Origin: Globodera rostochiensis
Lineage: Eukaryota; Nematoda; Chromadorea; Rhabditida; Heteroderidae
Length of the DNA: 64,000 bases
Direction: 5' to 3'
NCBI GenBank assembly: GCA_018350325.1
Contig: JAEVLN010000020.1
Location: 124,001 to 188,000, forward strand
Position 1 is the stretch's first letter; the number at the start of each line of letters is the position of its first letter. Under the pieces are notes generated by a model that worked only from the letters and a program-made list of their open reading frames with translations, did not search any database and was not told the DNA's origin. The translations under genes were made by a program, and so were the position numbers. Positions 1 to 64,000 of the stretch are shown here, in pieces.

Positions 1-34
1 AAAAAATAATAATTTTGGTCATATCAAGTTTCGT

Positions 35-700
35 TATTTTTTGATAATGGATTCAGCCTAAATTTGTGCAATTTTGATATTAAAATAGGGTATATATCTG
101 CTTTTTAATTATTTTATTATATTTAAAACAGAAATATAATTGGTGTTGCTTGCTTTTTCCGTGATGCTTTGGGCGTTGCCTCCGGCTAAAAGAGTAAACT
201 TTATGACCAACAAAAAAAAAATTATAATTTTTTTAGTTGTCAAATCTTCTTATATTATTTTTTATTCTATTTACTATTTAAATGTAATTTAAAATTATAA
301 TATCACTTTGTTTGTAAAATTTATTTCTATTTTCTTCATTTCTCACAATTTCAACGTTAAATTTTATTTATCTCATTGTATTTCTTTTTTATATTTGTCA
401 ATTCTTTATTTTATTTGTCCTTTTAAGAATTTTAGTTGTTGGAGAATTCAATTATTTATATCTCAAAACATTTATTATTTCTTTATGTTTCAATTCAATT
501 TTAGTTTAATTCAATTCGTTTTTCGTCTTGTAATCTTGATGACGCGGACAATTTTATTCAAAAGTCATCGTACTTTGTTTCATTTGTGCAAAATGCACAT
601 CATTATAAGCTTTATAGATAATTTTATAATTTCGATCTTAATTATAAGTTTTTATGCTTTGAAAGCATTTACCTCCTATCAATAATACAATTAAAAAGTG
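35..700 (+). repeat. Interspersed repeat family A, copy 1
   Basis: Shares TTTTTGATAATGGATT, GTTGCTTGCTTTTTCC, GGCTAAAAG...TTTATGACCAAC, TTTTTTTAGTTGTCAAAT, and GACGCGGACAATTT...CAAAAGTCATCGTACTTTGT with copies at about 13025-13480 and 50815-51360. The long AT-rich frame at 308-685 lies wholly inside it and is not taken as a gene. Confidence 0.85.
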
Positions 701-966
701 TTATTTGGTTACACATTTTTCACATAATGCACTTTGATTTACATTTTATGATAAAATATTTGTTGAAATCAAACGCTCAATTGATTTTTACTAAAGAAGA
801 GTATCGAGCTTAATATTCATTAGTGAAACAAAAGTGTAGTACTAATATATACCAAAATCAATATTGCAAAAATTTAAATAAAACTTGATTATTAACATAT
901 AAAATGCGGCACCCAAACGCTCAAACAATACTATAATTAAAATATTTAAAATTTTTGTAAATAAGT

Positions 967-1413
967 TTCAAAAAATATTCCAAAAAGTTAACTAAAAAAA
1001 ATTTTAGATGGGGTGCGTTTATGTTATAAATTACTCTCGCCGTCTGACTCTCTCTTTTTGACACACTATTTCTTCAAAAAATAAAATGTTCAAAAAAGTA
1101 ACTAAAAAATTATTAGATGGGGTGCGTTGATGACCAAATTACTCTAACCGTCTGACTCTCTCTTTTATCACACTATTTCTTCAAAAATAAAATTTCAAAA
1201 AAGTAACTAAAAAAATTATTAGATGGAGTGCGTTGATGAGCAAATTACTCTAACCGTCTGACTACCTCTTTTTGGCACACTATTTCTTCAAAAAATAAAA
1301 TGTTCGAAAAAGTAACTAAAAAATTATTAGATGGGGTGCGTTGATGAGCAAATTACTCTCGCCGTCTGACTCTCTCTTTTTATCACACTATTTCTTCAAA
1401 AAAAAAATGTTCC
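967..1413 (+). repeat. Tandem repeat, four copies of ~105-115 bp
   Basis: Four successive copies, each with AGATGGGGTGCGTT, then ATTACTCTCGCCGTCTGACT and CACACTATTTCTTCAAAA. Copies start near 967, 1091, 1196 and 1306. A short piece of the unit (CTCTCTTTTAGCACACTATT) also occurs near 51520, downstream of another copy of the adjacent interspersed repeat. Confidence 0.9.
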
Positions 1414-4400
1414 AAAAAGTAAACTATATTAAATTACCTTGAAAATAAGAAATAAATTTGAATGACTTTTGTTTAAATGGTGTAATATTTACTTTTAATA
1501 ATTTTTACGACAAATTTAACTAAAGATATTTAAAACTAAAAACAAAATCCTATGTTCATTTAAATATAAAATATTAAATTTAAAACAAAACGAAACCAAC
1601 TTTTCAAGAAAAAAATAAAAATTAATGAAAAAACACTAACCTATTAATATGAAATTGAATTTTATATATTTAAAATAACAATATTAAACTTCTAAAGGTG
1701 TATTTAGTTTATAAAAATGAAGGAAAATTTCATCGAATATCGGAGGCATGAGCGGTACTCGACACGCCGCCTGATAAACAACTCAGTAAAACAATTATTA
1801 ATCCTTTAAGCTAAACATAAACTCATGGTTATACATGGAGCAAGAACAAGTCTGAGGACAATTCGCTTACATTCATATAAATATAAAAAAAAAGTAGAAT
1901 AATTGTATTTGACTTTTTAACTTAAGTTGCTCCGTTGCATTGTTGAATCAAGCAAGCTTATTTAGCTAATAAAACTCATTAAAAGTTATAATAACGTACA
2001 AAGTGAATAATCTTTACTAAAAGTATAAAAAGTTATTAATTTACAAAAGAAATAAAATAAAACGGACATTATAATAGAAGCAGTATAGACATTCAAATAA
2101 AAATACTACATAACTTGTCATAATATTTATAATAAAACATATATTTAACAAACTAAATAGTATAATTTAACATTGACTAATAACAAAAGATTAATCGCTA
2201 GCCTTTGGAAAATTATCTTGCCTTTTATGCTCAAATTTATATTTTCAGTGTTAAAAAATCCAATCAGTGATCAGTGAATTCGAAATCTGTTAAAACGCCA
2301 GGTGCGACTAAAGCCCCTAGTTTCCGCTACGGCATTTTTTTCAGACAACATTTGTGTAAATTAAAACCGAATTTTTATTAAAAGAATTCACTCGACATTA
2401 TTAAATTTTAGTCAACCGTGCGCGGCGGATGTGCCAGCTTAAGGTCGATTTTTCGCTGACCGTGAATATAATTTTTAAACAATTTTCGTGCGTAGTAAAA
2501 ATTACTCCTCTTCCTATGGTGTATTCTCCGACCAAGAGTACAAATAAATAATGAACAATAAAATATCATAACAAATGTGATTAAATCAATATGAGACTTA
2601 ACTTTTTTTTTTATAGTTTACATAAGTCAATTTTTTTAAAATATTAAATTTAGGCTGATTATTAAAATTTGTAATTTGTTTCATTTTGTTCTGTGAATAA
2701 CCATACTTTCTCATTCTGAACTGGACAGAAACGAGATCAGAATTTTACGAAAACGTTTGCCTTTTGGCATCTGTAAACGCCAAATGAATTGTTATAAATA
2801 TGTAATCTGTAAATTCATTTTGTAAATTTTGATTTATATTTATTAAAATTGTTTAATTTATATTTATTATATGTTTTGGTTTCTCTTAGAAATTATTGTT
2901 CATATAAAATATTTAAATGTGTTAGATTTTGATTTATGAATTAAAACTTGCCAGATAGGACCAGCCAGTGCACTTATTATTTGGGAAGGACTATTTTTGT
3001 ATTTGCAAAATAAGATAGAAATGTTATGTAAATGTGAGTATTAAAATGTCGGGCGGCTTAAGATAAACCAATTCTTTTACATTTATTAAATTGCTTTATT
3101 TTTATGTGTTTTTTAAAATAATTTAAAGATGAAAAATTATATAATTTGTTTAAACATACGTTTTTTTGTTCATAGTTCGACGGATATATTCATATCCTTT
3201 AACAGTGATGGTTTAATTTTATCAATTTTTAGCTCAATTTTCTTAATATATTTTTTGAAAGTAAATAAAATCTCCTAACATTTGCTTTTCTTTTGCATTA
3301 TATTTTTCATAGTTTTGACTAATAATAAAAAAATTGTTTAATTCTTTTTAAACCATTATCGCGTCGTTTGGAAGGATGATGGCAATTTTGCGTGTTCCTG
3401 ACTCCATGAAGCCAAAATGGCATGACAAAAGAGCTTATCGGTCGAATAAATAAGAAGAACCATGTCGTGTAGCTGTTTCTAATAACTAATTATTTATTAT
3501 TTAAGTTTTCTTTAATTTGTTAACTATTAATCAACAAATTCTTTAATTAAAATTACGTAGGCCACTATAGCAGTTTTTTATATGTTATTTTATATTCAAA
3601 ATTTTCAATTTTATAATTTACATTCATTAAATTTTATTTTTAAAATTTTATTATAATGCCTTGGTGATGTTTGTTAATTGTTTCTTTTTTTTCTAATTTC
3701 GGCTTTCATTTGCCTTTCTGCATGTTAGTACATTTATTTAAACATTAAATTTTAAAAGTTAAAATGTTAAAATATGAATTTATTGTCAATTTTTGATAAT
3801 TTTAGCATTTTTATATTTTCACATATTTGATCAGTTCCAATCATAATAATTCTATGATTCTTTTAATATAAATGTAAAGTTTTCTGTTTTGGTCAAGAAA
3901 AAACATTTTTCAACAATAGTTGTATGTTAATTTTGTTAATTTTTTATTGAATTTTATTTTTAGCTATGTATAAATAATTTTGTTTTATAAGCATAATAAA
4001 GTATTTTTTGATAACATTGTAAACCTTTTCAATGTTAACAACTTCCATTGTTCGACAAATAAAGCAAATTTGAAATTAATAACTAACATCTCGTAATATT
4101 ACTGTTTTTTATATACGAAACTTTAGCGAATAAATTTGGCAGGTGTCCTAAACTTCATTATCTTTTATATCATCATTATAACCAGTTGATGTTCCTAAAA
4201 CATGCATTTTATTAAAAGCATTAAAAAGATGCGCAAGTCAGCTTTGTCACTTGCCGGCACTTCCAAAACATTCTTTGATTTCAGTTTAGCAATACCAATT
4301 TTAAAGGGTTTATTTTAGTTTTAAAACGGTTTAAATATTCATATTTATTTTGCAAACATTTTATATCCATATTTGGTCAAAAGGTGTTTTGTCAAAGTTT

Positions 4401-4499
4401 TTCGGTATTTAAATGCTTTTTAATTAATTGTCTTTCACTCATTTGCATTATATTATACTTTATATTGTTTTTTTTTTAATATTAGTTATTTTGCATTAA
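1414..4499. other. AT-rich flank, no gene seen
   Basis: A-rich at first and then T-rich on the plus strand, with GC-richer islands near 1735-1785, 2285-2345, 2410-2470 and 3360-3475. Stop codons are frequent in all frames. I see no gene, RNA or structured element. Confidence 0.5.
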
Positions 4500-4850
4500 T
4501 ATTTTTAAATTTATAAATAAAATATGAAAAGCCTCTGGTTTCGTGTCACAGTGGCTTATTTATTTGAGGATTATATTGATTTATTGATTATGGTTTCACC
4601 AGCAGATGGAATATTTTGTCTTTGTTTTCGATTTAATACACTTGCAATTTTCATTCCGTTTATTTATTATTTAATTAAAACTATTATAATAATATTTAAA
4701 TTTCAAAAACCAAATAAATATATTTTACTCTTGTAAGTTTAATATCTCAAAAATGTTGATTGGAATTTTTTTTAAAGTATTTTTGTTTCATGTGAATATG
4801 CTAATTCTTCACATTTAGTATAGATACAAATTTAAACAATTAAAAGGTTA
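4500..4850 (+). repeat. Interspersed repeat family B, copy 1
   Basis: The reverse complement is present at about 11500-11760 (shared landmarks TAGTATAGATACAAATTTAA, AATATGCTAATTCTTCACAT, CTTGCAATTTTCATTCCG). Its start (CTCTGGTTTCGTGTCACAGT) also recurs at about 59690-59790. The 70-codon frame at 4524-4736 falls inside and is not called as a gene. Confidence 0.85.
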
Positions 4851-5831
4851 AAAATATTAAGCTAATAGGTTGTCTTTGCAATTCGTTATTCAAAACCCTT
4901 GAATTTTTTAGTTACAATTTATTTTTTATTGCTTTTTGATTTAATAAAGGTTTTCCAAAGTTGTTTTAAATCTTTATTTCATTGCCCGCAATTAAGAGAA
5001 TAGTGTATGCCCATGCCACGAACACACGATTTATCATCTAATTTGACCATCGTTTTTAGAATTTAGTATATCGGATACAATTTTTATTAGTAATTTGCGT
5101 TTATTGCTTGCAAAATTTAAAAACATTGTGCAAATAAAAAAGGTACCCATTGAATTTTTTATATTTTGCATATTTCCTTTGAATTTAATTTGTTTCAAAA
5201 ACTATTTTCTCTTTAGGTTTATTTTGTTTAATTCGCTTTTATATTATTGTAAAAATGATATAAATTTTTTGCAGGGTTTAATTGTATCTCTTTTTTTTCA
5301 AATGCAAGTTTCGTAGCGCTTTAATTAAAAATAAAGTTCAGTTTTACCTATTCTGCTCACTGGTTTATTTTTGTGTTAATATGGCACAATTAAATTTTTT
5401 ATTTGAGTGTGAACTTATTTTATTTTGCAAATTATCTCATTGACTAAACGTTTTGATTTTTTAACATTCATAAAAATAATACCGAATGAAAATTGCGCTG
5501 TTTAGTCCGCATTTATTACAATGAATTCAATTAAAATGAATGCTTTTTGATTGTAATATTTAATTTTTTATTTAAATTAAATTTAAATTATTTTAGTCCA
5601 ATTTACCGTATAAATTATGTTTTTTTTATTTTATAACAAATCATAAATATATGTGTTTTTTCAAATAAATTAAGTTATCATCAGTTCGCGTTGTTTCGCA
5701 TATCTTATATAGTTTATGCATTTTATGAGCGAAATTTTGTAGGATTATTTTTCATTTATTAAATTAGATTTTCGTTTTAATTGGATATATGATTTAGATT
5801 CAATTTTCTATGCAATTAAGGCATTTAGGTT

Positions 5832-5945
5832 TTAAACATTTAATTTAATATTTTAACATGCAGTCTTTTCTTTCAGCGTATACAGATTAAACTAATTTGA
5901 ACTTGTACTCCTATGACACTGACATGATGAAATGGTGGTGATTGC
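5832..5945 (+). repeat. Interspersed repeat family C, copy 1
   Basis: Contains TTTTAACATGCAGTC, CAGCGTATACAGATTAAACT and TTGAACTTGTACTCC. It is present in inverted orientation at 49681-49790, on the other side of the Maverick. Confidence 0.85.
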
Positions 5946-8900
5946 TTTGAGACACTCCTCTGGTAGACTTCTGCTACGCCAATCTTGTGCTATTATCAAT
6001 TTCTATTCATGGTCTTCAAAAGCTGATTAGAATTATTGCCTTATATTTATAAATAATAAACTAAAAGTTAATTTTAGTCTTGTTTTTACATCGTCTTTGT
6101 TTAGAATAAAATTCACAGTCCTTTTTTAAAGACTACAAGTTTTAAATACAACATTTAAAAATAATTCCGGCGTTTATTTCATTTCTCTGCACTAGGTAAA
6201 TATCATTAACGATTCAATAGAAAAATTGATTTAATATTTTTATGGCAATTAATATTAAATGGCAATCGTTATAAACATTGGGTGAAAATATGCATAAATT
6301 TTTTTTCAACAAATGTTTCAATATTATTATTTATTTTGTTATTATATAAATATCAATTTATTTTCGAGATTACTTGAACTCTTTTAATAAACAAACTTAA
6401 ACATTTCGCCGAAGTTGTTTTATTATTGTAATTAATGATCGTCATATCTTTAATATCACACTTTTTTGAGTTTAATTTTGCAATAATTCATGAACTCATA
6501 ATATTCGCAACATTAATTTTGATTTTGTTTCTTTGTATTCAATTGTTATAATTTTCATCACTTTTTTTTGATTGATTTGCATAATAGCTTAAATATATTT
6601 GACCATGAATTTGATTAAACTAACGCTTTTTAGTATTAAAAACACGAAGCTGCTTATTTCTATTTTATTTTTATTTGAATTTTTTAGAAAGAGACCATCT
6701 CCATTAAAGTAAACAGTTAGCATTTAAATTTTTATAAAATTAATTTCAACTTACTCACTTTTTTTATTTTATTCTTTGATATTTTTAATTTCTTGTTCTT
6801 GAATTTAAGCGTCAGAAAATAATGGCGCATGTAAACCAGCTGGGAAAATTGTCGATCTCGCTTTTTGCAATATTTATTGTTTATGTAGTTTTATTTCCTT
6901 TATTTTCTGTAGTATATATAATTTTTAAAAGAATAAACACTCAGGCCGATCATTAAAGCTTTTATTATTTAAAACCGTTTCACTGTTGCTTAATAATTTA
7001 TTTTTTGTTGTTTCGCCTGCTATTCTGAGGCCAACATTTTCCATGAGACTAATTATATAAGCATATACCAGTTATAATCGGAATTTTTAATGATATTTAA
7101 ATATTAATAAATTTGTAAATCAATCAGATTATTTTAGTTGATTTTGTCTCTGTTGCAATAAACATAAATATTTTAAGCGTTCTCGCTTTGCATGAAATGC
7201 ACATTTTTATAAATCTTCAAGAGGTTTTCTTTTAATATTATTTGTTAATAAATTAAATTTCTACAGAAATCATTCCTTTTGAATTATTTAAATTGGGGCA
7301 TGGATTTAATTATAGAATTATTTAATTTAAAATTTTTAGTGCAAAGGCCGAATAACCGGCGGTTGCAGGTCAAAACAACTTCAAAATGATCTGGTTTAAA
7401 ATGAATAATTACCTCGGATTTATTTTTTATTTGTACCAGTCACATATTTGTTGTCTCCTTTAGTTATTGACGAAAATGTTTATTTTTATTATGCATTACG
7501 CGAAAATTTGCATTTTTACCAAACCAATGTTTATTTAAGTATTTTTCTTTTCGATTTTGTTAATCAAGAACTTGTGGCATTCTTGGTGTATATTTTTTGT
7601 TGGTTTTTGTTTTATATATTACATAGGATTAAGTTTTATTAGCTAAATTAAATACATAATAAATAGCGCAGTTTCAATAAATCACTCTTTTTTGTTAACA
7701 TTTTAAAAACAAATTGTTTGTTGGTCATTTCATTTCAATGTTTAAAAATGAACGTATATAACTCTTCAAAATTGACTTTATTATTATAACGAATTTTCGC
7801 AATGCTTGTTATTTTCAATAATTATAAGGCCCGTATTCTCCTGCCTTTCCCGATTTTTTGCATGACTTGTTACAAGCACGAGAATACCAACGATTGTGAT
7901 GGCGTTGGACGTAATAAATGAGTGTTTTATTCCAAATTCGTTTTGAACATATTAAATATATTTTTACGATTTCAGACGATTTATTTTTTTTGTCATTATA
8001 ACCTTTTAATTACAATTCAACAATATTTATATCTTAAATCTTTAGTTAAGTGGCTCAGCCCCTATCCTTTACGTAGCGGTTGCGTCGAACTGGAGAATAA
8101 ACAATTTATTAATTATTTTTAGTATTTTATAAATAATTAATTTTGAAATTTTCAAAATTTGTTAAATTTTTTTGCGCATTTGTAATTTCATTCTATTTTT
8201 ATTTCAATTTACTTTTGTTTTATTTATTAATTTTGGAGAAAGTTTATTTTTTGTTTTATCATCGAGAAAAATTTCTTGGCACAAAAAAATAATGCAAAAT
8301 TCTTACGTCGCAGAATCGGCCCACTTTTCTCTGAAACCAGATGGTTAGGCAATGGCCAAGTTCGTGGTAACAATTCTGGCCTTGTCATATGCCCGGCCAA
8401 GCGGCCTCGTGAAACTAGTCAAATTCTCTCTTGGTAGTGCGTGGGCTAGAGCCGCAATTTTTGGTGTCGTGTCATTTTCAAATTTTGATTTAAGAATAAT
8501 ATTTACTTAAATTTAGTGGTGCATGGGGTAGAACAAAGAAAATTTAGCTAATACGTTAATTGTTTATATTTTTGTTTATTTCCAAAGAAAAATTGCATTT
8601 GTAACGTGTCACAATTATTTGCATAAATCAGTATCCGCATTTTTATTTCTAAATTTTTTGTTTTTAACAAAGTCAGATTCAATATTGTTCTTTGTTTGAA
8701 GTTTTGAATAATTTTGATTTTTCTTTTTTTTAAGGCAATTTTAATAATATTCTTTGCTCTTGAAAATTTTATAAAAATCTTTTCTCTTTAACTTGACATA
8801 AAAATATTACTTTTTTTTTAAAACTATTTGGTGAATAGAGCTTATTGTTTCGGTTTATTATTATCGGATTTTGCTAAAAATTGGATTCAAAAATGTCGGT

Positions 8901-11499
8901 AGAATCTCTTTCATTTAAGAAGTTACTGCTAATTTTTTTATTTAAATGATTGCTTTTGTTTGATAGCCAAATGCTTTGTTTAATTAATATTATTCCTGTT
9001 TTGCAATGTCAATTTTTTTTGTAAATACTTATATTTTAATCATCAGTTATTTCCGTGCAGGCATGCTTCATGCTCACACATTTAAAGTTATTTTATTTAA
9101 ATCTTATTCACGATGAATTTTTTCTGTAAACCCCACTTATTTAAATATATTAATTTAATTTTTTATTTCTTCCAGCTCCAATTTGTTTTAGTAGCAACGA
9201 AAAACTTAAATAAGCCTCGATGATTACAACTTAATATTTTAAAAAGGCAATTCAATCATTAAAAATTGTTTTCCATGATTACATCGAATAATTTTAAATA
9301 ATTTTGTGCCATTTAATGATGTTATTAGTATCATAAAGAATAAACAATGTTATTAATATTATAGAAAACTAAAATTTAACAATAACTCACATTAAAATTT
9401 GTATGATATTTCAAAAACAATGTATTAATCATTGACATATTAACAGCATTCTATAAATTAAATTAAATAAACAAATCTTAAGCTAATATACAAAATAAAT
9501 TTTATAGAAAGAAAAATATATCTAAATAAAAGTTGAACCAAAATTTATATTAAAAAAATGAAAGTTTTATAATGTTATTTAAATGTAGTATTGACTAAAG
9601 TAGGGTTGGGTTGCCAACCCGACACAACCCTGCTAGCTCTGCTGACGTTGCAGGTTTTGGTTGAAACGAGTGAAAATGAGTTCGGCACGTACATGTGAGG
9701 GAAAAACCATTAAGAATTAAAATGAAGCGAATAAATTATTTTTTTTCAGGTTTCATACAGAAAATGTCTTGGGGCATAATTTATTTAAAAAGCAGTTTTT
9801 ATTTTTAAACGAATTTTGAAATAAAATAATAATATCATGCAATTAATTGTTAAATTATCTATGATTCTAAAGTTGAAAACCCAAGACCAATAAATACAAC
9901 AGACAACCTACAATATAAAATGAAGAAAAAATATTCTAGTTTGATTAATAAAAAGTAGTTATTCCGTTTCATATGCTCCAATCTTAATTAAAAAATAAAT
10001 GAAAATTAAAACATATTCATATAAACTGTTAATGTTGTATTAAAACCCGGAAATTTGCTCAGTCGAGCCATCAAGCATGAGGTTTTTCAGCAGGTTAATA
10101 ATAATTGAACTTTAATTCTGGGAGTACAAATTAATTATTATGAATCGATCAATATGAGAAAATAGCAAATTTTTATAAAAAAGCATTTAATGTCGATAAA
10201 TTACGGTCTCTGCAGACACAAATTGATTATTTCTTTTTAAGATTTAATATTAAGTGCTTATGCATTTAAAGAGCATCAAGGCGAGCACCAAGGGGTTTCA
10301 TCGTACATGGAAAAATATGTTGCGAAGCTTAAATTTTAAAGAATTATTAACCTAAAAGTTAACTCAAGTAACCTTAAAAAATGGCTAAACATAAGAGCTT
10401 AAAGAGAAAAATTATATAGGCTTAATCACCAAATACATAGCTAAATTAAGTTTGTTTAACAAGCAACATATTTTCAATAAAATAATATTTTGTTTCACAG
10501 ATTTACTAAATACATTCTAAATTTCTAATATGGGAACAGTTGAACACAAATGAATATTTGAAATATCCCGGACACGTTATAAATGTTGCCAAGATCATAA
10601 GATGATTGATATAATTAAGATTAATATTATTGTTTGATATTTTCCCCAAAAAAAAAACTTAGTTAAACATTAAAAGACTCCGAAACTAACATAAGGAGTA
10701 AGAATTTTATAAATACATATATATTACACAAGAATGTATGAAGGCTGAAGTAAACAACATTGTACACCGTATGTGCAAGGGACCATTTTACATCATCTAT
10801 TCAAAAATGGCTTAATAATTAATGCTAAAAAAATAACTAAACGATACAATAGGATTTGTACGCCCCAAATTCTTATGAAATTTTATTCACATAAAGTAAA
10901 ATGTTATATTAAAAAACCCATAAAAAATTTTTATTTTCAACAAAATTTTAACTCGATAATTAATTTAATCATATCAAAAAATCGGATTTATATTATTAAG
11001 AATATAAACTACATTCATTAGTTACGCAAATACAACTGCTAAAAAACACATGAATACTATGCAATAAAGAGTGAATAAAAATATATAATTTATATTAGAA
11101 CAACCGTAAATTCAAGTTAAAAACAATTTTTTTTTAATTAAAAAAAGTTATTAATATACAAAATGAATAAATAGTTTGTAAAGTAAATTTCTAATTAATT
11201 CATTTCAGGCTACCTAATATTAAATTTAAAATAAAAGTAGTAAGGTTATGATAAATAAAATAATAAATAAACCAACTTTATACAAAAAGAATTAGAAAAA
11301 AACCCTTTTTTTAATGAATCCACCACAAAACAAATTTATAAATTGCAGATAAAAATATTATTTAAAATTTGTAAATGATTCTATATATACAAACAGGCTA
11401 ATACTTCAAATTGTATGATTGGATTGTATGCTAACAACTAGCCAAGCTCTATCAAAATTAAATTAACCAAATTTAAAAGTTGTTATAATGATTGTTTTC
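5946..11499. other. AT-rich flank, no gene seen
   Basis: T-rich to about 9.2 kb, then A-rich. GC-richer islands near 7340-7400, 7825-7915, 8300-8475, 9600-9700 and 10260-10330 have no long frames. The frames at 7448-7642, 7922-8122 and 10773-11021 are AT-driven and hydrophobic or Lys/Asn-rich, without support. Confidence 0.5.
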
Positions 11500-11760
11500 A
11501 ACGATTGTTTAAATTTGTATCTATACTAAATGTGAAGAATTAGCATATTCACATGAACAAAAATACTTTTTAAAAAAATCCAATCAACATTTTTGAGATA
11601 TTAAACTTACAAGTGTAAATAAAATTTTTATTTGGTTTTTGAAATTTAAAATAATATTATAATAGTTTTAATTAAATTCAATAAATAAACGGAATGAAAA
11701 TTTGCAAGTGTATTCAATCGAACGCAAAGACAAAATATTCAATCTGCTGGTGAAATTACT
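11500..11760 (-). repeat. Interspersed repeat family B, inverted copy 2
   Basis: Reverse complement of 4620-4850, diverged by scattered substitutions and small indels. No terminal duplications were seen. Confidence 0.85.
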
Positions 11761-12899
11761 AAATTATTTGCTGAATCTGCAGATTTTACTCATACATTAG
11801 CAACAATTAAATAAATCTAATACAAATGATTCAATGGCTTTTTTGGAAAATTGTGCACTTCAAATTTGAGATGTTTCACAGCTTCACAATTTAAAATACA
11901 AAATACCTAGAAAATTAATTATTTTAAAACTCTAAACTAAAAAATAAATAAAAAATGATAATAAAGCCCATAGAATTACAAAAATCATGAATGGCTTTTG
12001 TGCAACTAGAATGGATGCCGATTGCCATTGCATTTATTTAAAAAACCGAATTCGAATTAAAAATAGCAAAGCATTAGCACTTAATTGAGTATAATAATCT
12101 CTAATGATTTGTGTTGATGCGTATAAATATAAATTAAATACATAATAACCTAACATATTGTTCAAACCATTAATTTTTTTAACCTATTTTCTTCGTTTGG
12201 GATTTGAATAAAATGTGGGCAAAGTTATATTAAATTTTTTAAACTTTTAATAATATAAAAACGTAAGTTTATAAAAAATAAAAAATAAAAGTAATTTGAT
12301 ATCCCAGTTTTTTTATTCATTAAAAAGAAATTAAGAGGACTGGAAAATGAATGCAATGGAATGGTTTAAAATTGCGTGAAAATTAAATGGTAAAAGAAAG
12401 AGTTTTTATTTAATGAACATTTATTTGTATTTTTTATTTTGTGAGTATGCTTGTGGAGTTGAATTTTGTTAATTCATGTGAACATAAAACATTATAAATA
12501 ATTATTCTAGTAAACGAAAGATTGCCTTAATCGTATAAGACTTTTGTTTATTCGTTGTTGTTGTTGTTGTTGTTTAGGAGCCATTAAAAATTTAACGGAT
12601 TTGATGAGACGCGAATAGAAAAAAAGATCAACGGAAGCTGATTCTTTTTTTAATTGATTGATAAATATGTAATTATTTATTATATTTTTTTTGCTTACAT
12701 TAATTTACGAGCTCCATTTTCTCTTTTATATTTTTCAGATTAAAAGTATTCAAATGAATCCTTTAGTTCTTTCCTTTCTTTGCGTGATATATCTGATATA
12801 TCCGTTGTTTGTTTAATTTAATTTATTTTATTTTAATACTTAATTAGAATTAAGAACTCTGTAAAAAATAAACTTTATTTAGTAGATTTTGATTGAATT

Positions 12900-12995
12900 T
12901 AAAATTTGTTCCTTCGTGCAATATTGTTGCCACTAGATCTTTTCGTGATTCATTTTGAAAATTAATTTCTAGATTTGATTTTTATTAGGGTTTAC
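12900..12995 (+). repeat. Interspersed repeat family E, copy 1
   Basis: Contains TTGTTCCTTCGTGCAATATT, GTTGCCACTA and AATTTCTAGATTTGATTTTT. The reverse complement is at 52245-52340. Confidence 0.8.
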
Positions 12996-13024
12996 AACAA
13001 AGCTTATATTTTTAGATAATTACA

Positions 13025-13480
13025 TATCTACTTTTTTGATAATGGATTATTTTTTATTCTTTTGTATTTTAGAGCTTAAATTTGTCAATTTTGATATTAA
13101 CAAATAGCGTATTATATCTGCTAATTTTAATATTCTATTATATTTCATTTTTACGTTAATAAAATTAAAATCGAAATATAGATGGCGTTGCTTGCTTTTT
13201 CCGTGATGCTTTGGGCGTTGACCTCCGGCTAAAAGGGTTAATTTTATAACCAACAAAAATATTATATAATTTTTGGTTGTCAAATATACTTATTTTATTT
13301 TTTATTCACATTTACTATTTAAATGTTATTTAAAATTACTTTGTTTGTCATTTATTTCTTTTTTCACACGAAACGAAATTTCGATCACCTCTGGTTTCAA
13401 TTCAATTTATTTTAATCCAATTAATTTTTCTTTTTGTAATTTTGACGACACGGACAATTTATTTATTGCATTTTTTTAAT
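13025..13480 (+). repeat. Interspersed repeat family A, copy 2
   Basis: Direct copy of the family at 35-700, with GATAATGGATT at its start, CCGTGATGCTTTGGGCGTTG and GGCTAAAAGGGTTAATTTTA in the middle, and GACGACACGGACAATTTATT near its end. It is shorter in the middle than the other copies. Confidence 0.85.
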
Positions 13481-13484
13481 TTCT

Positions 13485-13860
13485 TGAATTAAGGCTTGTA
13501 GTTCAGTTGATCATGGTCATTTTAACTTTAAAATTTGATTTTTATTCTTAAAAGACCTTTTATTTCGTAAAAAAAAGAAACATTCTTAGAAAAATGTAAT
13601 TTAAAATTTACAAATGAAAAATTTAATTATTATATTTGAATATTTATTTGTTATGATTGAAAAACCGGTCGCTGCCTATTTATTAGCAAACCAAAATTTT
13701 AACTGATTATTTTGTCATGATTAGCCGTAATTATTTTATTTTTTATAGAATGACATATTTTGCTTTAAATCACAATTTAAGGTTTTTTCATATATATAAA
13801 GCTAATTGTTTTAGTTTAATATTGTTATTTTTTCATAAATAAATTAATATTGATTTTATC
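13485..13860 (+). repeat. Interspersed repeat family D, copy 1
   Basis: About 375 bp whose reverse complement lies at 20985-21330. Landmarks are GGCTTGTAGTTCAGTTGATC, AAAAGACCTTTTATTT and CACAATTTAAGGTTTTTTCA. Confidence 0.88.
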
Positions 13861-14099
13861 AAATTAGTTTTAGATTTTTTTAAATTTTGGATTTAGTGTG
13901 GCGTATGACTCTTTTAGTATATACGGTGCTTTTGGGCTTTCAAAACTTATAAAATCACGACGTTCGTAGTTTCTTCTTTGCTTAGTTGGCTCACTCTTAA
14001 CAGGATAAATATTAATTTATTTTTTATTTTAATCTCGTTTTTTCATATTATAAAGTTGTTTACTCAGCTGATATATTTTGTGAGACTTTTATATAAATT

Positions 14100-14389
14100 T
14101 CATTTTTTTAAAGAATCGTTTATATAATTAGCGTTTCAAGACTTTTTTTAAATTTATATATTTTTGTTTTGTAACGATTTACTGTGCCAAAAAATAATGC
14201 TGGTGATATAATTTCTATATTCATCCAGCAAGGAAAAGGTTGCTGCCTGATCAGCTCTATTACACAATTATTCGTCCACAGGCATTTTTCACTCAAATAT
14301 TCAACAATTTCAAATTTTTTTACTTCAATGGATTTCGCTTTTGGTCGCCTACCCTGACCCGTCGAAACTCGAGAACGAAATCTCGACAT
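14100..14389 (-). CDS. Possible small host gene or exon (about 89 aa)
   Basis: On the minus strand an ATG at 14389 (CTAAAATGTCG) opens a frame to about 14120. The first 35 codons are GC-richer and protein-like (MSRFRSRVSTGQGRRPKAKS, then EVKKFEIVEYLSEKCLW), and the rest is AT-rich. It is one of the few flank frames with a good start and non-repetitive composition. No family recognised; it may equally be an exon of a larger gene or chance. Confidence 0.25.
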
Positions 14390-17300
14390 TTTAGAATTAT
14401 AATCCAATTATGAGTCAATGAATTAAATGTACTGGTTAAAACGAAAATATTGTTTATATTATTTTCTATAATAAATTTACTAATGAAAAGGAATAAAATG
14501 TGTTAACAAGCCAAACATAAAACAGATTTTATTTCAAAAATAAATTTAAATTTCATTTTTTTTATTTTTTTATTTCAGTTTATTCATTCAACTTTAAATA
14601 TAAAAATAAAAAATAAAGTATTACAAATGAGAATATATTACCTCTAATCACATTGGCAAAAGTAAAAATATTAAAATTTTTACAAATAAAATAAAATATG
14701 AGTCGGTATATATTTTTTTGAAGCATATAATAGAGCAAAGTTAACTCAGCAAATCAATAAATCAAAAATAATTATAATTACGCTGTTGTCTCATACTTCT
14801 TGCACCGACGAAGTAACGCAAGAAAGAATCGACGAAGACATGATATAACAAGAAACTTTGTTTATTATTAATTGAAACTAAATGTTGAATAAAAATCTCT
14901 TATTAATACTTTATTTAAAAAATAAATTTAAATTTCATTTTTTCTATTTATTAATTACAGCTATTCAAATTCAACTTTAAAATCAATTACAATTTTTATA
15001 AATTTAATTGTTATTAAGCGACTAAATAATATTATATACAATATTACAATCACAACAAAAAACTTCTTTAAAAAATAATGTTTTAACATTGAAGTTGTTT
15101 TCGTTTAGCGAGCAAAACATCAAGCAAAAAATAATGATTAAAACCATAAAAGAAAAATTGTCAGTTTTTTAATGTCTTCAACTTAAAATTTTATTTTAAT
15201 TCTTTATTGTTGTGTGTAAAGGGTGTAAGTCTTAAAATAAAAATACAATTATAAAAAACAGATAAAAACAAAAAAAAAAGGATTATTTTCAGATTATAAA
15301 AAATCAAAACACATTCTCAAAAAAAGGAACAACAAACAATATGTTAAAAGTTAAAATAAAATATTCCGACATTATAATCAGCAATACACTATTTAAATCT
15401 AATACCTAAATGTTGAAAAAAATATGAATATATGTAAGCAATTAAAAATTTTATAATTGCTAATTATACAAATGGGCGGAATGGAAAAAGATTGGACAAT
15501 TATCATTAAAAAATTAACTATTTAGTTAGTAATACAATTGACAAAAAGATTAAAGCAATATTATTTAATCATTCAATTTTAAACTTTTAAAAAAATAAAT
15601 TGGTTATATCATCAGATAAACTGTTTTATTAATTAATAAAACCTCCTATATTACATTTTCAATGAGATAAAAATCAAATGTGTAGAAATTTATTACTTTA
15701 TTTAATATAGGAAAACTTCAAAATTAACTTAAAAATCGCTATTAACTTTATAGATCTGGCTGGGTGTCATCATTGATTCCGTTTTAATGCACAAAGTTGT
15801 TGTGTTTATTAAATTAAAAATCTAATCAAGTATAATAAAAATAAAACTTCGCTTAAAGGAACAAGAAAATTGATTTGGAACAAGTAGATAAAATAACCAT
15901 GTAGGCTTATAGAAAATTACAAGTAAAGTCGAACAATCGTTAGCATCATTATTTTAATAAAATAATGTTATAATCCGGGATTTGAAATGGATATAAAAAT
16001 TCGCATGCACCAAATGACAAGATTAATGTTTTGCTAGAAATAGCACAACAAAGGGTCCTAGTTGGATTCAGCCGACCACTCACAAGGCAATTGCTGCTAT
16101 TTTGAAAGATTATGTAGATTTATTTTATTTTCTACATCGCTTTCCTTCGCAAAACAATTTAAGTAAAATAAAAATTAAATGGTTTCAAGTAAACATAATA
16201 TTATAAACAGAAAAAAACACATAATTTACTTGGAAAATAATTATTTATGGCAAAGAAATTTTAAAAAGAATAAATGGAATAAAAATAAGAAACGTCAACT
16301 AGAATAATTTAATGAAATAATTCACCAGACAACGGTAAAACACAGCCGCAAAATTTGTTAAACTAACGCGCAAACGGGTGCCAAGACAGTAAAATGCAAA
16401 AAATGTTAACTTTAAGACTGAATTGAGTCTTCTTGACGACATTGTTAAATGCGCGTTTCTCATTATTTGTGCTTGTTGAATAAACGTTTTTTTAATTTGG
16501 TTTATATTTAGTACACGTTAATATACTATATCAAAAAAGTATTATAAAAACTTTAAAAATTCAAAATATTCAAATGGATAAACGACAAAGAGGCGCTAAA
16601 ATTTTTATATTTATCTTTTGTAGTAACTTTGTTTTCGGTCGTGTTTGGCATTAATTTAAAAAATTTTATATACTTTTTATGGTTAAATAGTAAGTATCTT
16701 AAAAAGGGATCATTATCCAATTCTTTAAAATTTATCATTAGGACATACTTTCATACCTATTATATTTACTTTAAAATTAAAATTCTTTATTTCTCGGTGT
16801 TGATAAATTACATTTTATTTTATCCAGATTTTATTATTTTTGAAATTGGTTTACTCTAATTTAGTCGTATTCTGCATGTACTTTTTATGCATTTAATTGA
16901 TCTAATTTCGCCTCTCCCAGGACCTTCCTCTTTTTTGGCAGGGCAACGCGATCCCCTGATTGTTGTATGAACGCTCGGCAATAATCCCTTGCTTGTATTT
17001 GCTCGAAGATGCTTGATTCAAGTTTGGCTAATGGTATCAGGGTTTAAAATTTCTTTGTATTCTCTATTATCAAAAATGTTTTATTTAGTTCGCGAGTTGA
17101 ATGAATTCAACAATTTTATTTTTTTAATTTTTTGGTTGTCTTTATTTCGCATTTTTCTTGTTGCCCTTACTGCATTTACTTTTATTTTTTATATTAAATA
17201 ATTAAATTTTGTTAGATTTGGATTTGTAGAAGTTGTTTTACTTAGTATAATATATAATTCATTATGGACTCTCACCAAGATTCAAATCCTGTTCCATTTC

Positions 17301-20300
17301 CAATTTAAAAAATGTTAAATTAAAAATTGAACTAACTTAATATTCTTCTTATATTTTACTCGTTTGCAATTCAATATAATAATACCTTATTGTTTGTCGA
17401 CAATAAAAATGTTTCCCGAGTTCTATGTTCTTTTGAAAAAGTTGCAGTTTTTTAATATTTTTTTAATTGATACATAGATTCTGATTTAAATATAGGTTTT
17501 ATGTTTTTTGATAAATTAAATTGCATAATTATTTCTTTTATCGTTATATATTAAAACTATATTATCGCTCATGAATAATAAAATTGATTATTAAATACAT
17601 TTTTTGTGTGAATTTGTTTATGCGGATTTGTTTTGCCATTTTTTCAATTAAAAAAAAATTCAAATAATAGTTTATTAGTATTTATTAAAAACTTCAACTA
17701 TTAGTCAAATTTATTAAATTTTGGAAGCATTTTCAATTTATAATATTTTTGTGTCCAAACGTTTTTTGCGCTTAAAAACAAGCCAGATTGGGTTTTAGTT
17801 AAATTGTGTTTAATTTATAAACCTTTTATAAAACATTAACCCATTGACGTTTATCTTTGTCGAATGCTGTTAAATTGTTTAAAGGAATTATATTTTATTA
17901 TTTTTATTTACTGTATTTAGTTTAAATTAAATTTTAAAAAACGCAGATTCTAAGTTATTTAATTATTTTAGCTTTATTAATTATCATAAAAAATTAACTT
18001 CTCAGTATCAGACCTTTGATTGTAGCAGCTAAAACATGTCTTTTAATTAATCTACGTTTAAATTTAAAAATGAAAGTTCTACATTAAAAAATTTCGAATT
18101 AAATTTAACAAATATTTATAAAATAAAAGAGTTTATTTATTTGTGTCAATTATTTATTAAGGTTAATAATAATTATTGTATTTTGTTTTATTTAAGCGTT
18201 ATTAGATTTCGATGTTGAAATAATTTTAAATTAATTTGTGGCACTTTAATATATTTAATAGAATTTTTAATTTACATTATTTTTTTACTTCCAACACATT
18301 AAATTTTTCTAAATATTAGAATTGGCGTTTTCATTACCCGATTCAAATTTCTTTATTTTTATGTAGAGTTGTTTTTGCAACTTCTTAAATGTTTATTGTT
18401 CTTTTAAAATTATTTAATTTTACTATAATTTTATAATTGTAAATATTTTAAACTTTTTTTTAACTCTCATTAAACGTTGTGAATTTTTATAAATTATCCA
18501 ATATCTAGATTGTACCCCATCGAGGTTTATCATATTCTTTTTTGCGCAGCCAAATCCCAAACTTGCTAGAGAGCGCGCCTCCGAAGTTTAGCTTTATTCT
18601 TTTAAGGCACAATATCATATATTTATGAAATATTTTTATTTTAATTTTTTTTTTTGAACCCTCTTTTTCTCTAAACTGAAGTTTTATAGAATAATTTGTT
18701 TTTAATAAAAATAATATAAATAATATCACTTAATTATGAATACATTTCAGGCGCGAGGTTCACAGTTATTACAATTTCTATGTTTGTTTGTTACTTATAA
18801 ATTGTTTTTTATTATTAATATTTTATGTAAACATTTTTAAATTTGTTTTATTCTTTCCTTTTATTCTTTTATTCATAGAATTTTTAAGTATAGCTTTAAT
18901 TTTTAAGTGTTCTTAGTAAAATCTATTAGCAAAATTCATTAATTCTGTTTCGTGCTTTAGTCCCGGTTTTGACATTTTTGCTGATATCGTCGACGACCAC
19001 GGCTGCGGGATCATTTATACTTTTTTGCAAATAATTTATTTTGCGTAATTTTTATTATCCGTTCACCCATCGGGCATCTAGTACTGATCCTTTAACAATT
19101 TTTTTTAAGGAAATTGGCTTTTTACATATTGTGATAAACTTTTTGTTAAATCGGCATTAATCTTTTTAACTATTTTGCATTTTTGTACTTTCTTATCTTT
19201 GCTATTTTTTACGTTTATCAACTTGTTGATAGTTTGATTCATGATATTGATTTCTAAACTCTTTTATTAATGTTTTTTTTGTGTTAAGGTATTCTCATAA
19301 ATATTATTTAATTCATCTTTAAATTGGTGTTTAATTTTAATAATTAACAAATTAAATCGAATAAGCATTGGATTATAATTATAAAAATTGCAAATTTTAT
19401 TAATTAATATATTGTTTTAAATTTCAAACAAAAAAATTTATTAATCATATTAGTTGATATTATGTCAACAACGCTTGATTTCTTCATTCGTCAACAAAAT
19501 CAACTTCAAGAGCATGTAATCTTATTTTTGCAATATCTTGTAGAAAAATATCCATAATTATGCATTTAAATGCACTAATTACTTGTAAATTTTTTTATCT
19601 ATTTTAAATTTAATTAAAATATAGTTATTTTGCCATTTTCACAATGTCAACTTTTTTAGTTAACAGTCAATTAAATTGGTTGTTGAAATGTTTTATTAAT
19701 AACGGCAACAATAGAACTCGGCTTGATACTAAATAATTTGTATTTTTTCCTGCTTTTTACAATTCCGCGATTCGTTGTCCTAGTGCGGTTTATTTATAGA
19801 AACAATTTTTGAAATTTCAATATATTCATAATTTAATGTTTATATCGAATTTTTTATATTTTAAAAAGTTTTTAAATTTGAAATATTGGTAAAAAAATGA
19901 ACTTTGTATAGAATAATTAGACAGTAATTGTATTTATGTGTACTTCATAAATTTTCAAGCAAAATATTAAAAAAAATTTAAATCGTGAGAGAATGTTTCT
20001 CTATTTTGGAGGAATTGTAATTTTTCTCCATTCTGAAGTATCAATCTAACTGAATGTATTAACTATATAAGAAAGTGAATTGAGCAGAATCACAATAAAA
20101 TAAACTAAAATTAATGAAAATGTCAAAAACCACAATGTATTTTATATTTGAAAGCTTAAAGTATTTATCATAAATTTAATTTTTTTAAATATTTACCGCT
20201 TTATCTTAAAATTTATTATTGCATAGCGCAATAACTGACCTTTACATAAATATTATTTCAAAAGTTGTTGTTAAAATGTTATTTAAAACTAAGTGTAAAT

Positions 20301-20984
20301 AATTTTTTAGTAGGTTGTTAATATATTATTATTAAATTTAAAAGATTTGGTAGACCTTTCAAAAGCTATAAATTAAACTAAACTGATAATTTGATTATGC
20401 TTATTTTTCTTTTGCAATTTTGTTTTACACCATTCAATAAAGTTTCTCCTTATTCTACAAATTAATTTTTGCCTTTGTTTTTGTAATTAATAGTTGTTAT
20501 CTGACTTGTATTGTTTGTTTAATTTTTAAATTAAAAAATATATAATTAGCTTTATTCATTAAATTTGCCATATATTTAATAATTTACAAAAAAGGACAAA
20601 TTATCATTTTTAATATACTAATTATTTTTATTGCCGAATTTAGGTAACTAGAATTTGTCAACTGAAAACGATTTATATTTAATACCTTATTAGAGTATTA
20701 TTAATAAATATATTTGATGTTGCGTTTCTTTTTTTTGCCTTCAAGAATCTTGCCTTCAGCGTTGTTGCAATGAATGTTTTTATTGATGTTGTAGTGTTCT
20801 AAAAGTTTGAATAAAGGAAAAATTTTAACGTATTAATAAAATTAACAACCCCATTTATTCTTGTATTGTAGCATTTAAATTTACAGAATCGTAGGCCATA
20901 TCTACCGTTTTAGCTCGCTGAGCGAATAAATGTTCCATAGTTTATGTTTTGTATAAAGATATATATTCTGCTGAGTAAAAAAAT
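14390..20984. other. AT-rich flank, no gene seen
   Basis: A-rich to about 16.4 kb, then T-rich. Islands of higher GC occur near 14795-14845, 16365-16440, 16905-17020, 18510-18590 and 18950-19085. The last begins after a CTTTAG site and is briefly open (GFDIFADIVDDHGCG), so it could be a decayed or isolated exon. Nothing certain. Confidence 0.5.
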
Positions 20985-21330
20985 AACAATAGTAAACTAA
21001 AACAATTAGCTTTATATATATGAAAAACCTTAAATTGTGATTTCAAGCAAAATATGTCATTCTATAAAAAATAAAATAATTACGGATAATCATGACAAAA
21101 TAATAAGTAAAAAATTTGTTTGCTAATAAATGGGCAGCAACCGGTTATTTAATCATAACAAAAAAAATTCAAATATAATAAACTAATTTTTCATTTGTAA
21201 ATTTTGAATTATTTTTCTAAGAATGGTTCTCTTTTTTACAAAATAAAAGGTCTTTTAGGAATAAACAACAAATATTAAAGTTAAAATAACCATGATCAAC
21301 TGAACTACAAGCCTTATATTCAAAAAATAA
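20985..21330 (-). repeat. Interspersed repeat family D, inverted copy 2
   Basis: Reverse complement of 13485-13860. The pair encloses about 7 kb and could form a large foldback. Confidence 0.88.
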
Positions 21331-23961
21331 AAAAATATGCAATAAATTCGAAAATGTATTTAAATCTAAAAACATAACTAAAAAATTAATAAATTATGCT
21401 GGTGGCGGCATAAGAAAACCCTTATATTTTTATTGGCTGGCTTTGAGCAATTACAATTAACTTATTCATATTGTTATTAAAAATGGTAAATTAGAAAATT
21501 AATTGGGTACATTATACACATATTAGTAAAATCAACAAACAAAAAAATTGTCAATAAATTCAAAGCAATTTAATAAATGATTGTTAGAGACATAAACAAA
21601 AAAAACTTAAATATTAACAAATTATTAGTTCAAATACAATTGGCGGATCCAAAAAATACACGCTAGAATTTTAAGAAGCGCAAATGAATTTGAGGAGTTT
21701 ATTTTATCGACCAACTATATAATTAATCTCTTAATTCAATTATAACCTTACTTGAGTTATTAAAATAAACAGTAATATTTGATATTTGATTAAACCATTA
21801 AATTCAATTTCTTTTATTTAAAAATTTATAAAATTATTATTTTAAAAATAAGTCTCCAACTTGTAATGAGAAAAAGTAAAAACCCATATAACAATTCTGA
21901 CTTTGTTAAGTGATAGTGAATTTTAAAATTATTAACTGAAGAACTCCCGAACGAATAAAACTTTTAAAATTCTTTAAGCTATGCCCAAATAAATCAAATA
22001 CTATAACATTTGCTAATTAAAGTAATTAAATGTAGAAGATTAATTCATTTTCATGTTTCAAATATGCTTTGTTTAAATTGAAACATTACTTGAATTTGAG
22101 ATTAAATATTATAAAATTATTTTTAACAATATTAAATAAAAATTTCATTTGCAATGGGCCATGAGACTAAAAGATTATTTAAAATCAAAATTAACAAAAT
22201 ATTTTTATTAAGAATAAATTATTGACTTGATTATAATTCATTTATGATGTAAAATTTAACAATTAACGTTACAAACAATAATAATGCAAATCAATGTGGA
22301 ATGAAATTAAATATGAAAATCACAAAAGTTGGGAATCATCTCTTGAAAGTTTAGATATGGGTTACACAATGATATGACGTACCGGTACGATAATATTTAC
22401 ACAATGCACCGCTATTTAAAAAATATAATCCCATTTCTAACCAATAAAATAACAATAAACCCCTAAAAGAAGAGAACAAAAAGGAATATTTCGACGCACC
22501 GGAAATAAAACATCTACATATTTTTATCTTGCTTTTTAATTTATATTAAATTAAAAACGTTTTGGGACAAAATTATTGAAATTATATAATATCTTAAAGA
22601 CAAATAAAAACTGCTCTTCAATTATTAAAAATATATCACTATATGATAAAAAAAAATTAAATTTTTTATATAATAAGATAAACAAAGAAAAAAAAATATT
22701 GAGCCTACCCTACAGGCATGCTCGACCATAAAGGGAAAAAAAGCAATGATGATACGCCGGCAAATTATGCAAATGATAAAAATAAGTGTGCAGTTCATTA
22801 TTCTAAATTTAAAATACTACTTAAATATCATGACTTTGCAAGACCTGCTCGACAATCGCCAATCTCGAGACCAGGTCTATATTAAAAAACAATACATTAA
22901 TTTAAAGCAAAAATTTTTAAACGCGCAAAACGAATTTTTAAAAATATCAATATATTAAATTGGTGTTACAAATTGTGATGTCAAGTTATTTCAATTTTTA
23001 CGCAGTTCCGATTGATAATTAAATCTACATAGGATAAACAAATAAAAATATTTTGATGTTATATTAAAAGCATGTTTGAAATTAAATTCCTAATAAAAAA
23101 GTGGAAAGTGATAAAACAATGAATTTAATTATTTAAAAATAAATAAATCTCATAAATACTAAAATTAAATTTATAATTACAAATAGTTTGAGAGAAGGGC
23201 TAAAGATAATTATTGTTATTGAGCAAAAATAGTAAAATTTTAAATGATTAAAAACATAAATCACTCATTATGGCAACAGTATAAAAAAATGTGTAACCTC
23301 TTGCTAGTTGGCAAAAAAATATATATATCCAAATAAAAATAGCAAGTTTAAATCAATATTTTGAATTAAAATTATAGTTAATTTAAAAATAATAAACCGC
23401 TGCTACTAAACTTTTTTCAGCATTATAATTTCTCAAAAACAAGAAACGCTGGATCGTCAAAAACCGATACGAGAAGATGACAAGGAAGCTCAAATTTTTC
23501 TTTTACTTTGCGCATTTTGAATTTAGAGAAATTGTTAAATTGGATTCTTAAAATGATAAAATATAAATAATTCCCTTAATTCAAAGGCGAATGCAATTTA
23601 CAATGTAAAAACTGTATAATTTTATAAACCTAACGAGGATAAAAAAACTAATTGAAAATCAACGATATTGCCGGAACTGTTTACTTTTTACACTTACAAA
23701 CAAATTTAAGTCCTTTATGCATTAAATTTAAAAAAATATCAATATAAAATATTAAAGATGTCAAATAATGAGTGAAAATAAATTTTCATCAGAAGAATAT
23801 ACATATTAATTATAGGAATAAATATTCGTTAAAGCAAAAAATTTATGAAAAAAATAACCACAGATTAATTTTTTGACGATCTATACCTTTAATTTGTAAT
23901 TATAATAATAGCATCTCCCACTGATTTAACGATTATTGCATCAAGGTTAAAACTAGAGTCC
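21331..23961. other. A-rich flank upstream of the Maverick, no gene seen
   Basis: Strongly A-rich on the plus strand with few islands (22360-22400, 23430-23500). Apart from the doubtful 22746-22958 frame there is no coding signal. Confidence 0.5.
22746..22958 (+). CDS. Possible short flank ORF (70 aa)
   Basis: An ATG-started frame in A-rich sequence. It includes a less AT-rich, protein-like stretch (MTLQDLLDNRQSRDQVYIKK). No splice sites, promoter or homology visible. Listed only because its composition differs from the surroundings. Confidence 0.15.
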   Translation: MMIRRQIMQMIKISVQFIILNLKYYLNIMTLQDLLDNRQSRDQVYIKKQYINLKQKFLNAQNEFLKISIY

Positions 23962-24120
23962 GGACCAAACAAATAATTGTACAAAAATACCCAAATATTT
24001 GTATAAAAAATTTGACCCAAAATTTGTTTTTTTTGTTTGTTTGGTCAAATTGGGGCTCAACCCAAAAAAACCAAAACCCCAAAAAACCCAAAAAATATTG
24101 TACAAATATTTGTTTGGTCC
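23962..24120. repeat. Imperfect palindromic element (GGACCAAACAAAT ends)
   Basis: The ends GGACCAAACAAAT... (23962) and ...ATTTGTTTGGTCC (24120) are inverted. Internal TTGTACAAA-type and TTGACC/GGTCAA segments also pair imperfectly. It resembles a short foldback or MITE-like element beside the (CA)n tract. No clear target duplication was found. Confidence 0.55.
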
Positions 24121-24178
24121 AACGTATTTTTTGTACAATTTTTTTGGGCGGCATCCAATTTTATATTCTAATTAGATT

Positions 24179-24391
<213 letters not shown>

Positions 24392-24657
24392 GATTTGAAA
24401 AAATAAGTTAATTAAAACGATAACATTAAGCAAAAGTCAAAAGTTTTTTATCAATGAATAATCTTTTAAATATAAAAAATTAAATTCAAATATTCATATG
24501 AGGGAAAAAAATGTTTAATTAAATAAGTGAGAAACTGGACGTTCTACAATACCAATACAAAAATGTGAACAAATAAATAAAGCCGATTATATTTTTGGAA
24601 AAAGATCAAATAAAATTTTCACACTTTTGTTTCACTAGCACAGATGTTTGCAGCAAG

Positions 24658-24663
24658 TATTAC
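24658..24663. repeat. Left target-site duplication (TATTAC)
   Basis: TATTAC directly precedes the first base of the left inverted repeat (AGTAGTACC...). The same six bases directly follow the right inverted repeat. A 6-bp duplication is the hallmark of Maverick integration. Confidence 0.95.
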
Positions 24664-25186
24664 AGTAGTACCAGTTGCCGGACCTTTTCAGGGTGTGAAA
24701 ATTCACACCTTTGATGTTGCCGCCTTTGTGGGGTAATTAATTAGGGGCGGGGTCCGTGGGGGGAGGGCTGAGGGTGTGGGGGTGTTGTGGGGGAGGGGTC
24801 CGAGGGTGTGGGGGAGGGTCCGAGGGTGTAGGGGGGTTGTGGGGGAGGGGTCCGAGGGTGTGGGAGAGGGGTCCGAGGGTTTGTGGGGGAGGGTCCGAGG
24901 GTATAGGGGGGTTGTGGGGGGGGGGGGGGGGGAGGGGGATAATTAGTGGAGGGGTCCGTGGGTGTAGGGGGAGGGGTCCGAGGGGTGTCAAAGGGAGTGG
25001 TCCGAGAGCCATTTGATCCTTTGATGGTGCCGCGGCACGCGGGAGGGGTCCGTGGGAGCCGCGGCATCCGCGGCGAGGGAGGGGAAGGAGCCGGCGAGGG
25101 GGAGGGGGCCGAGGGCAGAGAAGGAGAAGTAAAGACAGAGAGAGAGAGAGAGAGTGGGGAGGCAGGCAGTTAGAGAAAGATAGGAG
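24664..25186 (+). repeat. Left terminal inverted repeat
   Basis: It is the reverse complement of 46375-46917 with some length differences. In order it holds the terminal AGTAGTACC, an imperfect palindrome (GGTGTGAA-AA-TTCACACC at 24692-24709), a roughly 250-bp G-rich tandem array built on GTCCGAGGGTGTGGGGGAGG-like units with a long G run near 24918-24934, a GC-rich CCGCGGC-type stretch, and a GA-rich tail (AGAGAG). Similarity to the right copy decays gradually after about 25186, so the inner boundary is approximate. Confidence 0.93.
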
Positions 25187-25470
25187 AGAAGCAGAGAAGT
25201 AGAAGTAAAGAGAGAGAGAGAGAGAGAGTTGGGGTAATTAGAGGTTTAATAGTTGTAACGGGAGGGGGTGAGCGGGGCATCCTTGTGCATGCATATGACC
25301 TAATTTTCGGGAGTGACCACGACAAACAATCAATCGCATAAAAGAAGTAGGAAACTGATGTTATTCACATTTCATTTGTATAACCATTCACATAACTCCA
25401 ATCAGCTCTCGCTGAGCGAAACGAAAGTTTTCAAATGGAAATTGTTTCTTTTTAGGAATAATTTTTGAAA
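25187..25470. other. Intergenic: GA-rich tail and left-arm leader
   Basis: This stretch holds the decaying GA-rich end of the inverted repeat ((AG)n around 25210-25230) and then ordinary mixed sequence leading to the first small gene. No open frame, hairpin or recognisable motif was seen. Confidence 0.5.
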
Positions 25471-25751
25471 ATGCCGCCTTTTGACGACAGAAACGACAAC
25501 ACTGCCCCCCGACAACCACCACAACCGGTCCAAAACAATGGACGTCGTTCGCCAGATGAAGAAGATGAGAACGGTGCATTGATGGAGATGTACGACAACG
25601 CACAGCAAGTGAGCTAATTTATTGTTAACCTCAAACATTTTTATTTTGTAAGGTGCTCCGCGATTGGGGACCACAAACGGGCCCGCGAGTGATTGCAGCA
25701 ATCCGCGCATATGCCGTCAACAGAGGAATTCAATGGCCACGCGAGGAGTGA
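25471..25751 (+). CDS. Small two-exon hypothetical protein (78 aa)
   Basis: Exons are 25471-25608 and 25653-25751. The 44-bp intron has a GTGAGC donor and a T-rich acceptor (ATTTTGTAAG), and both exons join in phase 0 into an unbroken 78-aa frame. The N-terminal half is proline/glutamine-rich and acidic (DEEDEN). The C-terminal half is GC-rich and codon-like (WGPQTGPRVIAAIRAYAVNR, ending PREE). An AATAAA-type signal lies about 60 bp after the stop. It is the first gene inside the left repeat, on the same strand as the virion block. I do not recognise the family. The in-frame fit across a nematode-sized intron is the main reason to believe it. Confidence 0.6.
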
Positions 25752-26045
25752 GGATTGACAAAATTGGTCGGATCATCGATCAACTTTTAAACCAAATTTT
25801 GATTTTGAAATAAAATTGTTGTGTTATATTGTCTTTGGGATCAATTGTGGGGGAAGAGGCAGAGAAAGCGGATAGGGGAAGGAAGGGATTGTGCTGCGCA
25901 CAATGTTGACTTAGCGAAAATTGGTGATGACCAAAGGTGGAAAGGATTTAACAAAAAATATTTTTAATTTTATACAATAAAGAAAATTTATTGACAAAAA
26001 AATTTAAATTTATACAATAAAATCATTATAATTTTACAATGTAAT
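25752..26045. other. Intergenic between left-arm genes
   Basis: It contains an AATAAA-type polyadenylation signal near 25808 for the upstream small gene and AT-rich sequence near 25960-26040 that would be the 3' end of the minus-strand gene. No gene was seen. Confidence 0.4.
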
Positions 26046-26406
26046 TTACAAATTTTCGCTAGTCATCCGAGTCCGTGCGCGGAAATGCCGGCATAAAATT
26101 GTCGGCCTCGACTTTCGTCCAGTACGCCTCAGAATGGCGTCGGTAAAACTAAGCTTCCCTTGTTGTCATCCGGGAAGTTCGGCCGTCGTCGGCTCGTTGA
26201 AATAACTGAAAAGACAATTTTTGCTTTCATTTTATTTCTTTAAAATTTAAAAAATGTTTTCATTTTTAATTTCAAACTTACGTAATTTGTTCCGCTCTGG
26301 AATTTTTGCATGCCACAATTGTGACATAATGCGGCTTATTCCCCGTGTTGTAGCATTTGAAGTCGGCAAAAAAGAAGGCGAAATTGTTTGGGTTGTCGTC
26401 AAACAT
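26046..26406 (-). pseudogene. Minus-strand two-exon coding signal, probably frameshifted
   Basis: Reading the minus strand, an ATG at 26406 opens exon 1 (26282-26406), with clear protein-like composition (FADFKCYNTGNKPHYVTIVA). It ends at a consensus GTAAGT donor. A TTTTCAG acceptor ends at 26206. In the predicted phase exon 2 runs only 12 more residues to a TGA (26166-26168). A different frame of the same exon is coding-like further on (HSEAYWTKVEADNFMPAFPR, ending TDSDD at about 26061), with one in-frame TAG before it. The simplest reading is a small gene of roughly 90-110 codons carrying a 1-2 base frameshift, or one with an unrecognised splice choice. An acceptor-like TTTAG just upstream (about 26424) leaves room for an earlier exon. 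Family not recognised. Confidence 0.35.
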
Positions 26407-26775
26407 CGCCTTCGGTGAAAATACCTAAATATTCTAATTTAAACATTTGAAAATAAATAATTAAAAAGGGAAATAATTCTCGGTCAATACCGAGAGAAAC
26501 AGAGAGGACTTAATGATGGGGGCGCCGCCGTAAAGGCGGGGAGTTCCTTTGTGCTTGGAATGACCTCCCTTTTTACAAGTGACCCACCGCAAAAACAATC
26601 AATATAGACAAACTAGAATTTTCACACGGGGCTCTTTTCAAAAGTGGGCGGAGTCTAAAGAGGAAACTCGGTACCAAGTTCGACTTCCCTAATAAAATCC
26701 CAAATCATTCTTCAAATTTCACACAAATCATCCCACACCCTAATTTTCAAAATTTCAATTCTCCAAAAAAATATA
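26407..26775 (+). promoter_or_regulatory. Leader/promoter region of the virion gene block
   Basis: This 370-bp spacer separates the minus-strand gene from the capsid block. It contains a small hairpin (CTCGGT...ACCGAG near 26481), a GGGCGGAG box on the plus strand at 26646-26653 followed by TCTAAAG, and a run of pyrimidine-rich text ending in an A-rich leader directly before the ATG at 26776. The same GGGCGGAG-Y-T-A box recurs at 34743 and, inverted, at 40875. Promoter function is inferred from position only. Confidence 0.4.
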
Positions 26776-27417
26776 ATGGCAATCAACATGAGCGACAAGC
26801 GAGGGTTGATGCAACAAATTCTCGGAGAAGCTGACATTTGTGTCACATCTACAGGAATTACAATCAGCGGTCCCCGTCTCTCCACCCCCCGCACCATCCC
26901 CTTTGAGGAGAGCGGCAAATGCCGCTCCTGCAAGTCCACCGAAGTGGAATTGGATACAATGATCACGAAGGAGGGCGTCACCATCTGGTGCAGCCGCATA
27001 AAAAACACGCAGTTTGTGCCGTTCGATGTTATCTACGACCTGCCCGGTCACTGCTTCTTCCGAGTTAAAAACAAGGCGCGAGTCTTCAACGTCCCATACG
27101 GCGACCCGAACCCCGTCACCTGCGATAGCCAGGAGACAGAGACTGATCAACAGGATCTGAAGCGGAAAGCAAAGGTGGCACTCGATCTGGTGGAAGCCGG
27201 ATTAATGGCAGACGCGATGCAGGATGGTTCGCGTTGGAAGAAAGCGAAGACGGCAATCAACTTGTTGGGTAATCTGCTGCTTGCCGACACATTGCCACCA
27301 CCTCCTACTCTTCCAGCTCCTCCTCCAATTGAACCACAACAAAAACAAGCAGAAGAAGAAGAAGCGAAGCTTCAGGAGTTTTACGATAGCTTGGCAGCGA
27401 CAACCAGCCATATATAA
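26776..27417 (+). CDS. Hypothetical protein, first gene of virion block (213 aa)
   Basis: It starts at an ATG in A-rich context after a 5' leader; a second Met lies 4 codons later. The protein has a CxxC pair near residue 50 (CRSC), a beta-rich middle section with another Cys (TIWCSR), a hydrophobic/charged helix around residues 130-170, a proline-rich stretch (PPPPTLPAPPP) and an acidic Glu-rich tail. It is intronless, and its TAA directly abuts the ATG of the packaging ATPase frame. Position at the head of the capsid cluster suggests a structural or assembly role. I do not recognise a named family, and the CxxC is too little to call a zinc finger. Confidence 0.8.
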   Translation: MAINMSDKRGLMQQILGEADICVTSTGITISGPRLSTPRTIPFEESGKCRSCKSTEVELDTMITKEGVTIWCSRIKNTQFVPFDVIYDLPGHCFFRVKNKARVFNVPYGDPNPVTCDSQETETDQQDLKRKAKVALDLVEAGLMADAMQDGSRWKKAKTAINLLGNLLLADTLPPPPTLPAPPPIEPQQKQAEEEEAKLQEFYDSLAATTSHI

Positions 27418-27453
27418 ATGTTTGATTTTTCATTTTCATTTTGTAACACAAAA

Positions 27454-28122
27454 ATGCTTCAATCATTTACCAATAAAGATTTGAGTTTTAAATTGCCTTG
27501 CGGAATTATCATCTCCGGTCCTTCGTCATCGGGCAAAACTGAATTTTTGTTAAAATTTGTTGCTGAGTCTGAAAACTTAATCGTACCCAACCCCGTCTCA
27601 ACCCTTTATTGTTTCGGCGAAATGAGCCCAGCAGTTCCTGCACTCCAAAAAGCTGGTGTAGATGTATACGCGGGTGTCCCATCGGAGGAGTTGATCAAAC
27701 GACTACCAAAGCCTTTGTTGTTAATTCTCGATGATCTAATGCTTAGCATTGACGAGAGATATCTTTCCGAATTATTCACCAAAAAATCCCACCACCACAA
27801 TTTTGCGGTGGTGTTTGTCACTCAAAATTTATTTGAGCGAAAGATCAAAGTCGCTCGCATGTCAGCACAATATTTGGTGCTGATGCGAGCCCCCAACTCG
27901 CAGCTGTCTATCCGAAATGTTGGCGTCCAGCTTTTTCCGCGGCAACTCGATTTTTTTCTTGACGCTTACCGCAAAGCAACTGGTCGCCCTTACGGATATT
28001 TGCTAATTGACATGCACGCTTCATCGGACCCTGTCTTGCGCTTGCGCACAAACATATTTAAGGAAGAGCACTCCGAAGAGGAGGGCACAATTGTATTCAT
28101 ACCCAAAAATGGAGCAGTTTAA
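27454..28122 (+). CDS. Genome-packaging ATPase (FtsK/HerA-like)
   Basis: P-loop ATPase of the Maverick/NCLDV/adenovirus packaging group, expected to drive DNA into the capsid. Numbered from the Met at 27454, Walker A is GPSSSGKT at residues 22-29, Walker B is LLLILDD at about 88-94, and a sensor-like strand VVFVTQN follows near 118-124. An upstream in-frame ATG at 27418 would add 12 residues (MFDFSFSF...), but that stretch is just the translated TTTTCATTTTCATTTT leader seen before other genes here, so I prefer 27454 (AAAATG context), giving 222 aa. It is intact and of normal length. Its 3' end overlaps the next gene by 14 bases, consistent with a tightly packed cluster. Confidence 0.95.
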   Translation: MLQSFTNKDLSFKLPCGIIISGPSSSGKTEFLLKFVAESENLIVPNPVSTLYCFGEMSPAVPALQKAGVDVYAGVPSEELIKRLPKPLLLILDDLMLSIDERYLSELFTKKSHHHNFAVVFVTQNLFERKIKVARMSAQYLVLMRAPNSQLSIRNVGVQLFPRQLDFFLDAYRKATGRPYGYLLIDMHASSDPVLRLRTNIFKEEHSEEEGTIVFIPKNGAV

Positions 28123-28486
28123 ACAGCAATCAAAAATCAGTCAACTAGTTTATGACAATAAACAATTTTTGTGTGCGCTTGCGCGCACCAAATCGTCAGC
28201 CAAATGCAAGAAATTAATACGGGGTGCAACTACGGAACAACTGATGGCATTGGCGGAGATTTGCTTGAACATTCTTTGTTCGCGCTTTCAATTGACAACT
28301 CGTCAACGAAAACGTTTATTACCATATGCAGAATTTGTGAGGAGGATGAGTCGGGCAAGAAGTGAGCGGGGCGCTCGCCGCGTGATTGTTCAAAAGGGTG
28401 ACGGATTTCCAGGATTATTCGCGGCTCTTTTAACACCCGTCCTGATGGAGTTGGCAAAATCGGTTATAGCACCTAAAAACACATAA
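28109..28486 (+). CDS. Small basic virion-core-like protein (125 aa)
   Basis: It begins at the ATG inside the last codons of the ATPase gene (CAAAAATGG context). The 125-aa protein is Lys/Arg-rich with a helical middle (ALAEICLNILCSRFQLT), a basic region (RQRKRLLPY) and a conserved-looking GDGFPGLFAALLTP end. Small basic proteins of this arrangement (ELLAxxEIxxNxL..., basic loop, GGF-like motif) are common next to the ATPase and capsid genes of Mavericks/adintoviruses and have been likened to adenovirus core protein pX. That assignment is from family memory, not a search. The longer upstream frame from 28007 is ATPase sequence read in another frame. Intact and intronless. Confidence 0.75.
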   Translation: MEQFKQQSKISQLVYDNKQFLCALARTKSSAKCKKLIRGATTEQLMALAEICLNILCSRFQLTTRQRKRLLPYAEFVRRMSRARSERGARRVIVQKGDGFPGLFAALLTPVLMELAKSVIAPKNT

Positions 28487-28514
28487 ATACCACAAATTTC
28501 GATTCATTTGTAAA

Positions 28515-29672
28515 ATGGCAACAAAATTTGTACTTGTTCCTCAAGAAATTTATCACGGACTTGTCTCCGCTTCGGATACCGGTGATATCAATTTGGATAC
28601 TATACGTCACGACTTGGATCGTGCACGAAGTGAAAGAACAAACCCAACAGCCAAAAATGTACGGTACAATCAGCAACTCAGACGTTACTTACACATGCGA
28701 AATGAACGTGAAAGTAAGCCGACAAAAGTGGAATTATCAAAGGGATTAAGTGTGTTGGTGAAGCGTGATGGAGAAGAAGAAGCAGAAGTTGTGGACACAC
28801 CACAACCTCCTGCACAAGGGCAACGCCGTATTACACAAACCCAACAAACGAGCAGACCGCAACCGTCGAACCGTCAGCAGAGCAGGAAGCGTAAAGCTAC
28901 AAACTTGAGAGCGGACGACAGTTCGCATATTAAAAAAAATCTAACAACTGCAGACAGAGAGGCTATTCAACGTTTTCAGTGGCAGATCAGCAGAAAACGA
29001 GCATTGAGACGACCAACCCGAAATGTACCAGAACGAGATTTGGTTGCCGAGGCTGCTGCTGCTCCGATAATCGATGAGGACGACGATGACGATTATTTGT
29101 TTGAAAATGGTAGTACCCTACCAGCCCCACCGATTTTACACGGTGATCTCCCCGATGACGGTGATGAGAACAGTAATGAACCGTCAAGGAGGGGCACCAA
29201 AAGAAAAGCTTCAACGCTAGCTGAACCAAAGAGACAGCCCGCAACAAAAATAGTACATGTTGACAGAAAGCGCAAGTGGACAGAGACACATCATCCTGTA
29301 GAACCAGAAGAAAAACGAGCCAGGTCTATCAAAAGAGAGACGGAATTGTTTGCAATTCCACCTAAAAATTTAACTTTGGAGCAACAGATTGAGAGGGTTT
29401 ACATAATTTGCAACCGCCATCCCGAAAGGTTTAACATTGCGGGCAACAAGATATTAAACGAAAATAGTAAACGACAGTTTACACGAAGCAATCTTCGCCA
29501 AACCATTAAACATATAATTGAGAAGAGGGCAGGACTGGGGAGCATTCAAGCTAGAGGACCACCCGGAACCAAACAATTTGAAACAAAACTTAAGACTGAT
29601 CCAATTTTGTACTCATGGACAGCACCAACGCAAAAGACAAAGACCAGCTTCCGAACACAAAGATGGAATTAG
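28515..29672 (+). CDS. Conserved Maverick virion-block protein of unknown function (385 aa)
   Basis: It starts 28 bp after the previous gene (GTAAAATGG). The N-terminal domain (residues 1-75) contains FVLVPQEIY and KNVRYNQQLRRYL, a pattern I associate with a recurrent but unnamed Maverick protein. The middle (about 95-270) is low-complexity, rich in Gln/Arg/Glu with basic, nuclear-localisation-like clusters (KRKA, RKRK). The C-terminal part (about 285-345) is helical with a conserved-looking core (EQQIERVYIICNRHPERFNI). The last 58 bases overlap the following integrase/penton gene. Its role is inferred as structural from position alone. Confidence 0.75.
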   Translation: MATKFVLVPQEIYHGLVSASDTGDINLDTIRHDLDRARSERTNPTAKNVRYNQQLRRYLHMRNERESKPTKVELSKGLSVLVKRDGEEEAEVVDTPQPPAQGQRRITQTQQTSRPQPSNRQQSRKRKATNLRADDSSHIKKNLTTADREAIQRFQWQISRKRALRRPTRNVPERDLVAEAAAAPIIDEDDDDDYLFENGSTLPAPPILHGDLPDDGDENSNEPSRRGTKRKASTLAEPKRQPATKIVHVDRKRKWTETHHPVEPEEKRARSIKRETELFAIPPKNLTLEQQIERVYIICNRHPERFNIAGNKILNENSKRQFTRSNLRQTIKHIIEKRAGLGSIQARGPPGTKQFETKLKTDPILYSWTAPTQKTKTSFRTQRWN

Positions 29673-31441
29673 TGTTGGATACATTGTACAACGATCCATC
29701 ATCGTCAGCGGCGTTTGCAGGGGTCAACGCTCTCTGGAAAGAAGCGCGCAAAAAGATCAAAGACTTGAGACGCAAAGATGTTCAAAATTATTTGGAGGGG
29801 CATCGCACATACACACTGATGCGCCCCCGCAGGGTGCGCTTTCCGAGGGCAAAAACGGTGGCTGCTGGGTTTATGACAGATGTACAAGTTGATTTGGCGG
29901 ATTTTCAGACACTTGCCCGCCACAATCGCGGACATCGATATCTTCTTGTAGCGATAGATGTCCTTTCGAAACGTTTATTTGTTATGCCGTTGCATAACAA
30001 ACGGGCGGAGGAGATGCTGGAAGCATTCAAACGACTCATTGAGCAAATGCCAATGGCACCTCATCGAATTTTTTCGGATAAGGGAACCGAATTTAAAAAC
30101 AGATTACTAAAGGCACATAGAGCTGAGGTACAGCAAGTTGAACCTCAGTCTCCTCCTCGCTTCAACGACACAACAAAATCCGATGCCCCACCACGACCCA
30201 TATCCTCAGCACCAAAAACACCACATCCCCCAGTAGCAAACACTCCCCTTGCACCTCCACCAACCGCACCGACCACCGATAAAACAACTCCCACACCACC
30301 CCCAGCGCCTGTAACAGCAAATGCAACACCAACACGAACTACAGTAAAACTAACCCTTCCCGCACCAGCGCCTGTAAGACCAAAGACAACACCGACACCA
30401 CCCTCAGCGCCTGTAAGACCAAAGACAACACCGACACCACCACCACCGCCACCACCCTCAGCGCCTGTAAGATCAAAGACAACACCGACACCACCACCAC
30501 CGCCACCACCCTCAGCGCCTGTAAGACCAAAGACAACACCACCACTCCCACCTCCTCCACCAACATCGCCACCACCACCACCACCAACACCAACACCTCC
30601 ACCAACACCTCTACCAACTACAGTAAAAGTAACTACACCTGCAAGACCAATCCCAGCACTGACACCAACAAACACTCCGACTACAGTCAAGGTAAAAACT
30701 CCCTCTGCAAACACAACACCCCCAGCACAGCCTCCAACACCATCACCACCAAAACCAAAAACAACACAAAAGGATATAATATTAGTAGCACCAAACCCCA
30801 TTGCGTCAGCATTAAAAAGTGGGCCAGAATCAATACCGAGTCGGCCGGACTCAGCACAACCAACTGTATCAGTGGAAGATCTAATTCTTGATCCACGGAC
30901 TGGCATTGCATATCACAAAGATGACTATAATGCAAGGCAAGAACAAGCCAAAAAGCCGCTGTCAACTTACAATCTTAGAAGCATCATCGATGCTGTCAAA
31001 ATTGAATATCTTGAAAATATTGCACGATTTAGGGTGATTTTCAAGGAGCGAAGCATCAGTCATCTGTCTTTTTCACCACAGTTGGGCTATGTGCTCGGCT
31101 TTCAAGATCCTCAGAATGTGCAGGGTAATGAAATTGCAAAATATGGGTGTGATTTGCGGGGAGGATTCTCAAGTTTTGCGGTCTACTCCAAAGGATTGAC
31201 CGAAAATATGATTATCGGAAATTCGCTGAGTTCTCTGCTTCGTGTTGTATCGGTCAGCGGTGCAACACCCGGAGAGTACAACGAGAAGATTTACGATTCA
31301 CCAATTTTTGCCAGGGTGCTGCCCCGAGAGATCAATGAAATTGAGATTGAGCTGCGCACAATGGACAAAGGCCGACTTGTCCCATTCGCCTACGGTACAA
31401 CGCTGATCGTGTTGATATTTAAGAAGGTGATAAATTTTTGA
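29615..31441 (+). CDS. Fusion: truncated integrase + proline-rich linker + penton (minor capsid)
   Basis: A single 608-aa frame. Residues about 17-170 match the N-terminal part of Maverick retroviral-type integrases: a QNYLEGHRTYTL/RPRRVRFPR-like lead-in, Asp 93 in VQVDLADF, and Asp 155 in FSDKGTEFKN. The domain stops about 10 residues later, so the third catalytic acidic residue and the C-terminal part are missing. Residues about 180-390 are low-complexity Pro/Thr with tandem units of the form SAPVRPKTTPTPP. Residues about 445-608 are a Maverick penton/minor capsid domain (HLSFSPQLGYVLGF, GNSLSSLLRVVSVSG, a RLVPFAYGTTLIVLIF-type ending). An alternative start is Met 17 (29663). The fusion is read directly from the uninterrupted frame; loss of integrase activity is inferred. 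Confidence 0.9.
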   Translation: MDSTNAKDKDQLPNTKMELVLDTLYNDPSSSAAFAGVNALWKEARKKIKDLRRKDVQNYLEGHRTYTLMRPRRVRFPRAKTVAAGFMTDVQVDLADFQTLARHNRGHRYLLVAIDVLSKRLFVMPLHNKRAEEMLEAFKRLIEQMPMAPHRIFSDKGTEFKNRLLKAHRAEVQQVEPQSPPRFNDTTKSDAPPRPISSAPKTPHPPVANTPLAPPPTAPTTDKTTPTPPPAPVTANATPTRTTVKLTLPAPAPVRPKTTPTPPSAPVRPKTTPTPPPPPPPSAPVRSKTTPTPPPPPPPSAPVRPKTTPPLPPPPPTSPPPPPPTPTPPPTPLPTTVKVTTPARPIPALTPTNTPTTVKVKTPSANTTPPAQPPTPSPPKPKTTQKDIILVAPNPIASALKSGPESIPSRPDSAQPTVSVEDLILDPRTGIAYHKDDYNARQEQAKKPLSTYNLRSIIDAVKIEYLENIARFRVIFKERSISHLSFSPQLGYVLGFQDPQNVQGNEIAKYGCDLRGGFSSFAVYSKGLTENMIIGNSLSSLLRVVSVSGATPGEYNEKIYDSPIFARVLPREINEIEIELRTMDKGRLVPFAYGTTLIVLIFKKVINF

Positions 31442-31487
31442 TAATCATTCACTTTTTGTTTTCATTTTAAAAGTTGTCAAAATAAAA

Positions 31488-31949
31488 ATGGTTCATATTG
31501 TTTTTGACCCAAGCATTGTGGGATATGACGAATATGTGCAAACTGGCAGTGGGTTAGCAGAAAACGAAGATTATTTCAAAGGGTCCAGCCCGTTCCAGCG
31601 AGGTTACGGTATTCAAAGAGGTGCTGGGGTGGGTGACGTTTTTCGCGGTCTTTGGCGTTTCTTCCTACCCATTCTGCGCCGTGTCGGTACAACAGTTGGA
31701 GCGGAGGCACTGAACACTGGTCAGAGAGTGTTAGAGAGAGTCGGAAACGAGGGAGTCCCATTAAAGGAAGCATTTGTCACCGAGGGCAAGAGAGGAATTG
31801 ATACTGTATTGGAGAAGGGAGGCTTACCCAAACAGTTTGGAAAGGGTATAAAAAGGAGAAAATTACCCAGTCATCAAACAGTAATTGGAAGAGTGATTAA
31901 AAAGCCTATAAAGAAACGTGTTCGATCAGACGCCTTTGGACTTTATTGA
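31488..31949 (+). CDS. Small pVI-like minor virion protein (153 aa)
   Basis: ATG follows a T-rich/ATTTTAAAAG leader (AAAAATGG). The N-terminus has GYDEYV, then a glycine-rich segment (FQRGYGIQRGAGVGDVF), an amphipathic or membrane-active-looking stretch (LWRFFLPILRRVGTTVG), EALNTGQ and a strongly basic C-terminus (KRRK, KKPIKKR). This layout recurs in Maverick virion blocks immediately before the major capsid gene and has been compared with adenovirus minor proteins such as pVI. I rely on pattern and position, not on a search. The stop codon lies 6 bases before the capsid ATG. Confidence 0.75.
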   Translation: MVHIVFDPSIVGYDEYVQTGSGLAENEDYFKGSSPFQRGYGIQRGAGVGDVFRGLWRFFLPILRRVGTTVGAEALNTGQRVLERVGNEGVPLKEAFVTEGKRGIDTVLEKGGLPKQFGKGIKRRKLPSHQTVIGRVIKKPIKKRVRSDAFGLY

Positions 31950-31954
31950 ATGAG

Positions 31955-33268
31955 ATGGCATTTCACAAAATTGACACTGATAGTGTAAATTCAATAACCA
32001 ATGCCCTCGATCTATTTCGAATTCCGCCAACAAACGTGAGCGTATCATCATCAAAAGTTTTTGAGTTATTGCCCAGTAATCCGCTAACGGATACCCCCTA
32101 CCACTTCAAACTACACTCTAGCCAAAATTTTATTGATTTGTCCAAATGCTATTTACTTACAGAGTTTCGCATTCGCAAAGAAAACGCAACTGGTCAGCTG
32201 ATCAATCTCGAAGCTGACGATCAGGCCGTTTGTCCAATTCAAATGATTGGGCAAACATTCATCCGTAACATTCGCATGAGTATCAATGGGCGTGAAATTT
32301 TCAATACAAACTCTTTGATGGCCTACAAGACTTATTTTTCGCATGAGCTCTCCTACTCTACAACGACAAAAGATTCTCATCTACAAGCCGCTGGTTACTA
32401 TAGGGACCCTGGACTAACACTTGAGGACGGGCCAGGGTGTGTTGCCCGCCGAAATCTGTTTGCGGGCAGCAGAACAGCACAATTTATTGCGAAAATTGAT
32501 GCAGATTTATTCAACCAGCCCCTCTACCTAATAAACTTTTGTGAATTGGATGTTGAAATTATTCCCAACGACAATGACTTTGTGCTTATTGGGCTCAATG
32601 CACCAGTGCGCTATCGCTTTGAATTAACAGGACTTAAAATGTATGTAAAGAAGGTGTCGTTGATGGATGGGTTGGCTTTGGACATTGCGCGAAAACTTGA
32701 ACTGAAACCGGCGAGATATGCAGTGAGGAAGACAATGATGAAATCAATGTTCATCAGCCAGGGCAGATTTGAGTTTACCTCAAATATTTTTATGGATCAA
32801 ATCCCACGCCGTATTATACTGGGGTTGGTTGCCAATGACGACTACGTCGGCACATCGGCACGCAGTCCCTTCAACTTTCAGCCATTTAATGTGCGCGAAA
32901 TTTCTATTATTGCCAATGGGCGATCTTACCCCCAGGCTCCTTACGACCTGGATTACCCCAATAAAAAATACGTACGTGCGTTCAATGACATGAACGAAGC
33001 GGTTGGCTTTACCAACACAACGGAAAGCAACGGTATAACTTTTGAGCAGTATGGAAAAACGCATTGCATTTACGTGTTCAATATGACCAGTAGCGGGGAC
33101 GACCAGGCCGGGCTTTTTGATTTGATCAAAAACGGGACGACAGCAGTGTGCATAAAATTCAGCCAAGCTGTACCATTTGGAGGAATTATGCTGGTGGTGA
33201 TGGGGGAATGTGATGCGCTTGTGATGCTGGACAAAAACCGATCCATCAGTACAGATACCACTATTTAA
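31955..33268 (+). CDS. Major capsid protein (double jelly-roll hexon-like)
   Basis: The 437-aa protein has the features of the Maverick major capsid: SSKVFELLPSNPLTD near the start, GQTFIRNIRMSINGREIF, KTYFSHELSY, DLFNQPLYLIN, a second barrel with RRIILGLVANDDYVG and FNVREISIIANGR, and an ending GGIMLVVMGECDALVMLDKN. An in-frame TTG at 31946 overlapping the previous stop is an unlikely start; the first ATG is at 31955. Length and order fit an intact gene. The last ~30 codons plus the following spacer are partly duplicated downstream (see 33307-33606). It would form the capsid lattice with the penton domain encoded upstream. Confidence 0.95.
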   Translation: MAFHKIDTDSVNSITNALDLFRIPPTNVSVSSSKVFELLPSNPLTDTPYHFKLHSSQNFIDLSKCYLLTEFRIRKENATGQLINLEADDQAVCPIQMIGQTFIRNIRMSINGREIFNTNSLMAYKTYFSHELSYSTTTKDSHLQAAGYYRDPGLTLEDGPGCVARRNLFAGSRTAQFIAKIDADLFNQPLYLINFCELDVEIIPNDNDFVLIGLNAPVRYRFELTGLKMYVKKVSLMDGLALDIARKLELKPARYAVRKTMMKSMFISQGRFEFTSNIFMDQIPRRIILGLVANDDYVGTSARSPFNFQPFNVREISIIANGRSYPQAPYDLDYPNKKYVRAFNDMNEAVGFTNTTESNGITFEQYGKTHCIYVFNMTSSGDDQAGLFDLIKNGTTAVCIKFSQAVPFGGIMLVVMGECDALVMLDKNRSISTDTTI

Positions 33269-33306
33269 ACCTTGAGTTTTACACATTTCATTTCATTTCA
33301 ATAAAA

Positions 33307-33606
33307 ATGAGTTTTAAAAATCTTGCAATTATTCTTTTCTTCCTTCGAATTTCTCTCCCTGTCATTGGCGAAGAAGATGATGATGAGGGACTCCCGCCTT
33401 ATCAGGAATATCTGAGAAGAGCGGCTTTACGCCGCTTTTCTATACCTATCCAACCGCCATCACCTTCAACTACTACATTGCCCTCAACAATTCCTTTCAA
33501 TCGGACGATGACATATAATGGAATAATTCGGATCGTGATGCGTGGATGTGACGCTGTTGTGATGTTAGACAAAGACCGATCAATCAACCGCATCACTACT
33601 ATTTAA
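33307..33606 (+). CDS. Chimeric small secreted protein with duplicated capsid tail (99 aa)
   Basis: The N-terminus is a signal peptide (SFKNLAIILFFLRISLPVIG) followed by GEEDDDEGLPPYQEYLRR, nearly the same as the next gene. The C-terminal ~30 residues (GIIRIVMRGCDAVVMLDKDR, ending TTI) instead match the end of the major capsid protein. At DNA level, about 33510-33740 repeats about 33180-33400 (capsid 3' end, spacer and start of the signal-peptide gene), so a tandem duplication built this hybrid. It lacks the transmembrane segment of its sister. It is intact as a frame; whether it is made or useful is unknown. Confidence 0.7.
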   Translation: MSFKNLAIILFFLRISLPVIGEEDDDEGLPPYQEYLRRAALRRFSIPIQPPSPSTTTLPSTIPFNRTMTYNGIIRIVMRGCDAVVMLDKDRSINRITTI

Positions 33607-33647
33607 ACTCTTTTTTTTACAGTTTTCATTTTCATTATTAAATAAAA

Positions 33648-34034
33648 ATGTATTTTAAAAAAGTTGCACTTGTATTATTCTTCCTTCGAATTTCTCTCCC
33701 CATCTATGGCGAAGAAGAATTACCACCGTATCAGGAATATTTGAGAAGAATTGAACAACGTCGTTTGTTCAACACTATCCTCCCGCCCACAACCACCCCA
33801 TCAACAATCCCAAAGATTGAAAAACTTGTCGTCGATGAGCCGGTAGCTGCTCTTGTCCCGCCACTAATCCAGTTGTGTAAGGACACAACAGGCGAAAACA
33901 ATTTTTTCCAGCAAACAATTTGCTGGGCTTTATTTGCCCTATATTTGATGATTATTGTCAGTTTGATTCTTCAACAACTTTGTTCACTTTTTTGGCTAAG
34001 GAATGGACAGCATTCAAATTTCGACAATTTTTAA
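33648..34034 (+). CDS. Signal-peptide, single-pass membrane protein (128 aa)
   Basis: It starts after a TTTTTTTTACAG acceptor-like site and a TTTTCATTTTCATT leader (AAAAATG). It has a cleavable-type signal peptide (KVALVLFFLRISLPIYG), a short acidic/proline ectodomain (EEELPPYQEYLRR, TTTPSTIP), two cysteines (about 81 and 95), and a C-terminal hydrophobic helix (ICWALFALYLMIIVSLILQQ). Predicted type I topology with a very short tail. It overlaps the protease gene by 32 bases. It is the probable parent of the preceding chimeric copy. A membrane protein in the virion block could serve in envelopment, exit or entry, but nothing in the sequence decides this. Confidence 0.75.
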   Translation: MYFKKVALVLFFLRISLPIYGEEELPPYQEYLRRIEQRRLFNTILPPTTTPSTIPKIEKLVVDEPVAALVPPLIQLCKDTTGENNFFQQTICWALFALYLMIIVSLILQQLCSLFWLRNGQHSNFDNF

Positions 34035-34464
34035 ACTAAATCGGCGAACCGCACAAGTCTTTCGGGGCTGCTTCGCCAGTGACCAATTGCCTTCGCCCTT
34101 TACCCTACAGTACCCCGCCGCTCTCATCGTGAACAGAGACGCCCACCACAAGGAGGGCTCCCATTGGTGCGCCATTTACGCGAGAGGACTGGCTGCGCCA
34201 GTCTTTTACTACGATAGCCTCGCTCAGCCCATACCAGCTGTCATTACGTCATCCTTCCTCAGCAAATTTGAGACGGGCACAAGGAAGAACATCCGTCCAT
34301 ATCAATCACAGTGGGCCGCGACTTGCGCTGCCCACTGCATTGTCTTTATCCATCACATGGCATCCCATGGGAATTCGTTCGATGATTTTCTCCACATCCT
34401 CGATACTTGCACGAGCCCCGATATGTATTCATTAATCATTTTGAATAAAATGATGAACGTTTGA
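34003..34464 (+). CDS. Adenain-like maturation cysteine protease
   Basis: 153-aa protease of the adenain/Ulp1 fold (peptidase family C5-like), expected to cleave virion precursor proteins. The catalytic set is visible with family spacing: His54 in GSHW, Asp71 in YYDSL, Gln101 and Cys108 (Q-x6-C in QSQWAATC). A second Cys at 112 follows. The ATG lies within the end of the membrane-protein gene. This is the last gene of the plus-strand virion block. Full length for Maverick proteases, with no frame damage. Confidence 0.93.
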   Translation: MDSIQISTIFKLNRRTAQVFRGCFASDQLPSPFTLQYPAALIVNRDAHHKEGSHWCAIYARGLAAPVFYYDSLAQPIPAVITSSFLSKFETGTRKNIRPYQSQWAATCAAHCIVFIHHMASHGNSFDDFLHILDTCTSPDMYSLIILNKMMNV

Positions 34465-35144
34465 AATTTTTCTATAGGTTTTGGGCAGTCATTGCACAAG
34501 GCAAAGGCATTGATAAATGACTCTGCCGAATAAAACGCAGTCGTGGAGACCGAAAGCTCATTTCTTGCACAATTTCATTTGTGCATCTTTCCTTGACGAG
34601 ATTGCACTGACCAGTGCAAAAAGGCTCAGCTTAGGCTTAGGCTTAGGCTTAGGCTCACTTAGGCTCAAACTTAGGCTTAGGCTTAGGTTCAGATTGCCAA
34701 TAAGCAACACGTCTGTCGTTGACAGACGCTGTTATATCAACAGGGCGGAGCTTAATGTCCAAAACCAAATGGGTTTGGAATTCATTCATTCCATATTGTT
34801 GTAATTTTTGCTGTTAACCAGGGCGGTTGCTCAATTTATTGAGCACCGTTTATCCTGGCAGCAATCTTTTAGCTCTTCAAGGTTCTTCACATTTCAAAAC
34901 TAATGTTCCGAGCCGTTTAGGTGCCCTGTCGTCTTGTGTTTCATGGAAAGGCAGTGCGCAGCTCCTCAGGCCAAGCTGGGTTTAATTTTTATCAAATATT
35001 TGACGAACAGCCGTCGATAGCTGATGACGAACAGCCGTCTGTAGCTGTCTCTTACCATATCTTTGCCATCCCACCATTTTCTTGAATCATTTTAAAAAAT
35101 TTCCATTTTTTAACACTCTCTCTCTCTATCAATAGATTTGAAAA
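34465..35144. promoter_or_regulatory. Hairpin-rich spacer between virion block and polymerase
   Basis: The 680-bp spacer has no convincing gene. It contains a series of short hairpins: GCACAA/TTGTGC at 34567-34584, TTGCACT/AGTGCAA at 34602-34619, CGTCTGTC/GACAGACG at 34710-34728, and a longer imperfect one at 34818-34858 (CGGTTGCTCAA/TTGAGCACCG core). It also holds a TTAGGC array (34625-34690), a GGGCGGAG box (34743-34750) and a two-fold direct repeat of GACGAACAGCCGTC (about 35003-35046). A CT-rich tract and an AATAG acceptor-like site precede the polymerase ATG. A regulatory or replication role is inference. Confidence 0.45.
34625..34692 (+). repeat. Interstitial TTAGGC telomere-type repeat
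   Basis: About nine copies of TTAGGC or one-off variants, interrupted by CTCACTTAGGCTCAAAC. TTAGGC is the canonical nematode telomere unit. A 95-residue open frame across it (Leu/Gly and Leu/Arg runs) is just translated repeat. Confidence 0.85.
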
Positions 35145-38100
35145 ATGCAACCCTCCAAACGCCCATCAAATTTTAATATTAATGATATTCTCGCACCAAA
35201 AAAGCCGCGTCACGGCTTTCTCATCAATCAACTTCTTGGGGTCGTCCATATGCTTGGCAGTGTTCAAAGCGGCGATGGGCCATCAACATCATCAGCAACA
35301 ACACCCAAAAAAGCGGCCAAAGACTACGTCAAGAAACTGGATTGCAGCCTTGAGCACGTGGCGAAGTTCAACTATGTGAAGGTCCGCTCGGCGTTCAGCA
35401 TACAGGAGGTGCCCGCCGATCCCGAAGGCATGCTAGCAGGCATCTTCCAGCACTGTATAGACGAGGCGAAGAAGGACAGCCGAGACCGAGGTGTGCACCC
35501 GACTCACCTCGGGTGCATGATCAGCAGCCCGCTGCTGACCGGCGGCGACATCCCCGTGCCGGTTCGGCAGCTCACCGACAACACTATCGACACCATCCTG
35601 AACCAGTTCAACAAAGTTGCCCAGAGTAAGCAGCAGAAGAACGTGACGCTGTGGGGAGAGCCGTTCACCGTCGTCATAACAACGGTGGACCGCACTGGAC
35701 TACCATCAAAACGCCGTGTCAGAGGGGGTGCGCGAAGAAAGCTGGCACAAGTGCACCACAAAGTGCACGACCAGTGCCTTATCAAGGTTTTTTTATCCCA
35801 AATAATCAAGTGATCATCAAATAGGAAAAAAAAGTTTAAGATTCACAACGACAACGACAGTTTTTGTCTCTTCTACGCGCTACAAGCAACAATGCTGGAC
35901 AAAACTTGTGGATGGCCGCGCATAAAGTTCTACAGATATGTTAACAGCCGACAAGGGCAGGAAGGACGATTACGACAGGACACTTTGAAGTTGATGAAGC
36001 AAGTGCGTGCCCCGCGCAATTTGAAGGCATACGACGCGGACACCTACGTGCCTCGCGTCGTTGATCATTGGAACAACACACAGCAAAAACACCGCTTTGC
36101 GGTGTTCATCTTCGGCTCTACTGGACAGTATAAGCCGATCTACAAATACGTGGACAACAGCTACGACACGCCGCTGTTGCTGTACTTCAACAACGACCAT
36201 TTCGATGGAGTGCAAAAGCAAGGCGGTCTCTTTGGACGAAAATACTGCTTGGAGTGTGAAGTGCCCTACCGCAGAGCATCACAGCATAACAAATGTTGTA
36301 AGGCCCGCTGTATGCTCTGTGGACGTGCCGGGCCGTCCTTCCCCTGTTCACCGGAAGCAGATTTCTTCAAGCACTGTGCAGGGTGCAAAAAGAACTTCAA
36401 AACCAACATGTGCTATCTGCATCATCTCAGCTCAAACTTTTGCCGGAGGTCTAAAAAGTGCAAGGATTGCGGAGTTATTTGGGACGTCCCAAACAACACT
36501 CAAAAGGGACGACAGGTATTTCACAAATTTTTATTTGTGAAATAATTTGTACAAAATTTAGGGGCATAAGTGCGGCGAGAGATTTTGTACGTTATGCAAC
36601 AACTACCACAACATCGAGCGCGGCTGCTTCATCCAGCCACTCGTACCAAAGGAAAACGATCCCTTCCGCATTGTTGCCTTTGATCTGGAAACAATGCAGC
36701 ACCTGTCAGTCGATGCTGCGCATCCGAACAATCGAAGTCATGAGCCGAACTTTGTGTCGGCAAGGATTGCGTGCCCCGAGTGCATTGACAACGGCAAATG
36801 GAGGAGTGAAACAACGGGGTGCAAAGTGTGTGGGCAGCATAGGACAGTCGCCTTCTGCCAACGACCTTTCTTCGACACGAAAGTGGACAAACAAGTGGTG
36901 GCCGACAACCCTTTGGAAGCCTTTGTGGATTGGCTTGTCAACGACCTGCCAATGAAATACGACTCCTACGTTTATTCCCACTTTGGCGGACGCTTTGACA
37001 TGGTCATCACGTTCCGCGAACTGTTCAAGATCGGGTTTAACCCCGACATGCTCCGCAAGGTATTTTGGTGTTTGTGCAATTTTTCAAACTTTATTGTGAA
37101 AAAATTAAGGGGAATAAAATGTACGAGATGCGTGTGCGCAAGCAAAAGGGCCGCAACCCCAACATTGTCTTCAGGGACTCCTTCAATCTGATGCCTTCGG
37201 CATTGGCGGCACTGGTTCCGCAGTTTGGGCTTGACGTCGCCGACAAGCCCTTCTTCCCACATCTTTCTAATTGTCCACAAAACTACGGACAACGGGTATT
37301 TCCCACTCCCGACGACTACCTCGCCAGCGGGATGATGCCAGAAAAGCGGCGGCAGTTCGACCAGTGGTACGAACTGCACCAGCACGAGCCCTTTTATCTC
37401 GACGAAGCTTTGCCATCGTAAGTTTTGACAAATTAAATAAAATTTATTTTTTTTTCTTGTACAGGTACTGTACGAATGATGTCGACATTCTAATGGAGGC
37501 GTTGGTCGCCTTTCGCCGGGAATTCTTCGAGGTTTCCCGGCGAAACGACTACATAGACGGGATCGATGAACGACTGAATCACGACGGAATCGATGCTCTC
37601 CGCGAGACGATGACCATCGCTGGCGCCTGCATGCGCCACTTCAGAACAAACCACCTTCCGAGCGAACATCTGGCGATTGTTCCGGAAAAGGGGTACGACA
37701 ATGCGCAGAACCAGAGTTTGCTGGCTCTGCGCTTCTTCTACTGGTATGCGGAAGAAAATGGAGTGCAAGTCCAAACGGCCCACTCGCCTGGCGGCGAGAA
37801 GCGTGTGGCCCAATACAGCCTCGATGGCTGGATTGAGGCGGAGCAGAGAGCCATTGAAGTCAACGGTAACTTTTTTTTTTTTTTTTTGGTAAAGACAAAA
37901 CCAAAAACAAAATTTTAGGCTGTGTTTGGCACGGTTGCGCCGAATGTTATCCGGACGACAACCAAGTCCTGCCAAACGGGAAGACTGCCGGAGCAGTGCG
38001 CGAGCGGAACTCAAAGAGACTTGAGTTTCTTCGAACCCAAGTCTCAAGGGTGGACGTCTTCTGGGAATGTGAAATCCAGCGGATGCTGGATGGAAGCCGA

Positions 38101-39801
38101 GAAATGAGGAAGAAGTTCGCGGACTATGTGGATGATGGTCCGCTGGAGATTCGCGCAGCGTTCACCGGCGGGCGAACTGGACCAGCAAAACTGTTCCACA
38201 AGGCGGCAGAGGGCGAGAAGATCTCGTATTACGACTTCACGTCCCTCTACCCCTACATCAAGTAAGTTTTGTTGTTTTTAAAAATTTAATAAATTTTTAA
38301 TTTCGTCACTCGTTTTTATTTGTAATAATAATAAATTCAGTTTCGTCACACGTTATCCAATCGGCCATCCCACCGTCCACGTGCTCAACGAAAACGTGGA
38401 ATGGACAACATCTGCACACAACCCATATCCTTTGGCGCTGCTGAAAGTATGGGTTGTGCCTCCTCGCAAAACTGACGTGCCCGTTCTTCCGGTTAAAGTG
38501 GACGAGAGGCTGTGCTTCCCTTTGTGCATGAAATGCGCAAAGGAATACCCAACAGGCGGAGTGGACGACAACTACCACTGTGCACATAGTGACAACCAAA
38601 GGGGCTGGGTCAGCACCTGCACTTCATTGGAGCTGAACGCTGCACTTGATGAAGGCTACCGCGTCACCAAAGTGTTCCGCGTGCTGGCATACGACGAATC
38701 TGACGACAAACTCTTCCGCCCATACATTGCGGAGTTTATGACAAAGAAGATTGAGGCAAGCGGCTTCGACGCTGCCATCAAAGGAAACGCCGAGCTGGAG
38801 GCTGAGTTCGTCCGAGAGTGTGAGGAACAATTCGGCATCACCATTGACCCAGCCAAGATGGTGCCGAACAAGGGAAAGCGGGCCCTTGCGAAGCTTTGCC
38901 TCAATAACTTATGTAAGCTTTTTGTTTGGATTGTTTAATTATGAAAAATTTTTTTAAAGGGGGAAGATTTTCTCTGCGCAACTTTGGCTTGTCGCAGACT
39001 CTGATTGCAGATGACCCGGCTGTTCTTGCGGAGTACTTGGACAACAAGTCGATCGACGTCACGTCAATCGATGAGCTCGATGAGGACCACATCCTCATCA
39101 GCTACATGACGAAGCAGGAATGGGTCGAGGAGCATTCCTGCTCCAATATAAGTAATTTTCGAGTAAATTTTTTGTGTAAAATCTTAAAAAAAATTTTTAG
39201 TCGTATCGCTTTGGACGACTTCAGCAGCTCGTCTCCTGCTGCTTAAAGCAATGCAGAAGGTGGTGCGGTCTCCCGGCTGCACTCTTCTGTATACGGACAC
39301 CGACTCCCTCGTCTTTGTCCACCCCAGCGACCGCTGTCCGCTGGAGACGGGCCCCCATCTGGGGCAGTTTACCGATGAATTTCCACTGCATGTCATCGAA
39401 GAATTTTGCAGTGGAGGCGCAAAACAAGTACAATTTTTTTTTTAATCGATTTTATTTCAATTTTATTGTAATAAAAAAATTTTTAGTACGGCCTGAAGCT
39501 GAAGCGAAAGGACGCGGACGCCGACAACGAGTACATCCTCAAGGTCCGCGGCATCACCCTCAACAACGACGTGATGCAAAATCAGGGACTTTGCTACAAC
39601 ACCTTCAAGGAGGCCGTACTACGATATGCGAACACCGGAGAAGTTGAGAGAATCCAAGTGATGTATCCCAATTTCCTCCGCCCATCAATCAAAGATGCGC
39701 ATGTGACTTCAGCCCCCCTTCAAAAATGTTATAAACCCTATGTGGGGAAAGGGATTGTCAGCTCCAATTTTAATGTTTTGAATTTTGGCCACACTTTGTA
39801 A
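35145..39801 (+). CDS. polB: Family B DNA polymerase (protein-primed type), 10 exons, 1390 aa
   Basis: Exons: 35145-35786, 35841-36515, 36562-37059, 37110-37417, 37465-37865, 37919-38261, 38341-38912, 38960-39151, 39201-39427, 39487-39801. All nine introns (46-79 bp) have GT donors and T/A-rich AG acceptors, and joining them keeps one open frame. Exon 2 opens with NDNDSFCLFYALQ and has a Cys-rich region (CLECEVP, CCKARCMLC, CKDCG). Exonuclease motifs: FDLET (Asp480/Glu482) and HFGGRFD. Polymerase motifs: A, DFTSLYP (Asp947); B, KLCLNNLWGRF (about 1140-1149); C, YTDTDS (Asp1243/Asp1245). C-terminal KVRGITLN is also typical. It would replicate the element from its ends. The first intron acceptor (GTTTAAG, 35840) was chosen for frame and homology fit. 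Full length and apparently functional. Confidence 0.93.
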
Positions 39802-39824
39802 TTTTATTTACTTTTTATCGATAA

Positions 39825-40155
39825 ATGGAAGATGAAATTTGAAAATAATTAAGAATTGGAAGATGAAATTTGAAAATAATTAAGAATTGGAAGATGACTT
39901 TTAAAAATAATTAAGCGTCAGAACATGTTGTTTTTAGGTAGAAAAATGCATAATTAGCGAAGAGAAGATGACTTTTCAAAATAATTAAGGATCAGAAGAT
40001 GAAATTTTGAAATAATTAAGGATCAGAAGATGAAATTTTGAAATAATTAACAGTAGGAAATGTAATTTGAAAATAATTAAGCGACAGAAGATGTCGTTTT
40101 TAGGTAGAAAAATGCATAATTAAGCAATAGAAGATGAAATATTAAAATAATTAGT
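39825..40155. repeat. Minisatellite, ~31-bp units
   Basis: About ten degenerate units built on AGAAGATGAAATTTGAAAAT followed by AATTAAG and a short variable part. Two longer variants share TTTTTAGGTAGAAAAATGCA. The array fills the spacer between the 3' ends of the polymerase gene and the convergent PAZ gene. A GT-rich stretch (GCGTGTGCGCGTG and GGGGTGTG units) follows at about 40185-40250. Confidence 0.85.
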
Positions 40156-40250
40156 GATTTTGAGTAAATTTTGGTCAATTTAAGCCAAAACATGCGTGTG
40201 CGCGTGTTTTTGGGGTGTGTGCGTGCGTTTGGGGTGTGCGCGTATGCGCA

Positions 40251-40796
40251 CTACCAACAAGTGTATGTCGGTTGACTACACTCATCACGTCCAGTGTTCT
40301 CCTCATCTTCTTCATCGATTCGGAAATTAAGTGCTGAATCGGTTGTTGAACTTGAACTTGCCCGTTGTTGCGTGGTATCAATCTCTTTGAACATTCGCCC
40401 TATCCAATTTGTTGAAGCTTCGTCTTCAACAAGCTCAAGCAACTCCATCGGGTAGAAACGGTCCTCCCCTCCGCTTGGAAAGCGCTCGATTATGCATGGC
40501 ACATAAGGCAGATGAATTCTTATTCTATGCCGGGCATAGAAGTGTGCCGCAATGTTGACATTGTACGGCTTACACAGTCTTCCATATGCGGGTGTAAAGG
40601 CGGCTCCCTTTGTCGTTATGCCGCCGACAAAGAAAGTTTTGTTCATGCCGTTTCGGTCCTTGTATGTAGTCCGGACTTTTCGTCCGGTCACAGAGTTGAG
40701 TGCGAGAACACGGTCCTCAGGATGATTCAGGCGGTCGCGCAGCGATTTCGTTTGACAGCTTAGAAGTTGAGCGCAAAACTCACTGACAAGCACCAT
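40251..40796 (-). CDS. Stand-alone PAZ-domain protein (Argonaute/Dicer-type PAZ, no PIWI)
   Basis: 181 aa from the Met at 40796 (CAAAATGG context). An upstream in-frame Met at 40925 would give 224 aa but would leave almost no room for a promoter before the divergent gene. Residues about 30-125 read as a PAZ domain: a KVRTTYKD strand, FFVGGITTKGAAF, NVNIAAHFYARHRIRIHL, the PYVPCI strand and FYPMELLELV, in the order seen in Argonautes. PAZ binds the 2-nt 3' end of small RNAs. The rest is a Ser/Thr-rich and acidic tail (DEEDEENTG). No PIWI, MID or RNase III domain follows; the stop comes before a GT-rich spacer. Inferred roles: small-RNA decoy or RNAi interference, or a captured and reduced host Argonaute. 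Intronless, unlike nearby genes. Confidence 0.75.
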   Translation of the reverse strand: MVLVSEFCAQLLSCQTKSLRDRLNHPEDRVLALNSVTGRKVRTTYKDRNGMNKTFFVGGITTKGAAFTPAYGRLCKPYNVNIAAHFYARHRIRIHLPYVPCIIERFPSGGEDRFYPMELLELVEDEASTNWIGRMFKEIDTTQQRASSSSTTDSALNFRIDEEDEENTGRDECSQPTYTCW

Positions 40797-40966
40797 TTTG
40801 ACAAATCTGATAAAATTTAAATAATGATTTTGAATTTCCGTAGGATATTCAATGCTTTCAGTAAAAATGTAAAGCTCCGCCCATTTTAAACCTTGACCAC
40901 ACCTCCGCTCAAAATCACAAATCATTTGTGATTTCTCTTCTTACTTTAACAAAAATTCCAGTAAAA
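40797..40966. promoter_or_regulatory. Divergent promoter region between PAZ gene and Lys-rich gene
   Basis: The gap between two divergent starts. It contains a GGGCGGAG box on the minus strand (plus-strand CTCCGCCC at 40875-40882) preceded by TTTAAAAT in the minus direction, about 80 bp from the PAZ start. It also has a short palindromic AAATCA/CAAATCATTTGTGATTT stretch at about 40912-40932. The plus-strand leader before 40967 is pyrimidine-rich (TCTCTTCTTACTTT) and ends in TTCCAG, a possible trans-splice acceptor just upstream of the ATG. Confidence 0.45.
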
Positions 40967-41506
40967 ATGTCCTTCCCCAAATTGTCCACCACCACCACTG
41001 AGATTTCATCTCTGCCCACTACAGTAACCTCCTCTCCTCCCGCCAAATTCGCTGAGACAAAGTGGCTGGGCAAGAATAAGCGCCCACCTTGCGATGAAAA
41101 TGCGGAGAAGAAGAAGAAGCCTACCAAACCGACTGGACCAAAGGAAGTGCCGCCAGCTATAAAGAAGACAAAGATGGAAGACAGTGCTGTGAAACCGCAA
41201 GAGTCGGAGCCTCCAGTGGAAAAGAAGCGTAAAGTGGAGGACAGGGAGATTTGGAAGCTCATGAAAGGGAAATATCTATTGAGCTTCTATCTTTGCCCCG
41301 GTAATTTTAAAATTTATTATTTAAAATTTGAAAAGCTCAATTTTCCAGATGACTGGAAAAAGCTGTACAACCGAGAGAACAAAGTTGTACGCCAGGAGAA
41401 TGGACATTTTGCTGCGCGGTTCGAACTTTGTGCGGACTGTGCCTGGGCAAATGTTAGAGCAACTGACTATTTGGCCCCTCCGAAGAACAAGAAGATGGAT
41501 GAATAG
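40967..41506 (+). CDS. Lys-rich hypothetical nuclear protein, two exons
   Basis: Start at the ATG in GTAAAAATG, just after a TTCCAG acceptor-like site. A 48-bp segment at 41301-41348 has intron ends (GTAATT...TTTTCCAG) and AT-rich content. Its length is a multiple of three, so both spliced (163 aa) and unspliced (179 aa) forms are open; splicing is more likely. The N-terminal half is Thr/Ser/Pro- and then Lys-rich, with a nuclear-localisation-like motif (VEKKRKVED). The C-terminal half is globular-looking (WKLMKGKYLLSFYLCP, RFELCADCAWANVRATDYL) with a CxxC. No family recognised. It shares a divergent promoter with the PAZ gene, so the two may be co-expressed. AATAAA signals follow near 41555 and 41579. 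Confidence 0.7.
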   Translation: MSFPKLSTTTTEISSLPTTVTSSPPAKFAETKWLGKNKRPPCDENAEKKKKPTKPTGPKEVPPAIKKTKMEDSAVKPQESEPPVEKKRKVEDREIWKLMKGKYLLSFYLCPGNFKIYYLKFEKLNFPDDWKKLYNRENKVVRQENGHFAARFELCADCAWANVRATDYLAPPKNKKMDE

Positions 41507-41777
41507 TGATCTAATTTGACTTGCACAAATACATTTATATTTTGTCTTTTTGTTTAAATAAATTTGAACGACCCTCAAATAAAATCATGGAAGATATTAA
41601 TTATAAAGTCAGTGCCTCCCTAATGGTAATCAATCAACTAACAACCGAATGCCGATTTTGAAAGCGGAAACAATGACAGTTGGTATTATGAGAGTCACAG
41701 GGTCAAATGGTTATATCTTCTCCTCGTCCTTCTTCCCTTTTTAGGCTCAATTTTTATGTTAGGATTTTAAGGATAAA
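41507..41777. promoter_or_regulatory. Intergenic: polyadenylation signals and leader of RING gene
   Basis: AATAAA signals near 41557 and 41579 would end the upstream transcript. A CTTCCCTTTTTAG acceptor-like site (ending about 41743) lies about 33 bp before the next ATG and fits nematode spliced-leader addition. A 25-codon ATG frame starts at about 41587 but shows nothing recognisable. Confidence 0.4.
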
Positions 41778-42500
41778 ATGTCATCATCGTCCTCAACAAC
41801 GCCTTCAAACAATGATGCAATTACGGATTTGCAATCCGAATTGTCAACTTTGCGAAAATTGTGCCTTAACGCTACTACACGGTTGGAGGCAATTGAGGAG
41901 TGGGCGGATGAAATGAATTTGTCGTGGCCTGGCAAGGAAAATGAGTCAGGAGCAACGTCGTCAGCGACTTTAGGTTAGACACTTTTTTTACACCAATTTT
42001 GTACCCATTGATGTTTAGCCCTCAAAACGACAATGATGGAAAAGCGTCTTGAGCACCAAATTGACAAAAGTGTCAATGATTTGGCTCATGAAGTGTATGA
42101 GCGCATCGACCGGGGAGAGCGGGATGGTTTTCTTGAAATGAAGACAGAAATGGCGTATGGAATGCAGCGCATCGTTCAGCTCATGGAAAAGAAGTTGGAG
42201 CAGGAACATCTTCGCACAAGGCGTGTAGCTCAACAAGCGATAATTGTGGCGAAAGGAGTTCGTATGGTCCCCAAGAGCGAGGGCTGCACGTCACCAAAAT
42301 GGGCAGCGATCTGCGTCGTCTGCCAGGAAGAGGGCAAGGCTGAGTTCGGCCTTGTCTCATGCGGATGTGTGACAGTGTGCGGGGAATGTTTGATTGGGCA
42401 TATTGGTGGGGACGATTTAAAATGTTTGGGTTGCAATCGCCCAAATAATTCCCCTGTAGCACTGTATGAATGCTTTGGTCCCCATCCCACTCTATCTTAA
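41778..42500 (+). CDS. RING-type zinc-finger protein, two exons (225 aa)
   Basis: Exons 41778-41973 and 42019-42500, joined in frame across a 45-bp intron (GTTAGA...GTTTAG). The N-terminus is Ser/Thr-rich, followed by heptad-like helices (ITDLQSELSTLRKLCL and, after the intron, MEKRLEHQIDKSVNDLAHEV), suggesting a coiled coil. The C-terminal domain has eight metal-ligand candidates in RING spacing: CVVC, CGC, CGEC and CLGC, with Cys in place of the usual His at the fourth position. It is therefore a RING-HC/IAP-like finger, likely a ubiquitin E3 ligase. Viral and transposon RING proteins often act on host defence factors; the target here is unknown. It faces the membrane-protein gene tail to tail. 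Confidence 0.75.
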
Positions 42501-42678
42501 ATTTTGTAAAATTCAATTTTTCTGAAATTACTGCAATGAATATATTTACCAATTTTTTCATTCCACTTGTAATTTTTTTAAAATGCTGATTAAATGCGGT
42601 TTTAAATATTAATTTGATGTAAAAATAATGTGGGCAATGAATAGGCAAAAATTTAAAAATTTGATCATTTCTGTGAAA

Positions 42679-43357
42679 TCAATCTTCCGCGTATCCGTTG
42701 TTTTCCCCATCGTCTTTCTCGGAGCCGTTGGATGACACATCAGCCAACGCGATAGCGTAGTAGTCCCTCCCGTGAGTCAACGCAGTCACATCCAATTGGC
42801 CTGGTCCGGACTCGACCGTTGCCGACACTTCCTAAAATTCAAATTTTTTTATTTAAAAACCGTTCAAAAACTGGCGCTTTACCTCCTCGGCATGGTTAGT
42901 GCCTATGGCACTCAACTGCAGAGGAGGCGGAAACGGGCGGCGCGACTCCATAACAGTAGGCGACATTTCACGACGTCCCTGTTTAGAGATTAAAATACAA
43001 AATTTTTGAGACAAATTTCAGTGTACCTTGCGATACGAAGCCAGAACAGGGGCTTGAGCCGGGCGGCTTTGGCTGTAAAACATCCAAAAATTGACCATCT
43101 CAAATGGATAATGAATTGAGTTTAAAATTTGAAAAATTTACTTGCAAGATCAACATCAGAAAGACAGCCAAAAAGATGAACAAAATGAAAGTATTTTCAT
43201 TGGATTCGGGCGGAAAATTTGGAAAATATCCGACAATGGCTCTCGGGATACATAAAATTGGTTTGTTGTATGGCAAAGGGCGCATACATGAATACCCAAC
43301 AATCGGGCATTGGCAATCTTGGATCAACGTCCGATTGAATGATGAAGGAAGGATCAT
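42679..43357 (-). CDS. Single-pass membrane protein with proline-rich tail, 3-4 exons
   Basis: On the minus strand the ATG at 43357 opens a 72-codon exon (43142-43357): a Cys-containing N-terminal region (DCQCPIVGYSC, PILCIPRAIVGYFPNF) and then a hydrophobic helix (TFILFIFLAVFLMLILQ), with a GTAAAT donor. Clear later exons are 42883-42978 (GRREMSPTVMESRRPFPPPL) and 42679-42831 (EVSATVESGPGQLDV, ending YAED), joined by GTAAAG...TTTTAG. A further GC-rich exon at 43027-43072 (ACAG acceptor, AAG-GTACAC donor) breaks the frame if used as is, so it may be skipped or use the GTATCG donor. Without it the product is 154 aa. No signal peptide; N-out type III or N-in topology undecided. A TTTATAG acceptor-like site (about 43379) lies just upstream of the ATG. 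The antisense 93-codon frame at 43104-43385 is judged a shadow. Confidence 0.6.
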
Positions 43358-43688
43358 TTCAGAACAGATTTTTGCTTTGCTATAAATCAAAATTACAAAT
43401 ATTTGGGTTTTGGTTGATGTGAATGAATGAATGAATTGTTGGGATGGCCAATGGCCGAAACGATTTGAACAAAGGGGAAGGGGTCTTAGAGAATTGTGAG
43501 ATCGTTATCGTTTGTGGCCTTTTATCCCCCTCCCCCTCCTCCTTCCCCCAAAGAATGATTGAAAATATATTATCAATTGTGTTGATGTGACAAAAAGGCA
43601 AATTGAAAAATGAAATGCGCAAAAAACGGACAACAGGGATGACTGTTCACCTCCCTCACAGACTCGGTCGTCAACGCTGTCAAAAGTG
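43358..43688. promoter_or_regulatory. Intergenic upstream of membrane-protein gene
   Basis: Read on the minus strand, a GGGGGATAAAAGG box (about 43521-43533) resembles a TATA element, followed by pyrimidine-rich sequence, a (TTCA)n stretch (about 43415-43432) and the TTTATAG acceptor-like site before the ATG. The rest is the 3' end of the Gln-rich gene. Hydrophobic frames exist on the minus strand here but none has a good ATG. Confidence 0.35.
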
Positions 43689-46128
43689 TCACTTGCGCTT
43701 CTCAACTCCGTTCATTTGCTGCTGCTGCTGCTTTTTCTTCTCTTCTTTCTTTCTTTCTTTCTCTTTGTACAGAGCTATCGCCTCTTCCGACATGCAGTCC
43801 ACCACGAACTGATCAAGCTGTCCAATTGCCTACAACCAAAAATGACCATTTCAAAAATCAAAAAGAAAAGTTTCGACCTTTGTCCGTTGACGTTGCGTGG
43901 CATCCTTGGAAAACATGATGTCGCGGGCAGTCCGAGCTGGCGCATTGGTGCCGACCAATGCTTTGACTAAAATGAAATAAAAAAGGTGAACAAATAGTGG
44001 GTTTTTTCTTACCCTCATGGTATTGAGCGTCTTGCTCAAGGATGCAAAGCAGGTGGTGTGGCGTGTCATGGCCCAATATGGCTGCCAGGGTACCCGACAC
44101 GGTGGTGAGTTCCGTGAGCCGTGTGGCGGCATCTATACATGCCACCATGTCTGGCGCAATGACCCAACATTCTTGACCTCTAGCAACTGGAACAATTTTG
44201 AAATATTTCGTTTTATTATTTTATTATATTCACGTTTTTCTGTTAAAGAAAGGAAAACCCACCACAGCGTCGGGGCTATAAATAACCCGGAACACTGTGG
44301 TGGATTTCCTGTCCAGGCTCCAACGGGGCTATTAATAGCCCGGAAGGTGCCTGGACCTAACTATGAAACTGTTTTTGTTTTTCTTTTATTTATTTATTTA
44401 ATATTTGTAAACTCACTTTTCCAATCGACATAATAAGCTCTTTCACCGTCACTGTGGACGAACAGTGCCAACAACGCCTTGATTTCGAACTCCTCCTCCT
44501 CTTCGTCCACTTCTTTTCTTCGTTTTTGTTTTTGTTGTTGAACGACCTGCGGTACCGGTGTCACAATGCGAACTTTAAACTAAAATTCAACAAAATTATT
44601 ATTTTGTACAAGAATAATTTTAATAATTAACTCACGGAAGTGTCATGTTCCCGGTTTGCGAGTTTTTTTTTGCCGTTTGCGTCTGTTGTTGAACTTTTTG
44701 CGCTCTTCTGCAGTCATTGTGGCCACTTGGCCAGTTTCGTCCTCGGCCGGGTCCAAAGTGAGCGATGCGACCAGTTGCTCGCCCATCGCCTCCTCAATGT
44801 CAGCAACATTCTGCAAAAAATACAGTATACAAAATTTATTAAAATTAAAATTCAAATTTAAACACTCTGACCGCTGTTGGCGGTGTTGGTGGTGCTGCCA
44901 CCGACGAAGACGCCGATTGTTGTTGTTGTTGAACAGCGCGTTGACGCTTTGGCTTGACCTGCTGCTCAAATCGTTGTGCTGCGGTTTCGGCAGCCGCCCT
45001 TCGTGGTGGGCGAACTGCCGTGACAGTTGGATACGGAGTGTTCTCCTCTACAATTTCGAAAGCCTGCAAAAACTTTAAATTTTATTGATTTTTGATGACA
45101 ATTTGTTAACAAAATTGGCCAAAAAACAAATTTTTTTTTGAATTTATGGCTTAAAAATTACCCCTGTTGTTGTACATGTTGTCACATTGATCTCGTCGTC
45201 AACGTCCTGTTGCAGGTGGTGCTGCTGTTGTTGGACACCGCCTCCATCAACGGCTTGTTTTTGCTGTTGGTGATGAACTTGGTCCATCACCTAAAAAAAG
45301 TATTCAAAATTTACACTTGGTGTACTGTATAAAATTAATTTTCAAAAATTATTTTGAAAAATTGTTTGAATTCGGGTTAACAGATACAACTCACCGTCTC
45401 GTCCAGTTGCTGCTGCTGTTGTTGGACACCGCCTCCATCAACGGCTTGTTTTTGCTGTTGGTGATGAACTTGGTCCATCAACTAAAAAAGTGTTCAAAAT
45501 TTACACTTGGTGTACTGTATAAAATTAATTTTCAAAAATTATTTTTGAAAATTGTTTGAATTCAGTTTAACAGATACAACTCACCATCCTGTTCTCAACT
45601 CCCTGTTGAAGTTGACCAACACCGCCTCCTTCAGATGATGATGGTTGTTGTTGCTGCTGAACGTGTTGATGATCACCATCGAAATTCAGCCTTTCCTGAA
45701 ATTGCAATTGATAACTCTAAACCAGAATACAACAAAAAAAGTTTGAAATTAAAATTTAATTATTATATAATTTTAGAAAGTTAAAATTGACTCAATTTGT
45801 TAAAATTTTCCCACCTTTATCTTTGTTGGCAAAGCCAACGATTGTTGTTGTTGTTGTACGGGAACAGCGCGTTGACGAGAGATGACACGGGAGCGAGGAT
45901 TGCTTTTGTTGAGGACGATGGTTCGAGCGCGGTGGATGCTGTTGACAGAAAGCCGGCGAGGAGCACACATTGTTGGAAGCTGCTTCTTCTTTCTTCTTTG
46001 CTCCTGAAAAAAAAAAAAGTGGTTTAAACATGTAAATAACAAAATTAAACGTTTTTTACCGGGGGATTGATCATTTTGTGGAATTGGTCGTCAAATTTGG
46101 GTAGGGGTGATTGGGCAATTTTCTTCAT
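43689..46128 (-). CDS. Gln-rich, chromo-like protein; 11 exons with one frameshift
   Basis: Minus-strand exons: 46060-46128, 45815-46003, 45585-45695, 45395-45481, 45162-45290, 44872-45063, 44636-44810, 44417-44579, 44013-44186, 43878-43966, 43689-43829. Every junction has GT/AG ends and keeps phase, except that exon 7 carries one extra base. An A9 run (44663-44671) throws the frame into a TGA at 44643-44645; with one A fewer, 505 aa read through. Exons 2-6 are Gln-rich (VQQQQQS) with basic patches. Exons 4 and 5 are near-identical duplicates (MDQVHHQQQKQAVDGGGVQQ). Exon 8-9 has a chromo-like segment (FEIKALLALFVHSDGERAYY, then VDWK). The end is Lys/Gln-rich. A nuclear DNA or chromatin-binding role is inferred. 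If the A9 run is real, a 7-exon truncated protein or frameshifting results. Confidence 0.65.
44251..44356. repeat. Two stacked cruciform-like hairpins in an intron
   Basis: Hairpin 1 (44251-44310): outer stem of about 16 bp (CCCACCACAG/CTGTGGTGG) around an inner GGGCTAT/ATAACCC stem. Hairpin 2 (44311-44356): outer stem GTCCAGGC/GCCTGGAC around an inner GGGCTATTAATAGCCC. They lie in the 230-bp intron 8 of the Gln-rich gene, which is far longer than its neighbours, so they look like an insertion. Confidence 0.8.
45241..45590 (-). repeat. Tandem duplication of one exon with its intron (~191 bp)
   Basis: The exon at 45162-45290 and the exon at 45395-45481, each with its downstream intron start and upstream acceptor, are nearly identical. 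The unit repeats at a 191-bp offset. The intron text GTGAGTTGTATCTGTTAA is shared. Splicing keeps frame in both, so the protein carries the repeat. Confidence 0.85.
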
Positions 46129-46374
46129 CTTTAATACGAAAATTTATTTATTTATTTGGGTAAGGGGGAATGGGGGGAGGGGTTCATAAGAAATATTGTT
46201 AGTGAGTGAACAATCCGTTCACTCACAAAAATGACCTCTGCATACCCAAGCCTTCGATGGCTTGGGTAAGCAGAGGTCATTCTCTCTGCAGCGACGCCAT
46301 CGTTGCCCCCCCCTTTTATTTTCTCTGACTCTCTGTCTTCCCACTCTCTCCACACTTTTCTCCTTCTCTGTCTC
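46129..46374. promoter_or_regulatory. Right-arm leader with two strong hairpins
   Basis: Hairpin A at 46202-46226 has a perfect 10-bp stem (GTGAGTGAAC/GTTCACTCAC, 5-nt loop). Hairpin B at 46230-46281 has a 23-bp stem with a single mismatch (core GACCTCTGC...TACCCAAGCC) and a 6-nt loop. They stand between the start of the Gln-rich gene and the inverted repeat. A CT-rich stretch then leads into the repeat. Candidate promoter, replication or processing structure; no counterpart was seen inside the left repeat. Confidence 0.6.
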
Positions 46375-46917
46375 CCTCCTATCTTTCTCTAACTGCCTGC
46401 CTCCCCACTCTCTCTCTCTCTCTGTCTTTACTTCTCCTTCTCTGACTCCCCCAGACCCATCCCCTCGCCGCGGATGCCGCGGCTCTACGGACCCCTCCCC
46501 TCGCCGGCTCCTTCCCCTCCCTCGCCGCGGATGCCGCGGCTCCTTCCTCTCCCGCGTGCCGCGGCACCATCAAAGGATCAAATGGCTCTCGGACCCTCCC
46601 TTTGACACCCCTCGGACCCCTCCCCCCTACACCCACGGACCCCTCCACTAATTATCCCCCTCCCCCCACAACCCCCCTATACCCTCGGACCCCTCCCCCA
46701 CACCCTCGGACCCCTCCCCCACAACCCCCCCTATACCCTCGGACCCTCCCCCACAACCCCCCCCTATACCCTCGGACCCTCCCCCACACCCTCGGACCCT
46801 CCCCCACAAACACCCCCACACCCACGGACCCCTCCCCTAATTAATTACCCCACAAAGGCGGCAACATCAAAGGTGTGAATTTTCACACCCTGAAAAGGTC
46901 CGGCAACTGGTACTACT
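46375..46917 (-). repeat. Right terminal inverted repeat
   Basis: It mirrors the left repeat: CT-rich tail, GC-rich CCGCGG stretch, C-rich tandem array, palindrome and terminal GGTACTACT. It is slightly longer than the left copy because the number of C-rich units and a duplicated GC-rich segment near 46480-46560 differ. The inner boundary is approximate. Confidence 0.93.
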
Positions 46918-46923
46918 TATTAC
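46918..46923. repeat. Right target-site duplication (TATTAC)
   Basis: TATTAC directly follows the terminal GGTACTACT of the element and matches the left duplication exactly. The element therefore still sits at its original insertion site, without end erosion. Confidence 0.95.
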
Positions 46924-49680
46924 GCGTTTAAATGGCAAACATTCTTTGGCATTATGTAATTTTCTAGGCCCTAATCAGCGTCGATAACAATAATTATGAA
47001 TCGGAAGTCAAAACTTGAAACAAAAAAGATGATTAAAGTAACCATACTAAAAGCATGGGTTACAACAAGTGTCGGGAAAAATATGATAACAAGCGTCAAT
47101 GAACACACCGCCAATTAAGAAAGTATTTCATAAATAATTTAACATTAATAAATTTATTGGTTAAAAATTCGCCAATATTATTTAAATTTAAAAATATTTT
47201 ATTTTAACTAACTAAATAGTAAAAATCGTTATCAGAAATAGCATTCAAAGGTTAAGTTGTGAAGATTAAATAGAAAAACTTTTATTTTAATATGTGCCGA
47301 CGTTCTCAAACCAAAAATCAAAATTAAAACGTGAGTACGAAAAGAAATAGTGAATGGAAGTTTGTTATAAAATTTTATATTTAATATTTCCAAAACATAA
47401 AATTTAAAACCCAAAAATTAAAATAATAAAATTAAATAAACATTTTAAAACAAAAAGTATAATAAAGTAAGAAGAAAAAATACTTAATGTTATAGCAGAA
47501 ATAAATTTTTTAAATTTCTAAATCTAACGGAGACAAGGGCGAAGAAATTTTCTATTGAATTCAGCCAGTTTTATGCTTGTGGCTAGAAAGTGGGAATGTA
47601 TAAAATAATTAAAACCCAATTGCGAACCCAAAATATAATTAAAGAATAATTTATAAATAATTTTTAAATTACGACGCATCGATGATATTCGCCGCAAGAA
47701 AGAAGACTGCGTGGTTGTATTTCCAATAGTTTTCAAAAGAAATTAAACAATAAAAAAATAACATAATAATCCCTAATAAGCGGAAAAACCTCAGAGGAGA
47801 TGCTATATGACGCTAGAACGGTTCTAAGCGCAGCTCGCTTTCTGAAAGATGGATGAAGTCCATTTAAATTTTTAAACTAGAAAATTAAAAACTGACAAAC
47901 CAACTTTTTGAGTAAAGAATTAATTGAAGTAATAAATAAAGTCATTAAAAATGATAAACAAAATGCATAAAAATAAATGCTGCGTGTTTATGAGCAAAAT
48001 CCGAGTATAATAGATAACTTTAAAAAAATAGTAAATCTCTAATATCTGTAAAATAGTAATTAATTCGGAAAAAGCACTATTAAACTGTATTAAATTAAAG
48101 CGGAATTAAATTTTTATACCTTTTAAATACAAATTCTCAAAAAGTTACAACAAATCATTTATTATTGTATAAGCAGAAAAATGTAAAAACATTTTAATAA
48201 ATAAATTTATAACTTAATATTTTCTTAAACAATCATATATAAATTTTAATTAAAAATAAAGTCAACCATTGGAACAAACATAATACACCCAACCTTATAA
48301 GTAAAAAATAATCAAAACATTCATCAAAATTTTTTTTGAAGAAAAAATTAAAACATGCTAATTTCAAATAAAGAAAAAAATAAAAAGAACCGCTTCCCTT
48401 CCCGTTCCCGGCATACGTTCACGCTGTGGCACCACGTGAATTTCGATCATCCCGGCATGTGTCCAAATAAAGTAAAGTTAACCTTAATTTATTCAAATTT
48501 AAAGTTACGAAAATAAAAAAATATACTTTTAATAAAATATTTTGTTATTTATAATTTAAAGAACAATTTCAAAAAATTATTTATTTCTTTGATTTTTTAT
48601 TTTTTGCTTCCGTTCCTTTCACATGTGAATTCAGAAAATGAATACTAATTTCGTTGAATAGTAAATTTTAAATATCAAAAACATTGCATTTTAATAATCA
48701 ATCTATTCAAATACTTTGGAGAACCCAAACTTTTATTGTTTCTTTTGTAAAATTGTATATTACCATGTCTGGAATTTGGAATTTTGAATAATTATAAAAC
48801 AAAAATTTTATTTCACCCTTAACCATCACAAAAAGAGCTTGTTTGATCGGCAGTCACAAAAAATACAAAGTTAATATTATTATTAAATAGAAAAGCCAAC
48901 AAACGCTGCATTGATTTGCGGTTATAAAAAGTTTGTTTAAACGGGGAAAAATATTGTGTAAAAATAAATTTGTTTTATTTAAAATAAACGAAATATGTTA
49001 AAAATTTAAAATATTTTTTATAAGACACCAGTAAACATGGCAACAGTAAATAATTAAATGTGATAAAAATTAAATTCTAATCTATATTATAGCAATAACA
49101 AGCGCCAACTTCATGATCGCAACAGTAAAACGACGATTAGGGAGTCTCTGCAAGGTTTATCGAACTAGTAATCATACATAAATTATAAGTGTATAAAAAC
49201 AACTCTACTAATTCAAATTTAAAAAAATAATTTAAAGGAATCATGAAGTTAATAAAACAAAATACACGAATGCTTACTTTTCTCTTAATTTAAACTATGC
49301 TTCCTTAACAACACATTTAAAAATAAAAATATATTAATTTAGGATTTTTAATACGCATACACAATTAATGAAACGGAGCTACAATTTAAGTTTTAATTTG
49401 CTAAAACGAACACAAAATGAATATAGAATAAAATTAAATAATAAAACTTAAACGACCAAAAATAAATCAAAGTAAAAGTTAACAAATATTTTCATGATCA
49501 TCCTTAAAACTCGATCATGATTGAACGCATGATGAATATTTCTAAATTAATATACAGACAAAAATTAATTAAACATAAGCACCAGTAGCAAAAATTACTA
49601 CAAAAATTCAAGTAAGAAAATAAACTATAAAATAATTAAAAAGAAAGTGGTTTGAAGGAATAAGCCAGAAACCATGGACG
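46924..49680. other. A-rich flank downstream of the Maverick, no gene seen
   Basis: A-rich, with GC-richer islands at about 47785-47865 and 48395-48470 that carry no open frame of note. Confidence 0.5.
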
Positions 49681-49790
49681 GCAATCACCATGTTCATCCT
49701 GTCAGTGTCATTGGAGTACAAGTTCAAATTAGTCTAATCCGTATACGCTGAAAAAAAAGACTGCATGTTAAAACATTAAATTAAATTGTT
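49681..49790 (-). repeat. Interspersed repeat family C, inverted copy 2
   Basis: Reverse complement of 5832-5945 with about one difference per ten bases (GGAGTACAAGTTCAAATTAG, GTATACGCTG, GACTGCATGTTAAAAC). Confidence 0.85.
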
Positions 49791-50814
49791 AGATTTATTA
49801 AAGTAAACTAAAAAATAAAAATATATAAATATATGAGGATCGATTATATAAAATGATGTAAATAAAAGGAATTAATTAATACGTAACAATTAAATTATCT
49901 AAAAATTTATTAACCACTAAAACATACCGAATAATTAGTCCAATGATGACTACCCAACACCGTTTGAGCAGTACTCGACGAGCATGTTGAGTTTTCCGCG
50001 GCTGTAAATTTTTTATCGTTAAACTGAACACTTAAGGATATAAAGCATAGAATTTCCAATTTTGGATAAAATTACAAAAATTGAACCAAATATGATTAAT
50101 AATTATATCTTTAACATGCTGATATACAGAAAATGAGACTGACCAGCTCTTAAATAGCTGAAGCAGAACGGTTTTAATAATGATGCAAAATAAATATGAA
50201 ATTAACAATTTATAAACAAATTAGTCATAGGTAAACATTAAAATAATCCCAAGATTCTAATTGATATTTCTGTGAATTTACATGCTCAGAGAATGAGCTA
50301 AACACTTTGAAATTAATAAATTATTCAAACTTTAGTATACTAGTAATAATATAAAAATGAATACCTAAAAAAGCTTTTAAATTTGATAATTTAAACACAA
50401 AAATCATTAAAAAACTAAATTTAAAAAAATTGACTCAAGTTAAGCCGGGATGATTATTGGCATTCCCAATCTTGTCTTTTTAATGATTATAAAAAACTTA
50501 TTTAAAATAAAAAGGGTATATTTATTGAAGAGTTAAAGCAATAACTCGGTCTACATAATAATTCAACTTAAAAAAAGGTATTAAATATGTTTGCCGATCA
50601 AGATATTACAAAATTTGGACAACATTGAGAGGCAAAAAACTGCAACTCCTATACAATAACACCTAAATGATTTTAAAAAATAAATAAATCAATATTAAAT
50701 TTAAAAAAGTTTGCTCTTCAATAACTTCAACACGATGTTTCAACATGTCCTCAACGCGTCATGAGCTAAAAAAGTTAAGATCTAATTAAATCAAATTATT
50801 TAATACCCACACCA

Positions 50815-51470
50815 AAAATACTTTTTTGATAATGGATTGTTTTGTTATTTCATTTTCACGTTAAGACGTTGCTTGCTTTGCTTTGGCCGCTTTCGGCTAA
50901 AAGGGTTAATTTTATGACCAACAAAATTTATAATATAATTTTTTTGGTTGTCAAATTCGATCGTTGAGCAGGAGAAAGAGTTTTAGAGTCTTGACAGAGT
51001 TCTTTATTTATGCATGATTGTTTCAGTTATTTTTGCATTAATATTTTTTCTTGTGTTATTATCTAATATTAATTTATATTTTCTATTCTCACAATTTCAA
51101 AGTTAAATTTTATTTATCTCATTGTTATTTTTTTATATTTGTTTTTTCATTATTTATTTGTCCTTTTAAAAATTTTATGTTGTGGGAGACGATTCAATTA
51201 TTTATATTTATCTCAAAAATTAATTATTTCTTTATGTTTTAATTCAATTTTAGTTTAATACTATTAATTTTTCTTCTTGTGATCTTGACGACGCGGACAA
51301 TTTATCCAAAAGTCATCGTACTTTGTTTCATTGTGCAAAATGCACAGCATTATTAATGGTGGCTTTAATTTGTAAACATTTAAAAGATTACTAAAGCAAT
51401 GTTTTATGGATAATTTTATAATTTATATATAATCTTATCGTTTTTAATTAAAGTTTTTATGCTTTAAAAC
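50815..51470 (+). repeat. Interspersed repeat family A, copy 3
   Basis: Direct copy of 35-700, the best match over its 3' half (TGACGACGCGGACAATTTAT, then AAAGTCATCGTACTTTGT). It is followed, as in copy 1, by a remnant of the CACACTATTTCTTC tandem unit, so both copies sit in the same larger repeat. Confidence 0.85.
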
Positions 51471-51544
51471 CATTTTTTGGTGTTGAAAAACAATAATGGT
51501 TTTAAAGGCATTTTTATACCTCTCTCTTTTAGCACACTATTTCT

Positions 51545-54500
51545 TCAATTTGTTTATGAATTAAAATAACACACATCACTTTTTGTTAATTTTTTGATAA
51601 AGAATTTAGAGTTTGTTGTATTTTAAAGCGTATTTATTATTTATTTAATACTTTATGATTATGCTCGGAATTTTAATGTTTGCCATTTAGATAAATCAAA
51701 AGTTTTAGTACATATGAATCGAAATTTCATTTTAATATTATACGTTATCGTAAGCTTTGGTAATAAATATTTTTTGATTGCTAGCAATAGAAAAATTTTA
51801 TATTACTTTTCAACGTTTAACTAAATTATTCTTCTTTAAGATTGATTTCTTTTAGTTATTTAATATATTCAAGTAACGCAGAGTTATATGCTTCATCTGT
51901 TGACACACTGTAGTCTAGTTACATTTAAAACTTAAATTATAAAAACGGCTATTTTTGAATCAAATAATAAATTATTAACTACTTTTATAAAAAACATGAT
52001 TTATGAATATTTTTTTCATTTAGTGGATATCATCAATTTATCATATACCAAAGTCTAACCTAAAATATTTATTGTTTACTATTTAATTTTAAAATGCTTC
52101 GATGCGTTTCGCTTTCCGTATCCAGCTTATTTTCTTAATTTTTTAATTATAAAATAAAAAACGATTATTAAAATTTTTGTTAGCGTCTTTAGCCATTTTG
52201 CCTTTTAATCAGGTTTCACTCACTTTCTTAATAATTATTAGTACTTCTAATAAAAATCAAATTTAGAAATAAATTTTCTGAAAGAATCTCGAAAAGTATT
52301 AGTGGCAACAATATTGCACGAAGGAACAAATTAAAAAAAAATTATGTTTAAATTACTCAAAATTTTTAAATTATAAAAGCACTATTAACTGCCAACTAAA
52401 TCTAGGAATAAAATAATCAAAATTTATAATATATAAATGTTAAATATTATTAAACTGCAGGTATGCGAATGAATTTGAAAATTATAAATTTATGAATAAA
52501 ACATGAAATAAATAACATGTCAATCGTTCGATATTATGCAAAAGTCGAAACTGAAAAGTTGCTACGAAAACCGGAGAATAACAAGTTAGTAATTTTAAAT
52601 CAAAATGTATAAAATGGGTTTCTTTTGGTTGAATTAAAAAATCCCCTTGGTCTATTATTTCCCCCTTATTATATAAAACAAAACATAAAAGCACCATTAA
52701 ACCGACAACTAAATCTTGAACAAACAACCGGGCGTAAACAATATAGTAATAAAAATAACCTTATTCAAAAAAAAGATTTAAATCAAAACATTATTAACAA
52801 TATTTAATGAATCAATTTTAAAATATTGAAATTGCTATGAACTTTTTATTTTTATAAACATTTTAATAATCATTGAAATTTGTACCTATATCTATAAAAA
52901 CTATTTAATATCATAAACAAATATACTATATTTCTTTTGAAAATAAAATTATAAAAGATCGGGATCCTTCTTTACTATAAAACTGGATTATCATGGGGCA
53001 AACATCCTCCTCATACACTCAACACGCTACGAAGATTAATAATAAATAAGCATTTATCAATCAATTAAAAAAAGAATGATTGCGAAGCTTCTAATCGTTT
53101 GATGCAAACATCAAGCTAATGAAGGGAGCGGAAACCGCTGTGGCACACTAAAAAGACAAAGTTTTTCTCTGTTTTTAATTTAAATCATATAATGCAGGTT
53201 AATTTAAAATCGCAAAATACATGTTTGAATATTTTCGATTTTAAGTACAAAATAATAAATTTAAAATTTAAATCTGGAAATAAAATTAAATTTAATATTT
53301 AAAAAATAATCTATTATTGCAAAAATAAAGGGGCAGAGAATTCATATTAAGAAATAACAAAAAATAAAATTCCAAGTCATGAATATTATAAAAAATTTGT
53401 TTAAATATACTTAAATTTTATTTGTTAGCTCCTTAAGACCCGATAGAAGGAAAATTGGTTATTAAAAACCGATTGAAAATAAGTTTGAGATTAAATCAAC
53501 TTCCTTCTGAATCAATTTCTATTGAATTTTTTTTTAAAATAACAAACAATTCTATCTCTTACAAAATCGTCTTTCAGATTTCAAAGTTGACAAATAATGG
53601 CTGATATTCTATCTTCTCCATTTTCCATCTTAGCATCAGAAATATTTGGCAGAAATAAATTCTATACTTATTTTTTTGAACCGCCTTTAAAAAAACCTTA
53701 CTATCTTTAAAAATCCAAAAAATAAATTATAATTATTTTTGCTTTTTGAGACCTTTATAAGGATTTTTTTTTAAAGATGGCTTTTGAATTTATTAAACTA
53801 TTAAATCATTTGCAGATGCTTTCAATAAAAAAACTGAATAAACAGGTTGATATAAATTGAAAAGGTTATTTGATATTAAAAGCCTAATTAATTTAATCAC
53901 TGCGAGCTTACAACAAAAAATCCACCAATTATACTTTTAAAATTATATTGAATGATATCTAAATTACAAATACATAAAAGCATATTCATAATGATTTAAG
54001 ACTAGCACCGTATAACAAATTACATTAATTAATTTCAAGCGAGCACAAAAATTTAAAAACTTTCTTAAAAAATAAAATTCAAATAAAAACATCAAAACAA
54101 TGCTTTTAACTAAATATAAATGATTCAACCTGTGCCAACACATAAGAAATAATAAATAATGATGGTATAGCCCATGTATCATTTTATAAAGATATAAATT
54201 AAAAACTGAAATTTATTTGAGGATATAAATAAAATAAGTAATTAATATTTTGCAAATTAAATAAAAGGATCTGTCAGTATTAACTTCGATTATTTTTGAA
54301 GTTGATGTCGCAACTGCCGGTAAAAATGCCTCATAAATGCGAAACAATGAATAATGAGAAAAATGAAAAAGAAAATGAACAGTAAAATATACAACGCTTT
54401 TTGAATTATTGCATGTTTATTTCTCATTATCAATAAAAAAGTAATCTAAAAAGACCAATCAAAAATGACCTATATAAATTAAAATTAAAAAGTCAAAAGA

Positions 54501-56439
54501 TTGATTAAACAAATAAAAATTAATTTGCGCCCAAAAAGCTTCAACTGCTATATATTTTTCATTCAAAAAAATTTAAAAATTTTATTTCAAAATAAAAAAT
54601 TTTTACAAAAATTTATGCGTGAAGGTCCGAAAAAAGGGTTAGCATCATCTTTAAAAGAGAATTAATGGATTTTGGAATGGAATGATGTAGCCAAAGTAAT
54701 ACAAAAATTAATATGAATTTTGAACTGGATATAAACCCAAAAATAAATTCATCGTAAAAAATCATTATAGAAAAAATGAAGGAATATTTTAACAATTAAA
54801 AGAATGCCTAAAAAACTAATATTCTAAGAAAAAAAATTATAAAATATAATTTAAACCAAAATAAATGAATATTTTTATGACTATAATTTGTCGAAACTAA
54901 ATATAAAAGTTGTTGTGTTTGGCCGCGACATTGAGATTTCGCGACAGTACATGCTTGAACAAGCACGATGAAAGGCTTTTCGAAGTTTAATTTGTGGTAA
55001 ATTCTGTGTGTAAATTACGAATGTAATCATCAAATCACTTATATATAAATAAACTGAAAAATATAAAGTTTAGTATATTTTGAACTCCATGTTATTTATT
55101 GTGAATAAATAATTTGTATTATTTAGAAAATTTAATCAATATATTTATTAAAATAAATGGCCTTGATAGAAATATTTGATTTTTTTGTTTAAATGTTTAT
55201 AAAATCTTATGTATAATTTTAGCGATTTTAAGCCGTTTTTAATATGATTCGACTTTAATTTAAGAACCAAACCACAAAGTTTTCGGCATTTTCAACATAA
55301 AAATAGATAGATGTTTAAGCACCAATTTTCTCAGAATTTCATTTCAAATTAAATATTTTATTTACATAGAAATATAAAAATAAATTTTCTGACACTTTTT
55401 GCGTTTTAAACATTATTATTTTTTTGCTTTTAAGTATCGATTTATCAATTATATTTAAAATTTATAATATTTAATTTTTATTCATTGTTTATATACAATT
55501 TAAATTTTCAATCCGTGGGCTATTATTTATTGCTCTCATTATAACTGTTTTATAGAATTGGTCACGATTCGTTAAGCTTAGAAAAATTATTTTAATTAAT
55601 AGATATTAGTTATTTTAATTTTATTTTTTTGATGGTTTTAAGTTTTTTTTATAAGTATGATTAATTGATGCAGCAGAGCAATTGAAGCTTAGGTGTGGGA
55701 CAGTGTTTATTTATTTTATTTCTTAAGCTAACTTTCTTTAGCCATAGTCGCTTGCGGCAACGTTTTTTAAAAAAAATTCAATTAATTGTTTTAAATACAA
55801 AATAAATTTAAGGCTTGACAAAACAGCTCTTTGATTAAAGTAATTTATTAATTAAGTTGTCTCTTTTATGATTTTCCAATTTCACGACAGTTGTTTTATT
55901 GGTTATATAATTTTATTTTTTTGCAGTACATTTTAGTATAGAATTGGTTTACGAATAAAAATTTAATTTTTCAATCGATTTATTTTAACTTGTTAATAAT
56001 ATGCTTAATATATTTTATTATATTGTTTAATAACTCAACTTCATTTGATAATCTTTAGTTTTACAAAAGAGATATCGCTAAATAGCACAAAGTAAAGTAG
56101 GCATTTAAAGTCTTTACCAATGGAATTTGTAAGTTTAATGTTCATCAATCTGACGTTTTCGTTGTAACCAACTAAATTAAATTTTTTTTAAATATTTATA
56201 ATCATTGCTATTAATAATTTGATTCAAAGTATCAATAAATATAGAGTAAATATTATTTAAAAATATTCAAAATAAAAAATATACATTTTTTGGTGACCTT
56301 GCGTGACCCCGAACCTAATACACACACCAAACCAACAAAATCGAGGAATCAAATTTTTTATTGTAATAATAATTAGTAATAACAAATTAAATAACCTAAT
56401 TAAGAATTTCTTAAAAACTTCGAAAAAAAGGAGTTGGAT
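51545..56439. other. AT-rich flank, no gene seen
   Basis: T-rich, then A-rich from about 52.25 kb, then T-rich again from about 54.9 kb. Apart from repeat family E there is no recognisable feature. The hydrophobic minus frames at 52482-52727 and 53964-54182 are AT-driven. Confidence 0.5.
52245..52340 (-). repeat. Interspersed repeat family E, inverted copy 2
   Basis: Reverse complement of 12900-12995 (AATATTGCACGAAGGAACAA is the clearest landmark). Confidence 0.8.
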
Positions 56440-56770
56440 AAATTCGGCCGTCCCGCTCAGTCTAGCGAACAAGCTTTCGTCCTCAGTATATGGTGGGGTT
56501 AATTTGACAACTTTTGGTAAGCCATTATGGAAAGCTCCGGGGGTCCAGCGAGCTTTAGCACAACGAGTTTATTATAAATTTGTAATGTAACAGTTTACAT
56601 TTTAATACTTAAATAGTTTCAAAATTCTTTTAAAAAATCAATTAATTTAACATTTCTTTAATGCAAACTTTATTGATTTAATTTCTTGGTGTTATTTAAA
56701 TATTAAGTCATGCAGATTTTATAATTTATGATTTATTTTTTGTCATTTGTTACCATCGTTTCAGTTCTAA
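56440..56770 (+). repeat. Interspersed repeat family F, copy 1
   Basis: GC-richer core (GCCGTCCCGCTCAGTCTAGC, TTTCGTCCTCAGTATATG, GGAAAGCTCCGGGGGTC) followed by an AT-rich tail ending TTACCATCGTTTCAGTTCTA. A direct copy lies at 59050-59342. The 95-codon frame over it has no family resemblance. Confidence 0.9.
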
Positions 56771-59049
56771 TATGTATCATTTTTTTAGGTAAGCATATAT
56801 GGAGTCGTAAATTTGGCAATCCTTCCGGCCTTGTAGTAAATTAAGATAAATTTAATTTGTTTATTAGCGGGTTGAATTGTTTTAAATTTTAAGTTTTTTT
56901 TCAGATCAATGCCATTAATCTTTTGTTGGATGCGCAACTCTTTACGCCCTCTTCGTTGTATTATTATCACTTTTGTAGAATGATTTATGATGTTTTCATT
57001 TGTTAAATTTTAAACTGTCGTTTCTTTGGCTTTTTAAAATATTAATTATTTTCCAACGATAGTTTTGTAAAATTTTAAATTACCTCATTTCTTTTCCCAA
57101 CGTCACATAATATGAATAATAAATATTAACTTTTTGCCGAATATTGATTATTATTTGTTTTAAATAAATAAGCAATTTTGTCTGCTTTCGATTTGGTAAC
57201 ATGACTACAAACGAATCTTACCAAAAGATGCTCTTGCCTGCGTTTGAGATGATTAATAATCATGTTATTTATTATTAAATCGCATATATGATTTATTAAT
57301 TATATTTTAATTTTTTTGGTTTTAAGCTGGACTGCTTATTAATAGTTTTCTAAAGAAGATTTTTTAACATACAATATTATTCCTTGTAAATTATTCAAAA
57401 GTCTATTTAATTTTAAGAAATAGAGTCTATTGTTATAAAAAATTAGACACCTTTGTATTCATTTGTTATATGTGTAATAATTTAAATTTTGTTTTTAAGG
57501 ATTAATTTGCTTTTTAATTTAAAAACAATACTTATTAAATAAAGCCATGTTGAAACTAATTTGAACTGTGCAAAATTGGGCCCGAAATCATTAAATAATA
57601 TTAGTATGAAAGCGCTGGATTTATGGCGAGTGAGGTGCGAAATAAACCAAGGTTTAGCAGGCGCTCAGCCATGTTCCACAATTCAAATAGAACTTGACGA
57701 GATCGTGTCGTTTTTTTGTTGACGATATGGTTTGTCGTTTTTTTGTTGACGTATTTTTATATTTTTTTGTTGTGGTAAATTTTTAATTGTTAACTTAAAT
57801 GGCAAAGTGTGTAAAGAAAAAGCCATGTGGAAAACACGCCAATACAATTTTCTTTCTTTTGTGTTTATATTTTGATAATTTGCTCCCAAATAAAATTTTT
57901 ACTATTGCATTTGGAGCAGTTTTGTTATTCTTATGGTAATTTTAATTTTAACAGAGTTAGTCTTTTATTAAATACAAAAGATCAAATTTTTTATGTAAAA
58001 CAATAATTTTTAGAAAAATATGCGCTTTTCAAATTTATTTTATAATGTTTTATTAATATCTCCTCTCTTACGCATGAATTTTTCGCTTTAGCTTTTGTGT
58101 AAGGTAACTGTTCAGACTTTATTATATCATTTAAAAAATGTTTTGCTAAAGTAATCCACTTAATCAAGTTCTGTTTTCATTTATTTTTGTATTCTTTTTG
58201 TAAATAATGACTTCAATTTAATATTACCATTATTTAGTCCTTTACGTTGTAATATAATAGCAAAAAAAACAATTTGTCTTAAATATTATTTAAGAATTAA
58301 AATTCAACCCTTAAAAAAATTAAAATACTTAAAGATTAAACAAATTCAAAAAAAGAGCGTCTGGTAATAAACTTTTTCGCCTTTAGTTGCGTGGTCATGT
58401 GTCAAACCTATCCACTTTATTGTAATTAATTTATAATTTTAACATAGTAGATGGATCTAAAAACTACGTATAAGAGGACAGCAACGTGCCCATTTTCATA
58501 TATGCGACTCGACTGGAATTGTTGTTTTGAAACAAAATGATTTTATTATAGTTACTGTGTTTTATAAATTCATTTTATGCGCACGATAACTTATTAAATG
58601 AAAGAAATATTGTAAACTAAATAGAAAAATTAATAAATGTTTAACAGAAATCGATAGTAAGCTAATTATACTAAATACTATAAAATGGTTAATTCTTTCC
58701 TCTTCCGCTTTAATTTACTCAAATTTTCCTAATTGGACGGAAGTGACAGAAATGGTTGTCTGTTATAAAAGGCACAAAAAGCTAAAATTAATCATTTATC
58801 TAATTGCTAAAAACTTAAATCAATTTAAAGTGTTAATATCAATCAAAGAATTAATTTTAAAAAAGGCATAATAAAATAAACTATCTAAAGTACGCAAAAT
58901 GTTAATCATTTCATGTTGAACAAAAAATAATCCTAGTGAATTTCAAATTTAAAAATTATGGCCAGCAAATCGCGTTTCCTTAGCATAATTAAAAAAAAAC
59001 AGACATTTTTATGGTAATTTATTTATTTTAATCTTTCAAAAATTGTTGG

Positions 59050-59342
59050 ATAGCCGTCCCGCTCAGTCTAGCGAACAAGCTTTCGTCCTCAGTATATGAT
59101 TATGGAAAGCTCCGGGGGTCTAGCGAGCTTCAGCACAACGAGTTTATAATAAATATGTAATATAACTGTTTACATTTTAATAAAATAGTTTTGAAAATTC
59201 TTTTGAAAAAATCAATTAAATTAACATTTCTTTAATGCAAACTTTATTGGTTTAATTTCTTGGTGTGTAAATATTAAAAGTCATTGCTGATTTTATAATA
59301 ATTTATTTTTTGTCATTTGTTACCATCGTTTCAGTTCTAATC
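59050..59342 (+). repeat. Interspersed repeat family F, copy 2
   Basis: Direct copy of 56440-56770 lacking about 30 bp after the CAGTATATG landmark. Flanks differ, so this is dispersal rather than a local tandem copy. Confidence 0.9.
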
Positions 59343-59684
59343 GTTGATTGATTCTTTTATAGTAGTACTCACTTTCAGAGTTCTGCATAAGGTTTTAAGC
59401 TGACAGAAGCTGAAGAAGATCTCTCGTACTTAATTATTTTGTTATGAATTTAAAAATTTATTTAAAAAACCATTTAATTATTAATGTTACATCAAATATT
59501 TTTTGCTTGTTTTGATTATTTTAAAATTATAATGTTTAACGGCGGCTTGCAGAAGCTAGTTATTGATTGATATTACACTTTAAATTGTTTATTTTAATCG
59601 CCATTAGGAATTATTGTAGAAAGCTTAGTTTTTTCATTTTTTCAATATCAGTTTTTTGTATTAATCTTTTTAAATTTATAAAAA

Positions 59685-59790
59685 CAAATACGAAAAGTCT
59701 CTGGTTTCATGTCACAGTGGATTTATGATTTCAGGAATCTATCTGCGATTTTACAATAATATTCCACACCCAACGGTATCTCCAGCAGAA
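59685..59790 (+). repeat. Interspersed repeat family B, partial copy 3
   Basis: Contains AAGTCTCTGGTTTCATGTCA and CACAGTGG, followed after a gap by TCTCCAGCAG. It matches the start of the copy at 4500-4615. Confidence 0.6.
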
Positions 59791-62700
59791 AACACCGGAT
59801 TACCCCCATAAACATTTGAGCCTTTATAATAAGTTTGTGTTAATGGTTTAAATGCTGTCTCATCGTTTATCTGCATCACTTCTCTGCTATACAATTATTA
59901 CTATAGTTTTTTCCATTTTAATAAATGATTTTATATATTTGTACAACTCAAAATGTTCAACCCCTTCAAGAAGCCAATTTTTTATAATAAATTTGAATAT
60001 TTTATTTCTTTATTTTTAATTTAAAAATTTGTTTACTTTGTTAGTTATAGCTAGGGTGAGTAATATTCATATTTTTTTTTCAAATGAGGTTGTATTGTTA
60101 TGGCGTAATTGTAAGGTGTCACCGCGCTTGGAGGCTATTTAGATCAACAATTAATTTCTAATATCACATTAGAATTAAATTTAAATTTGATTGATAACAC
60201 GATACGTTACATAATTTATTCATTTGGTAATAAAAAATTTCTAGATTAACAACCTTATTTATTTCGTAACTAAATATTATATAACGATTTCAATGGTTTT
60301 ATTTTAATTTTATAGACATTCTTCGTCATTTGCGCAAAATAATGCGATTTTGTGATGGGGCAAGTCGACAATTCCTTGTATTTTTTATTAAGATGGTTAA
60401 ATTTGTAAACTATTATGTTTTAATTTATTATTTAGGTTGTATAATATAATTTTCCTTTAATTCTAGTTTTAGCTAATTACAGAAAGTCACATCAGCCATT
60501 TCGATGCCTCCGCCATATCCGGGCGCGAAGAATGTGCCTGCATTTTACACATTTAGGCATAATTAAACAGTAAACGCGATTAAAATTTCAAAACACTTCT
60601 TTTTTTCCCACATGCCTTATTATATTTAAACATAAAGGTGTAAGTTCCCCAATACCTTTGCTTTTAAATTGACATTTCATTTTTAGATTTATAATTGCAT
60701 TATATCAATTTATTAATTTATTCATATTTTAAATACTTTAGCTAATTGTATTTTGTATTACATTTATTGCAAACTTAAGTAGTATTTCGATTGCTCCTTT
60801 TTAAATATTTACTTTATTTTTCTAAGTTTCTAATTTTACAAAAACTATGCCCAGTTTCATGTATACAACTGCAAACGACTATCTGTGGGTTAAAGCACAT
60901 ATGTGCGCGGGTACTATTTTTTTTATATTAGGGTAATGCCGCGTTGTCGTTGAGCTTTTTCTATAAATGTGTCGATTATAGAATTATTAAGGTAGTCTAT
61001 AATTAATATTTAAACAATATAAAATATATATATTTCTTTAAATTTTTTACAGGTATTTTTGTTTAAAAATAAAATTTAAACGCTTTTACTTCTTATTTAA
61101 ATTTATTTATTTCGCAATTTGAAACATTATTCTTATTTCTTTTTATATGTGTTAGTAAACGTTCAAAGTATATTAAATTATGTTACAATGGGTATGTATT
61201 ATACTGCAAGTACAATAATGGTTTTTAGTATTTTATCATTTTTTTAAAAGAAAGTAGATTTGTTTTCTGTTTAAATATCATGCCGTATAGTTATAAATTT
61301 TTTAAATTCTAATGCAAACTCGCAGTAAACTTTAGATTAAAGTAATTACAGACTGACAATATCCCAGTCCGAGTATGCGCGGCAGCTGCCGGTTCGTATA
61401 ATTGATCTTCAGATTAGGCAAAGCTGTCCCAGTTGTGAGCGTGCTCAAAAGCGTTATACCATCTTATATTTTTAACAAGGAATTATTTATAATATTTATA
61501 ACTTAAAAAGAATGCAAATAATAAATTTAATTTTTTAAAGTTATATAATTTTAAATGGTGGCCATAAAGCGGGTTGATGTAAAATTTACAGTTGAAATAT
61601 TTTTATAGATTGGAAACAGAGTATTAATTTAAATGTTTATTTTGAAGTTTGTAAGCAAAAAAAAGCAAAAACAGAAATGATAATTAATAATTTAAGCTAT
61701 TGCGTAAAGTCCACATAAAGGAAAATAAAGTTCACCCACCACATGCTAGATTGCATTTGATAATGCAATTTGATTGGAAATACAAATTGGATATAAATTT
61801 TTAATCTAAAATCTTTTTATCGAAATAAAACAAACAATACAAGTCAGAGAAATATCCCAAAACATATGATCTTGAATAAAGAGAAAATTTGCTGTTTGGT
61901 GCAAAGAAAAATCGAAAATAATGCCTCAAATTATACAAAACAGAGTCGATCTCTAATAAAAAAGACTACATATTATATTCATTGCAATCGTTTTTTGATT
62001 TAAACGGCTATTAAATATTTACAATGTGAATTAAATTCTGTATTGGTAATATATTTTAATAAAATAAAATGAACCTAACAAACGTCATTAAAATTTTACA
62101 GAAAAATAATGAAAAAGCAATAACCTTAAACATTTGAAACGGGACTTTTGGGAAAACGGGTCCACGTGCAGGCTTAAATAATTAAAAAAACTATCTTAAT
62201 ATATATTATATAAATATTAAATCTATCTCATATTAAGTAAAACTAAATAAAGTATGAACCTCATTATTTCAAAATAAAATGTTTATTTGTAAAAAGATTT
62301 TCTTTTGTTTTTTTAAAGGTTTTTGTTTAATTTTTTCAAGCTGAAAGCGTGCGTCTTAATGTGATCTGAATTATTATTGTTTATTAAAGTATGTTTATTT
62401 ATATTATTGATTTGTTAGCAAAAAGGGAAATTTCAAAATCAATATTAACGAGCATCGCATGAATAAATATTACTGAATGATATATGAAAGAATTTAAAAA
62501 AATATAAATTTGCAAAGATTTAAAAAAGCCATATTACCACTGTGACTAGCGATTTTGTTCGCCGAAATCTGGCGCTTTAAATTGTTAAAAATAAAATAAA
62601 TAATATACATGAGAACCAAAGGTGTTATTGCTTTCTTAAAATTAAATATAAATTAAAATTTATAATTATATAGTTTTGCTAATTAACAAGTAAAAATACT
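59791..62700. other. AT-rich flank, no gene seen
   Basis: T-rich to about 61.5 kb, then A-rich. Islands near 60490-60545, 60890-60950 and 61355-61445 are not coding by eye. Confidence 0.5.
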
Positions 62701-62809
62701 TAACCGCTGTGGGTGTGCGGCAGGGATGGTCTGAATTCCAATTTCCGGAGAATTTTGAGGCCTCAGAATTCCGAGTTCCGAAATTTTTTTGAGGTCGTCG
62801 GCTCCCATC

Positions 62810-62943
62810 CCAGGGGTGGAATCATAAGAACGAGGTGATGGTTAAATAACCACTCAGGGTTATTTAACCATCTGGTTCGTATCATAAGAACGAACCGCCA
62901 GAACCATGGTTACCTAACCCCGTTCTTATGATTCCACCCCTGG
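62810..62943. mobile_element. Palindromic MITE with 23-bp terminal inverted repeats
   Basis: Ends CCAGGGGTGGAATCATAAGA... and ...TCTTATGATTCCACCCCTGG are perfectly inverted for 23 bp. Inside, GGTTAAATAACC/GGTTATTTAACC forms a second hairpin, and ATCATAAGAACG is repeated at 62881. At 134 bp with no coding it fits a foldback/MITE. Flanking duplication is unclear; a TGTGCGGCA word occurs on both sides (about 62712 and 62944). Confidence 0.8.
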
Positions 62944-64000
62944 TGTGCGGCATTCCCCCGCTATAACAAAAAATATTTGGTGCCATTGCAACTAACGTGC
63001 AAAAAAGTAAAGGGAAATGGAAAAATAATTGTGTAAATACATTTTTTTTGCAATTTAAAAATAAAAATTTGCCTTTGCCTCGCATTATAACCAAATAAAA
63101 ACTGAATCTTAAATATAAAATACATGAACACTCAGCATGGGTATTCTAAACTGATAAAAAACTAAAAAAATGTTAATTATTTACTAATAAAATAACATTT
63201 ATTGGAATGCTATCCGGACGACATTATCGCGCGTCTGTCTACTCGCTAACCGAATGGGAAACCGACATGGTCTATCGGACATTGAAGATCGGATGATGTC
63301 GCCGTTGAAGGGATGGCCCAGAAAGTATAAATTTATAGAAATTAATGTTATGCATAAGAAAATCATTGAACCTATAATCATAATGTTGATATTAATTCAA
63401 TTATAAATATCATTTACCAATTAAAAATATCATACTAATCGGTGCAATTTATAAAATAAATTTCCTAAAACAAAAATTTAAAAGCAATTAAATCATAAAG
63501 TTTAAAATGAAAATTAATTAAGAATACGAACAAACAAAATCATTTTAATTCTCAAAAATTGCACCGTTTATCCGATAGCTCCAGACAATTAAAATAAAAA
63601 TTCACAACCCACCTGCCGCATCGAAATTAGGACCGCACCCGAAGTCAAAGAGCCCGAAAAGGAGAAAAACGAATAAGACATTCTCCTCAACGACGGGGTA
63701 CCGCCGAGGCCCAGCAACTGTTGAATACATAGAAAAACTTTTCTTTTTAAACATAAATTAAATCTGTATTTTGCACATATAAATACAACGGGAAAAGGAC
63801 AATTAAAAATAAATCAATTTGAAAATTAACAAGGAGTAAATGTTTGCTAATCTCGGAACTTGCTTAGAAAATTTATAGTTTGAAAGCGCAGGAACAACGA
63901 CCCAATTAGGTGACAAACATTAAACTGGCAAATATATTTACAATATATAAATTAATCATTTATTTCATGAAAATAAAGCGAACAAATTTTCTTTTGGACG
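62944..64000. other. A-rich flank to window end, islands only
   Basis: GC-richer islands at 63205-63320 and 63600-63720 stand out in A-rich DNA. The first is open on the minus strand for 60 codons with a partly protein-like stretch (SSMSDRPCRFPIRLASRQTR), but without a sure start. No gene is called. Confidence 0.4.

What the first reader, a model, noticed from the sequence alone, without database searches (positions are those of the whole stretch)
40251..40796. A polintovirus-like element that encodes a free-standing PAZ domain
The minus-strand gene reads as an Argonaute-type PAZ domain (FFVGGITTKGAAF, HFYARHRIRIHL, PYVPCI, FYPMELLELV) with only a short acidic tail and no PIWI, MID or RNase III part. 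PAZ grips small-RNA 3' ends. A DNA transposon or virus carrying PAZ alone could sequester host siRNAs/22G RNAs/piRNAs or protect its own. Nematodes defend strongly against transposons with Argonautes, so this is a plausible anti-silencing protein. I know of no described Maverick PAZ gene, but I cannot search.
Basis: partly seen in the sequence, partly recalled or inferred. Interest (0 to 1): 0.93.

Follow-up and report, generated by a model that had tools for sequence, protein, structure and literature searches.

The report
Nematode polintovirus with stand-alone PAZ protein
A virus-like mobile element in a plant-parasitic nematode carries, and has kept by selection, a small protein that is only the PAZ domain, the part of Argonaute that grips the 3' end of small RNAs, which suggests that such elements blunt the silencing their host aims at them.

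Summary

It is not a one-off capture. In this genome (by exact protein matches Globodera rostochiensis) 38 of 45 PAZ hits lie within 20 kb of Maverick capsid or integrase hits; the other 7 sit with Maverick remnants or in a duplicate. None of 45 has a Piwi match within 10 kb; 12 of 13 other PAZ exons do. Relatives occur in Heterodera, Meloidogyne and metagenomes. dN/dS is mostly 0.13-0.26. PAZ sits in at least four different places in diverged Maverick lineages.

Most likely function: binding 3' ends of host 22-26-nt 5'-triphosphate G-RNAs or siRNAs, blunting Argonaute silencing. This is inferred. piRNAs are an unlikely target; this clade lacks them (PMC4323106). I saw no published account in the listings and passages searched.

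The parts
24664..46917 (.). Complete Maverick/polintovirus element, 22,254 bp, ends 5'-AGTAGTACC
   Evidence: inverted arms, exact ends
24658..24663 (.). 6-bp target-site duplication TATTAC, left
46918..46923 (.). 6-bp target-site duplication TATTAC, right
24664..25229 (.). left terminal inverted repeat (82% identical to the right one, gapped)
46328..46917 (.). right terminal inverted repeat
40251..40796 (-). PAZ-only gene, 181 aa
40419..40796 (-). PAZ domain, residues 1-126
   Evidence: model confidence and structural alignment range
40254..40418 (-). low-confidence acidic tail, residues 127-181, with W-x-G-x-x-F, then G-R-x-E-C-S-Q and a C-terminal W
27418..28122 (+). packaging-type ATPase (weak Pox_A32 match, E 0.0054)
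29615..30106 (+). retrovirus-like integrase (rve, E 5.1e-7 for the longer ORF that holds it)
   Evidence: transposase matches in PHROGs
31946..33268 (+). double-jelly-roll major capsid protein
   Evidence: AlphaFold pLDDT 84; PBCV-1, Sputnik and mavirus capsid matches
34003..34464 (+). adenovirus-type protease candidate (Peptidase_C5, E 0.016, below cut-off)
37271..38938 (+). pieces of family B DNA polymerase (DNA_pol_B_2, E 3.9e-4 for 38381-38938, 0.04 for 37271-37918)
40970..41506 (+). divergently transcribed basic, low-complexity protein gene next to PAZ; no Pfam match
   Evidence: also in the PAZ-bearing stretches L048, L049 and L054
42033..42500 (+). RING-finger protein gene (zf-C3HC4_3, E 3.9e-4, below cut-off)
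   Evidence: also in the PAZ-bearing stretch L048

Best explanation
The gene encodes a stand-alone PAZ protein that is a recurrent gene of tylenchid nematode polintoviruses (shown; about 0.97). Most likely it works as a small-RNA 3'-end binder. The PAZ pocket grips the 3' ends of the host's transposon-directed small RNAs (22-26-nt 5'-triphosphate G-RNAs and 22-23-nt siRNAs). Free binder would then compete with Argonaute PAZ during loading or strip guides, lowering silencing of the element (inferred). The acidic, tryptophan-bearing tail is an add-on present in some lineages only; it may aim the protein at Argonaute or at a silencing compartment (speculative). The confidence given is for the whole statement with the mechanism.
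For: PAZ fold. Pocket-type residues: at positions aligned to hAgo2 H271, R277, Y279, Y311, R315 and H316 the family has Y in 59 of 59 lettered rows, K in 53 of 60, F in 59 of 60, H (48) or Y (12) of 60, R in 57 of 60 and H in 57 of 60 (alignment, counts; the list of pocket residues is recalled). No Piwi match within 10 kb for 45 of 45 PAZ hits, against 12 of 13 other PAZ exons with one. Association with Mavericks: 38 of 45 hits within 20 kb of a capsid or integrase hit although 3.3% of the genome lies that near; 0 of 13 other PAZ exons; the other 7 lie beside Maverick remnants or in a duplicate. Purifying selection: 28 of 29 computable pairs of 9 copies at dN/dS 0.13-0.26, and 10 of 10 pairs of a second lineage at 0.04-0.22. 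Different position and strand in diverged lineages. A 117-aa lineage is PAZ alone, so the domain is the working part. G. pallida has 5'-triphosphate G-RNAs against transposons (PMC4323106, passages).
Against: No binding, expression or silencing data. The aromatic hAgo2 F294 falls in an alignment gap, and Y311 is mostly His here, so affinity could be changed. PAZ alone binds RNA without sequence preference and rather weakly (general knowledge), so an effective sponge would need high expression or targeting. In C. elegans 22G-RNAs are held by Argonautes (general knowledge), which limits a free-RNA sponge. Of 45 Maverick capsid clusters, 13 had no PAZ hit within 20 kb in the first look; profile search found PAZ at 3 of the 5 of these that I looked at further, not at the other 2, and 8 were not examined.
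Confidence: 0.55

Rival explanations
1. The PAZ protein serves the element's own nucleic acids: it binds 3'-OH ends of element DNA or RNA during protein-primed replication, integration or packaging, and has nothing to do with host silencing.
For: Encoded within an element with capsid and polymerase genes; the PAZ pocket recognises a 3' end rather than a sequence, and DNA binding to the AGO2 PAZ domain has been reported (PMC6361761, a passage citing it); under purifying selection like a core gene.
Against: PAZ is not a described polinton core gene (recalled; no mention seen in the listings). Its place and strand move between lineages like an accessory gene. The listed closest folds are Argonaute or Piwi PAZ (top 50 rows).
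Confidence: 0.17
2. The protein antagonises Argonaute directly: the acidic tryptophan-bearing tail docks on Argonaute, in the manner of WG/GW viral suppressors, and the PAZ part competes with Argonaute's own PAZ for the guide 3' end.
For: Of 58 tails, 58 are net acidic, 56 carry W, 44 have two or more W, 43 end exactly in W; W is 3.0% of tail residues against 0.04% of the PAZ part. SPMMV P1 binds AGO1 by WG/GW motifs (PMC2904775, abstract).
Against: Only 10 of 58 tails have a literal WG or GW. The 117-aa lineage has no tail.
Confidence: 0.17
3. The protein carries or protects small RNAs for the element's own use, for example packaging them in virions to silence competitors or host genes.
For: PAZ plus capsid in one element; a parasitic nematode secretes an Argonaute (PMC6468290, title and abstract start in the listing).
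Against: No MID or PIWI to hold the 5' end, so a PAZ-bound RNA could not guide targeting by itself.
Confidence: 0.06
4. A captured host Argonaute exon without function, or an assembly artefact.
For: Only that some copies are broken (for example C5:1067311/1067481 and C56:4417882/4418265, split between frames).
Against: dN/dS mostly 0.13-0.26, several diverged lineages with open frames, relatives in three genera, exact ends and duplication.
Confidence: 0.02

Closest known systems
PAZ domain of Argonaute (AGO/WAGO) proteins, PF02170
   Different: No MID or PIWI domain; encoded by a mobile element; 21% identity to hAgo2 PAZ over the structural alignment; added acidic tail, or none
Maverick/Polinton (polintovirus) elements of nematodes
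   Same: TIRs starting AG, 6-bp duplication, integrase, polymerase B pieces, ATPase candidate, double-jelly-roll capsid
   Different: Carry a PAZ gene. Cargo named for nematode Mavericks is a putative fusogen, wosp proteases and krma kinases (PMC10680173, one passage)
Viral suppressors of RNA silencing
   Same: Proposed outcome: blunting small-RNA silencing; some bind small RNAs (recalled), some bind Argonaute by W motifs (PMC2904775, abstract)
   Different: No suppressor built on a PAZ domain known to me or seen in the listings (20 of 170 listed); no match at E up to 0.001 in the viral structure library
Transposon-encoded anti-silencing proteins such as VANC of Arabidopsis VANDAL elements (PMC5735166, PMC10398659, abstract starts)
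   Same: An element-borne gene that counters host silencing
   Different: VANC is described as a sequence-specific protein against epigenetic silencing; PAZ would act on small RNAs

Membership tests
PAZ domain (PF02170) | sequence profile match | tested here: met
   58 of 61 family members at E up to 0.01, best 1.6e-11; the window copy itself 25.4 bits, below the 28.8 cut-off; eight Maverick-linked hits in the genome pass the cut-off (one of them only with its neighbours in the frame)
PAZ domain (PF02170) | PAZ fold | tested here: met
PAZ domain (PF02170) | aromatic/basic 3'-end pocket | tested here: inconclusive
   six of seven recalled pocket positions keep the same or a similar kind of residue, F294 falls in a gap; no RNA modelled
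PAZ domain (PF02170) | binds RNA 3' ends | not testable with these tools
   needs a binding assay
Argonaute | MID and PIWI domains with PAZ | tested here: not met
   0 of 45 PAZ hits with a Piwi match within 10 kb; control 12 of 13 other PAZ exons
Dicer | RNase III domains with PAZ | tested here: not met
   none in the 14 window ORFs scanned with Pfam; not searched genome-wide
Maverick/Polinton | terminal inverted repeats and 6-bp duplication | tested here: met
Maverick/Polinton | retrovirus-like integrase | tested here: met
   rve E 5.1e-7, 30.3 bits, just below the 32.6 cut-off; transposase families in PHROGs, best E 8.2e-5
[quoted passage not shown]
   DNA_pol_B_2 E 3.9e-4 and 0.04 on separate ORFs, below cut-off; gene in pieces, introns not resolved
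Maverick/Polinton | double-jelly-roll major capsid protein | tested here: met
Maverick/Polinton | adenain-type protease and A32-type ATPase | tested here: inconclusive
   Peptidase_C5 E 0.016, Pox_A32 E 0.0054, both below cut-off
Viral suppressor of RNA silencing | reduces silencing in an assay | not testable with these tools
   inference only

The most novel reading that the evidence does not exclude
PAZ-only proteins are an old, recurrent arm of tylenchid polintoviruses: a class of counter-silencing protein built on PAZ, which takes host RdRP-made small RNAs by their 3' ends and, in tailed lineages, is steered to Argonaute by a tryptophan-bearing acidic tail. The repeatedly moved gene in diverged lineages would record a long arms race between polintoviruses and nematode WAGO silencing in hosts without piRNAs.
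Probability: 0.35. Interest if true: 0.94.

Novelty: new variant of a known kind. Interest (0 to 1): 0.88.

Why it matters
As far as I know (recalled), PAZ is otherwise found only inside Argonautes and Dicers. A PAZ-only gene kept by selection across many Maverick lineages would be a natural experiment on what PAZ can do alone. It would also be a rare case of an animal DNA element with a recognisable gene against small-RNA silencing. Many of the proteins are already in UniProt as 'PAZ domain-containing protein' and one as 'Effector protein' (P0028), names that do not tie them to Mavericks. Gene catalogues of cyst and root-knot nematodes may therefore miscount RNAi or effector genes.

Tried and rejected
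Other viral hosts: a scan of IMG/VR viral contigs with the family alignment gave 24 pattern stretches, none a relative; prokaryote genome contigs gave 9, none. The BFVD viral structure library had no match at E up to 0.001; PHROGs had none for P0001 at E up to 0.1. Absence there does not exclude relatives, as few animal polintoviruses may be held.

Origin: a FastTree tree on 75 columns (34 sequences: 23 Maverick-type, 9 host PAZ exon pieces of 11 aligned, two PDB chains, recounted) is weakly supported and leaves open from which Argonaute class the PAZ came. One host-like exon (L016) falls among Maverick sequences. I draw no conclusion from it.

Literature: searched an open-access library; several answers list only the top 5-20 of up to 2,201 papers. 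No paper on a Maverick PAZ gene was seen. Of the papers holding both kinds of term I looked at passages of PMC10380595, PMC6361761 and PMC12910113 and of PMC7593179 on Meloidogyne graminicola Mavericks: PAZ and Mavericks are mentioned apart or not together. PMC11118728 lists Mavericks as widespread in plant-parasitic nematodes; the passages seen give no gene detail. Subscription papers and preprints are not held. The primary paper on nematode Maverick cargo was not read, only a meeting-report passage.

Considered and dropped: a spliced host Argonaute (no Piwi nearby); chance similarity; decaying capture.

Rows dropped before counts: I used 83 of 99 capsid rows and 71 of 110 integrase rows (counted). 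Those left out were weaker rows: extra fragments, broken integrase pieces and integrase-like rows in long retroelement-like frames. The 45 PAZ hits are 43 loci, since C5 and C56 each give two. dN/dS used 9 open copies of the window lineage and 5 of another, plus one pair of lineage b without a ratio; frame-broken copies were left out. Seven of 36 pairs had saturated dS, one pair gave 0.57, and many dS values are near saturation. The window and C34 copies were compared with each other over 224 codons, 43 of them upstream of the likely start. The five capsid clusters looked at further were C14, C17, C12:5959721 (PAZ found), C65 and C9 (not found in the stretches fetched: about 9 and 8 kb either side at C65, about 3 and 6 kb at C9).

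Full report

Recurrence in this genome. P0001 finds 45 hits at 43 loci. Thirty-eight lie within 20 kb of a Maverick capsid or integrase hit, while 3.3% of the genome lies that near (on the rows used there). The other seven hits (six loci): five loci have Maverick gene remnants in the 9.9-kb stretch fetched around them (L048, L049, L051, L052, L053); the sixth (L050) is a 99.6% copy over 2.5 kb of a locus (L033) near a Maverick capsid and integrase. The 13 PAZ exons found only by the Pfam search lie over 230 kb from any of the rows used. Twelve of the 13 have a Piwi match 1.0-3.2 kb away, while 0 of the 45 do within 10 kb. Seen from the capsid side, 32 of 45 capsid clusters have a PAZ hit within 20 kb; profile searches found PAZ at three of five further clusters examined; eight were not examined.

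Recurrence elsewhere. The protein search found 64 relatives at E up to 0.001; the named ones come from G. rostochiensis, Heterodera schachtii, H. trifolii and Meloidogyne enterolobii, the rest carry no species name in the table and come mostly from metagenome sources. A profile of diverged lineages found 10 at E up to 0.01, two of them G. rostochiensis itself. In H. trifolii two capsid/PAZ pairs have consecutive gene numbers and equal contig lengths (niasHT_003308/003309, 478,126 bases; niasHT_025072/025073, 288,134 bases). One PAZ and one capsid protein without species name share sources and the same longest contig of 22,616 bases (P0048, P0136). These are read from the tables; I could not open the contigs.

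Anatomy of the family. In the window lineage and lineage b (11 loci with both genes) the PAZ gene lies 6.8-8.7 kb from the capsid gene on the opposite strand in 10; in C18 it lies 2.6 kb away on the same strand. In another lineage it lies just after the capsid on the same strand (C24: 631133 then 633913). In another it lies between capsid and integrase (C19). In others it lies between polymerase and ATPase matches on the opposite strand (L055, L063). Lengths in this genome run from 117 aa (PAZ alone) to 277 aa. Of 61 aligned members three had no recognisable PAZ end motif; of the other 58 the tail is net acidic in 58, carries W in 56, has a C/L-S/T-Q pattern in 50 and ends exactly in W in 43. 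W is 3.0% of tail residues and 0.04% of the PAZ part. After thinning to 47 representatives, 45 have a tail and 30 of those end in W.

Selection. Among nine open copies, 28 of 29 computable pairs give dN/dS 0.13-0.26; one young pair gives 0.57 on few changes; seven of 36 pairs had saturated dS. Five copies of the PAZ-alone lineage give 0.04-0.22 over 10 pairs. The protein is under constraint.

How it may work. [quoted passage not shown] Positions aligned to hAgo2 H271, R277, Y279, Y311, R315 and H316 are Y, K, F, H or Y, R and H (pocket list recalled; F294 in a gap). Nematodes of this clade are reported to lack piRNAs; in G. pallida 22-26-nt 5'-triphosphate G-RNAs and some 22-23-nt siRNAs match transposons (PMC4323106, passages). 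A PAZ made by a transposon or virus would most simply compete for these 3' ends. This is inference. A role in the element's own replication or packaging, or direct Argonaute docking by the tail, remain open rivals. The PAZ-alone lineage shows that the tail is not essential to the kind.

Known or new. I saw no description of a Maverick PAZ gene in the listings or the passages, within the limits of an open-access library and capped listings. Database names already say PAZ for many of the proteins, so the domain call is not new; the Maverick link, the recurrence and the missing Piwi are what this analysis adds. I rate it a new variant of a known kind: an accessory gene of Mavericks, probably against silencing, built on a domain not known to me standing alone.

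Noticed in passing
G000:C5:2617651-2617848 (locus L016): A PAZ exon with no Piwi match on its contig and no Maverick gene match at E below 0.05 in the 3.2 kb held; in a weak tree it falls among Maverick PAZ sequences. Its gene is unexplained.
   Followed up: partly
window 42033-42500: A RING-finger protein gene near PAZ, present at 95% identity in the PAZ-bearing remnant L048; could be another host-directed accessory gene.
   Followed up: no
window 40970-41506: A lysine-rich basic protein gene, divergent from PAZ with an intergenic region of 173 bp; matches also in the PAZ-bearing stretches L048, L049 (weak) and L054.
   Followed up: partly
protein P0028 (Heterodera trifolii, niasHT_006312): Named 'Effector protein' in UniProt but is a member of this PAZ-only family; the neighbouring gene number (niasHT_006311, P0015) is also one.
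   Followed up: no
window 29615-31441: One ORF joins the integrase start, a long proline-rich stretch and a C-terminal part that resembles, from memory, a second capsid-type protein of Mavericks.
   Followed up: no
window 33297-33377 and 33638-33718: Direct repeat (83%) at the start of a small ORF with a hydrophobic leader and a hydrophobic C-terminal stretch.
   Followed up: no
G000 capsid hits at 43-50% identity (C19, C12, C18, C45, C11, C21, C33 and others): A lineage of many near-identical copies with similar in-frame stops in the capsid gene: a burst of damaged elements, or genes with introns.
   Followed up: no
G000:C28:463054-473339: Integrase found twice, with a capsid fragment and a full capsid gene, about 5.5 kb apart, as if part of an element were tandemly duplicated.
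   Followed up: no
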